Assembly: GCF_008831285.2 (NCBI RefSeq)
Contig: NC_045140.1
Location: 17,110,370-17,174,369, forward strand
Direction: 5' to 3'
Source: Nymphaea colorata
Taxonomy: Eukaryota; Streptophyta; Magnoliopsida; Nymphaeales; Nymphaeaceae
Length of the DNA stretch: 64,000 nt
How positions within the stretch are numbered: position 1 is the stretch's first letter; every line of letters starts with the position of its first letter. This document shows, piece by piece, positions 1-64,000 of the stretch. The position numbers and the translations under genes were made by a program. The notes under the pieces were generated by a model that had not been told where the DNA came from, ran no database searches, and saw only the letters and a program-made list of their open reading frames with translations.

Positions 1-2271
1 GTAGTGCACACAATAATTGAACAAGTTCTACACACCCGTCTAAGTCAATATTATATCTTAACTCAGGTTAAAATTAAGAACCCAGTAACGTTAATGGATG
101 AAGCAGAAGCAATGTTCTCTCTTTTACATTAGAGTGTGAATCGAGTAGAAGCAAATATTATCTCATTTACGATAAAGAGTGAGCATTCATGAAGTAGAAG
201 CAATGTTCTCCTGCGTTCATTGAAGAAGTAGGGTTCATTTAAGGCCGCAGGCAGTAACTAATGGAGCCGTCTGCTGCTCGAAGCTACAGGCCAAGGGTTG
301 GCCTCGAACTGAAAATTTCTCTCAGATACTTCAAAGCTGCTTAGAACATCAAACTGATAGATGACACAGGCTTAAAATATTAAGTATTTTTATTTTATTA
401 ATTATTTTAAAACATTTATCAATCATATTTCAAAGATAAAAATGGAAGATAACCCGATAGGGGCTGATGTTTATCAATAGAAAGACCGAATCAGTCAGCA
501 GAGGCCATAATAATAGCATCAAATTTGAGATGGGACTCCGGTACTTTCTTCTCCTTGGAATGAAAATGGTATTGGACATTTTTTTTCATCTTTAACTACT
601 CAACCATGCCATCATAGTCATAATTTAACTGCATTGCATGTAATATATATATATTACCTTGATGTCTCACTACTTTTTTAAAAAATTTTAAAGATGTTGT
701 TAATCTCTTATAAAAGTTTACATAAATAACCCTCAACTTTTAAAAAACAATCAAAATAATGTTTTAATTTCAATTTTGATCCATCTATGCCCTTCAGACG
801 CAGAAATAGGAAACTCAACTCTGTTTAAACAAACACGAATCAGTTTTGGAATCATGCATTGTGTTTCCAATTTCATCGATCGGAGACGGGTAAATTCAAG
901 GGGAGCGAACACTACCCATCTTAATCTTAAAAACAACCTTGAAAATTCTGTTCCATTTTGAGTTAATTTTATAAATAAGAGTGGAAACCTATGTTTCCGC
1001 TGCTACTATTATTATTATATGCTGTTCATGCCACTCTCACCTCGCAAAAGTTCCTGATTTTCTTTATGTATGATTGCATTGATGACGATTGAGCTATTAA
1101 AACTTACTTTTCTATCATTTCACATGGCTTTTGGTTCAAACTTCAAAAAGCGAGGTTCCCAGGAATCACATGAGATGATGGGGTGCACGTGACTTTCATG
1201 CATGTCCATAGATCTCCTGAAAACTTTTCTATTGGTTTTTACGTCACCGATTTCAAGCCACAAAACTTATCCACATATCCACAATTAGTTACTCCAAAAC
1301 GGAGACGACTGATAACAGAAACAAGATACCTCTGCTTCCTTGGAAGGGGAACCCATGGAGAAAACTTTTCTTTCGTCATCATCAAATGGGCTAAAAAGGA
1401 AGATTTTTGAGCAACACCTTTGTTTTCTAGGAAGGCAATTGGAGGGAAAGAGATTGGACAAACTTGGGTGACAATGCTCTATAACCTTTACTTGCTTAGT
1501 CATAACAGTCTTGCTACTCTAGGTCGTTGTGATCTTTTTCGTTTCTAATGTCGTTCCTCCTCATCCTCTTTCCTTCTGCCTGCCTGCAGATGCAGAAAGC
1601 CTTTGTTGCCCTCACTAGCGGTCGATAAAAGGGATTATTTGCAAGCCTACATGTTGATGCTAGTGATACACTAAGCAACCGCAAGTGCGAACGGCAAATA
1701 TGTTTTGATTCTGCCACGATTAACGTGGATGAGCAACCGCGTCCTGGGGTATCTTGTCAAAGAAACATTGAGTTGCAAATGATCAGTTAGTCAAAGTGTG
1801 GTGTAGGAATACTTTTCGCAAGTAAGTTCCCCAAGGTAATGCATGCTACTGTTGTCACAGAAGTTACTGAAGCCCCTTTTAACACTGTTTCCTGAAGACT
1901 GCATGCGCAAGAAAGCAGAAAGTAACCTCTGTGGCTACTACTTAAAAGACGCATGGTAACAGCAGAAATTACTTTTTTCTTATATAAAGTGGTTGTCTTC
2001 AATACAAGGCTGTTCCAGCATTCAGGATTGAGAGAGAAGAAGAGGCACCACTTATTACAAAGCGGTTGACATTTATTCAAAGAAGTATAGCAGTGCAAGA
2101 AACTGAAGCACCAAAAATACAAGTGACATATATTTGACAGCAGATAAAAACCACGAGATAATATACAAAATCAACCCCATAAAGAATAAGCCAAATCCAA
2201 TAAACAAGAAAAATGAATTCAGAAACACCGGATAGATGCTTCACATGGGCTGTGGTTCATCTTCATATGTA
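1..2271. other. Gene-free AT-rich flank
   Basis: I see no supported coding gene here; the ORFs are short and lack recognisable domains. Two copies of a motif reading gaag(c/t)agaagcaatgttctc occur near 100-120 and 190-210, so a short direct repeat is present. The right end is the 3' flank of the minus-strand TMEM245-like gene. Confidence 0.5.
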
Positions 2272-5200
2272 CTACTGTTCCTTTTCCTTAGCCGCAGCCA
2301 GCACGAACTCAGTATACAAATTTTTCAAGGCTATCATAACTGTCATCAGTAGTGGGCCCATTATAGCTCCCTGCACAAAGAAAAAACAACCATCAGCAAT
2401 CACAGTTTACAGCTAAGAGCATTTTTAGCTCAAAAGCAGAAAAATAGATTCGGCAAAAAAAATATATATCACTCAACAGCTTTGAACTAACCAGGTAATC
2501 ACCAAGTATAGAAACTTGGATGACAAAAAGAAAATGGTCAAACTTAATACTACATTAATGTCACTTGCACATCCCAGCTTCCATACAAGTCAATTCATAA
2601 ACTTAGATACTGTGAACTAGAAGCTGAATAACCCAAAATCCAATGCAGTTAATACAAAGTATAGCACACTTCTCAGAATGTCAAGTGCCATAATGGCAAT
2701 CCCGCATCGAAATTAAAAGTGAATACTTCATTGGATCTAACAGGACAAATCCTGTTTTGTAATTTAGTAAGCTGCCTAGGTCATCCATTTTCGTTCTATT
2801 TACTGATTGGCTCAGTTGGAATCTTTAGTACCATGTGGGCAATGAAAATACAGGCTCCAAATGTCGCAAGACCAAGATCTGTGCAGTTTATACTTCCCCT
2901 TTATATCACAGTATATACTTCCACTGTGGTAGGGTAAATTACTCGGTGAGTTACTACAGGTTTACGTCACATGGGTACAGGTGTAATACGGGTGCAGGCG
3001 CAGTCAAATCGAGTCAAATCATTTTCAAAAACTAAGGTGCAGTGACACTTACATATAATACAGATGTAACTGTGCAAGTATGGATTTGGATGCTGGTGCA
3101 ATGAGGTGTAAAGCATTTTAAAAAAAAATGGCTGCAAGGGCATATACATATTACATATATATTCATGAATTTGGCTATCCACTGTTTTAGTGGTCCGACT
3201 TTTTGGCTTTACTCCTATGATGTTTGACAAATCTAATCACAGGATGTTTACAGACTGCAAACTATTTGTTTCAGAAACACTAAAAGTCCTACATATATAT
3301 CTGATCCTAAAAAATTGCCAAAATCAACATTTTAGGACGATGATGTCAAGATCTGACCTACACATCAAATTTCAGTGATTTATTTTCCCACAAGCATATA
3401 GATTTGGATAGTCCACCCACATCCATGTGATCAGACTCGGGAGGAGCAGCCAAACTCTGCTGCAGCTTAATGATGTGGATGGCATAATCCACTTGTTCTC
3501 AGCATTTAATATCAAAACCAAAACTGCTGACGCAAGTTTCAGTGTCTTTCCATAAAGCACAAAAAGGGAAAATAAAGAAAAACAAAAAAATTTGAAAAAA
3601 AATGTGATATTTTGAAAACATCATGTTTTCAAACAAAAATAATTTTTTAATATTAAACTTTTGAGTTTCTTTTAATATCTTCATAATGTTTCTATTATTC
3701 TTTAATTTTTTTTAATTTCTGAATTTTTTAAAAAAAAAACAGACTTCCTGATTAATACAGAACTTGAGTAATATTTGTGACAATGAGCAGAATGTAAACT
3801 GTACATATCAAAGCAAAATAATAGATTACTATGAGACTAAAGTAATGAGGCTATGAATTTATGACTCACTTAACAACCAAAACTTGAGACACAGACAAAT
3901 CTAATTTGGTTTCTATTATTCTTTAATTTTTTTTAATTTCTGAGTTTTTTAAAAAAAAAACAGACTTCCTGATTAATACAGAACTTGAGTAATATTTGTG
4001 ACAATGAGCAGAATGTAAACTGTACATATCAAAGCAAAATAATAGATTACTATGAGACTAAAGTAATGAGGCTATGAATTTATGACTCACTTAACAACCA
4101 AAACTTGAGACACAGACAAATCTAATTTGCTTATATGTAGTTTTCTGAATGTCAGTTGACAACAGAATTTGGTAAGATACAGTTGGAGCCCCCAGTGCAT
4201 GTAAGATATGGGTGCAGCAAACTCCTTGAACAGACTCTTACGTATTGTTTAAGGTGCACCTACATTGTGTGAACAGTATAAATACACCTTGTTTCTGGTG
4301 TGTGTGGTTTGTTAGAAGTTAGAACCCAAGATTAGATGCTATCTGCCATTGCCCTAGATTTAGGCTCTTTATGGCTCTCAAAACTTGTCTCTCATGCTCA
4401 GCCAACGGTCTCCAGGTTTCCAGTTACCTCATGATGGATCTAATTATAAGGTTCAATAGCCAGATTTTGTGGACTTCAACTGGGTTCAGTTCAACACATG
4501 TTGGATACTGCATAAAAATCGTGTTGATAAAATTGCACAAAAACATAGCGGCTTTACTTGACCATATGCTCGTGGCAATCATTTCAATGAGAATGGTTAT
4601 TTCTGCACCTTCCGCATATTTTCATTTACTCAACTATAGTTATCGCCTGAAGCTTGATTTGTGACACCTACTGTGGAAAATATCCACGAATGGGTCATGC
4701 ATTTACAACATATCAATTTGTAAATCAGCTTGTTTCCGGGGCATTTCAACTTACAGAATAATTTGAATTGTGTAAGACCTTAAACGAAAGACAGAGGATC
4801 AAAAGTGTGTAAATTATGAAGATAAAGATAAAGGGTGTACAAAAACAACAAAGGATTAAAAGAGTAAGTTCGATACTTTCAGGGAAGTAGGAAGCGTACC
4901 TCCAGAGCAGACGAGAACAATGCCATTCCTCCAAGTATGCTAAGTCCAGTTAGATACCCACTTTGCCCAGGAATATCTTCCTGAATCGCAGAAGCCCCAA
5001 AATCCATAAGCACTTGATGGGCAACTGATATGATGACCGCTTCGATATATCTCCCTTCCAGAACCAACTGAGCAGCTGCTGGAATTGAGGAAATCCAAGA
5101 TGGAAATATTGGCAGCAAAGGGCTAACTAATGCAATCACCGTGGACATGTACAGAAAATGTATTTGGTAAAAACGAAAGAGAAGCCATGTGAAACACCCC

Positions 5201-6846
5201 TGGAAGAATGCAACCTTTGCTGTAGCCAGAAGCACACTGCTGATAGCATGATCAAGCACTTCGGCACATTGCCTTCTTGTAGTCATTGAGACAGGAAGCA
5301 TGCCAAGAACATGATCCATTACCCCACCCGATTCTGAAGTAATCAGATAGTAAAGAAGCCAAAAGAACACGATGGAGTGCGAGATGAAGTTTAAAAAATT
5401 GGCAGCACCCGAAAATATGGAAAGAACGATCGAGACCAAGAAACTTGCACCCCCACCAAGAACAGATTTGCTACTGTCGAAAACACGCTTCATGACATCA
5501 ATTCCTTCAAGGGCAAACGCTTTCGCCTTGTCGACCAAGTCCTCTCTTGTCATTAATAATTCGTGAAGCATCTCACTCAACTGCATATATATCCCCTTCC
5601 ACTCCCGGTTCTGAGCATGAGTACTAATAATGTGAAGTTTCTCAACGTAGTGATGCTGTTGTACCGTTGGCGCACCCGAGTCCACTAGTTCAGTGTTGCT
5701 TTTGTTCATGAAATGCTTGAAACCGTCAACAAACTCTGTCAAATTATACTGTGCTGCTAACAAATCAATCTGTTCTGAGACCATTTCATAGAATTTAGAA
5801 GTATAGGTATCCATCAATTTAGGCACGTCATTCTCTTCCATCCATTGTTTGATCCCGAGTTTCTCGGCGTAGTCATTCTCCTGCATATGAACTTTCAGAG
5901 AAATTACTGCCTCTTTTCCCTCAACTGCGATCTTGTATGAGAAGAACAATCCACCAAAAAGAACACCGAAAATGAAACCCAAAATCAAGCCTAATGCAAC
6001 AATGGTTTTCAGCCTGCTCAGAATCCCAGAGGTCAGACTCCTACTAACCCTACTAAGAATCCCCTTCTTCGACAAACTCCGGCTCTTTCGAACTGAGTAT
6101 ATCGCAGAAAGTGTTGAAGTACAAGAGGACTCCGCGTTAATGATCCCAACTTTAGTTGCCAGAAACCCCAAAAATGCAAAAGCCAATACTGCGCCCACAC
6201 CAAACCATTCATACATAAACAAGAAGAAGCCGAAAGAGACTAACCACTGCACCAATTTCGAGAACCCAATTTTCCGTCTCTCCCGGCGATCCACAGCCGA
6301 TCTCCAGAGGACCATCCGGCGCCCCACAACCGCCATATCCATCATGGTCGACATGGACGCCCGAAAAATGGCAACCGGCACGGCAAGGGCGGTCTCCAAC
6401 ACACCCAGATTCAGTGGGTACGTCCAGAAATCCTCGAGAGACGACTGGATCTCTCGAAGAGGCATCGAGCAGAGCACCGCCCAGGCGATCGGGCGGAGAT
6501 ATTCTTCGAGCAGTTTGGCGATGCCGAAAAGGAGGACGATGCCAAGTACGAGGCCCGCGTGAGCCATTGCGATGTAGAGGGCCAGAGAGAGTTGGGGATT
6601 AGTGGTAAGGGCAGAAGAAGCATGTTTAGATGGGGGACATTCCGGCGGGGGAGGTTTGGCCTCCGGCGAGGTTTCGGCTTCCGCGGTCGTGCCGCCTTTA
6701 GATGTACCAGCGGCAGCGGTGGTGGGCAGACCGGGGGGCCTCCTGACCGATGCAGATCGGAACATCTCTTGCCACGGGAGGTTTTGGGGAGACGGAGAAG
6801 CCTCAGAATTAGAGTCTCTGTAAGGAACGAGATCCATGGTGGCCAT
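2272..6846 (-). CDS. TMEM245-like AI-2E-family permease, two exons
   Basis: Predicted multi-pass membrane protein of the TMEM245 / AI-2E transporter family. Its substrate in plants is not established. Exon 1 is 6846-4900 (649 codons) and ends CTG GAG before gtacgc. Exon 2 is 2370-2272 (33 codons) after a gtgcag acceptor and adds GAIMGPLLMTVMIALKNLY and a short Lys/Glu-rich tail ending at TAG. The product is 681 residues. The first ~75 residues are Pro/Ala/Ser-rich and look cytosolic. Hydrophobic blocks follow from about residue 90, a soluble middle section spans about 330-450, and a C-terminal membrane block contains LVSPLLPIFPSWISSIPAAA and the closing GAIMGPLL segment typical of the family. 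The start is the first in-frame ATG; the leader before it (6850-6990) is GA-rich and looks like 5' UTR. The single 2.5-kb intron carries a 221-bp tandem duplication. Family identity is firm, function is inference. Confidence 0.9.
3688..4129. repeat. 221-bp perfect-looking tandem duplication
   Basis: Unit 1 is 3688-3908 and unit 2 is 3909-4129, head to tail. Both begin gtttctattattc and end cagacaaatctaatttg. By eye only one or two bases differ, so the duplication is recent. It lies in the intron of the TMEM245-like gene and contains no ORF. Confidence 0.9.
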
Positions 6847-9800
6847 TGAGAAATGCCTGCACCCACCAGAGGCAGAGCCGGAGAGACCCTAATTTTTTGA
6901 AGGCCAGGGATGAGATAGAGAGAGAATTTTGAAATGTAAAAGAAGAGAAAGAGAGGGGAAGAGCCGGAGAGGGGTTTTTGGAGGGCTTTTATCCGAAGTG
7001 AGGGGGCGTGTGGTGGTTTCCCAGGCTGTTGGCGGGTGATTTTTCGGATTTTTGACCGTTGAAGTGATTAAAATACCTTAAAAATTGTATCAAAACTCCT
7101 TTGGTGATAGAACATTGTATGTGTGTTTGATTGGAAAGAAAGAACGAAAAAACCAAAATTCTATTTCTCTTAACTAACGCATGTTTGATTAAAATAAATG
7201 AGCATTTGAGGTCAAATTGCTGATAAAAAGAAAACACGAAGTGTTAAATTCAAGACTTTAATCAAATTCTATTAACTCAAGTCAATATGTTCTCCACACT
7301 TTTTCTCCATTTTATCCTAGTGGTCCGCGCAGACCTTAATTCGACTATTAAAAAGAAAAACAGGTCAAACTAAACAACACCTCAAGAGTCCTTTTCAAGA
7401 GAAATTTTTCCCTCATAAGATGAGTTGTCACTCAATTTTCACAAGAAAATGAACATCCTGCATTTAATGGGCAGGTGTGAAAAACTTTTAAGACCGTTTT
7501 TTCTTATGGAAGAAGTTCTTTCCCTCGAGAAATAATTTTTTTCCGAAGAAAAAGAAGCATGGGCAGCCTAAATTATTAGCACCAATGATGCAGAGGGGCT
7601 GCATTTGCGAGGCAATAAGAGCTTCGCCTCCCTGGCAAAGGCCAAGGGGGCAGAACTTGAAAAAGGCCTTTTGATTGAAGATGATCGAGATTTTAATAGC
7701 TAAACTGTACGTTTTCTTTCTTGGGCATCATCTTTTAAATTGCAGAACTGATACAGAAATGGGAAACGAGAAGCAAAACGTACATGATTCTCCCTACATT
7801 TTTGGAGAGCATCTCTTAAGCTAGTGTGTAACTCCCTTAACATGAAAAAAAAAACACCAGAAAAGGAAGTTCTTTCCCTCGAGAAATATTTTTTTCCGAA
7901 GAAAAGGAAGCATGGGCAGCCTAATTATTAGCACCAATGATGCAGAATGGGCTTTGGATTGAAGATTATCGAGATTTTAATAGCTGAACTGTACATTTTC
8001 TTTCTTGGGCATCATCTTTTAAATTGCAGAACTGATACGGAAAGGGGAAATGAAAAGTAAAACAGTCATGATTTTCCCTACATTTTTGGAGAGTATCTCT
8101 TAAGCTAGTGTGTAACTCTCTTCACATGAAAAAAAAAACACCAGGTGGCCTAATCGAAGTGTAAGATGGTGTTTGATAAAAAAGAACAATGCATTCTTAA
8201 AATACATATTGGAATAGCATTATGTTTTTCTGTTATACGATCGCATATGTTTGTAAATTTATCAATCATAAAGTTGGATATAATTATATCATGTTTCTTG
8301 AAACAGGGACACTGTGTTCTTAAAAATGTGCTATAAGAAAACAATGTTCTTATCAACAAATGCCATAAAAGAAAGGTAAAATGACTTCCATTGAACTATC
8401 AGGTGATCGTATAGGGCTTGTCTTGCCAAACTTGTTGCTATCAATGAAAGGCATGAATAAAATTCTTGGGTTTGGATCCCCCAAAGCGAGGCAGGAAATA
8501 AAGAGCGAACGCAGCTTTAGTTATGCCCTTTTAGAAAGAAGATTAATGGTTTTCAGTGATGCAAGGAAAGCACAGCTTGGCTTGGGGTTCAACTGTGGGT
8601 TCCAGAAGAACAGTTCAAAGATACCTGGAACACGTGATATTGGCATGCATAATCTCTTCTGACTCTAGCATTAATGGGAAAAAATAAAACATCATATTAC
8701 CTTTCTATCAGTCAGGCTTAAGGATATGATTTTGATCTCCTAAACTTGGATGAGTTTAAAAATCGCAAGAGCTTTGCAGAAATTGCAGACAAGGAAGCCG
8801 CGCAAAGTTCACTTATCAGTCAAACTAACCAGACAATTATGTGCGGATGATAAATGCTTGCACCTACTAAAGAGCTTCATGGGATATATTTTCTCTTGAC
8901 TTTTAGGTTCGTTGGTGTCCTTATCAAGTGGGCTTCTTAGCTTTTAATTGGAATTACTGTGCATATGCCTCCAAAGAAAGAGAAAAAGTAAATTTTGGAG
9001 TGGTTATGTGGATCCCCTCATTCAGATAAATAATTGGAGCAATAATGATTCACTATACTCCATGGATCAGTGAGTTCTCATTCCCAATCCGGTATCTGGT
9101 ACTCGGATGAGATCTAAAATACAAGACCCAGAAATATGCTTTCTAATTGAACTTGGATATGACAAATGGGAATCTCGGACATGAACCTGGTTTGGGCCAA
9201 GACCTGTACATCTATCTAGCTTTGTTTGAGTTCTGATCAAAACTCACTCTTTACATTTGAAGACCTGGTAGTTTTTCCCTTCTTTTATTGGATCCAGTGA
9301 TGGAACATAGAATTCGGGCTGGACCCAATTGATGTCATCCCAAACCAAATCCAATCCAGAACATGATCCATATCTGTTTTTGGATCTCATCCAGCATGGT
9401 TGCGAGTTGAATCCTGATCCATTTGCATCCGCAGAAATCACATATACACAAACTCTAAAACGAGCTATCCGTCCACTGTAGTTTGTGGAAATGATTGATC
9501 AGCTGGCCATGGGGCCAATGCCAGTAGATGTGGTCCATGTGACCAATTACTACTTTTCTTCTAATCGACCCATCTCCCTTGTATTCAATCTCAAACAATC
9601 AGATACTTCCAAATGTCATGTCTGGTTTCTGCATAATTCAGGCTTAGATTGACGATGGAAACAGGGATCCAATGCAACTATTGCCTGCAAGTTTATGATA
9701 AGAACATCAATGTTTCGAGTTGCTTGAACCAATTTCAGCCATATGGATGTGATCTACATGGTTGTTCTACTTCGGATCGAAACTCGAATTGCCGGGATCC

Positions 9801-12120
9801 AACATCTGTAAGGATTTTTTTTTTGTGTTTCAGATATCAAAGGCCAAGAAGATAAGAAACAAACACAATGAATTCATACCAAATGGACGGTGGATCTATT
9901 CCATGTGATCAGATCAACTAACTGTTTAGATCAATGGAACTCAGATGGGTATGTGATCTTTCACTTGCTAGTTGGTGCAATTTAGCACCATAAGAATCAA
10001 ACTGTTGATAATGAAACCGTCGCGGCTGATCAGACCGCCATGGTTCCTCTCGTTACACCGACAACTTTGAGCCTTCAACACTTAAAAGTTCGTCTTCCTT
10101 TTGTCTTGCAAAGCGCCAAGATATCGCTGATATTTCTGAAACTATAATGTGGCAGCATAATGGCCTCAAGAAGCAAAGTTAACTATCATTGACTTGTGGG
10201 TCAAGCCATTTATTCTTGGATAGCGACCACATGGAGAACGAGACAAAAGGCTGTGTACAATTGAAAAATAATTCTCTGGATTTTGAATTTGTGGATCCAA
10301 ACGCTTGAACTAACCATTAGAAAAATCGTATGATGAAAAGAAGACAAAAATTTGGATCGACACTTGTATGTTCCTGGATCGGGTTTGAGACATTTGATTC
10401 GAATTCAAATTGTATTTGATAGAGCATATAAGCATATTTAACGATCAACTTCATATATGAAGTGTGAATTTAAGATAATTGGGCTAAAATTGAATTCGGA
10501 ATCCAAGCCAATCGTCTCACAGAACACATTCCATTAGTAACAACATCATCATACGCAGAATATCTTAGTCAATGTTCTGATGAATTTAAATAATATTAGA
10601 TTTTCAATAGTTTTTTCTTGAGACTTTAAAGGTTTGACTATTTTAGCTATGATATTCTGTCAAAACCAAGGCGAAAAAGCGAGGACATACCAAATTTGTA
10701 AATTATATAATGACTGTAAACATAACAAGAAATTTGAAAAAAAAAAAAAAAAAAAAAAAGTAAGAGCATATTAGGTAATCCAAGCGAAAGAATTGATGTC
10801 CAGTATTATCAAACCATATCCTAGAATGTGTAATTAAGGCCTAAGCGACGCTAAACAAATTTCAATCATCGTAAAATCTAAAAACGAAGGCAACATTTCT
10901 GAAATCTGTAATAACATTAGGAAATGCTGATTGAAGTTTAACATCACTGAGTCAACAATTAATAATCATTGAAAATGGTATTGATCATACAAGATCAGTC
11001 GGTAGGTTAGTTGGAGCCCTTGCTGCTTCCTTTGCATTTCTTCATTTAATTGCAGGAATTATGCTTTCTTAATTATCTTGTTTCGTTTTTTGGTTCTAGA
11101 TTCCAACTTAGCTGAAAGAGAATCTAGATAGTATCAAAAAAAGCCTAAATGACACACTAGATTATCAGGATTCACTGCTCATAACATCAGATTATGTGCA
11201 GTCTAAGTTAATTTTCTGTGGAGATCTTCAAAGGCTAATCTAGTCCTACCTCAGGTCTACAATTAACCTGAGGTTTTAATACTGAAAACAATTTCTTTTG
11301 TTTGAAAGGCTTTTACTTAAGGGTCGTCTGCATAAGCTTAGGAAGAGGGAACGCTTGGGAAAGGAATTAATTCAATGGTTGTAAAAGCCCAAGTGTGCAT
11401 GAGCAATTTAAGCAAACAGAAAAGTAAGAGAGGAGGGCATGAAACCCAGCCCTCAATCGGCGATGCCTGCACAGAGAGAGAGAGAGAGTCGGCCATGGCC
11501 AGTGCTGCCATGGCCCCCCTGCAGCCTTCAAGCTCCGAGCATAAAGTCGGAGAAAGAGAGAGACCTCAGGGCAGCAGCCGGCTGCTGGCAAAGGTAGACC
11601 TCTGTAGCAGGAATTTTTTTCCCTTTCTCTCAGTCTCTCTCTTCAATAACAAAATCTAGACATTATACCATTGCTTAAATCCATCAGCCATTTTCTTCTT
11701 CTTTTCTTTAAGTTTTTTAAACTTTATAAAAAAAAAAAAAAAGACATGCCTGAGGCGTAGCTGCGCCTCACCCCTTAGCTTTGAGGCGTTTTCTTGTAAA
11801 AATGTCGTAAGGCGTGAATCGTATGGCTTTTACAACACTGGTCAAAACAGGCGTCCGGGGAGAGAGAGAGAGAGAGAGAGATGGAGAGACTTTCAACAGG
11901 CAAGAGCTACATCTTAAGATTCCTGTGGACAAACCAAAGAGCAGCATTTTCCTATACATGTACAACATGGAAACTCTGACATGGCTGCCTGCAGACTGAG
12001 AACAGAAAAAAAAAAAATGTACATGCCTTTACCAGTCTCCTGATACCGAACCATTGTCGGCCTGGGCTGGCTACATAGGCACTGGGACTCCTTCCTGAGA
12101 ACGACGAATGTAGATGGCGA
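6847..12120. other. Gene-free intergenic stretch
   Basis: The first ~150 bp are GA-rich upstream sequence of the TMEM245-like gene. The rest holds no ORF with recognisable domains. It contains a diverged tandem duplication (7512-8145), many degenerate ggatcc / gatcca / atccaa motifs at 9050-10400, a 20-base A run near 10738-10759 and GA tracts near 11478 and 11862. The ORF at 8381-8662 has no family signature I recognise and I do not call it a gene. Confidence 0.5.
7512..8145. repeat. Diverged tandem duplication, ~350-bp unit
   Basis: Copy 1 is about 7512-7861 and copy 2 about 7866-8145. Both start gaagttctttccctcgag and end in catgaaaaaaaaaacaccag, followed by different sequence. Copy 2 lacks about 70 bp that copy 1 has around 7605-7665, and there are scattered substitutions, so this is older than the 221-bp duplication in the neighbouring intron. 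No coding potential. Confidence 0.85.
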
Positions 12121-15100
12121 TCATGAAGATGGCATCTCTGACGAGGACGATGAATCAGATGGCGTGCATGAGAAAGCCCTCTGTTCAATGCTACTCATGC
12201 TTAGCTCCATGCTCCGCTTGACCATGTCTTGCAGTAACCTCTTTGCAGTTTCTGCTGCTTTCTCTGCACCATCAACCCGGGCAGCAATGTCATACACAAT
12301 AGTCTCGATCTCAGCCGATGACAATGGCTTCGGCTCACGGGTATCCCTTAACAGTTCGAGAAGGGCTCGTGCTCGGTGTTGGGCCTTTGCTGTCCCTTGC
12401 ACTGTCAGCTGGAGGAGTCCAGGGATCGCACCTTCCTGTAGGATAAGCTCCCTATATTTCTCTCTGCAACTCTGGCACAGGGCAAGCAACGCGCCAACTG
12501 CATGCTCTGTGCTGACAAGCGATCCATCTTCAATGGTTTCCACCAATGCCAGTATCCCACCTTCTGATGATGCGATCGCAATTATTCCTTCTTCAGTATG
12601 TGACAAAGACTCCAACAGAGCAGTAGTTTTCTCTGCAAATTTGGAGTACTTCTTGCATTCCTTGAGCAAGCTGATGAGAGGGAAGACAGCCCCAGAGTCA
12701 AGAATGGGGATTTGATTCTCTGTGCACGTGGAGAGGTTGTAAAGGGCAGTGACGGCATCCACCTTGCCCTGAACAGTTCCAGAGTTGAGAATTCGGCCCA
12801 AAAGTGGAGCAGCCCCAGCAGCTGTGATAATTGGCTTATTGGCAGGAGAGGCTGAAAGTGTAAGAACTGCAGCTGTAGCCAACTCTCTCAGACCACCGTC
12901 TTCAAGTTTCAGAAGCTCAATAAGTGGGGGAACAGCTCCAGCTTTCACGATCTTGACCTTGTTCCTGAAAAGAAAAATGAGAGCAAAATAACAATCAATA
13001 AATCAAAGGATGGAAAAGAGAAATTCAATAACCATACTGTTTCTAAACGACAAGGCTTCAAAATGCCGTTCAAAAATCAATATTTACGATACTGATTTCA
13101 AAAAACTTGATGACGGAGAATCACATCAAGAATCCAAGCAACTGAACACTAAATTTAGCAAATTTCTGCACAAAATTCAGATAAGAGTGGCTCATCAAAT
13201 TTCTTTTGTAGATAGATTGATAATTTGATACAGTTGAATTAGATGAATTCTTTTTCCTCCCATGCATGGAGAGAATAAAACATTATCACTGATATTTAGC
13301 AGATGGGAGAAGAAGTATGGATAAAAAAACCTAATTCCCAAACTACTACCCCAAGCAGGAAATTAACAATATTTACACAACCATACAGATGGAAGTGGAA
13401 GTCTACAGCTGGACTTCAAAGACAAACGTGTGCAAAGGCCCTCAAATTAAAAGGACACATTCACTATCTCTTATTTTGAACGTTGCACAACTGAAAAGCA
13501 ACAAAAATGGACTGCATAATGCAGAACCAACCTCTGACATGATGTACCCATTCGTGAAACGCACACATCATAAGAACATGTAGAGGCATTAGACGAAAAA
13601 TAAAAGGATAACTGGGACCTACAGTCCAAACGCTAACTAGTGCATAGAGCACCAATATCTGCATGGAGCAAAAAGATAAATTGCATGAATACATTAAAAA
13701 TAAATAAAAAAAGGTGATCTAGATGCCCCAGCTAGGCAGTTCTAAGTGCTAGACATGCAGCTTAATCACAAGACTGTTGAAGACCAAGATAGAAGCGATT
13801 GAAGGTGACATGAAGGATCACAAGGTATCTAAGGTTGCACCAACTTAGAATAGGAACAGATAAAGAAAACCAGTAAACACAATTCTTTTACTTGGGATAA
13901 GGACTGATAAAGGGATGATGATGAACTGGGATGACTTGAATCTAACAGACTGCAAATTAAGATTTGTAAACATCTACAGCAAGGTAAAGATAAGATCAAT
14001 TTTATCCTCACATAAGCCCTACCTTCAAGGGGATAGCAAGCTCCTTCTTTCATTTCAAAAAAGTTCCTGAACCAGAATAGTTCAGCTGGTAGAGCAGAGG
14101 CCTCAAATCCTCCTGCCACTGGTTCAATTCTACTTCCCGCCTATGTTAATTTATCAAATGTTTATGATTTTTTCACTAGATAATATATAGTCAACCTCTT
14201 AGATCAAGATTTTTTACTCCTGCCAAGTTCGCTAGGGAAGCAGTGGCAAATTAATATCTTCATTTGGCTTGTTCCACAAAAGATCAGCCACGGAATGCTC
14301 AAGTTACATGCTCAAGCTCCAAATGGAGTTCATGTGAATAAAATTCCATTCGGATGGTCCCGATGCATATAGAACACTTGTATGACCATGCTGCACAAAA
14401 GTATAGGGCAGGATGATCAGATATGTCACCAATAAAATGCCCCGTTCACCTGGTATGAGTTTGGACTTTGGACTTTAGAGTTTAGACGTTCAAGTTGAAA
14501 GAAGTGAAGAGCTTTAGTTACCAGATTTTTGTTATCGTACTGTGGCAGGAACGTGGAACAAACCAATTTATCAACCCAATAATAAGATGGTAAGCTACAT
14601 CAGGATTGAGACATGACCGAGATCCTTATTATGGGCAGCACTAAGGTGCCTTAACACATGTAACAGCAGTAGCCAGTAAGAATAAATGTAAACGTCCCCC
14701 AACCACCAACCCCAACACCCCCACTCCCCCACCACCCCCCCCACCCAAAAAAAAAGGAGAGAGAGAGAACACTCCCACCAAACCCCAACACACACATGCA
14801 TGTAGTGTAAGGTTAGACCCATCATCCTGAATTTAATGACAAAAAGGAAAATATTCAATCATAGAATACAAAAAAAATAAATCACGAGTTATTTAAGCCA
14901 TATGCTAAAGGGAAAAGAAAAACCTAGAGACACAGAGAGAAACATACCTTCACAACAAGAAAAGTAAAAACAAACAAAAAAATTGTACAGAAACTCGGTC
15001 ATGACATAATCAGAATGACCTGAAAATGCTATAAACACTCGGTAGCAAGGTAAAAAGCACAAGTGGAAACAAAAGGAAATAATCAAGTCCTCAAGTGATG

Positions 15101-16733
15101 TGACACACCAAAGAACATATTCACATCATCTAACACTGACAAGTGACAACAAACAGCAATCATGTCACTAAAAAGACAAATGCATAAACATGGAAACCTC
15201 AAGGAAATCATCTAATGGAACCTGAATGAGCCAAGCATCAGCAAAATCACAATTTCACAGCAGAGATACAGTCATAAATTCACACCTCTAAGAGAAAAAG
15301 ATGACGTTATATTTTAGTCTAGTTATTGTACACTCTTCAGATGAGGAAAAGAAAACTCTCCATTATAAAGACAATGCTTTAGAAGCAGCGAAAAAGGCTT
15401 CTGGAATAATCTAGCTCAATAGTAGAATTCGAAGACATCTAAATATCAGATATAAAAACAAGAGAAGGCCAATAATGCCAACATAACGGCAAAAATACTG
15501 GAACTTCATCCAAGAGCACTTGGATGACTATTATATGCCTACCATAATTTTTTTTTTTAAAAAAAATTCGGATGATGAAAGCAGAAAAAGGAGATGATTT
15601 AAATGGATTCAGGAAAAAAGGCAAAAAGTTACATAGGAGTTCCTGCAACTGGTGCTATGGGCGACGAAAGTGTCGACCATAACGAGCAACACCAGAAGAA
15701 GTTGCAAACATACAATTCGACATGCAGCAGAGTAAAAGAACGGTGTTGTCGATGGTAAGAGTGCCGAAAAAATATCATTCTGAACACTTAAGCTTGTTAT
15801 TATCCTAATCGTAGGACAGTAGGATAAGTGAACAGGATGAAGAACGAAGCACACTTCCACCGAAGAAATGTTGAGCAATTGCAGACATTTCAAAAAAGTG
15901 ATGATAAGATGCTAATGGCTTCAGATAGGGAAGAAAACAGCGTTCCTCAATTTCCCGGAGAAAATAATTAAGGCAAACGAAATTAGGTCAACAAACGAGA
16001 GAGAACAGAGCCTTCAATCATTTCAGGCAAGCTGAAGAAAGCTACGGTTCTAACTCGCTATTATCCTGCTGATGACAAGCACAGTAACATAAAGAAGACT
16101 GGGCAGTTCCAGAAAAGATATAAGCATCCTGAACGACAGCTAACAGAAAGATAACCCGACTTCTCCTGACTACAGCCACTGCCGACGTAAACTCGAATAC
16201 ACGAATACTGGTCACTTCAAAAGTAGATATAAAAGGGCACCACCCTCAGATTCAGCAAGAGAAAAGGAGGAAGAAAGCAAGTGAGATGCAAAAATAACAA
16301 TCAAAAGGACATCTCTGCTGTTTCAACACAAAAACAAGAAAATGATGACGATGATGATGGGGGGGACGGGGGAGTCCCAATCATAGGTCTGCCCACAAAG
16401 AGAAAACCAAAAGGGGAAGGGGATGAGCCCTTACCGCTCGTTGCGAACGGCCAGATTGAGAAGGGCGAGCAACGAGGCCTCCTTGGCGTCGATCTCCGAC
16501 GAATTGAGCATGGAGATGAGCGGGGGGATGACGCCGGCGGCCGCGAAGCTAGATCTGGTTCTGACGGAGGACCTGGCAAGCTTCCGTATGTCCCTGGCCG
16601 CCTGAATCCGCTGCTCCAGCCCTCCGTTGAAGAGGTTCCGGGCGGCGTCCTGAATCAGGGCCTGCTTCTTGAGGCTCCACGATTCGGCGTCGTCCTCCTC
16701 CTCGTCCGGGCGGATAGGAAGAAGATGTCCCAT
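12121..16733 (-). CDS. Armadillo-repeat protein (AT3G03440-like), two exons
   Basis: An all-helical ARM-repeat scaffold of the plant group often auto-named U-box protein 4-like; no U-box is present. Exon 1 is 16733-16435 and ends AAC GAG CG before gtaagg. Exon 2 is 12964-12121 after tttcag. The split Arg codon restores the ARM junction AVRNER-NKVKIVKAGAVPP. The product is 380 residues. The N-terminus is acidic (EEEDDAESWSLKKQALIQ); ARM repeats run from about residue 45 to 320 with repeated GAVPPLIELL / GAAPLLGRIL / GAVFPLISLL helices; the tail is Ser-rich. I chose the ATG at 16733 because the sequence upstream is a GA-rich run typical of a plant leader. An in-frame ATG at 16832 would add 33 low-complexity Arg/Glu residues. 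The intron is 3.47 kb. Related proteins act as protein-binding scaffolds, but the partner is unknown. Confidence 0.85.
14071..14142 (+). pseudogene. tRNA-Phe-like organelle-derived tRNA fossil
   Basis: A 72-bp stretch inside the ARM-gene intron resembles the plant organellar tRNA-Phe. The D-arm block cagctggtagagcagagg matches the plastid form, and a T-loop block ggttcaattc follows at the right spacing. The anticodon region reads cctcaaat instead of the GAA-containing loop, the anticodon stem is out of register and the acceptor ends do not pair. The 3' part looks closer to the mitochondrial form, so the donor genome is uncertain. Not a working tRNA. Confidence 0.55.
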
Positions 16734-17799
16734 CTCTCTTCCGTCTTCCCTCGTCCCTCCCAAACCCCTTCCTTCCCTTCCCTTCTCCCTCTCACTTCTT
16801 CTATCTCTCTCTCTCGGCCTGCTCTCTCCCACGCTTCCTCCATCACTTTATACGTCCCAGTGTCCCACCCTCCTTCTTGCAAGAAATTTCCCATAACACT
16901 CCCTTTTTACTCTAATTGACTCGGAAGAGCCCCTAACTCAAGGAAATCGTTAAATGCATCAGGAGAAATTAATTGTTAAGACTCCTCGTTATCTGGGAAC
17001 CTCTGCCGACAAAAAGCTTTTCGAACTATTCCCTACTTATTTTACTATTATAATATATGGGAGTAAATTTAAAGATTGTCAAAAAATAATCCATGATATT
17101 TTCAGAAACGAATATTTTTCAAGAACATTGTGAGGTTTTCGGCTTTATATAAGTTTAATGGACGCCTGGCCACAAAAATAAGAGGCTATCAGAAGCTGCT
17201 GCTTTTATATGCAAGAATTGCCAAAGATCCAAAATCTCGGCCAACATTATATCTGAATATAATTTAATTTTTCCAACCATAAAAGACGATTATAAGAGAA
17301 CTATTTGAAGCAATTTGTGAGATCAACTTTATTTATAATTTAAAATATAACTATTAACTTGTATTTCAGATTTCCAAATAAACATAATTTTGCATAAACG
17401 ATAATTTTCATATTTATTTAAGCATTATATTCTTTGAACTATATATATCCGTGCGACTATGATATTTCAGGTTAAAGAGTACTTGTCGGCAGGGCTTCGT
17501 TAGCAGAGCGTTTATAAGGTGTCAGTGCAGCCGGATTACATTCCAAATCCGGATCCGAAGAAATACGAAGATCCAAATAGCTACCAGCACCCGGAAAAAT
17601 ATCACTCCAAACACAATTTCAATTTTCATGCCAAACGTAACCCCCCTTAATACTAATGAATAGGATCAAATCGGGTGAAAAATAAATTTTCCGCCGGACC
17701 TGGTTCAGATTTTATATCCAAAATCTATCGATGCTTTTAGCTCACCAATATCACTCAAAACCAAGTCCATGTTTCTAAAAGCCGCAACAAGTCGAGCTA

Positions 17800-18025
17800 A
17801 CTCAGACCCAAGTCACTCGTGTAAGTTTGATTCGAGTTCGACTAGTTTACTCCAATGTGAGCTAAAACTCGAGTTATAAATGACTCGAGTTCGAGTTACA
17901 CAAGCTGGATTGAGTTCAATCTAGTAGAGCTTGAGGCTACCTCAAAAAGCTCGACTCGTGCTCGAGCCAATCAATATGCGATCAAGCCGAGCTAGAGCTC
18001 GGCTTGCACATTTTCCATCCCTAGG
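17800..18025. repeat. CTCGAG-rich degenerate element, truncated copy
   Basis: A stretch dense in gagttcgagtt / gctcgagcc motifs ends in ttttccatccctaggg. Read on the minus strand that gives TAGGGATGGAAAA, which resembles hAT-type terminal repeats. A matching left terminus is not visible. The same motif family recurs at 38500-38895 and 52320-52690. Confidence 0.5.
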
Positions 18026-20037
18026 GCTCATGTTGGATAGGAACCTACCAGATATGGGTTCAACTTGTTGCAAAAGGGTGTGGGACATGGAGACCCAGAT
18101 CCAACTACAAAGAAACATGAGGTCTGCTAAAGAAACTGCTGAAAACAACCAGTTTCAATTAATACAATACCAAGCTCGATACTTTGATATGGACCCAAAT
18201 ATTAGCTCCTGGAGAAAATTGTGATGTTAATTGGACCCGGATCCAGGAAAGTCGATGTCCATATCTGAAAAGCATTCATGATGAACGCAGTTGGATCTGT
18301 TCATATTGCATTATTGTCCTTGGTGACGTAGTCTCCCACTTCAACAAAGTGTAACATTATTGAAAAAATAAATAAAAAAGCAAACAGCAAAGAGCAGCTG
18401 CCGACAAGAATGGAAGATAGTTTAGAGTTGGTGAGTCAAGAAAACGTGAAAAAGGAAAGAAACTATTCGTATATAAAAATCGTCTTGCTTTCAAAAGCGA
18501 CTGAGGGAAAAGAAAATTCACTAAATTCCAATTTTTAACGTTATAAACCATACCCATAAAAAGCTATAGTCGGAGGAATTTTCCTCCAAAGCAAAGCCAA
18601 AAAGGTAGCGTAGGAATTAAAAATATATTTGTCCAAAACGATTCTCATCCGGTAGATAAATTCGATTCGAGTAAGTTCTTTTAAATATCAATTGTTCCTT
18701 AAATTTTTATATTCCAAATATTCTTATCCAAAGCCAAAAGGCTTTTGCTAGGCGTGAGAAAAGGATAAAGAATTTGGATTTTTATCGAAAGCCTGCTACT
18801 TACATGAACTGTGAACATACATTTAGATGTGTGATCAGCTCATAAATCTTGCTAAAGAGTTGAACTCATTTATGATCAAGTTTGGACTCATTTATGATCA
18901 CCAAGTATGTACGCAATCAATGAATAGTTTCACAAGTTATTTATGAGTCCAGACGAGGCTGACTTGGTTCTTTTTGGCTCCTTTTCCATCTACAATACTA
19001 AGATTGCCAACTAGAACTAACTTTGGATCCTTATTATAACTAGCAAGTATAAATGCAAACCCAGCAAGGAGCCCACTAGTTGAGTCCAGTGCTGAATTTA
19101 GATGGCATTCTCAGTAGTGTATCTAACATGACATCCAACTGAATTTGACCCACTTTCATGAACATGACAAAAGCATCTACATGCACTTAATTTTGGTAGT
19201 CTATTAAATGAAGTTGCTGATGAATGTGGACCATGCGTGTAAGCCACCGCATGTGCGTGAGGTCCCACGTCTACCATCACTAAGATTTCATTGAGGGATG
19301 TAGTTCAGATTTCATCACAAAATTGTTCAAACTACACAGACGGTGTTCAAAGGGATGGGGAAGATTGCTGGGGAAGGGAAAGTTTACAAAATGGGGAAAG
19401 GAAAGGGGACGGCGTTCTCTTTTGTATCTACTCTGCAAATGGAATGAAATTTGGTAACTGCCATGGTCACAAGCATATGGCGTGTTGGAAACACCTATGC
19501 TCAAAGGTTAAACAGATATAAGACAAAGAACTTTAGATTTGATGTTAATGTGCAAACAAAAATGAAGTTATATGGTAGGAAAACTGAATGATATGCACCA
19601 AGCTTTATTGTTTCACATGTGATCTGGACTAAAAGTGTCAATTTCATCGTTAAGAATAGTTTTGATTGTTAATATCATCATCTGGGTAAAACTTTTTTAG
19701 ACGAAGTTGTAAATTTCTAAACTGTCAAATATTGATGTAGTGCGAGCATTTTCATTCATTACGCCCTCAATTTTCCATAGTATACATCAAAATTATGCGA
19801 TTGAGAATTTGTGCTTTATTGAAATCACTATCAAACTGCCTTAGAAGCTTTCAAGGCCGCAGAACATTTAATCATGCATTTAATGCATAACTTTATCAAA
19901 ACGTCTCAGTTTAAAAGAAACTACCACGACGAGAAATGAAACTTTGGGATTAACCAACGTACACTACACGCGGTTCACCTATGAAAAGATGGACCGCCCA
20001 ACACGGGAAGGCTTTTCCTCTTGACTTTGCAAAATCA

Positions 20038-20108
20038 CCTTTGGCTCATACGAATTAGTGAAAACATCACCATCTTTGGCTCATACGAATTAGTGAAAAC
20101 ATCACCAC
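20038..20108. repeat. 35-bp tandem pair
   Basis: The unit beginning ctttggctcatacgaatt occurs twice head to tail with a period of 35 bp and almost no differences. Confidence 0.85.
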
Positions 20109-21063
20109 CTTCGCCATCGTTGATGAGAATCACTCCTTTTACAAAATGTTAAAATATACAATATAATAAATTTATGCAAAAACTTAGACACATGTGTGGC
20201 ACAGAGAGAGAGAGAGAGAGAGCAACCAAAAGTTACCATCATAAAGCAATGTAGGTGAATTTCAAAATTCCAAGGAGAGTAACTGGACAATAACAGCATC
20301 TGAAAATCATGGAAATAAATTCATGGAATTTTCAAATTAGTGCATTAGCATTATGACCTGCGGAAAAACAACGATGTTGAATGGAAATACCTGTTGTTAT
20401 CTTCTAAATAGAGAGGTCCACAACCGGCACTCGCCAAATACAGTTCACCTCGTTAAAAAAGGGCCACTGGAGACGTCAAGGTTTCTTTAGGGAGAGAGAA
20501 AGCGAGATGGAAAGTTTGGGTAATGATAGCCCGAAAAAGTGAAAATTGTAGAACTCTTAGGAGGCTTCGGAGATAATATCAGTATTTGAGAATCTTGGAA
20601 TATGTCCATGATATTTCAAGATTAGTGCACTGGGTTTCCTGTTTATATTCAAATCAATCATTTCGAGTCCAGCACTTCAACAAACTCTCCCGAAGTTTGC
20701 ACGTTTACAAGATTGTAGATACCTCTGGTATCTGCTAAATAGTAATTTTTGACACGAATATTGCTCCAAGACATCTATAATTCTTCAGTAGCATGCCTGA
20801 TGAGAATAGCATGTTGTGGAAGACTCTACATTGCAAAAAGGATCCAACCTGTTCCCATGCCAAAACTCAATTCATCAGCTAGAAATCAATTGGAAGAACG
20901 AAGGACCTGCAAATGGCCATGAAAATTCCTTCATAAGAATGATATGACTCTTCCATGCACTCCTCAGGTCAGCAAGTAATCCACAGAGGTGGACAGAAGA
21001 CAGCTGCTGCGTTGTGACCCATAATGCCCATATGGAGAAAAAGATGACAAGCACCATAGAGCT

Positions 21064-24000
21064 CTAGTGTCTGTGAGAATGTTTTCTGCTGCTAAAATGA
21101 CTATTCCCCTTCTCTCTACTTCGTCTGTGGATAATTCTCAAAATTACAGTAATAACACCAATGGAAGCCATTGCATAGCAAGCTTGATATGGTGCCAATT
21201 GAAGAGCAGAAAAATAACAGCAGTAACCAGCAAGAAAGTAAAAAAAGCTCAACCCAACTTCTCTCCCATGCATGCCAGGTAATGGGAACAAAGGAATGTT
21301 ATGCTCTGGCTTCCAACCACAAAGACCATGGAGCATGACTCCAACTGAAAGTGCTGAATCAATGAACCATGGGAAGCTTTGGCCCATCCCAATTCTCTGA
21401 AAGACAACAGCTAACATTATTCAAGTTTACCAAAAAATAATCACCAGAAGTTACTATTTCTAGAACCAATTCATCAGCCCTACATAGCTGAGCTCCAAAA
21501 GAGAAAAAGTGAACAAAAGCATTTGAGGGTCATAAAGGGCTCAAATCATGTCGACACAATATTAAAATGGATGATGTGTTTCTGATCGACAAGAAAGCTC
21601 TTGTCGTATGCATGTGCTAACTGAAAAAGACGGTATGGCACAATGTATCATCACATAGTCTGACCCCCAAAAAAAAAAAAAAAATGCAAGGCCCATCCTT
21701 CCAAGAGAACAAACTTTGCAATGATATTCAAATGCTTGGATGACTTTTAAGTAAAAATGGGGCATCGACAAATATCAAAAGGCATCTAATGTTTATTCCA
21801 ATCCCCGTAGTCAGATCCAGTAGACTAGGATCCAGTTGCGCATTTTAGACTTATTTGATGGATATCCAGATTGATTGGCATGTATCCATGTACAATGGAG
21901 ACCAGAGTATATAGTATTATTTTCATGAGAATCCGTCCAATGTGTCAATAATTTCAGACTTTCAGTTCACTGATTTAAAAATAACCCATCCACATGAATG
22001 TGATAATAGAAAACTTAACAAATCTTAGTGGAAATACATTTGAATGATATCATAATGGACATCCATTTCAAATTCTGTCTCAAAAAATGACAACATTTTC
22101 ACAAAATATCAAGCTCATAAAGACTAAAAACATATTGAACTAGTTTATCGAATTATCATTCATGATGAATACCCCACAGACAACTGAATTCACCATGTCA
22201 TCACTCATCACATATCAAAATACCAAGGAATCAACACATACCTGAGTCCATGCAACAAGTGATGGGACAAACATAAGTGCTGCAAACAAATGCAACATAA
22301 GCAAGCCCTGTCGGTAGTGAAAAATATCCAATTGTGTATCACCATAGCTCTTTGCAGAATTTGGGCTGGTAGAATGGTTATCATCCATTGGAAGAAGCTG
22401 ATCAAATGCATTGCTAGATTTAGATCGGCTGGATATACCACTTCTGACCTTTGCATTTAGCCACTTCTCCTTCTTCTGTGCATGGCTGCGAAAGCAAGCC
22501 GCCAAAAAACTGTTACAAAAACCGTAGCCACCTCTTAGGAGAAGAAGCCACAAACGCATGACTCTGCAAATTTCATGAAATTGAAGGTCTAGTGCTTTCC
22601 TGAGGTCATCAAGTATTACAGTGTCACATTATCGTTTTAAGTCCTGAACTAGCTATGTGTTCAACTTTACATGAAAAAAAAGCTTTCTACATTCTAAGAA
22701 AGCTTTAGTGGATGTATTAGCACTGCTGCACTGATAAATGTGGCTGATATAAGTAATATGGCAGGTAACACAGCCTTTCTTCCAGTCAAAATAAATTGTT
22801 ACATTCAAAAAATAAGGCTCGAAGACCTAAAATAAAAAATTTAAACATTCCAGTTGCCAAAAATTCAACGCACCACAAGGTCGTTCAGAGGTGCTTGGCT
22901 CATAAATTTTCTTCTCATGTCAATCCCATCCAGAACTATATGGAAGACAAATTCTATAAACTGGATATATGGAGACATTTCAAGGGAAAAGGTCAAAGTG
23001 GGCTATTAAAGGAATACCTGCAGAGGGCCATATGACAATTTGAAGCATGAGAAAGAAGCAGCACAATCAGCCCAAGGGCAGGATGAACAAAGCAGACCAG
23101 TGGAACTGTAACCAGTGCTACAACAGCAGTTGGGTTTCTTTGTATCATGCAAACCACCTATTGAAAAGTTAGAAATAAGAGAAAGACGGGTCACATATAC
23201 CATAACCAGCAAAGTTACCTTCCTGAAAACTGCACAAGTAAATGTAATTGCAGATGGATGCCCAGGAATTATCTGCTTTAGTGAATATGGAACCAGTGGC
23301 ATAGACTTACTTTTAACTAGTATAGTGTAAAAGCAGATTTTCCCATTAGAGAATAGCATTTTTTTGTAAAAGACTATTGAAGTCTTATCTGTAACTATTA
23401 CAACTTTAAATCAAATTGAAGCGTTTGGCAACACTACTTTCAACACAGATACTATAACAAACCATTTTTATCCCTTCAGATCTACAGAAATTTTTTATAA
23501 AGGAGTGAGTATTATCTTTTTAACAAAACTGCAAAGACAGCTAAATGTATTTCAAGACAATTGAGTGTCAAACAATTTACAGAAAACATAGAAGACATGG
23601 CCATCAACTTACATGCACATGTTCATTTGTGTGCTCAAACACTCATGGTCCATGTCATTTTAGTGGATGTGATGAAAGTAGATACCAGTGTATATCAAAC
23701 AGAGAGTTACTCCCTGATGAGTAATGATCTAGGCAAGATTAACAATTAATAAGTGTTCTAAGATAACTCATAGCTGATGAAAATCCTAATAGCCATGCCA
23801 ATGAAGGACTTTCACCTTAATTGAAGAAATGAAGGAAAATAATTTGGTGAATTTGAGTCGAAGGATGAAGCTAGCATTTCTTTCCCATGACTGCCACCTA
23901 CAAATACGACAAAGCATAAGATCATGCCACCCCACAACAGCAATTTACAAAAATTTCAGGAATTTTAAGAACATGCCACCACAAACACAGATATAAGCTC

Positions 24001-27000
24001 AACATCGAGCAAATATTATAGCAGACCCAGAGGCAATAAACAATCAGCAAGTTACCCACCGTTGACAAATAAAAACATGTGTGACAGCAGCAGCATAAAA
24101 GATTAATTTGGACACCAATACTAAAATGATAATTGTCCCGTTTGCAAGGAGGTAGCAAACTACAGAAACAATAACAAAGTTGGCAAATGGAGGAGACATC
24201 TGAGATGAAATGGCTGAAAGCAATCCAAACACCAATATTGGTACAAGAGCCAAGACAGTGAACATCTTTGGCATTCTCATATTGTATTCAATAGCTGAGA
24301 GTAGTGACGGCAATGGAAGATCAAGTTCCCAAGCACGTGCTTGTTGCATCATGGCAAAAAACAAAACAACTGTGCAGAAACCGAACACCTGCAGAATAAC
24401 ACAATCTAAGGTTAGAAATCCAAGAGTCAGCATCTGTATCAATTATTGTGCAATTGGTGATTACAATGAGGAGTCAGACCTGGGAACCATGCTGAAGTAA
24501 GAATCTACTCGCAGAGACTGTGGGAGATACAGAAGCACTGATTTTATAAGAACAATGTGGATCTACCTGCACATATCATGTACATTTAGTATAAGAACCA
24601 TACAAAGAAAAGAAAACATCAAACAGGGAAGTAAAGAAATCAATATCACTAGAAGATGAAGACAATACCATCAGCAAGATAGTGGTCTTATCAGATCCTG
24701 CATCTGATCCCCACATTGCAGGTGATGAATCTACCATAACAGTGTCAAGATACAAGTTTGGAATAATATGCAAACCAGATGTGGAGTCCCAAGCAAGTGC
24801 TACCGGTGGAAAGCAACGCAGTTTGCAGAGGCCTGAAATAAAGATCAAAGCTCTTGGTAAACAACTCATATCATCAGTAACATAAGCATGGTCAACTGTT
24901 CAATAATATTAAAGTTCTAAAGAGATATGCTTAAGGAATAAAATACAGACACTAATGCTACAAGCCAAAGTTGAGAAACCTCAACATATCAAGGACCAGC
25001 CTCCATGAAAGCATCCAAATTGCTATCAATTAACAGCATTAAATATCTGCAGCATTTTCACTGAATTTAGAAGATGACTCCAAGCTACCTGTGTGGCTAA
25101 TTTAGACCAGATCAGCCACAGGACATAGAAAATGACTCAAATATAATTCAATGCCTTCTGTAATAACAACAGCTTTTTTCAGCCACATGCAAGTAAACTC
25201 AGGATGTGTGACTATAGCATTGCATTCAAACAACAGACAAACACAAAGCCACCTTTTCAACACTAGTAACAAAGTCCCCAAGGTATTTAACAGAAAAAAG
25301 CTCCCCACTTATATAAGTCAAAAAGTTCCACAACTCTAGTTTCAACTCGACGACTCACATACTCGCCTGCTGTAAAGTTGTAAAAATGGAGAATCAAGTG
25401 ATTTGCACTGCAAAGTATGAAAAGTAGCAGTTATGAATTATGATATCAAACATCTCTCTAAAGTTCTTTCCTTACATACTGAAGCAGTGGGATAAGGCCA
25501 CAACATAACGGGAAGAAACAAAACAGCAACACAGCAACCTTTAATTTGGTAATAATATCCAGTTCTGAGCATGCCAAAAAATGTACGTCACTCACCACTG
25601 TGTTCAGCATCTCCAGCCTGCTCAATTGGAAGCCCAGAATCCTTTATTCCACAACCTGTTGTCTTCACTGACAAAGTAACAGGCAGAAGGCCAATACTGA
25701 TTGAGAATGACAAGTTCAATATAAGGGGATGATTCTCTGCCAGCAAGATCTCCTGCATGAGACAAATTGATGATAGTCCAAGATCAGAACAATTTTCTAT
25801 AATAAAAAGAGAAAATAATGAGACAACCAATATACAGGCTGAGAAAATGAAACAAGGAAGCATATCAAGCTATCTGAAACACCAACCTCTGGAATATAGG
25901 GAGAAAGAATAAGAGAGCTTGGAGAGAAAATTTTCTCTCCTTCTTTTGGACTGAAGAACTGCCCAACTGCCATGGAAGCTGCAGGAGGAGGCCTGCCTGA
26001 TATAGTCTGACATGAAACCATCACAAAAAATCACAAATCTATCATCATACATGAACAATCAAATCCAAGCTAGAAAGCACACATATGTTAAAATGGAGAC
26101 TATCTCACAACACACTGATACTAATGAAAATCTAAGGAATGGAATATAAAGCACCAAAACTATGTGAATTGAAAAGTCCACAACCTAGTTATGGTAAAGC
26201 TGAATCAAATGGCCTTACAAAGGGGTGGCCACCATTGCCACAAAACAAATATCGTTTTTGGGTATAAAATAGCAAGTTTTTTTCTTGGGTATAACACCAC
26301 AAAGTTGTTTTTCTAGGGAAAATCTCCACAAGTTTTAAAGAAGCTAAAAAATTAAAAATAAAATCTGAAAATAAAAATCTGGCAATTAAAGAATGTAAAA
26401 AACGTGAAATAAACACAAAAAAACGAAAAAATGAAAAGAAAACGTGAAAAATGTAAAAAAAAAAACACAAACGAAAGGGACTTTTTTTTTTAATGTGAAT
26501 AAAACGTGTTTTTTTTCTTTTTTGATATTCTTTAAAAAAAACGTGTTTCTCGGGAAAATCTCAGCGAGGTTTTTCTCATGTATTTTTTGGAAAATTGTTC
26601 TTCTTGGTTAAGTCTCGAGAAAAACTCAACAGATTTAAAAAATTAAAAATAATAAAAAACACAAAAAAATCTTTAAAATTTTAAAAAAAGTATTAAAATC
26701 TCAGGAAAAATTGTGAGATTTTCATTTTAGGCAAGATTTTCAAAATCTCACAATTTTTTCCCCATTTTTTTGTTTTTTGATTATCTCGTAAATATCAAAT
26801 AATTTTTTAAAATATCGCAATATCTGTGACACTGGATCATACCTTCCATATCCACATCCACACCCATGTGTCCTAGAATACACCTCGTATTGTACCGCAA
26901 TATAAGATAGGGCAATGTATCACAGCAACCTCTCAGACCAAGCATGTGTGACAACCAAACCATTTTATTTACTTCAATGTATTCATCCAGCTAAATGACA

Positions 27001-30000
27001 AGGCAAAAGAAAAGTGATTACACACAAAAGAAAGAGATTGCACAGCTCAATAAGGCACATCTACGTCACTGCACCTCTAGGCCAAACTGTATGGTGGAGG
27101 GGAAAAAAATGGCCCCTACCTTATCACAGATGACGTCAGTAAGAACTACTGTAGTTCCCTCCCAGTTGGCCTTTTGTATAAGTTACACACATTACTTAAA
27201 CCCCTAGTTTCAGGGATGTACTTTGTTGGGTTACAATACTTGCAACATTGCAATATCAGATAATTTTCTATGTTCTAGCAACTTGCAGAGAAAAGCAGCA
27301 TTGAGAGTCTCAAATGGAGAATAAGAAACAATCCACTGACCAACTTTACATTACTCAAAAGAAGCAGCCTCAATATGGCATCAGACAACAAAACTTGCCA
27401 AATATCAAGGGCACAAATAAACTTTTGGTTGAGAAAAGGGAGAGAAAATAAAACAAAAAGAAAAACACAATACAATATCCAGAAGAAGCATCATGTAGCA
27501 ATACAGCAGATGATGACAAAAGCAGTGGCCAGAAGTGCCTCGTTAGCATCAGCTTATTAGTTTGATTAGGTCAAAATTCTGCAAATATTTAAAGGGAATT
27601 CCTAGATATATATCAGATAGGACTGGGACACCTTTGGATGCATGAGTCGATGGAAATTTTGGCAAAGGCATAAGTGCTCATGAGAAAATCATTGAAACAT
27701 GCACACACACATGCAGGTGCAGATACATGCCACATGTCTAGCCATATCCATGTGACACATCTCCAGCACCATCCTGAATTGAGTGCTTCCACATAATCCA
27801 TACGAAGATTATTGTTGCATTGAACACCTTCAAGATATTGACCACACGAAATAATGATGGTAACAACAAATAACCACATAATAGGAAAATTTGTGTACTC
27901 CAAAACCAAAAATCACCATTATATGGAGCAAGAAAATAAAACTCAAAATATTAAAACTATAAAGGTAGAAAGATGTAGCACCGGACGAGGAGCAACTGAA
28001 ATTGTGATGAACCGGAAACCATCCAAATCTTCTCGGCCTAATTGCAGGACAGCTGATGGAGGAGCTTGCTCTGTTTGACTTCCAGGCTCAATCTAGGGAA
28101 AAAAGGGGGAAAAAAAAGCACAGCTCAGAATAACAACACCAGAAAAATAACACATAACCAGGGTTCTTATCCAAACTCTTAGTGGCATTGGCATTCAGCT
28201 ACTATGCTCCCAGATGATGATGACAATAATGACAAATATTTCACAAATTATTCATCCATCAAAAAGGCGATCGTCACTCCGATAAAACTGCTCTTTATCT
28301 ATTAGACAGCTAGAAGAATTGTCTGGAAAAGAATATCTACATCGCATATTGAAATGATAACAAAAATGTTGTAGACATGGAAAATCATTAGAGCCACATG
28401 TAATACCTGCCTTGGTGCAGGTCCAGCTGGAATGTGAACCATTTTTGATGTCACCTCAACAATCCTTTTGCCTGAAGAGATATTTCCATGTAAATAATCT
28501 CTGCTTTTTGCAGGCCAAAGATGAATTCTAACCCCAGAGCATGGAGCAAGATTTGTGACAAATACAAAATGATCTTTGCCGTTTGAAGCCTGGAGAAATG
28601 GAGGAAAAAGGAGCTGAAGTTTCTGACCATTGGGAAAATTCATGAACCACTGAGCTGGAAATTTCTACATTATCATACTATTAAACACCATAAGGCAGTA
28701 TAGAACAATGACTATTAAAAACATGCATAAAAAAGCTGAATTTTCAAAGAAAAACAAATAGCAAGAAAAACTTTATTTAAGCGAACTCACCAATTCCTTG
28801 ATGTCAAGCCACCTTCTTCTACCATCCATGGCCAAGACAGTAACAGTTGGTGACTGGATATATAGATCTCTCTCAAGGCTATCAGCTGCCCAATTAACAG
28901 ACTCGGGGCAAGAAGAGTACATCTGGCCACCAGCTGATGAACATAAATGCAGAAAATGAACAGAACAATAAAAAAAGGCAAAGCAAAATATAAGAGGAGC
29001 AAGTGCAGATCAAATTTACCATGTTAACGAAGCAACTGGAAGACCACAAGGCACAAGTTTTTCAGTTTATCCTATTGGTAATTTGTCAATGTTCAGATTT
29101 GCAAGGATCTAAGTGACCATAAAGCAAGTTAAAAGTCCTAGTAAGAAGCAAACTGAATGCAATATTTTTAACTTTTCCTTTGCTTGAATATTTTTTTCCA
29201 ATTGAAATTTGAGAACGTACTAGCTTGAACATAAAAATATATTAGTAACAAGATTCAAAATACATAACTACAAATTTCTGATATATCCCACTGGCAATTT
29301 CTTCACGTTCAGGCTCGCAAGGATGTAAGTGGTAACCAATATTATTAAACTCTACTCTAAGATTAAGAAGCAAATTGAACTCAAATGTTTTTTTTCTGCC
29401 TCAATAGTTTTTTCCGTTGAAGTTTTAAGACTGGCTATATTCAATTCCAAATATATGTCTGACAAGGTCCAATACATGTGTGAAGGTGTGTTCGATTGCC
29501 ATATAAGAAATTTCTGTCCACAACATCAAATAATAGAAGAACGATAAATACCAACAAGGATTTTGTCAGTTTGAACATTAGCCTTATCAGTACGCGAAGG
29601 GGCTGGTATCTGCTTCACCCAGTTAAAGCTTTGAGGTATTCCACTTTGAAGCATTCTGGTGAACACAGCAAGCCTTTTGCGAGCATTCACAAATGGTTGA
29701 CCAGTTTCAGAATCAACAATACTCAGAAGTGCATGTGACACCTGTAATTTTCAGAAGCATTTTAGTATGTTTCAATCAAAGAATTTTAGATCACAAATGT
29801 TATGGTAAGAAGAATTTTGAGCAGCTGATACCTGTACTACAAGTTGATTACACCATAAAATGGATTGGTGTTCCATTGATAGCCATACATTCTTCATGCC
29901 CGTGGTGCCAATCATAAAGCCATTACTTGCTGGTACTATACCATCTAAAGATGCCAATTTTGAGCGGACCTGGAAAATAAAATGCTTCCAAAACTAGGTC

Positions 30001-33000
30001 ATGTAGCTGATGCAAGGGGGATCATTGGCTAGATTATGAAGCTGCCATCCCTTTAAACCAAGGCAAGCGCATGGGGCACTATGCGGTGGTAGTCTAATAG
30101 AATCATGATCCTACAGTATTGATATTCCAGGAGTTTAAAGGTGAAAATTCAACAGCACAGGCCCTGTCCTTTTCCTCCCTAAAAAGTAAGAACATGACAG
30201 TTGACAAGTTCTCATCCCGACGCTAAATTTGAGGTATGGTTGCAAATATCATTCTTGGGTTTTTAACTTTTTATCGACAAGGTTCTTCTTAGGTAATATG
30301 CAGAAAGTTTGTTTCCTCAGAAAATCTTAAAAATTCAAAAGTTGAAAAAATATATTTTAAAAATTATGAAATTATAAGTTTTCTACAAATTTTCCAACAA
30401 AAACATTGATAAAAATTCAAACTAAAATGACAAAAAAAGTTTTAGAATATGTCAAAACCATCAAAAAATTTTCCAAAAATATAAGAGTATTATTTTCAGT
30501 CATTCACGTTGAAGATATTTTCAAAATATCGCAATAAATTAATTTTTCATTTAATATTTTGGAAATATTATTGTAGTATTTTGGCAATTCTGCTAATATT
30601 TGTGACAATGGTTTGAGAGATAACTCTGTATTTCCAGAAAAACTGAGGACAAGTTCGCAGAAAAGCTTTGTCAGCTCTCATTAACACAACCAATTCCATC
30701 AACTTTGTGCCACAAACCATTAGCAAGTATTTTTTTTTTTTATTATTATTTTGTTATTGTTTTCATTGTTCTTGTAGTATGTAGTGCACTAGTACTAGTA
30801 TTTGTTGAATAGACCATACCTGGTAATCACGAATGCCACCAAAAATGGATATGACAATAACATTTGAAAGCACTGGATCAGAAACCCAATGACCTGAAGG
30901 TGCCCTTTGAACCTCATAGCCTTTTCTCCAATCACTATTTACTTGTGAAAAGAATCGTCCTAATGATGGTTGCAGGGCCAGTGGTGGAGACCTGCAGTAG
31001 TGTTGCATGTTCCCATTAGTAGAATGGAGAGGGGGAGCATATAGCATCTTGGGAAGCAACCACAGATATGAGAATTAAGGATGTCACGTACTGATGTGGA
31101 CTAGAAAGAGTAAGAATAGTTTCCACAGCTGATTTTCTTAAATGAGGATGGACAATAGCAGCTCTAGCAACAAATCCACCCATTGAATGCCCAACTAAAA
31201 TGACACTTCTAGGCAACCTTCCAGCAGTTTCACCAGTGTCTTTCAACCGAGCATTTTGAGACTCCACATAGTGATCCAAAATCTGTCATCATATCAAGGA
31301 TAATTCTTAACATTACTTGTTGCACACAAAGTTGAAAACCACTTTGCTGGTGTTCATGAATATGAAGAAAAACAAGCCAAATGCAAACCATTACAAGAAC
31401 TTAGCTTCTTATACTCCTTTAATGTTTTTAAGAAAATAACAGGTCTAGGTATGAACGTGCTTTTTCTGGCACAAATCAAGACAAGGTACACTAACACATA
31501 GATACTTTCTCACCTCAGAATGGCAAAGCTCAAGGAATATGTCTCACATTCTTATTCAGATACCAGATGCCATTTAGATACAAGTTAGCATGAGAAGGCT
31601 GCATACCAGTGAATAGCAATTCTCGAACATCAAAGTGCAAACTCATAAAGAGGACAGAAAACAGAAGATTTTAATATCCACCACAAAAAACAAAAGTAAC
31701 TGCTAAAGAATGTTATACATAATGGCTTCGACAAAACATAAATAGGAACATAAAGAAAATAAGGCCATGTTGACTTCAAATAAGGCCATGTTGTCTTCAA
31801 ATAAGACCATGTTGACTTCCAAAAGAAACAGGATTAAGTAAAAAACAGAAGCCATGCTTGTTGTGTACAAGTACTTAGCCGATTATCGAGAACTAATAGA
31901 AAGGTGTAAAGCTGGAATATAACAAAACAATTTTTCTCAAGATGCAAATCCACAAGACTTTACCAGTATACTTTTTCCCATGAAAGGTGGAGGATGATGC
32001 AACTTTATGCAGATAACAGATAATCTAAGTCACATGGGTACAGATACGGTTTGGGTACAGAGATATGTATGTGAACATAGGCAAAATAACACAAAAAAAT
32101 CAAAATAAAAGCAACATTTAAATAAACAAGTGATATAAAATTATAAATAAAAACTGTACATGTTTATGAATAATAAATCTAAAAACATGATGAAACCAAG
32201 TTGGAAACAATTAAATCAAGTAAAAATTTTGCAATTTCGATCAGCTACAAATATCATTGTCAGATTTTATCGGCAAGGTTTTTATCGGGTATTTTTCGGC
32301 AAAGTTGTTTTTCTCAAGAAAGTTTCAAAGTTTTTTTTTTTAAATAAAACATCAAAATGTTAGGTAAAAATATAAGAAATGAAAAACTAATAAGTATTGT
32401 ATTGCATTAGGAGGTCAACTTAAATACTTAAAACAAATGGAAATAAAACAATGAAGCAAAAGTAGAAACAAAAATAAAAGTGAAAAAACCACGTTAAAAT
32501 CAAGATAAATAGATTTTTAATGATTTTTTCAAAATACTGCAATATCTTCCCTTTTTTTGTTTTCTTCATTGTTTTTGTTAATATCACGATATTTGTGGCT
32601 ATGCTAAAAAGAACTCGTGTGTACAAGTACCCACTTTAGGTACAGGCAATGTTGTAGGCATTGTAGGTATTGTACGATACAGGGCTGTATGTACCGTTGC
32701 TTTTTAAATTTACGATATGACACACCACTTGTAGTGTATCGCAAACAGGTAGTGTATCGTATGTGTATCGCATGTATCGTGTGATACACAACCTATATCG
32801 TACGATATAGTGCGATACACCCCACATCGCACAATACATGTCTATTTTGAAAAATGTGGCGTTAAACCCATCCTTTTTCAAACTAATTTTTAAAACTTGC
32901 CTCCCTCTTCATTTCTGAACATATCTAATGGTTGAAGGAGGGGGAGATTAGGGCAATTTTCAGGAATAATCAGTTTCACCATGAAATTGTCGTTTTGAAG

Positions 33001-35520
33001 GCAGATTTATGCATGGATGATTGATTCTTGCTTAGATAAAGAGGGTTTACATCTTCTACGAAAAATGAAAATGAGAATGATATGACAAAGATTATGAATG
33101 AAGTTGTTTTCATTTGTTATTTGCATTGACATTGAACAATTTTGTCTTGTGATGTGATGTATAGTATATGTAAAACTTGGTTTTTGATGTGTTATGGATC
33201 TTATGACTTACTTATGAGTTATTTTGTAGATCTTATAAATTATGTTTCCTCATGTCTTAGATCATGTTGTGTTATTACGTGATATTATGACCCCTTATTA
33301 ATGTTTGTGAAGTAACTTCATACCCTATAATAAGCCTGCCATTATGCATAACATGTTTTTTCATTAAAATAACATATTTTTTATTTTTATTGATTTATCC
33401 GATTTTTCTCTATTTTTTCTAGTTTTTTTTTAATTAAAAAAATAAATTTACGATATGCATACAATACTTTACGATACAACGTATCTATTGGCGAGACCGA
33501 TACGGCTTACGATACGTTTTTTACAACATTGGTACAGGTACGTGGACTTTACTAAAGTACTCATGTGACTAAGCAGATAATGCCTTGACGACATGTCTAA
33601 ATTTAGTAGGCAAGCCTATGCATGGGACAAGAAAAAATGTTGTCAATAAGATATCTAACAATGTTAGTGGTGTCAAACTGTCAATGACTTTCAAAAATGG
33701 CATATTGACAATAATCACAAGTGTATGCATTGCATCAGGAGTAAAAGCAATGCCATACTCAATTATACAACTAATTTAAATATTATACATAAGGAACCTT
33801 CCTATTTTTGCCGAAGTGCACATACCCTGTGAATAGCATAAACAACATACTCTGTGTGCTCTTCAAGTATCCGTCCATCCATTGCAGAGTGTTCTCCTTC
33901 AAGATCAACAGCAAACCAGTCAAGCATGTGTGAGTATTGATTAGGTGGTGTAAAAGTGGTATCTTCATCCCCTCCTCCAACATCAGGTGTAAAAAGAGCT
34001 TCTTGATAAAAGGTAGCCTCGAGGGGACCTCCCTGATAGGCCCTATCAGATTCTGCTGCCATAGATCGCACCTATGCAAATGAAATGACCAAAAAAATAA
34101 TGACGAAGAAATAATAGAAATTGCATTCAGAAGTGAACCAAAATGTTGTGCTAATTGACTAAAAAATCAAGGAACTGGTCCTTTGTATCCTTTTGGACTT
34201 TTGCTTGTTCAGTCCTCCACAATATTGAATTATGGGGTATTCAGGGTTTAAATTGAGATTTCTCCAGCATATACAGTAAAAGTTATATTGTTTCACACAC
34301 ATAATAAACGCTATTATATGAATAATATAGCATTGCTTCAGGCAAAAGATGCGAATGCATGTACTTACACTTCAAACACAGTGCACATATGACATAACCC
34401 AAACAGTAAGGACACACCACCTCTAAATTCGATCAGCAATGCAGCCAGGTATGGTTAAGTGGGAGCCTGGCAAACCAGTTTATGGCAGCGTTATGTGACA
34501 ACTTCTAGAGTGCACATATAGCATAGATCACCATATATGGTCACATGCAGACAAGATTACATCTGCATACAATCATTCTCATTGTCATCAAACCTTAGCC
34601 CATCAATATACGATAAGCTCCAAAAAAGTTGTAGCCCATCGGACCCATCCATTTATCATAATATGTGTCAGCCTTTGATCGGCTGAAAACCCAGCATAAA
34701 TTCAGTCCATCATAAGAATTAAATTTTATTTTACAGATTCTTACATTCCCATTCTATAAACCATAAAAATCCTTGGCCCTGTGGATTATCTCCTCTCCTA
34801 GTATAATAAGCAAAGTGCTGATAGGGCTTTTTGCATCTTGACAAAATCAACTCCATGAGTGTTGCTAAATTTAAAAGGTGACCTATGCATCGTTACATTA
34901 ATTTAATAGATTGTGTTAGTCAAACACTTTTAAAAGCCATATATTTCTAAGTACAAAAGCTTCACAATGGTATCCTTCCAAATCAAGCTTATGGTAATAA
35001 AATTTTTAAATATAATGGCAACAACATCTCAGTGGCAGGGCTAATTAAAATGGTGTCCGTACAATATTACAAACAGTCACCCATTCTTGCGAACATAAGC
35101 TAAGACACCTTAAAAAGTAAATGAACTAGTCAAACCCGTAATATAAATCAAAATAACAACAAAAACAACTGAAACAAACAAAAAGGATAAATTAAATAGA
35201 CATGCCTGTTTGTAGCTTCCACCATTGCCTGGAATGAAGAGCACAGGAACACCACTGAGCTTCATGAGATGCTCGTTGAAGTCAATCTTTTTCCAACCTT
35301 CATGATATAGGAACAGCCCGTATTTATTGGATGACACGTTTGCAGGCGTTCTGACAGGGATGTACGTTGGGTACATGTACGTCATGACACAACCATTTGG
35401 AACAGGTCTTAACAACCCATACAAGGCAGCAAGAAGGGAGAAAATGGTAACAAGGGCCAGCACTGCCAACTTGCATTTTCCTTTCAGACCCAGCATCGTG
35501 AAACCAATCTTCAGTCTCAA
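21064..35520 (-). CDS. PGAP1: GPI inositol-deacylase, PGAP1-like, 16 exons
   Basis: ER membrane lipase that removes the acyl chain from the inositol of GPI anchors before protein export (family knowledge). Exons on the minus strand: 35520-35206, 34071-33826, 31282-31092, 30991-30820, 29969-29832, 29741-29552, 28933-28791, 28649-28407, 28092-27982, 26006-25887, 25752-25596, 24832-24669, 24388-24056, 23157-23018, 22485-22242, 21396-21064. They total 3240 nt, giving 1079 residues. A membrane segment lies at about residues 15-40, then the conserved FIPGNGGSYKQVRS and SDRAYQGGP blocks, and the lipase motif GHSMGG at about 218-223 (nucleophile Ser220). The last ~350 residues contain several membrane spans. 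Exon 1 uses a GC donor. The exon 7/8 join (ctcag acceptor, KEL-WFMNF) is the least certain. An in-frame Met eight codons downstream is an alternative start. Confidence 0.93.
26219..26837. repeat. AT-rich inverted-repeat element, family member 1
   Basis: Sits in the intron between PGAP1-like exons 9 and 10. It starts ccattgccacaaaacaaatatc and its end, read on the other strand, is ccagtgtcacagatatt, a short imperfect terminal inverted repeat. The interior is very AT-rich with repeated gaaaatctc / tttttct motifs and no ORF. Related to 30234-30614 and 32238-32606. Confidence 0.5.
30234..30614. repeat. AT-rich inverted-repeat element, family member 2
   Basis: Starts ggttgcaaatatcattcttggg and ends taatatttgtgacaatgg, in the intron between PGAP1-like exons 4 and 5. 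It shares the interior word cgcaataa / caaaatatcgc with the other members and has no ORF. Confidence 0.5.
31757..31820. repeat. 21-bp unit repeated three times
   Basis: aaataaggccatgttgactt-type units repeat at an exact 21-bp period with single-base differences, inside the intron between PGAP1-like exons 2 and 3. Confidence 0.85.
32238..32606. repeat. AT-rich inverted-repeat element, family member 3
   Basis: Starts cagctacaaatatcattg and ends cacgatatttgtggctatg. It resembles the elements at 26219 and 30234 and lies inside the left half of the outer TIR element, so it is probably a separate insertion. Confidence 0.45.
32647..33530. mobile_element. Inner GTATCG-rich element with target duplication
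   Basis: Flanked by GGTACAGG on both sides (32639-32646 and 33531-33538). The termini are caatgttgta on the left and tacaacatt on the right, inverted. Subterminal regions at both ends are packed with gtatcg / cgatac words. The interior is AT-rich without an ORF. It is inserted within the outer TIR element and so is younger. Non-autonomous, class uncertain. Confidence 0.7.
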
Positions 35521-37943
35521 GCAAAAACCATTTAGGATTTACTTAACCATAATATTTCCATTCTGTTGAAGAAATCCGATTAACTTAAATTTGCAATCCA
35601 AAATGCTTAAATAGAAAGGACGGGGCCATCAGCCGATCGGTTCAAATCAGAAAGTGCAGAAAATGCCCTACTAGCACCAACACCCAGAGCATCTTCAGGC
35701 AAATGCGAAACCCATATCACAAATATCTTCTTAGCGTCCCTGCACAGCAAGAATAAATCACTTATTTCCCACATCCTCGATCAAGGCAAACAGCTATTAT
35801 TTAAATCAATAGATGACAAACGCATAGTTTTCACGTAGATCTAATTGCACAAGAGTAACAAATCTTCACATTATGTCAATTCCAAAGAAGCGGTTAGCTG
35901 CCTACAAAGGCCTCAGAGGTACACTAACTTCGTCCATTCAATAAAGGAAGAAGTAAAATCCAATGCCGGTCCCCAAAATACAACTGCAACAGTAATCTGA
36001 ACAGGAGAAACTCGCGAGAACGATCTTCAGATTTCTCATTCGAAGCCTAATGTGCACAACAGCGAATCAGAACAAGCACACATAAATCTCATTCAATCTC
36101 AAACTTGTTATCCAAAAAAACAATCACCAAGGAAACACCAGTTCCGCAAGAGAAATGCCAAAAGAAGCGGGAAAACCACGAAAGCAAGACCAAAGTCATA
36201 CAGACACGATCCCTTCTTGCAAATTTTCAAACCAACCGAAAGAAAAATCCACAAACAACAACGAGGAAAAGCCCTAGACCAACCTTACCGCGTCAACGAA
36301 ACCAAACGAGACCCGATCCCGCCAAATCCGAGACAGAGAAGCCCGCAAAGTACTTGTATTTCTCGACTCGATCCAGTTCCCTCCGCACGAAATTCCCGTC
36401 TCCAAACCAGATCCAAGAACTTTCGAAAACGATCGCAGAGCAAGATCGACGGGAACGGCACAGAGTGTGGATGAGTTCAAATAAGACCAGAGGCGAACAA
36501 TGGAACAAGACAGATTGCGAAACAGAGCATTTTCCCTCTTTTTCTTACTTCCTTTTTTTTTTGCCCACATCGCACGGCTCGTGATTACGGGATTAACCGG
36601 CTGTAGCCGGTTACAGCATGGCTGAAAACGGATCTGAAATATTCGGACGGCCTATCAGGATCCAACCATTACATGGGGTTCAAGTCCATGGGGTATGATT
36701 TATGAAATCGGATTCCATTTGGAATTGGCAGACTAGGTCTGAACCAATCAGTTGATTTGGATATGTTTGAAAACGAAATCAAGTTGCCAAAGAAATACAT
36801 TCAAAAATCATGTAATTGGATTCGAAATTAGCACACATATCTTAAATTTAGACCCAACTCTACTTAATTTATGGATTCAAATCTGATATCTGACTACATT
36901 GCTTTAGAAAAGTCAGATTTGGGGGAAAAAAAACTTACCATCCAATCAAGAAGTTCGATCGGATACATATGTATTTAAATAAATATATGATCGGATTTGA
37001 ATTTGAAGTTGTAATTAGTTTTAAATAAGTATCTTATATCCAATATCCAAACGACTGTGATTTAGATTCGGTAGTGTATTTAAAAGCAGGATTCTGATCA
37101 ATTGTTAATTTAAAGTTGAATTTAGACCAGATTTGGATTTCAAATTAAAATTTTGGATCTAAATATGGTATAAGACTCGCATTTGAATCCCAATATGTAA
37201 GTGCACATCAAATAAACCAGGTATTGTAAAAGGAACATCCAATTCGAATTTTATTCGGCTATTTGAAGTTCACGTGGACGCATTTATTGGATGAATAGCA
37301 GCATTTTCAGGTGGACATTCATATACATAGTTTTATGTGAATTTGCCATAAAGATTTGAGTATATTTATGAAACAATGTATTTTAGTGTTTTCCACTGGA
37401 AGTGAGGATGACATCGAAATCATATGCGGCGTTTTTTAATAATATGCATTTGACATTTTGAATTGCCTATGCTCATTTATTGCACATTCTATTCTCAACT
37501 CGTCACAATCTTCACCGCTGTAAATTGTTCCCGCTCGGTGTGAATGTTGTACTCATTTTTGTTAAAATTAGTTTCATTGTAGCCGACTCCATCGTTTCAT
37601 CACAATCGAACTCTCTCTGTTGGTGAATGGGAACTTTCATTGTAGTGTTGCTTTAGATAGACGAGCACGCTGCAACAATTATGACTTTCAACAAAAGTGC
37701 AACTCTGTGTCATCCGCTTCATGAATGACAATCAATTCTAACTTTTTTGCTGTATTCAACACCAACTTAAAGGAGTTCCTGATAGCTTCTGAGGTGCGCG
37801 AAGGACCTAAGGGGCATTCATTCAAAAAAATTGTAAACCAGACTTTCTTTTCGGCATATATCAAACTTTCTTCGTTTCTCTCTGCTGGTACACGCTTGAG
37901 AGAGAGCAGAGAAAAGCTTGTGCATGCGGTTGAAAGGAACAAG
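35521..37943. other. Intergenic: PGAP1-like 5' side to ABCG26 3' side
   Basis: The left half is upstream of the PGAP1-like gene and probably includes untranslated exons. From about 36600 to 37300 the DNA is AT-rich with degenerate ggatttgaatt / atccaa words and no ORF. From 37300 to 37943 is the 3' flank of the ABCG26-like gene. The Arg/Lys-rich plus-strand ORFs at 36052-36584 are antisense to the likely leader and are not called. Confidence 0.45.
36289..36560 (-). other. Candidate 5' untranslated exon of the PGAP1-like gene
   Basis: On the minus strand a good donor (gacgcg then gtaaggttgg) ends at 36289, and the preceding ~270 bp are GC-richer than their surroundings. A matching acceptor, gtgcag before ggacgctaag, lies at 35740, 220 bp above the ATG. 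The second leader exon would contain upstream ATGs, one opening a seven-codon ORF. Inference only. Confidence 0.3.
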
Positions 37944-39019
37944 TCAAACAGGGGACACGGAGATCCTTTTGAGGAGGCAAGCATAAGCACACAACCTGTA
38001 AGCAATGGCCATGGAGAGCAGGACCCAGACCTCCTTGTTGTCACCGTTGAGGTTGATGGTGTCAAAGGAAGGTGAGCTCTGCAGGCGCTTGCACCCACCT
38101 GCACTGCCGCACTCATACAACAGGTCCCCAGAGTACTGAACCTTCAGCAGAAGCCTAAACCCATAGTGCATGAACGAGATGTACTTCAACCACTGCATGA
38201 ACTTTGGTATATGCTGCAAAGCGATCAATTAGAAACATTAAGAATAATATCTCTACCTGCATATATGCCCACCTGACCACATATAGGTCAAGTAAATATG
38301 GCCTCAGATATCAACTTTTTGTCTAAAACTAGTAGGGTGTGACAGTAAGAAACTGGATTTGTAAAAGACTTACTGTTAAAATGACATTTTCAAAAGGGCA
38401 TGAATAACCTCTCTGTCCTCAGAAGGACACCTTAAACACATTTAAAAAAATATATCATCCAAACATAACCATAATTTTGGTATTAGAGACCATTATATGT
38501 AGGAATGTACAACAAGCAAGTTAAGCATACTTTCGACTTGAGTTACATATATATTGGCTCAAGCTTTATGAAGCGAGCTCAAGCTCACTCTCAATAAACC
38601 GCGTCCGAGCTCTAGCTCCACTCGTTTAAGCACATGTCACTTCATTCATATATTTTTTAAAATGAAAACAAAAACCACAAAAGAATGTTAAAATTCATAA
38701 AAAAAAATACTGACATGCCCCTAAAGATTAATAAACATGGAAGACACAAGCTGAAACAAGTTTAAATGAGTTGAGCTCCAGTAACTAGAACTCAATTCAT
38801 TTATAAATCGAGTTTTTAACTAGAGCTCGAGTCAAACTTATATGGGTGAGTTTGAGTCAAGCTCGAGTTGGCTTGACTAGTTGTACATCCTTAATTATGG
38901 AGAGATTCTTTATATTTTTTCATAAGGAATCTACTTTTGATTTTGATATTGACAATTCTATGACACATTAATTCATTTCCAATTTAAATACGTGTTCATA
39001 TATATATATATATATATAT

Positions 39020-39053
<34 letters not shown>

Positions 39054-39756
39054 GAAAAACCTGAACATAGTATCCTCCAGTAAGGAGGAATAACATGAGG
39101 ACTAGGGAAGCGATGACACCAGCTCTTTTTATGCTCAAAACTGCAGCTCCAAAAAGCTCCCCTGCTCCCTACAAGATGGTCATGAAGCATTTTCACCACA
39201 GCTACTATATATAGGCGAAATGGAGGCACTGGATACCTGGCTAGTGATGACAATCAACAGCATTGTAAGCAAGGTGAAGAAGAAGCATGGCACTGTCTTT
39301 CGAAGCCCAACCATGAAGTATATAATGGCCATAAAGATGGTTGGGTAGAGTATGTGTATAACCATGTCGCATAAGGTGCTGCATATGTAGTACACGCTCA
39401 GCCTGTACATATCTGCTTTCCTTTCCCTCACAAGGTATTCCTTCTCAAAAGGAAATACGTATACTGCTCCAAATAGGGATGAAGATGTCCAAAATATACA
39501 GATATAGAAGAGTAGTCCTACCTGTAATAAGTAGTTTGGGCGAATTGCAAGTCAATAGATGGGCATTTAACTTTTTAGAGAAATCATCAAAGAATCGCTT
39601 ACTGACAGAAAACATTAAATTTTAATATATAACAACTAAAAGGCCATAGAATTATCTCGTTAATTTTTAAAAGTTGAGCTATGATTTGTTATTTTCCCAA
39701 ATATTAAGCGTCTTTGTTAATTTTTTTCTCAAATTTATGGCTAGTGTTTTGGTTTG

Positions 39757-39789
<33 letters not shown>

Positions 39790-42272
39790 ACTGGATAGGA
39801 TTATATTATGGATTACGGTCTACTTTCAAACTTCATTGCAATAAAATGATACATGAAATGAACTCGAAAACCATCAGCTGAGCCAGCGACCGTATAGTTG
39901 CATAGATTAATTAGATGCAATGATTTTTTTATAGCATATTGTCAATTTGTTACACATATCGGCTGCATCAACGAGGACGTATGAGTCTAATTTTTCATTT
40001 TTACATTTAAAAAATAAAAAATGAATTTGATAATGAAATTAAAAAGAAAAGAAATATAAAAAATTCTTGTAATCTGCTTTGGTTCTCCCCATATTAAAAA
40101 TTAAATAAAACCATCTTAGACAATAAAAAAAGATGAAATAGAGATCAAGATTCGTATAATCCTATTTCATACTAATGAGGGTCCCATATCATATCATAAA
40201 AGCCAATTCAACCCAATGAAGCAAGCTAGAACCTAACTCTGGCAGCATCGAACTAACAACTTTTTTGCTCTTGGAAAATCCGTTCTTTTTGTGATTGCAA
40301 TCAACAGTTGCAGAAAGCTGAAGAAGATGAAAACCAATGGTTCCCCAAATGCATGTTCCTGCTTGGGGAGTCCCAATTTCTTTGATATCAAGCATATACA
40401 GTACCTGGTCTCTAAGTTGGGCCTCAGTCCCAGCCTCCGATTTCCACCAAAGAAGACCCAACAAGATCGCAACTCCAATAGCTTGAACAAGCCTAAGCAA
40501 GTCAAAATAGTCCATGCACCTCTCCCTGTATGTTCTCTTTGAGAGCACCATGAACTGCTCCCACCAATACGTTGTCCATTCCTTCTTCACTTGAACAGCC
40601 ATTTGAAGTTGTTTGGGAGCTGTACTGCATCTATGGTTTGCCTCCTTTTCCTTTGGTTCTAGCTCATTCTTGTACTTTCTCTGCAAGTACTGAAAGCAAA
40701 TTGCAAGCAATAGTCACACCAAAGCTTGATGATATAGTGAATATAATCCATGCTTCTTTAGGAACTTGGTCACGTTAATCCCATTTAGACAGCTTTCTGG
40801 AAGTTTATAAATTTTCATTTTAATAAATATCATATCATTTAACATGAAAAACAGAGAGTTTTTCTTTTTCCTGCAAATAGAACTGGAGAAAAAATATACA
40901 TCTATTACCTTAACCACAGTAGTTTGAGACTCTTGGGAGGACTGAGAACCAATCAGCTCCTGTGGGATCCCAATATCATTGACACAGCCAGTTGCCAAAT
41001 CAAGCATGAAATCTGCGGGGTTCATGGCGATTTGAGGTGTGAAACCAATGGACAAGAAGTAGTTCATAGCATCTGCAGCTACCCCGTAATAGACAGGACA
41101 TCCTTCTGATATGAGCAACAGCTTGTCAAACATGTGGAAAACGCGGCTAGAAGGCTGATGGATGGTTATGATGATGGTCCTCCCACCCTGCAGGATGGAA
41201 ACAAGGAATGCATTTAGAAGCAAAATGGTGATGAGAACAGAGCATTTTACCAGTGTTTCATATGACATACACAAATATACATCCATACATACATACGTTG
41301 TGCATGTTCATGTGTGAACGTGCATGCATGCATGTGTTGCAACCCTAATGAGTTCCAAAACTTTAACCGATGCTTCCAAGTTCCAACTTTATGTTCATAA
41401 TACATGAGATCAGAGATGTAGGGATAGTGTGTCTCTGGAAATACAAAGTTGGTGGTAATAATCTCAAAGCTCCTTTCATAATCAATTAAAATGATCTTCC
41501 TTTCCAACAACTGTGGAACTATATGCAGCTACTAAACTTGGAACCAGAATGAACCTGACTTGGGACAATTTTTATCATGAAGACCTTCAGGAGGATTAGA
41601 AGGCAAAACCTTTGCAATGCCCTGCAGAACTTGAAGGAGCTTATTTGCAGAGGTGGAGTCCAATCCTGAGGTTGGTTCATCAAGTAACAAGAGTGATGGA
41701 TCAACAAGAATTTCATAGCCAATGCTTGTCCTTTTCCTTTCGCCACCAGATATCCCTTTCACAAAAGCGCCACCAATTCTTGTATGCCGACACCTGCACC
41801 AATTAAATGATTAAAAATTTCGCTGTTCTTTCCCATGGAAGTCATAATTGGAAGCACAGTTACATGACAAAGACAAGTTTGCAAGACCATAGTTGGGAGT
41901 GGTCTTTTATGGCCTTGTTCTGGACTCCTAGATGATCCCTACTTTTACGGAAGCTAATTGGATCAGGAGCCAAGGCCTAAACAACTTTGCAGTGTGACTG
42001 CTGCCCAAGTAATATAATGAGTTACATGTGGGATGGCTTCTAGATGAAGTTTTTGGTCAAAGCAATCTGTTGCTGCACCTTTCAAGTCCCAGTTCCCTCA
42101 GTATGAATTCTGCTCTTTTAAGCTTTTGTTGGCGACTCATGCTGCTGGGTAGCCTCAGAAATGCTGCAAAAACTAGCGTTTCTTCTACTGTTAACTGTGG
42201 AAACAGCACATCTTCTTGTGTCACAAATCCAACCCTGTGAATAGATGTTTCCAAAATTAACACATAAGTAAA

Positions 42273-42319
<47 letters not shown>

Positions 42320-42968
42320 AGTACCTCCTTTTTAGGGCAGTGCTATATGGAACATCATTGTAAGTGACTTTCCCTCTTATATTTCCATGCAGACGCCCAC
42401 CAATTATCTTTAGAAGGGTTGTTTTTCCACTTCCTGACGGACCCATCAATGCAAGAATTTCACCTGGTGATATGCTGCCTGTGATCCCCTTTAGTATCTG
42501 CTTGTCCCTGTTCTGTCTGGTTGAGACCACACCGCTAGCTGAGCTTGTAGATGCATTAGAGTTGCACTCTACGCTGAACTCAACATCTTCAAACTACAAA
42601 AATCGAGGAAGATGAATATATAACTCTACTGAAAAGCCAGAAAGTTTGATGCTCCAAGCCTAAGAAAAACAGCTATCACGGGAGAAGGAGACTCGTAACA
42701 TTATAACCTTAAGAAACAGGGAGAGCAAGAAATCCTATAATTTTACCTTGAGAAATATCGGGAGAGGACCAGCATCAGGCGTACAGTGGCTGGAGCTCTC
42801 TGTTTTAGCTTCCGAGCTTGAGTTCTGCAGATGACATGCTTGAGGGATGAGCTCAAAATTATGACCAAAACCAGTGCTTCCTGCAATCTGCATTGTTCCC
42901 ATAGTGGGCATTTCAATTATGCAAGTTTCCTCGGTTCCAATTTCCATGATTGACACAGAATATGGCAA
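37944..42968 (-). CDS. ABCG26: ABCG26-like half-size ABC transporter, nine exons
   Basis: Plasma-membrane half transporter. In Arabidopsis ABCG26 exports sporopollenin precursors from the tapetum for the pollen wall. Exons on the minus strand: 42968-42747, 42593-42325, 42234-42079, 41793-41610, 41187-40909, 40689-40405, 39521-39237, 39168-39061, 38213-37944, total 2058 nt, 685 residues, which as I recall is the Arabidopsis length. Walker A GPSGSGKT lies at about 125-132, the signature ISGGE at 230-234, Walker B with LLLLDEP at 250-256 and the H-loop ITIHQPSS around His287. The membrane domain follows from about residue 435, with [48 protein letters not shown] and [16 protein letters not shown]. 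These are the ABCG26-type versions rather than those of ABCG9/14. A second Met at residue 8 is an alternative start. It diverges from the PPR gene across 1.1 kb. Confidence 0.93.
38500..38895. repeat. CTCGAG-rich hAT-like MITE
   Basis: The left end is TAGGAATGTACAACAAG and the right end, inverted, is TAAGGATGTACAACTAG. The interior is dense in gagctcaagctc / ctcgagtcaagct words. It lies in the last intron of the ABCG26-like gene. A clean target duplication is not visible. Confidence 0.6.
38998..39051. repeat. (TA)n(GA)n microsatellite next to a 5' splice site
   Basis: About 11 TA units followed by about 15 GA units on the plus strand. On the transcribed minus strand it is a CT run starting about 10 nt after the donor of ABCG26-like exon 8. 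Confidence 0.9.
42273..42319. repeat. GA microsatellite next to a 5' splice site
   Basis: A nearly pure GA run. On the transcribed strand it is a CT run starting 6 nt into the intron after ABCG26-like exon 2. Confidence 0.9.
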
Positions 42969-44086
42969 GTATTCATCAGTCCCTCCTCCGTAAAACCATT
43001 AACAGTATAAGAAGGACGAAGCAACCAAAACCGAAGCAAGAACACACCAAGAAATGCGAAGTGAAGCTTCTGTTTGGTGCGTCACAAGCTTTCTGCTTTC
43101 TATAATTAATTCTTGCCTGCAGTGGTAGGTGGATTTGTTCATTGTTTCTAGATGAACTCTTGTGAACTAAGTGAACAATATCATTTTTTTTTCATTTGAG
43201 GTAATATAACTTGTAGGTTAATTATCTTATGGGAAGCAACCATGTAAGAGTGACCCAGTTGCCTCAGAGAAAATGAAGAACCTGGAACATTGTTTCAAAC
43301 AACACAAGCCTGTTATAAATACATCAGGACCAATAAAGTGCACAAATAATTTTGCTTTTAGCAAAATCCCATACGATTTATCCCTTTGTCTCATGAAAAA
43401 GGAAAAACAACTTCAACTTATTCTTCGTCCAATTCACTTTATAGTCTGTCTTTTTATGACGTTACTGGAATAGATGTACTAAATCGTTTCTCCTCGATCA
43501 TATAAAAAATTTGAAAATTCTGCAGGCTCACATCGCAAATAAGTTGCCACCGTCGCCATGGTTGCGGACGATAGAGGTTTTGATCAACCAAGCAAAGCGG
43601 TATAAGCATGTGCGTGAGTGATCTTTCCAAATGGAGGCTTGCAATTGCATCTGGCGGTCGTTGAAACACTATAATTCCGAATTATACCAGACTTTATTGC
43701 TAAATCGCTGATGCGGATTCATGCTACAGAAGTTGCTTAATTTCTCCCTCGTTCTCTCATCCGTGGGCCGTTTTCAATGCTATCGTGAGTGTATAATTTC
43801 CTTTTGTTGGTGAAGGTAACAAGAATTTGACGAATCTAAAGCTAGCCAGTTCGAATTATTAGACCGTTTTGGAGGACCTCGAATTAATAAAGATCTAAAG
43901 ACATTGTTTTATAAAACCGGTTTACCCGCAAAATCCGACCTGCGCCATTCCACAGAAATTCCCAACACTGGGCAAAATTATGACATTTTTGTTGCTTCTG
44001 GCTATTTTACATGATTTTCCTTCTGCTGCAGATGCTGCCAACCACTACAGGATTTTCTTATTAGCAGGTGACTAGAGGAACCTAGA
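42969..44086. promoter_or_regulatory. Shared upstream region of divergent ABCG26 and PPR genes
   Basis: 1118 bp separate the two start codons, which point away from each other, so both promoters must fit here. I see no coding gene. No core promoter element can be placed with confidence by eye; an AT-rich tataattaatt near 43101 lies about 130 bp upstream of the ABCG26 ATG on the minus strand. Confidence 0.45.
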
Positions 44087-45988
44087 ATGGCTCTGCCTCT
44101 GGCCACTCTCCAACTCCCCCCACCCGCAAAACTTCATGAAAATCATCCGTCCCATCAATTGCCACCAAGTTTGGTCTCCGTCACAGGCTCCCTCCCTCTC
44201 CAGAACTTCACCACACCGTTCCAACTCAAGCAGCTCCATGCCCAAATTGTGAAACAGAACGTCGACCCTTCCATTCTTTCGTTCTCTAAAGTTGCCCAAG
44301 TCTGCGGTTTGTCTCCGGACTTTGGCTACGGACGCCAGCTTCTACAGTTCTCGGACAGATTGGAGATAGTTATATGGAACTCCTGGATCAGGAAGCTCGC
44401 CGAGAGCGACTCACCGGCAGATGCGATCATTTTGTTTCGCAAATTGCGGTACGCCGATGTGCCTCCCGACACCCTCACTTGTTCGTTCGTGCTCAAGGCG
44501 TGTTCTCGTGTTCCGTCACTTGAAGACGGTATGATGGTCCATTCCTTGGCGGCGAAACAAGGGTGGGTCGCGGATGTGTTTTTGCAGAACACCATCATTC
44601 ATATGTATGCTTCTTGTGGTAGTCTAAGTTCTGCGTACCAATTGTTTGCTAAAACGTCCAAGAGAGATGTCGTGACTTGGAATATCATGATAACCCAATT
44701 TGCTAAACAGGGACAAGTTGATATTGCAAGAAAACTGTTTGATGAAATGCCAGAAAGAAGCACCAGGTCGTGGACGTCAATGATTACGGGTTATGTGCAG
44801 TGTGGGAGGCCCAATGAGGCGATCAGTGTCTTTCGGAGCATGGAAGAGGCAAATGTGAAACCGAATGAAGTTACTGTTGTTAGCGTTCTTGCAGCTTGTG
44901 CTGACGTTGGTGCGCTTGATCTTGGCCAGCGGATTCACGCCTATGCAAAGGAAAATCATTTTCGTCACAATGTTCGCGTCTGCAACACATTGATAGACAT
45001 GTACACAAAATGCGGGTGCATTGAAGAAGCAAGAATGGTTTTTGACGAAATTCCTGAAAGAACAGTTGTATCATGGTCTGCCATGATAATGGGACATGCC
45101 ATTCATGGTCAGAGTGAGGAAGCTCTTTCTCTCTTCTCTAAGATGCAAAAACGAGGAATTGATCCAAATGCTGTCACCTTTATTGGCCTATTACACGCTT
45201 GTAGCCATATGGGTATGGTTGCTGAGGGTTGCCGGTTTTTCAACAGCATGGTTAATGACTACCGCATAGTCCCTCAGATTGAGCATTATGGGTGTATGGT
45301 TGATCTTCTAAGCCGAGCAGGACTTCTGAAAGAAGCTTATGAGTTCATCAAGAACATGCCAATAGAACCAAGTGGTGCTGTGTGGGGAGCTCTCTTGGGT
45401 GGTTGTAGAGTTCACAAGAGTGTTGAGTTGGGAGAGGAAGTGATCAAGCACCTACTTGAGATAGAACCTCACAATGATGGATACTATGTCGTACTCTCAA
45501 ACATCTATGCTGAGGCAGGTAGATGGGGTGATGTAGCGAAGGTGAGAAGATTGATGAAAGATCGTGGCATTAAGAAAACACCAGGGTGTAGCTTTATCAC
45601 CATAGATGGAGTGACTCACGAGTTCGTTGCAGGTGATGGCTCACATCCTCATGCAAAAGAGGTGCAAGAAAAATGGCATGAACTTGCAGAACAATTGAAG
45701 TTGATGGGCTATGTTCCTGAAACCTCTGCGGTATTGCTAGACATAGCTGAGGAAGAGAAAGAACATGCTCTGTATCGCCACAGTGAGAAACTAGCAGTGG
45801 TCTTTGGACTCATGAAAACCTCGCCTGGAACACCTATCAGGATCATGAAGAACCTAAGGGTCTGTGCTGATTGCCATCTTGCGCTAAAACTGATCTCCAA
45901 GTTTTCTAATCGTGAGATCATTGTGCGTGATAGGAGTCGCTTCCATCGTTTTGTAGACGGCTCTTGTTCTTGCAAGGACTACTGGTGA
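44087..45988 (+). CDS. DYW-class pentatricopeptide repeat protein, intronless
   Basis: A PLS-type PPR protein of 633 residues. DYW-class members edit specific cytidines in plastid or mitochondrial RNA (family knowledge); the target here is unknown. The N-terminal ~45 residues are Pro/Leu/Ser-rich with few acids, compatible with an organelle presequence. PPR motifs run from about residue 60 to 450, for example VVTWNIMITQFAKQGQVDIA and TRSWTSMITGYVQCGRPNEA. The E and E+ motifs follow (AVWGALLGGCRVHKS, HEFVAGDGSHPHAKEV). The DYW deaminase carries HSEKLA at 565-570 with catalytic Glu567, the zinc pair C593/C596, a second cluster with H620, C627 and C629, and ends in KDYW. The frame is open throughout, so it looks functional. 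It converges on OPT-A with 282 bp between stop codons. The last ~540 bp are duplicated at the right edge of the window in decayed form. Confidence 0.95.
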   Translation: MALPLATLQLPPPAKLHENHPSHQLPPSLVSVTGSLPLQNFTTPFQLKQLHAQIVKQNVDPSILSFSKVAQVCGLSPDFGYGRQLLQFSDRLEIVIWNSWIRKLAESDSPADAIILFRKLRYADVPPDTLTCSFVLKACSRVPSLEDGMMVHSLAAKQGWVADVFLQNTIIHMYASCGSLSSAYQLFAKTSKRDVVTWNIMITQFAKQGQVDIARKLFDEMPERSTRSWTSMITGYVQCGRPNEAISVFRSMEEANVKPNEVTVVSVLAACADVGALDLGQRIHAYAKENHFRHNVRVCNTLIDMYTKCGCIEEARMVFDEIPERTVVSWSAMIMGHAIHGQSEEALSLFSKMQKRGIDPNAVTFIGLLHACSHMGMVAEGCRFFNSMVNDYRIVPQIEHYGCMVDLLSRAGLLKEAYEFIKNMPIEPSGAVWGALLGGCRVHKSVELGEEVIKHLLEIEPHNDGYYVVLSNIYAEAGRWGDVAKVRRLMKDRGIKKTPGCSFITIDGVTHEFVAGDGSHPHAKEVQEKWHELAEQLKLMGYVPETSAVLLDIAEEEKEHALYRHSEKLAVVFGLMKTSPGTPIRIMKNLRVCADCHLALKLISKFSNREIIVRDRSRFHRFVDGSCSCKDYW

Positions 45989-46071
45989 CATCACTGATGT
46001 TTTTCGCTTCATAGGAGTCAATAACTCAAGAAAGCTGTTATTCAAACATAACAGTTTGTGAACGTGCTTGA

Positions 46072-46077
46072 TTTATT
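46072..46077 (-). other. Candidate poly(A) signal of OPT-A
   Basis: AATAAA on the minus strand about 195 nt after the OPT-A stop and close to the 3' end of the convergent PPR gene. The same signal is kept on the other arm at 63376-63381. Confidence 0.5.
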
Positions 46078-46270
46078 CTTAACTAATCAAATATAAACAA
46101 TTAAGCAGTTTGTATGAAGGAAACAGCCACAATAATGAATCTGTCTATATTTTGCAGACATCACCAAGAATCATCCTTCATACACATGACTAACCATCGT
46201 AGAATAAGCAAACTCCTATACTAAAGGCCATAAGCAAATGAAACTACTTTATAGGACCAATAAACTGAGC

Positions 46271-47013
46271 TCAGAAGACAGGACACCCTTTCGTCACCAT
46301 TCCAGGTTCTGTGGGGCAACGTGCTAGAGCGCAGTGGTCGTCCAGCTCTGTACCCCACCACTGTATTCCAAAGATGGATCTATACTGCAGCGCAAAGTAG
46401 GTGAGAACGGCGGAGAAGGCAACACCTGCGTCGAGCCCGGCGGACAGAACATAATTGTGCCGTGCCCACCACTGCTTGTACTTTCTATACACCACGAAGT
46501 TAAATGCTATACCAACTGCTCCCCAGGCCAGGTAGTTGACTGCTCTCGCCGGTGGCATCATCCCAGTTGCACCAATCAAGATGGGCATGTTGATGAGGCT
46601 GATCCACTTTGCCTTTGGAAACAGGCGTGAGCACACCCAGACAGGGACAGGTGCGAGTAGACCCACTAGGAACCACCAGTTCTGCCCGGCATAGACTCCC
46701 AGCCTGCCAAACATGCGAAGTGGGCCGACCACACCCCAGATGATAGAGGCATTGTAGAACACATCGTCGCCCGGGCAAGTCCATGGGCTGGAAGGGTCGA
46801 GGAGTGCTGTGTTGCAGATGTTGGGAACTGTTGTGAGCAGCCACCATGCCGTGCCAAAGTAGACGGATGATGAAACCAGTGTGCCAACAAGCTGTGCAAT
46901 AAGATAAAGGCAAATAGTTTTACTTTTAATTTACGAAATCAAGCACACACATGCACGAACACATGGAAGGATCCAGCGAAGCTACTGTAGTTGTACCAAC
47001 AAGTTGACCACAC

Positions 47014-47053
<40 letters not shown>

Positions 47054-50000
47054 AACAACGAACATAGATCTTGGAGGGATCTTCATGTAGTGGCCAAGCT
47101 TGAAATCTGAGAGGAACATGAGGGCCTGGGACATGCTGATGTAGCCATAGGTTTTGAAGGCCACATTTGCAAGAGGCCTGCCTGGGTACAAGTAACCAAT
47201 TATCAGCTCTGTGATCACGTTCAACCCAGGTTGCTGCACAAGCAATGCAAGCTTCGTATCAGTGAAATGGAACAAGAAAGAAAAATACGAAGTAATCGAT
47301 AAATAAATTCCGCATAAATGGGTCGGAATATGTAAAAGAAATTACTGGTCCGAAGTGAGGTAACATCCAACCCAATGCCTAAGAATAAGGTTTCTTAACA
47401 GTGTATTTTTGAGCTCACCTGATTAGTGGTAGCTTGGATGATGCCAATAGGGAGGGTGAAGAAGAAGGCAATGACACAAGCAAGAAGGATGCCCCACCAC
47501 GGCAGCTGAAGCTCGCCCCCGAACCCCAAGCAAGCAAGGAAGGCAAGGCCAACCACGCAAATCAGGATGATGCTGAACCACCATTCGGGCACCGCCACAT
47601 AGTTCTTCTTCATCAGCCTAGTGTGGACGTCACCAACATGATCACTGAATGCCTGTTTGGTTTGCCGGTAGATCGATCTGCACACAGTAATGGAAGAACC
47701 ATGCTCAGGTTTGGTTCAGATATCTGACCAAATTCAAATCTGATTAATCAAAATCTGGTCTCCATTCAAACTCCACCCACACATGCACACGCAGAAGCAA
47801 ATTGCAAAGTGATGGTTCAGTACATAAGACTTACTTTCCATGGAAGAGAGCAACATGGGAGATGGTAGCCGCAAGAGTGGCGAAGCTGATGCCGTAAGTG
47901 AAGGCGAAGAAGATGCTCAGATGGATCTGGCTATAGCCGCTATAGCCGACGGGGTCGAATTCAAACGTCTTCTGATTAAGTATCCGGGAGATGTTATAGG
48001 GCTTGCCCCACTGATCGAAGACGTGGGAGGAGAAGATGGGGAAGCGCTTGGCATTGTAAGAGTTGGTCCAGTAGGTGATGGGGAGCATGACATAGACCAC
48101 CAAGAAGAAACCTGCCATTACATTGAGGACGGCGAAGCCGGGAGTGGCGAGAGGGCTGCCCAGAAACCCGGCAACCGTCGACCAGTCGAGGGCGATGGAG
48201 CCGACGCCGAGGCCGGAGAGGCCGGAACCGATCTGCTGGGCGGTGACGGAGTCCTTCCAGATCCAGCACACAAAGGAGAGGGCGGTGATTGAAGGGAACA
48301 GATAGTTGGGGACGATGTAGTAGCAGTAGCTGGCGACAAACACCATGAGGAAGAACTGCAGCCTCGTGGTGCCACGCTTTCGCCGCACCTCCTTCTCATG
48401 CAACGCTCTGTTACATGAAACAAGCGACTGGTAAGCATTCTTAAGAGTTGAAGAGCCGAAAATTAAAACGGAATGCCTTATATAGATGGCACCACTGTGA
48501 ACTTCAAGCAAGAACCAAAGACATTGTTCATATAAGCACAAATACAAGTACAAATATACGTAAAATATATAGATATGGAGAGAAGGTGAAAGAGAATATG
48601 AGTGGCAGTCTCAGTCTGACCTGAACAGAGAGACCTGGACGAGGTTGGCAGGCCACCACATGTAAGGGGAGTCCACGAGATACTTCCGGAACAAACCCGC
48701 CCATCCATATCCCATCATCTACAGCCGTCCGCCAAAATAGACAACATCAAGTATTATTATTTTAGAGAGAGATCAGTGAGGGTCCGGAGAATAGCTGAAT
48801 GAAGACTCAATTTTCAAAACCATGCAGGTTGCATTAATGATGAGTTTAAATTCAACATCGCTGTAAGGGAGGAAAAGTAATGAAAGCTTCCTGCTTTGCT
48901 CCGCCTCTTCCATTACGTCGCTCGTCATCTTCTTCTTCTCCTTTTTTTACTTTCCCATGCATCGAGCAAGAGAGATTTTCCAAACTCTACTAGGAAAGCG
49001 TTTCATATATTTTCTCGACGGAGGCCGGGAAAAGCGCAAGTGGGATAAGAAAAATCTTCTTGGTTGACTTGGAATTCGGCAACAAATTGGTCGATTTTTC
49101 TGTAATTTAGTTTATTAGAAGCGTGGTGTGGTGTGTGTCCAAATTTGAATGCTTACAAATTTCTATGAACTATTACACCAACTGATTGTTTGAAAAAACA
49201 AATATATTATGCGGCCATATTGAGCTACCGTCGGTCTTTTTATTGCTTATTGACTTGGAACTCGGCAACAAATTGGTTCATTTTTTTTGTAATTTAGTTT
49301 ATCAGGGTTGTGTGCAAATTTGAATTCTTATGAGCTTCAAGACTTGGGGGGACTCAATGTTTCTATGAACTAGCATACCAACCGATTTATGATAAAACAA
49401 ATATAATGTTAGAAGCCATATCAAGCTACCATGGCCATCTAAGCCAAAAAAAAAAAAAAAAAAAACTTGAAAACCGATGTTTAGTAGCATGAGCCGGAAT
49501 GCAGGGACACTAATGCATAAATAAGCAATTTGTATGGTTCTGTGTGGGCAATTGCCCACACTTCTACGACACTGCCAGGTTTCAATATGTATGGAAGCTA
49601 CCATTTGTATGTCATTCAAATCCGTTTGCAAAAGAACAGTGAAAGCGGAAGACACCTGCGTTGTCTGTGACAGCAAGAATGCAGCCATGGGGTGGAGCTG
49701 CCTGTGGTAGAAGGCCTTAACTATGGTGATGATGTTCACAGCATACACAGAGTTGGAGCCAGAGTTTGCAAAAATCGTGATCAGCACATGTTCCTTGATA
49801 TTGAAGGGCCCCGGATTCAGCGAAAACTCCCACTCGGTTCCCGGAATTCGGACCACCTTGGCCGGAAGTGTGGCAGCCATGAGCTTCCCCAGGGGCAGCG
49901 CAATGATCTGGGCGGAGATGGAGGACACGCTTAGTTGGTTCTGCCTGTAGCCGAAGAACTGGTTCAAGAAGGCCAGCAGGGCGCATGAGAACAGGCCCAG

Positions 50001-51597
50001 AGTCCATGTCCGGAACGTGAGGACTGGCAGAGTCGGATCATCGGTAGCCGGCACCGTCAGCCGGACTTGCTCAATCGGCGAATTTTCCAATTCATCTGCA
50101 TAAATGTAGCAATAGTGTCGCAATCAAACAAGATTTTCATTGACTGGCGAAGATTTGTTGTGGACACAAAGCCCAATAATACTCAGAACATTCGCCAGAT
50201 CAGGCGCCCAAAACTCGGATCAAACTTTGGTGGATCTAAAATCTTGATTTTTAGTTGTGGATAAGATTGGTTATATCTAGTAACTCAGTTTTATGATCTT
50301 CAATATCCAATACCAAATGACACCAGAGATGAGAGATTCGACTCATAAAAATCCAAAAAGATGGAAACAGAGAGGAATGATTCAACAGCAATTTGAAATA
50401 GATATAGATCCAAAAGGAGCCATACCGGAGAAGTGGGCGACTCCGAACAATAACTCAGACTTCTGAACAAAACCATCAATCCAGAGAGGTATTAAAAATC
50501 ATTCGAACAAGAAGATGGTTGGCAGGAGAGACACAGTACTCAAATCTCAACAGGGTTTCGATTGATCACAACAATCTTCCTTGATGCCATGCCAAATTTA
50601 ATAATTCCTCATCTCCAAGAAACAATACGAAAGGAAAAGGATCACTTCTCAAAGATCATTCATGATGTCAATATGAGTAATCCCCGTAGCAATTTTAAGA
50701 AATCTGTGCCTGTTTCCTTGATTAGGAGCGAGAGGTTGGGAATCAAATTTTTTGTCTTCTTTCAATAATAAAATATTCATTTGCACAAGGGTAGGAAGTT
50801 GCTTTTTATGGTAGAAAAGATGGCAACTGGAGATCAGAGAGACTTCAAAGTAGCAAACTCACCAACCATAATATATCATCTTTTTCTTTTTCTTTCTTTT
50901 CCCATGTTATCACAGGAGGAGAATTCTATGAACACATGCGCATCTCTCTCTCCCGTATACCATAAGCAAGCCACCGCAAAAATGAAAAAGGAAAATTGTG
51001 GCACTATTTTCAAATGCCAAGATGATCCAAGCAGCAAAGCCAAAAGAATGTCATAAAAAAACACATAATATCTGAGAGGAGACAAAGCGAGCATGAATCT
51101 CCAGCAACTCAATTGCTCACGGGCAACTCCAAAGCACGTAAATCGAGAGGGAAATCAGGAGTTTTGGTATCTGCAATGGCGTCTGCGCTTCATGACAGGG
51201 CCTACACCCTGCGAAACAACTGATCATGGCCTTTTCTGGTTGGAGAAGCATTGGAAGGCATTGTTGGTGAGCATGACGAAGTTGGTTTGAAAGAAATTGA
51301 ACAACTGAACGGGACATGCACATCGGCTTTCGGTGACTTACGACACTTTCCGGGCGAAAAAGATGAAGCGATGGAAGAAATCGAACGGGGGAAAAGAGCT
51401 CACGTGAATCAAAATTTTTCTTCAAGACTACCCCGCAAACATCGACAAGGGAAAAATGGCAGAGAAGGAAGATTAGAACAAAGGGAAAAGGAAGAAGAAA
51501 AAAACAGAAACCGACCTATCTCCTCCGCTTGCTTAAGATTCTCGGGTAGGCGATCGCCATTCTTGTATGAAGAGTCTGCAACGCCGGAGTCACTCAT
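46271..51597 (-). CDS. Oligopeptide transporter OPT-A, seven exons
   Basis: Proton-coupled transporter of the plant OPT (PT-clade) family, which moves small peptides, glutathione-like compounds or metal chelates across membranes; the substrate here is unknown. Exons on the minus strand: 51597-51516, 50095-49656, 48718-48621, 48407-47835, 47677-47419, 47233-47051, 46891-46271, total 2256 nt, 751 residues, normal for the family. Exon 1 encodes a short acidic tail ([20 protein letters not shown]) and splits an Asp codon with exon 2. The family signatures [10 protein letters not shown] (exon 2) and KIPPRSMF (exon 6) are intact. About 15 hydrophobic segments are spread over exons 2-7. The frame is open. 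It is about 98% identical to OPT-B. Its upstream region is abnormal: roughly 60 bp before the ATG, homology to OPT-B stops and a copy of intron 1 begins, so expression may differ from OPT-B. Confidence 0.93.
47019..47049. repeat. GA microsatellite abutting a 5' splice site
   Basis: A pure GA run that on the transcribed strand is a CT run beginning at the donor (gtctctct) of OPT-A exon 6. OPT-B has a shorter, interrupted CT tract at the same place (62392-62417). Confidence 0.9.
50574..50812. repeat. Direct repeat r1, within OPT-A intron 1
   Basis: Begins gatcacaacaatcttcc and runs past ttcatttgcacaagg. It is repeated in the same orientation at 51661-51917, 1087 bp away, and inverted in OPT-B intron 1 (about 58645-58895). 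r1 lacks about 15 bp (a caagatatttaatag block) that the other two keep. Confidence 0.9.
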
Positions 51598-51660
51598 CTC
51601 ATCAGATTCAAGGTCCCCCGGCAAACTGCTGTGCGCGCTCTCTATCTGTCTCTCTATCAA

Positions 51661-51917
51661 GATCACAATAATCTTCCTTGATGCCAATCCAAATTTAATA
51701 ATTTCTCATCTCCAAGAAACAATACGAAAGGAAAATGATCACTTCTCAAAGATCATTCATGGTGTCAATATGAGTAATCCCCGTAGCAATTTTAAGAAAT
51801 CTGTGCCTGTTTCCTTGATTAGGAGCGAGAGGTTGGTGATCAAATTTTTTGTCTGATTTCAAATATTCATTTGCACAACGGCAAGATATTTAATAGGAAG
51901 TCGCTTTCTATATTTTG
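51661..51917. repeat. Direct repeat r2, upstream of OPT-A
   Basis: A second copy of the OPT intron-1 segment, starting 64 bp upstream of the OPT-A ATG, exactly where left-arm homology to the right arm ends. It keeps the caagatatttaatagg block that r1 has lost, so it was copied before r1 lost it or from the other arm. Confidence 0.88.
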
Positions 51918-52319
51918 ACCGTCTCTAAAATATTGCGTTTTGAATCTCTCAAGATTCTCTAGGCTGGATAAGATTCAGGCAGCAAATTTTCCATTCTCAA
52001 AAAAAGCAAGGCCGTTTTTCCGTATGATTCCAGAGTTGAGAGGATTGGAGGATCATTTCTGAGGTTGATAGTCTTTCTTTATAGACTTTGTCATTATTTG
52101 AGTATGTATAGACTTTGTCTTTATTTGAGTATGTACGTCATTTGGTCAGACTATGATCCTAAGACAAACTTTTTTACTCTAACAGGGCCTGAAATAAACA
52201 AATTTTTTTATATTTATTAAACTAATTTTTTTTAAGATTTACACATCAATTTTTAAAGTTTTTAAAATTTGAGAGGGGTGGGGGGAATGGCCCTACCGGC
52301 CCACCCTTCCCTCCGCCCC

Positions 52320-52690
52320 TCACAACAAGTGAAGCAAGCTCGAACTCGCTCGTTTAAACTCGACTTATTTATAAATGAGTCAAACTCGAGTTCAAGATTA
52401 TGTTCAAAATGTTAGACGAGTCGATTTTGTGCTGTAAGAACTCGACTCAACTCGACTACATAATAAATGTTGAATTATATTGACAAAATAGTTAAACGAG
52501 TTAACAAGTACAGACATGCTTAACATAAATGAGTTAAATGAGTTGAGTTCGAGTTCGACTTTGAATTGTAGAGTCGATTTCGAGCTTGTTTTTTTGAGTG
52601 CAACTCGAGATCAAGTTGAGTTCGAGCTCAAATTTTCTGAGTCGAGCTGGGTCCAACTCGAACTCCTACTTGTCCCATGTGCAGCCCTAT
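52320..52690. repeat. CTCGAG-rich hAT-like element
   Basis: Dense in aactcgagttc / gagtcgatttc words, ending cttgtcccatgtgcagcccta, which on the minus strand reads TAGGGCTGCACATGGG, a hAT-like terminus. The left terminus is unclear because it abuts a different GC-rich element end. Confidence 0.5.
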
Positions 52691-53146
52691 TGAAGACCAG
52701 AGACAAGGAAGGTCTGATCTTAATTACTGTATGTAAATAGAACATCAGCAAATATGGCATGACTAACATGGTACAGCTAACTTTAACCTTTATTTTTAAG
52801 ATAAAATCCTTTCTTTTTCTTGCCTGTTGTCCGAAACTTTCTTAAACAAATCACCTTTCTCAATCTTCTCGATAGGGGTTGTGACCTTCATTAAAGACTG
52901 GCAAGTGAGTGAAGGACTCAACCTTTTTATTAACCGATAAATATAAAATGTCAGTTGCAAATTTTTATCGCCGTATTATCCTCCACGATTTACTGCTGCC
53001 CTCAGGTCTTATGTGCAAGGTCTTTCAAGTAAGCAATGAGCAGTGAATGCTTTTTATAAGAACAAAAATAGAACATCAGCAAAAATGGTGATGGTGTCAA
53101 TATCACCACCTGTATAAATATCTGTCAGTCATAATCATAGATGGGA

Positions 53147-53255
<109 letters not shown>

Positions 53256-53697
53256 CAAGTATGATCATATGATGGAAGTCGTAGTGGTTCTTGATGTATA
53301 AATGAAGCTTTTATCTGACAGGTGCTTGATCATGCGTATGCTGCCATGAATTTAAAGAGATTATGATGTGATCATGTTCAGGTTGAAGATGATGCCAACA
53401 TATGAAGCCAGTACTAATGTAGCTGTAATTGAAGATCATGGATGACCCGCATATATCAAGACGTAAAGAAAAGGAATGGTAGCCAATGACAGTTTCCAAG
53501 TTTTTTGGAAGCTTCCTTAGAAACAGTTGTGTTGTCTGTTTCCCTACAAAAATGAAAGAACTTGAAATGTGGAATCTAAGGCCCATCGTGGCCTTACTAC
53601 ACGTTAATTTCTTTATTCTCTTCTCTTTCATTTATTTCTTAATGTTTTGTGGTACACCATATGTAGATCATATTATCAATATGCATAACAAGTAATT

Positions 53698-53995
53698 ACG
53701 AGATAGTGTATATGAGATAACAAAAGATGTATGAGCCAATAAGATGACATATGAACGTATGAGATAACGTTAAACATGAGTATGAGATAACATTGAGGTA
53801 ATTTATGAGACAACAAATGTATGAGATAACACTAAACATAAGTATGAATAATGTTTATGAATTAATAAAATATTTGTGAGATAATAATATAACATATAAA
53901 TATATGAGATAACTTTAACAATAAGTATTAGATCATGTTTATGAGATAATAAAATATTTATAAAATAATGAGATAATACTATGAGACAGACACAA
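53698..53995. repeat. Degenerate tandem array with tatgagataac units
   Basis: At least three diverged units of roughly 62-85 bp begin near 53757, 53819 and 53900, each with (t)atgagataac followed by taaacataagta-like sequence and a second tgagata word. No ORF. Confidence 0.6.
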
Positions 53996-54097
53996 AAAGA
54001 AAGTGTTCTTTCTACTGCTTAGAGTGGTATATTAAAGAGTTATATTTTAGCTCTTATTAAAAATATTGAAATTATAGTTTCACCTAGAATTAAAAAT

Positions 54098-54165
54098 TTC
54101 TGGCTCTGTCCCTACTCATACTCAAAGGACTTCTGGCTCTGTCCCTACGCATACTCAAAGGACTT
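54098..54165. repeat. 33-bp tandem pair
   Basis: The unit ttctggctctgtccctac plus catactcaaagga occurs twice head to tail. The words resemble the GC-rich element ends seen at 52.3 and 56.0 kb. Confidence 0.75.
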
Positions 54166-54483
54166 ACTTAGAATTTTCGAACATGGTGGCCTTGATTACT
54201 GATAGTTGGCCTTGATGCACTGATGGTTGATTCCCAACCGGTTCTTCCTGTTGAAGATGGTGACATTCACATCACAATTGGTTGTCAATTGGTTTTCACA
54301 GGTTTTGAAAATGGAGAGAGTGGAGCCTGTGAAAGAGAAACAGTGGGGCTTGGGCAAAGGAAAGTCTGAGCTTCTCGTGCCATTGGAATTGTAGATAACC
54401 AAATTGAACATTCAGATTAATTTATTTAGGTTGCAAATTTGTTTAAACATCCAGCTTTCACATTATGGGATAGAGCGGGCCGC

Positions 54484-54486
<3 letters not shown>

Positions 54487-54537
<51 letters not shown>
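54487..54537. repeat. TA microsatellite
   Basis: About 25 TA units with one interruption (atgtat), close to the palindrome symmetry centre near 54,730. Confidence 0.95.
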
Positions 54538-54810
54538 GACACTTAGGTTTGGCATAAAAACCAACACCGTTATTTTTTTTGCTAAAAAAATATTTTAAAT
54601 ATATTTATAAAAATTATTTTCATATAAAATATGCTTTGATTCAAGTTGTTTTCATGAAAAATGTAGATTTTTTAATTATTAAAATGTTGATGTTATGAAG
54701 GCCATTTAATTTTTTTTATTATAAAAAGCCTATTAAAATCTAACAAATGACCAACTTAATATATATTTTCATCAACATATTCTTAAGATCATATCAATAA
54801 AGTAAGCTTC

Positions 54811-54812
<2 letters not shown>

Positions 54813-54851
<39 letters not shown>
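54813..54851. repeat. TA microsatellite
   Basis: About 19 uninterrupted TA units, on the other side of the symmetry centre. Confidence 0.95.
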
Positions 54852-54854
<3 letters not shown>

Positions 54855-57800
54855 CACAATTACAAGGACTGGTTTTATCCTAACCTAAGCATGAATTTGA
54901 CCAGATTATATAAACAAATCGAGATGTCCATTAAAAAAATGAGTGAATGGCAGGATTGTGTGAAATGTCTAAGTTTAAGTGTTCTAACCTTCTCAAGTCA
55001 ACCTCCGTTTCATGCAGATTCACGCCCATATTATTAATCAAAAAGTGCTCCACTAGAAAAATCTGTCCTCTGGATTCCAAAAAGGAGAAGAAAGGGTGTG
55101 GCCAACTTCTTTACACCGCTCCCTGTTAAAAAATGGGTATGAATGTTTTTCCCAGTGGGATTTGTATTCTGAGTTTCGAATTCAGATTGCTCGCAACTTC
55201 GGAGTTTCGACTGTTGAATTCACATCATGTGGCTTTCATTCCGGGGGGTGCAAGGATACACTGTTGAAATTTCTAAAGGAAAGATACTACAAGTTGGGGC
55301 AGATATTTAATAAGGGAGTAGTGTGTACAGGTTGAAGGTTTTCCTCTCTAGTCCCACTGGCGCCAAACAGTTGACTGGAAGCCTTGAGAAAACGACGCCC
55401 ACTTGGCCCGGATGGGCCTCTAGGTGTCAGGCTTGAAGACGATTGATGCGCTCGTCTGTCTTTCTCTCCATCTCTCCAGCGTAGAATGAGTAGCAACCTG
55501 ATAAGCCTTACTAGAATTGTAGTTAATCTAAGTGTGAAACACTAGTTCACCATCACTATCATTGTTATCAAGCCTTACTCTCATTCCATTTATGTGGTTG
55601 TTCATATCTAAAATTAAAACAGTTAAACTGAAGGTGCCCAATAAATGATTAAAATGGCAAGAAACATAGCCCATTCCAGTTACCACTTCCTTGGGGAGGA
55701 TTCCTTCGATATTCAACTTTTGGTCAATGCATTTGTCAAAAATTATGCCATATACATATTAGAGTTCTTTCTTTTTTCAATTATAAATTCACATGCATCA
55801 AGAGGACAGACAAGTTTAATTTTTTTCAGGGGCAAGTCAAACGGTCCAACAAATTTATTCAGATAGAGCCAAACTAAACCACAATCTAAAAAATATATTA
55901 TGCAATTAAAAAATTTTAATTTTGTTAATGTAATTTTTTTTTTTTTACTTAGCTAAGGTAGGGCCATGGCCTAGGCGGCCCCCTCCCACTGCCCCTGAGT
56001 CCAGGAATGAGCTACATAGCAAACTCGGGGTTCTGCTGCCGTGCAAGTAACAAAGTCTATCTGCTTAGAGTGCAATTTCTTTTGATTGCCTACATCATCT
56101 TAGAAATCAAGACTCAAGAGCGAGAATATTCATGGAGAGGATCCTTGCCACGATCACCAGGATCCTTATCAAAGGTAGACTGCACTGCGTTGAGACATCA
56201 AAGGTCAAGCCCGAGCCCACCACAGCCGTTCAATGGGTCACTTCAGTTTTGGTTACAACTGGTCAGTCTCATGCAGCAGGCAAAGTCTGACCACGCTTCA
56301 GAGTTCAGACCCAAAAGGATGAGTAAGAATGGACGGCTGCAAGAGTCAAACGCAAACAACGGCGAAAAAAAATTATGAAAACGGCAGTACATGACGATCA
56401 GATGTTCATACATGAGTCTTTTAACTTGCTTTGACTTGATCGCTGTTCTTGTAAATTATCTTGTTCGAAAACCTCTGGAGCGAACGAAGCAACACTTGCG
56501 TTCCTCGTCGAGGATTTGAAGCCCTCTTGTGCTTCCCGCGTTCGATCTACGTTCCAAAACCAGCAGCGAAAAAGTAGACTGATTATAAGAGAATTCTAAT
56601 AAAACAACAATGAATTTGTAGCTATCCTCCGATTGAACTTACAAGAGAATACATCATGTTTTACTTGCATATCCAGATTTAGAATATGGAAAAATAACCT
56701 TTTTTATTGGAAAGATTTTAAAGAAGTTAGGTAACTCTAAAGTATAATAACATACAAATAAATATATATCTAACTTTAAACAATTGTCAACAATAAAAAT
56801 TCCAGAATCATAATTTCTGCTCAAAATAGAATGGAATCAAATTTCCAGGTTGTTTCCCTTGCCTAAACTTCCAAGGCTTCAAATCGGGAAGCTTTTGTTT
56901 CACCCTTTATCATCTATGAGATTCGCGTTTGGTTATTGCACCATTCGAGCTGTCCCCGAGTATCAGATATATGCATCCAGTTCAAATTCGAATCTATTAT
57001 CCCATAAATAATGGAGTATGAATCCTTTATGCAGCAGCTTCAACATCAATATTTGAATTCGAATCCGATATCAAACAGAAAACTGATCCTTTCGATTACA
57101 TATAAAATCAGATCTTATCCCAGTAGAAATCTGGATCCAATTGCAGGAATCTGATTAAGAGAGACCAGAGAAATGGCTCAGCTGTGAGTTTACTGGTACA
57201 GCTAATACATTTATGTAAACATAGACTTGTAACTATTATCCAGCTCGCCTAATTAAATCATTTTGAAAAATGACCTTGTTTTGTTCAGGAATGAAAAGTT
57301 TGCAGCATGAATCTTGAGATTCAAAGCGCAATATTTTGGAGACGGTGAGTCAAAACATCGAGGAGGAAGTCCGGCGAGGAGAACCCGGTGAGTTTCAAAT
57401 GACAAGAATACCCTCCCCAGATTCCGTTCCAGAGCCCATGTTTTCAGCCGAGGTGGAGACATTAAAAGGTAATTTTACGACTAGGTGAGGAGGCACTTTA
57501 TTAGAAAAAGAAGCCTTCTTGTGAGTACCAGGCTGGAATCCGGAGGGCGCCGGAAGGTAGCAGAAAGGACGGTGGGAAAAGGAAAAAAAAATCACAATCA
57601 CAGTCGCATTCTTGGAGAGTCAATGGTGGGACCCACGGACGTCAATCCGCCGGAGCGTGTAGGAGTGGAAGAAACATAAAGAGAGGGAGGGAGGCTTGAG
57701 AGAGAAGAGCTCGAAGGCAAGACGCACAGAGTCGATGTGTAAGAAGCGAGAAGCCATGGCTTTTCTCTTGTGATCTTAGCATTTTCCCTGTCTTTTAGAA

Positions 57801-57856
57801 AGACAGAGAGAGAGAGCGCGCACAGCAGTTTGCTGGGGGATCTTGAATCTGATGAG

Positions 57857-60800
57857 ATGAGTGACTCAGGCGTTACAGACTCTTCATACAAGAATGGCGA
57901 ACGCCTCCCCGAGAATTTTAAGCAAGCGGAGGAGATAGGTCGGTTTCTGTTTTTTCTTCTTACTTTTCCCCTTGTTCTTTCTCTGCCATTTTTCCTTTCT
58001 CCATGTTTGCGGGATAGTCTTTAAGAAAAATTTTGATTCACGTGAGCTCTTTTCCCCTGTTCGATTTCTTCCATCGCTTCATCTTTTTTCGCCCGGAAAG
58101 TGTCACAAGTCACCGAAAGCCGATGTGCATGTCCCGTTCAGTTGTTCAATTTCTTTCAAACCCACTTCGTCATGCTCACCAACAAAGCCTTCCAATGCTT
58201 CTCCAACCAGAAAAGGCCATGATCAGTTGTTTCGCAGGGTGTAGTCCCTGTCATGGAGCGCAGACACCATTGCAGATACCAAAACTCCTAATTTCTTTCT
58301 CGGTTTATGAGCTTTGAAGTTGCCCGTGAGCAATTGAGTTGCTGGAGATTCATGCCCGCTTTGTCTCCTGTTAGATATTATGTGTTTTTTATAATATTCT
58401 TTTGGCTTTGCTGCTTGGATTATCTTGGCATTTGAAAATAGTGCCATGATTTTCCTCTTTTATTTTTGCGGTGGCTTGCTTATGGCATACGGGAAAGAGA
58501 GATGCGCATGTGTTCATTGAATTCCCCTCCTGTGAGAACATGGGAAAAGAAACAAAAAGAAAAAGATGATATATTTTGGTTGATGAGTGATGGCTACTTT
58601 GAAGTCACTCTGATCTCCAGTCGCCATCTTTTCTACCATACAAAGCAACTTCCTATTAAATATCTTGCCCTTGTGCAAATGAATATTTTATTATTGAAAG
58701 AAGACAAAAAATTTGATTCCCAACCACTCGCTCCTAATCAAGGAAACAGGCACAGATTTCTTAAAAATGCTACGGGGATTACTCATATTGACATCATGAA
58801 TGATCTTTGGGAAGTGATCCTTTTCCTTTCGTATTGTTTCTTGGAGATGAGGAATTTTTAAATTTGGCATGGCATCAAGGAAGATTGTTGTGATCAATCG
58901 AAACCCTGTTGAGATTGAGTACTGTGTCTCTCCTGCCCACCAGCCTCTTGTTCGAATGATTTTTAATACCTCTCTGGATTGATGGTTTTGTTCAGACGTC
59001 TGAGTTATTGTTCGGAGTCGGCCACTTCTCCGGTATGGCTCCTTTTGGATCTCTATCTGTTTCAAATTGCTGTTGAATCATTCCCCTCCGTTTTCATCTT
59101 TTTGGATTTTTATGAGTCGATCTAGTCTCTTTATCTCTCATGTCATTTGGTATTGGATATTGTAGATCATAAAACTGAGTGAGTAGATATAACCTATCTT
59201 ATCCACAACTAAAAATCAAGATTTTAGATCCAGCAAAGCTTGATCCGAGTTTTGGGCGCCTGATCTGGCGAATGTTCCGAGTATTATTTGGCTTTGTGTC
59301 CACAACAAATCTTCGCCAGTCAATGAAAATCTTGTTTGATTGCGACACTATTGCTACATTTATGCAGATGAATTGGAAAATTCGCCGATTGAGCAAGTCC
59401 GGCTGACGGTGCCGGCTACCGATGATCCGACGCTGCCAGTCCTCACGTTCCGGACATGGACCCTGGGCCTGTTCTCATGCGCCCTGCTGGCCTTCTTGAA
59501 CCAGTTCTTCGGCTACAGGCAGAACCAACTAAGCGTGTCCTCCATCTCCGCCCAGATCATTGCGCTGCCCCTGGGGAAGCTCATGGCGGCTACACTTCCG
59601 GTCAAGGTGGTCCGAATTCCGGGAACCAAGTGGGAGTTTTCATTGAATCCGGGGCCCTTCAATATCAAGGAACATGTACTGATCACGATTTTTGCAAACT
59701 CTGGCTCCAACTCCGTGTATGCTGTCAACATCATCACCATAGTTAAGGCCTTCTACCATAGGCAGCTCCACCCCATGGCTGCATTCTTGCTGTCACAGAC
59801 AACCCAGGTGAGTCTTCAGCTTTCCCTGTACTTTTGCAAACGGATTTGAATGACATACAAATGATAGCTTCCATATAGAAACCTGGCAGTGGCAGAGAAG
59901 TGTGGGCAATTGCCCACACAGAACCATACAAATTGCTTATTTATACAATAATTTCCCTGCATTCTGGCTCCTGCTGGTATGGCTTCTAATATTATATTTG
60001 TTTTATCATACAATCAGTTGGTATAGAAACATCAAGTCCCCCAAGCCTCAAACCTAATAAGAATTCAAATTTGTACACAATTCTAATAAACTAAATAACA
60101 AAAATATGGACCAATCTGTTGCCGCTCGAAGTCAACAAGCAACGAAACGGCCGACGGTAGCTCAATATGGCCGCATAATATGATATTTGTTTTTTAAAAC
60201 AATCAGTTGGTGTGATAGTTCATAGAAATTTGTAAGCATTCAAATTTACACACACCAGACCACACTTCCAATAAACTAAATTACAAAAAATGGACCAATT
60301 TGTTGCCGAATTCTAAGTCAACCACGAAGATTTTTCTTACCCCACTTGCGCTTTCTTGGCATCCATCGAGAAAATATATGAAAGGCAAGAAACGCTTTCT
60401 TAGTGGAGTTTGGAAAATCTTTCTCTTGCTCCATGCATGGGAAAGAAAAAAAGGAGAAGAAGACGACTAGATGAGCGACGTAATGGGAAAAAGGCAGACG
60501 CACATGACAAGCGGCGGTGGCCCGCAATTAATGGAAGACGCAGAGCAAAGCAGGAAGCTTTCATTACTTTTCCTCCCTTCGACAGCGATGTTGAATTTAA
60601 CTCATCATTAATGCAACATGCGTGGTTTTGAAAATTGAGTCTTCATGCTGCTATTCTCCGGACCCTTACTGATCTCTCTCTAAAATAATAATACTTGATG
60701 TTGTCTATTTTGGCGGACGGCTGTAGATGATGGGATATGGATGGGCGGGTCTGTTCCGGAAGTATCTCGTGGACTCCCCCTACATGTGGTGGCCTTCCAA

Positions 60801-63182
60801 CCTCGTCCAGGTCTCTCTGTTCAGGTCAGACTGAGACTGCCACTCATATTCTCTCTCTCTCCTTCTCTCTATATCGATATATTTTATGTATATTTGTATT
60901 TGTATTTTTCGGCTCTTCAACTCTTAAGAATGCTTACCAGTCGCTTGTTTCATGTAACAGAGCGTTGCATGAGAAGGAGGTGCGGCGAAAGCGTGGCACC
61001 ACGAGGCTGCAGTTCTTCCTCATGGTGTTTGTCGCCAGCTACTGCTACTACATCGTCCCCAACTATCTGTTCCCTTCAATCACCGCCCTCTCCTTTGTGT
61101 GCTGGATCTGGAAGGATTCCGTCACCGCCCAGCAGATCGGTTCCGGCCTCTCCGGCCTCGGCCTCGGCTCCATCGGCCTCGACTGGTCGACGGTTGCCGG
61201 GTTTCTGGGCAGCCCGCTCGCCACTCCCGGCTTCGCCGTCCTCAATGTAATGGCCGGTTTCTTCTTGGTGGTCTATGTCATGCTCCCCATCACCTACTGG
61301 ACCAACTCTTATAATGCCAAGCGCTTCCCCATCTTCTCCTCCCACGTCTTCGATCAGTGGGGCAAGCCCTACAACATCTCCCGGATACTTAATCAAAAGA
61401 CGTTTGAATTCGACCCCGTCGGCTATAGTGGCTATAGTCAGGTCCATCTGAGCATCTTCTTCGCCTTCACTTACGGCATCAGCTTCGCCACTCTTGCGGC
61501 TACCATCTCCCATGTTGCTCTCTTCCATGGAAAGTAAGTCTGATGTACTGAACCATCACTATGCAATTTGCTTCTGCGCGCGCATGTGTGGATGGAGTTT
61601 GATTGGAAACCACATTTTGGTTAATCAGATTTGAATTTGGTCAGATATCTGAACCAAATCTGAGCATGGTTCTACCATTACTGTGTGCAGATCGATCTAC
61701 CGGCAAACCAAACAGGCATTCAGTGATCGTGTTGGCGACGTCCACACCAGGCTGATGAAGAAGAACTATGTGGCGGTGCCCGAATGGTGGTTCAGCATCA
61801 TCCTGATTTTCGTGGTTGGCCTTGCCTTCCTTGCTTGCTTGGGGTTCGGGGGCCAGCTTCAGCTGCCGTGGTGGGGCATCCTTCTTGCTTGTGCCATTGC
61901 CTTCTTCTTCACGCTCCCTATTGGCATCATCCAAGCTACCACTAATCAGGTGAGCTCAAAAATACACTGTTAAGAAACCTTAGGCATTGGGTTCGATGTT
62001 ACCTCACCTTTGACCAGACTAGAACTACAGTTGATCAATTGGACTAACTGGTCAGTTCTCACTTTAAAATCCATGCTCGATCAACCAATCGGACCAGTAA
62101 TTTCTTTTACATATTCCGACCCATTTGTGCGGAATTTATTTATCGATTACTTGGTATTTTTCTTTCTTGTTCCATTTCACTTATACGAAGCTTGCATTGC
62201 TTGTGCAGCAACCTGGGTTGAACGTGATCACAGAGCTGATCATTGGTTACTTGTACCCAGGCAGGCCTCTTGCAAATGTGGCCTTCAAAACCTATGGCTA
62301 CATCAGCATGTCCCAGGCCCTCATGTTCCTCTCAGATTTCAAGCTTGGCCACTACATGAAGATCCCTCCAAGATCTATGTTCGTTGTTCAGGTCGCTCTC
62401 TCTGTCTCTCTCTCTATTTGAATGTGTTTGTCTGTGTGTGTGTGGTCAACTTGTTGATACAACTACAGTAACTCCGCTGGATCCTTCCATGTGTTCGTGC
62501 ATGTGTGTGCTTGATTTCGTGAATTAGAACTAAAACTATTGGCCTTTATCTTATTGCACAGCTTGTTGGCACACTGGTTTCATCGTCCGTCTACTTTGGC
62601 ACGGCATGGTGGCTGCTCACAACAGTTCCCAACATCTGCAACACAGCACTCCTCGACCCCTCCAGCCCATGGACTTGCCCGGGCGACGATGTGTTCTACA
62701 ATGCCTCTATCATCTGGGGTGTGGTCGGCCCACTTCGCATGTTTGGCAGGCTGGGAGTCTATGCCGGGCAGAACTGGTGGTTCCTAGTGGGTCTACTCGC
62801 ACCTGTCCCTGTCTGGGTGTGCTCACGCCTGTTTCCAAAGGCAAAGTGGATCAGCCTCATCAACATGCCCATCTTGATTGGTGCAACTGGGATGATGCCA
62901 CCGGCGAGAGCAGTCAACTACCTGGCCTGGGGAGCAGTTGGTATAGCATTTAACTTCGTGGTGTATAGGAAGTACAAGCAGTGGTGGGCACGGCACAATT
63001 ATGTTCTGTCCGCCGGGCTCGACGCAGGTGTTGCCTTCTCCGCCGTTCTCACCTACTTTGCGCTGCAGTATAGATCCATCTTTGGGATACAGTGGTGGGG
63101 TACAGAGTTGGATGACCACTGCGCTCTAGCACGTTGCCCCACTGAGCCTGGAATAGTGACAAAAGGGTGTCCTGTCTTCTGA
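57857..63182 (+). CDS. Oligopeptide transporter OPT-B, seven exons
   Basis: Paralogue of OPT-A on the opposite strand, same family and probable role. Exons: 57857-57938, 59368-59807, 60727-60824, 60961-61533, 61691-61949, 62209-62391, 62562-63182. Each exon has exactly the same length as in OPT-A, total 2256 nt, 751 residues, no frame break. [10 protein letters not shown] and KIPPRSMF are kept. By eye about 14 residues differ from OPT-A: three in the exon-1 tail, two in exon 2, one in exon 3, three in exon 4, four in exon 5, none in exon 6, one in exon 7. The sequence upstream (57250-57850) is continuous and GA-rich and looks like the native leader and promoter, unlike OPT-A. All six introns are GT-AG. 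It converges on the PPR pseudogene fragment. Confidence 0.93.
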
Positions 63183-63375
63183 GCTTACGTTATTGGTCCT
63201 ATAAAGTAGTTTGATTTGCTTACGGCCTTTAGTATAGGAGTTTGCTGATTCTACAACGGTTAGTCATGTGTATGAAGGATGATTCTTGGTGATGTCTGCA
63301 AAATATAGAAAGATTCGTTATTGTGGCTGTTTCCTTCATACAAACTGCTCAATTGTTCATATTTGATTAGTTAAG

Positions 63376-63381
63376 AATAAA
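63376..63381 (+). other. Candidate poly(A) signal of OPT-B
   Basis: AATAAA about 195 nt after the OPT-B stop, in the same context (gttaagaataaatcaagcac) as the signal of OPT-A. Confidence 0.5.
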
Positions 63382-63463
63382 TCAAGCACGTTCACAAACT
63401 GTTATGCATGAATAACAGCTTTCTTGAGTCATGACTCCTGTGAAGCGAAAAGCATCAGTGATG

Positions 63464-64000
63464 TCACCAGTAGTCCTTGCAAGAACAAGATCCATCGACA
63501 AAACGATGGAAGCGGCTCCTACCACGCACAATGATCTTGCGATTAGAAAACTTGGAGATCAGTTTTAGCGCAAGATGGCAATCAGCACAGACTCTTTGGT
63601 TCTTCATGATCCTGACAGGTGTTCCAGGCGAGGTTCCATGAGTCCAAAGACCACTGCTAGTTTCTGATTGTGGCGATACAGAGCATGTTCTTTATCTTCC
63701 TCAGCTATGTCTAGCAATACCGTAGAGGTTTCAGGAACATAGCCCATGAACTTCAATTGTTCTGCAAGTTCATGCCATTTCTCTTGCACCTCTTTTGCAC
63801 GAGGATGTGAGCCATCACCTGCAACGAACTCATGAGTCACTCCATCTATGGTGATGAAGATACACCCTGGTGTTTTCTTAATGCCACGATCTTTCACCAA
63901 TCTTCTCACCTTCGCTAGGTCATCCCATCTACCTGCCTCAGCATAGATGTTTGAGAGCACGACATAGTATCCATCATTGTGAGGTTCTATCTCAAGTAGG
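63464..64000 (-). pseudogene. Decaying C-terminal part of a second DYW PPR gene
   Basis: Inverted copy of the last ~540 bp of the intact PPR gene at 44087-45988, cut by the window end. It encodes the E+ and DYW regions in good alignment (GCIFITIDGVTHEFVAGDG) until about 63635, where a 1-bp deletion plus a substitution (gaggttttcat becoming gaggttccat on the plus strand) shifts the frame and brings a stop about ten codons later. Just upstream in the coding sense HSEKLA has become HNQKLA, so the catalytic glutamate is lost. Past the shift the old frame still spells the final KDYW and stop, with RDRSR changed to RGRSR. It is most likely non-functional, or would give a truncated protein without the zinc cysteines. 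Confidence 0.9.

Follow-up and report, generated by a model that had tools for sequence, protein, structure and literature searches.

The window analysed here is a stretch of 64,000 nucleotides of Nymphaea colorata (C3:17,110,370-17,174,369; positions outside 1-64,000 are numbered relative to it), which was studied together with 20 fetched stretches of flanking DNA, 264 kb in all. Its right-hand part carries two OPT genes standing head to head in inverted arms, with a PPR-DYW gene at the outer end of one arm and a broken copy of that gene at the outer end of the other. OPT gene A occupies 46,271-51,597 on the minus strand and, as modelled from splice sites and translation, has seven exons (51597-51516, 50095-49656, 48718-48621, 48407-47835, 47677-47419, 47233-47051 and 46891-46271) coding for 751 amino acids. 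It contains a full-length OPT domain (Pfam PF03169; residues 53-712 aligned with profile positions 2-622 of 623, E 3.4e-174). OPT gene B lies on the plus strand at 57,857-63,182, where seven exons mapped from A (57857-57938, 59368-59807, 60727-60824, 60961-61533, 61691-61949, 62209-62391 and 62562-63182) likewise code for 751 amino acids. Both genes are intact: the introns are GT-AG in A, as are all six in B, and the reading frame of B has zero internal stops. The B protein is identical to that of A, the copy submitted to the Pfam scan, at 737 of 751 positions, and the coding sequences differ at 50 of 2,256 bases (2.2%), those of the introns at 178 of 2,888 aligned bases (6.2%). Given a dN/dS of ~0.12 (dS 0.071, dN 0.008), both copies look constrained, as by purifying selection. 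When the 14 differing residues were polarised with an older OPT copy (copy D, below), four could be assigned, three of them to A and one to B.

The PPR-DYW gene of arm A (44,087-45,988, plus strand) is a single exon with an intact open frame of 633 amino acids, and the PPR_2, E_motif, Eplus_motif and DYW_deaminase domains found by Pfam in this copy specifically identify it as a member of the PPR-DYW family. Its counterpart in arm B is a pseudogene on the minus strand, delineated by tblastn pieces, translations and TRF, the 3' part of which lies in the window at 63,464-64,000 and which runs on to 65,383. The first ~60 codons are missing. What remains is matched by tblastn in four pieces, with the frame changing three times and with two stops in the outermost of them; past the right edge of the window, at 64,805-65,045, TRF additionally detected a fivefold repeat of a 50-bp unit. 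Hence, what a first-pass annotation of the window had described as a duplicated "PPR end" is an effect of where the window stops, as B carries the PPR gene from about codon 61 on, in decayed form. Over 1,707 aligned bases the two PPR copies show 68 differences (4.0%); the dN/dS is ~0.59 when B is read in A's frame (dS 0.057, dN 0.034). The figure of about 98% coding likeness that the same annotation had given for the arms accordingly suits the OPT genes but not the PPR pair. Relatives of the PPR gene with at least 50% identity are found within the 264 kb in arms A and B only and, as the whole gene is present only in A, we posit that arm A is probably the source of the duplication.

Inverted BLAST matches define arm A as 44,268-51,656 (plus) and arm B as 57,796-64,000 (minus), the latter extending to 65,383, 1.4 kb beyond the window. 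Comparison of the window with itself yields five inverted matches, namely 45,451-47,353 with 64,000-62,089 (95.6% identical), 47,345-48,468 with 62,017-60,899 (96.4%), 48,540-48,915 with 60,907-60,529 (94.7%), 48,910-49,423 with 60,486-59,975 (85%), and 49,486-51,656 with 59,975-57,796 (93.5%). These bear out the large inverted palindrome previously noted. The arms, which had been put at 6.2 kb or more, are indeed inverted and are longer than that: self-comparison, which had been proposed for the full contig as a means of finding the outer ends, locates them, when run across the 264 kb, at 44,268 in A and the corresponding 65,383 in B. Beyond these points the flanks are unlike each other, as 42,500-44,267 and 65,384-68,500 show no match at E <= 1, and the single stray match involving an outer flank (27 bp, 78%) begins within arm A. 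Within the 264 kb, the left 43 kb of the window matches nothing beyond 44,000 and nothing before position 1 over more than 300 bp at E <= 1e-20. Small direct repeats occur in that part, comprising a 221-bp head-to-tail tandem duplication at 3,688-4,129 (99.5% identical) and, at 7,512-8,144, direct repeats in two pairs, one of 90 bp (94% identical) and one of 200 bp (91.5%). Chance is no issue for the likeness of the arms, since their alignment contains 112 perfect runs of at least 21 bases, the longest of 308; of the 7,061 bases that match, 5,275 lie in such runs. The likeness embraces both the introns (93.8% identical) and the DNA between the PPR and OPT genes (17 of 281 aligned bases differ, 6.0%; 94% identical), in keeping with the earlier statement that both are common to the two arms. 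Long inverted arms that share introns and intergenic DNA are as expected of an inverted segmental duplication, and they are bounded by unlike flanks on the outer side; on the inner side the homology fades out, and upstream of the OPT start codon the A-B alignment collapses (189 of 431 bases differ, 44%).

The palindrome belongs to a local OPT cluster with two further copies. Copy C, a third and broken one, lies at -117,186 to -114,337, 163 kb to the left, and is 93% identical. It has kept intron DNA, but exon 3 is absent and exons 2 and 4 are incomplete; its likeness ends at mid exon 2 and 82 bases short of the OPT stop codon, and neither OPT exon 1 nor the PPR gene finds a match there. Its last exon has frame changes, the inserted bases there being mostly a product of forced alignment at 46,271-46,352. 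We read copy C as a fragmentary, DNA-derived pseudogene. Near it is a 2.3-kb direct repeat pair (-133,571 to -131,265 and -121,762 to -119,515; 87% identical). Copy D, a fourth and old one, is located at 104,280-107,116, 41 kb beyond OPT B; its exons are open, and over those compared its protein is 68% identical to that of A, with a coding dS of ~1.2. Between arm B and copy D, to the right of the window, a tandem array of ~24 kb (71,200-94,800) is built of monomers of ~600 bp; its higher-order units measure 1,552, 1,779 and 823 bp, and it has 62-bp repeats inside. In the whole assembly (407,766,735 bases in 783 contigs), a 1.5-kb probe from 46,000-47,500 has at least 14 matches: at least one in A, two in B, one in C (which for this probe alone extends from -117,186 to -116,013) and two in D, and at least three on contig C8 and five on contig C9, where those listed represent more distant OPT-like places.

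For A, B and C we counted sites in 46,353-50,014, leaving out the 82 positions at 46,271-46,352 that fall outside the BLAST match to C. Across 2,804 shared sites, A and B differ at 111 (4.0%), A and C at 157 (5.6%), and B and C at 148 (5.3%), and the informative sites among them group A with B 95 times, A with C 49 times and B with C 58 times. This points to A and B being closer to each other than either is to C; as the margin is modest, the events cannot be ordered with confidence. The minority groupings are locally concentrated: A is grouped with C by 14 of the 17 informative sites in 49,584-49,872, and B with C by 25 of the 38 in 49,235-49,569, a gap-rich block. In either case the segment score was reached in 0 of 2,000 shuffles, under the assumption that sites are exchangeable. 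The score of an A-B segment at 48,068-49,217 was reached in 67 of 2,000. Gene conversion between copies of the cluster is thereby suggested, though not more than that, because the second block is rich in gaps and, if C is an outgroup, minority sites may also be private changes in one copy.

Between the well-aligned arm ends, the self-comparison delimits a spacer of 6,139 bp (51,657-57,795), or ~5.2 kb net of weak inner homology. A remnant of such homology is seen at 51,907-52,029 (plus), which is 66% identical to 57,361-57,256 of B and includes 40 bp at 90% identity. An extra piece of OPT intron 1 (~250 bp; 51,661-51,911, plus) is lodged upstream of OPT-A, 64 bp from its start codon. It corresponds to 50,564-50,791 in A and 58,638-58,895 in B and occupies the place where arm B has 57,361-57,795; it retains 12 bp absent from intron A and, judged by eye, is farther from both introns than these are from each other. 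Deeper in the spacer, the segment 53,328-56,252 (plus) is collinear, in inverted orientation, with 102,957-100,999 upstream of OPT copy D, in four blocks of 79-90% identity. Thus, the "6.1-kb repeat-rich spacer" of the first-pass annotation was right in its length, but with 2.9 kb collinear to the DNA upstream of copy D it is not simply repeat DNA. Within this segment, a core of ~390 bp (55,254-55,645, plus) is 98% identical to 101,858-102,250; its left edge is sharp (from 31/40 to 40/40 identical columns), and the likeness around it is much lower.

A 421-base probe of this core has at least 12 matches in the genome, of which at least two, both on contig C3, span nearly the full probe, and at least 10 are partial and restricted to its last 77-79 bp (at least four on contig C13 and at least six on contig C7). 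With its near-full-length places numbering at least two, the core does not look like a dispersed element of high copy number, even if one of its ends recurs. Nor does it resemble a structured RNA: among 100 shuffled versions 56 fold as well as it does or better (z 0.24), and Rfam gave 0 matches at gathering score for the whole window. A tRNA search with bacterial settings found no tRNA genes. The likeness between the spacer and the region upstream of copy D is unlikely to have survived from the ancient OPT duplication, given the coding dS of ~1.2 against 79-90% identity in the blocks and 98% in the core. As the silent coding sites of A and D are near saturation and the core is 98% alike, we propose that the core tract probably moved or was homogenised after the A-D split, strong constraint on a non-coding element being the alternative. 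Taken together, the intron-1 fragment beside OPT-A exon 1 and the shared 390-bp block suggest template switching or ectopic conversion.

We consider it highly probable that the locus represents a genuine inverted segmental duplication, local and head to head, within an OPT cluster of this plant. A block of at least ~7.4 kb, comprising the 3' nine-tenths of the PPR-DYW gene, the intergenic DNA and the complete OPT gene, would have been copied in reverse beside itself, with A as the source. The copied OPT gene would then have been held under purifying selection, and the copied PPR gene, cut at its 5' end, would have decayed. We infer replication- or repair-linked template switching as the mechanism, the basis for it being the one displaced intron fragment, and later ectopic gene conversion may have acted between similar copies of the cluster. 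Against this stand the inner arm ends, which are not clean, as the homology there fades with no abrupt stop.

Long-read assemblies can misjoin at inverted arms as alike as these. Two haplotypes of one OPT-PPR locus might accordingly have been joined head to head in assembly, and the inverted orientation of the arms, their likeness of 94-96% over most of their length, and the PacBio RSII reads from which the likely source assembly was built (PMC7015852) would all fit such an artefact. Nevertheless, we regard it as improbable. The first-pass annotation had already favoured a real structure over joined haplotypes, and the data support it: joined alleles should carry allelic flanks or a gap at the join, and the flanks outside both arms are unlike, while the whole 264 kb, window and both flanks, runs without a gap (0 N bases). 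Moreover, the PPR copy of B has decayed separately, being truncated and broken where A is intact, the upstream side is rearranged in A, and a third related copy is present. The introns and intergenic DNA diverge by 6%, and the silent divergence of the OPT genes, which had been named as a check, is dS 0.071; these 7% would, in our view, be high for allelic variation (the main text of PMC7015852 has 0 occurrences of the term 'heterozyg'). The unlike outer flanks and, probably, this dS argue against joined haplotypes. The locus may also include a misassembly, such as a mis-oriented or flipped spacer, or a polymorphic spacer. A transposable element with captured OPT and PPR gene pieces, which might account for the gene-fragment copies (C and PPR-B) and for the AT-rich DNA adjoining the arm ends, is very unlikely indeed: the arms include an entire gene whose introns are of the ordinary sort, and the listed matches of the 1.5-kb OPT probe all fall in A, B, C, D or the distant OPT-like places.

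Inverted repeats such as VIM4-VIM2 in Cvi, PAI and CHS are sources of RNAi. By analogy, read-through of the palindrome could yield dsRNA and, with it, small RNAs acting in trans to dampen OPT genes, and the 112 perfect runs of at least 21 nt between the arms would suit such a role. The geometry, too, is that of VIM4-VIM2 of Arabidopsis, the closest structural parallel that we found, which in PMC13213937 appears as two head-to-head inverted paralogues with first introns as the focus of rearrangement and a spacer of transposon and gene-fragment DNA, all of which recall the present locus and its foreign spacer DNA; it differs in its genes and in a homology that is near-perfect there and mostly 94-96% here. 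We nonetheless give this reading little credence. The OPT genes being head to head, a putative hairpin RNA would need read-through over the ~5-6 kb spacer, whereas the small RNAs of the Cvi-0 form of VIM4-VIM2 are tied, in the same account, to an intergenic deletion of ~2.8 kb, which shortens the distance between the genes (PMC13213937). With 6,139 bp, or ~5.2 kb allowing for weak homology, the spacer here is not a short one of that kind, hence silencing by this locus is not expected; besides, both OPT frames look kept by selection.

The duplication that we prefer as the explanation is ordinary in kind, local inverted duplication being already known from other plants. According to PMC3188535, OPT genes form tandem clusters in poplar, grape, Arabidopsis and rice, and tandem duplication was proposed there as an important factor in the growth of the family; these clusters differ from ours in that the words 'inverted' and 'head-to-head' are absent from the main text of that report. 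The soybean I locus is, like ours, an inverted repeat of plant gene blocks (the 27-kb CHS1-3-4 cluster) and, according to PMC3804491, down-regulates relatives via siRNA, whereas the present locus is known from its DNA alone. GSTT2 of apes resembles it in being a small inverted gene duplication with gene conversion and contrasting copy fates (PMC3375281); it is distinguished as an animal locus with expression and population data, while here conversion is suggested and both OPT copies look constrained.

One could go further, rather tentatively and with doubt prevailing, and see the 225-kb OPT cluster as an active zone of ectopic exchange, in which four loci would have gone on exchanging pieces of coding, intronic and upstream sequence well after their separation, the ~390-bp non-coding tract among them. 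Recombination between the arms might, on this view, invert the spacer, which holds two divergent promoters, and so swap the promoters of OPT A and B. On our preferred reading, the locus offers a worked plant example of an ageing head-to-head gene palindrome: the complete gene survives in both arms and its truncated neighbour dies, while the upstream ends diverge and the gene bodies remain alike. Combined with data on small RNAs and populations, the locus could serve to test when such pairs become sources of RNAi and whether the spacer flips.
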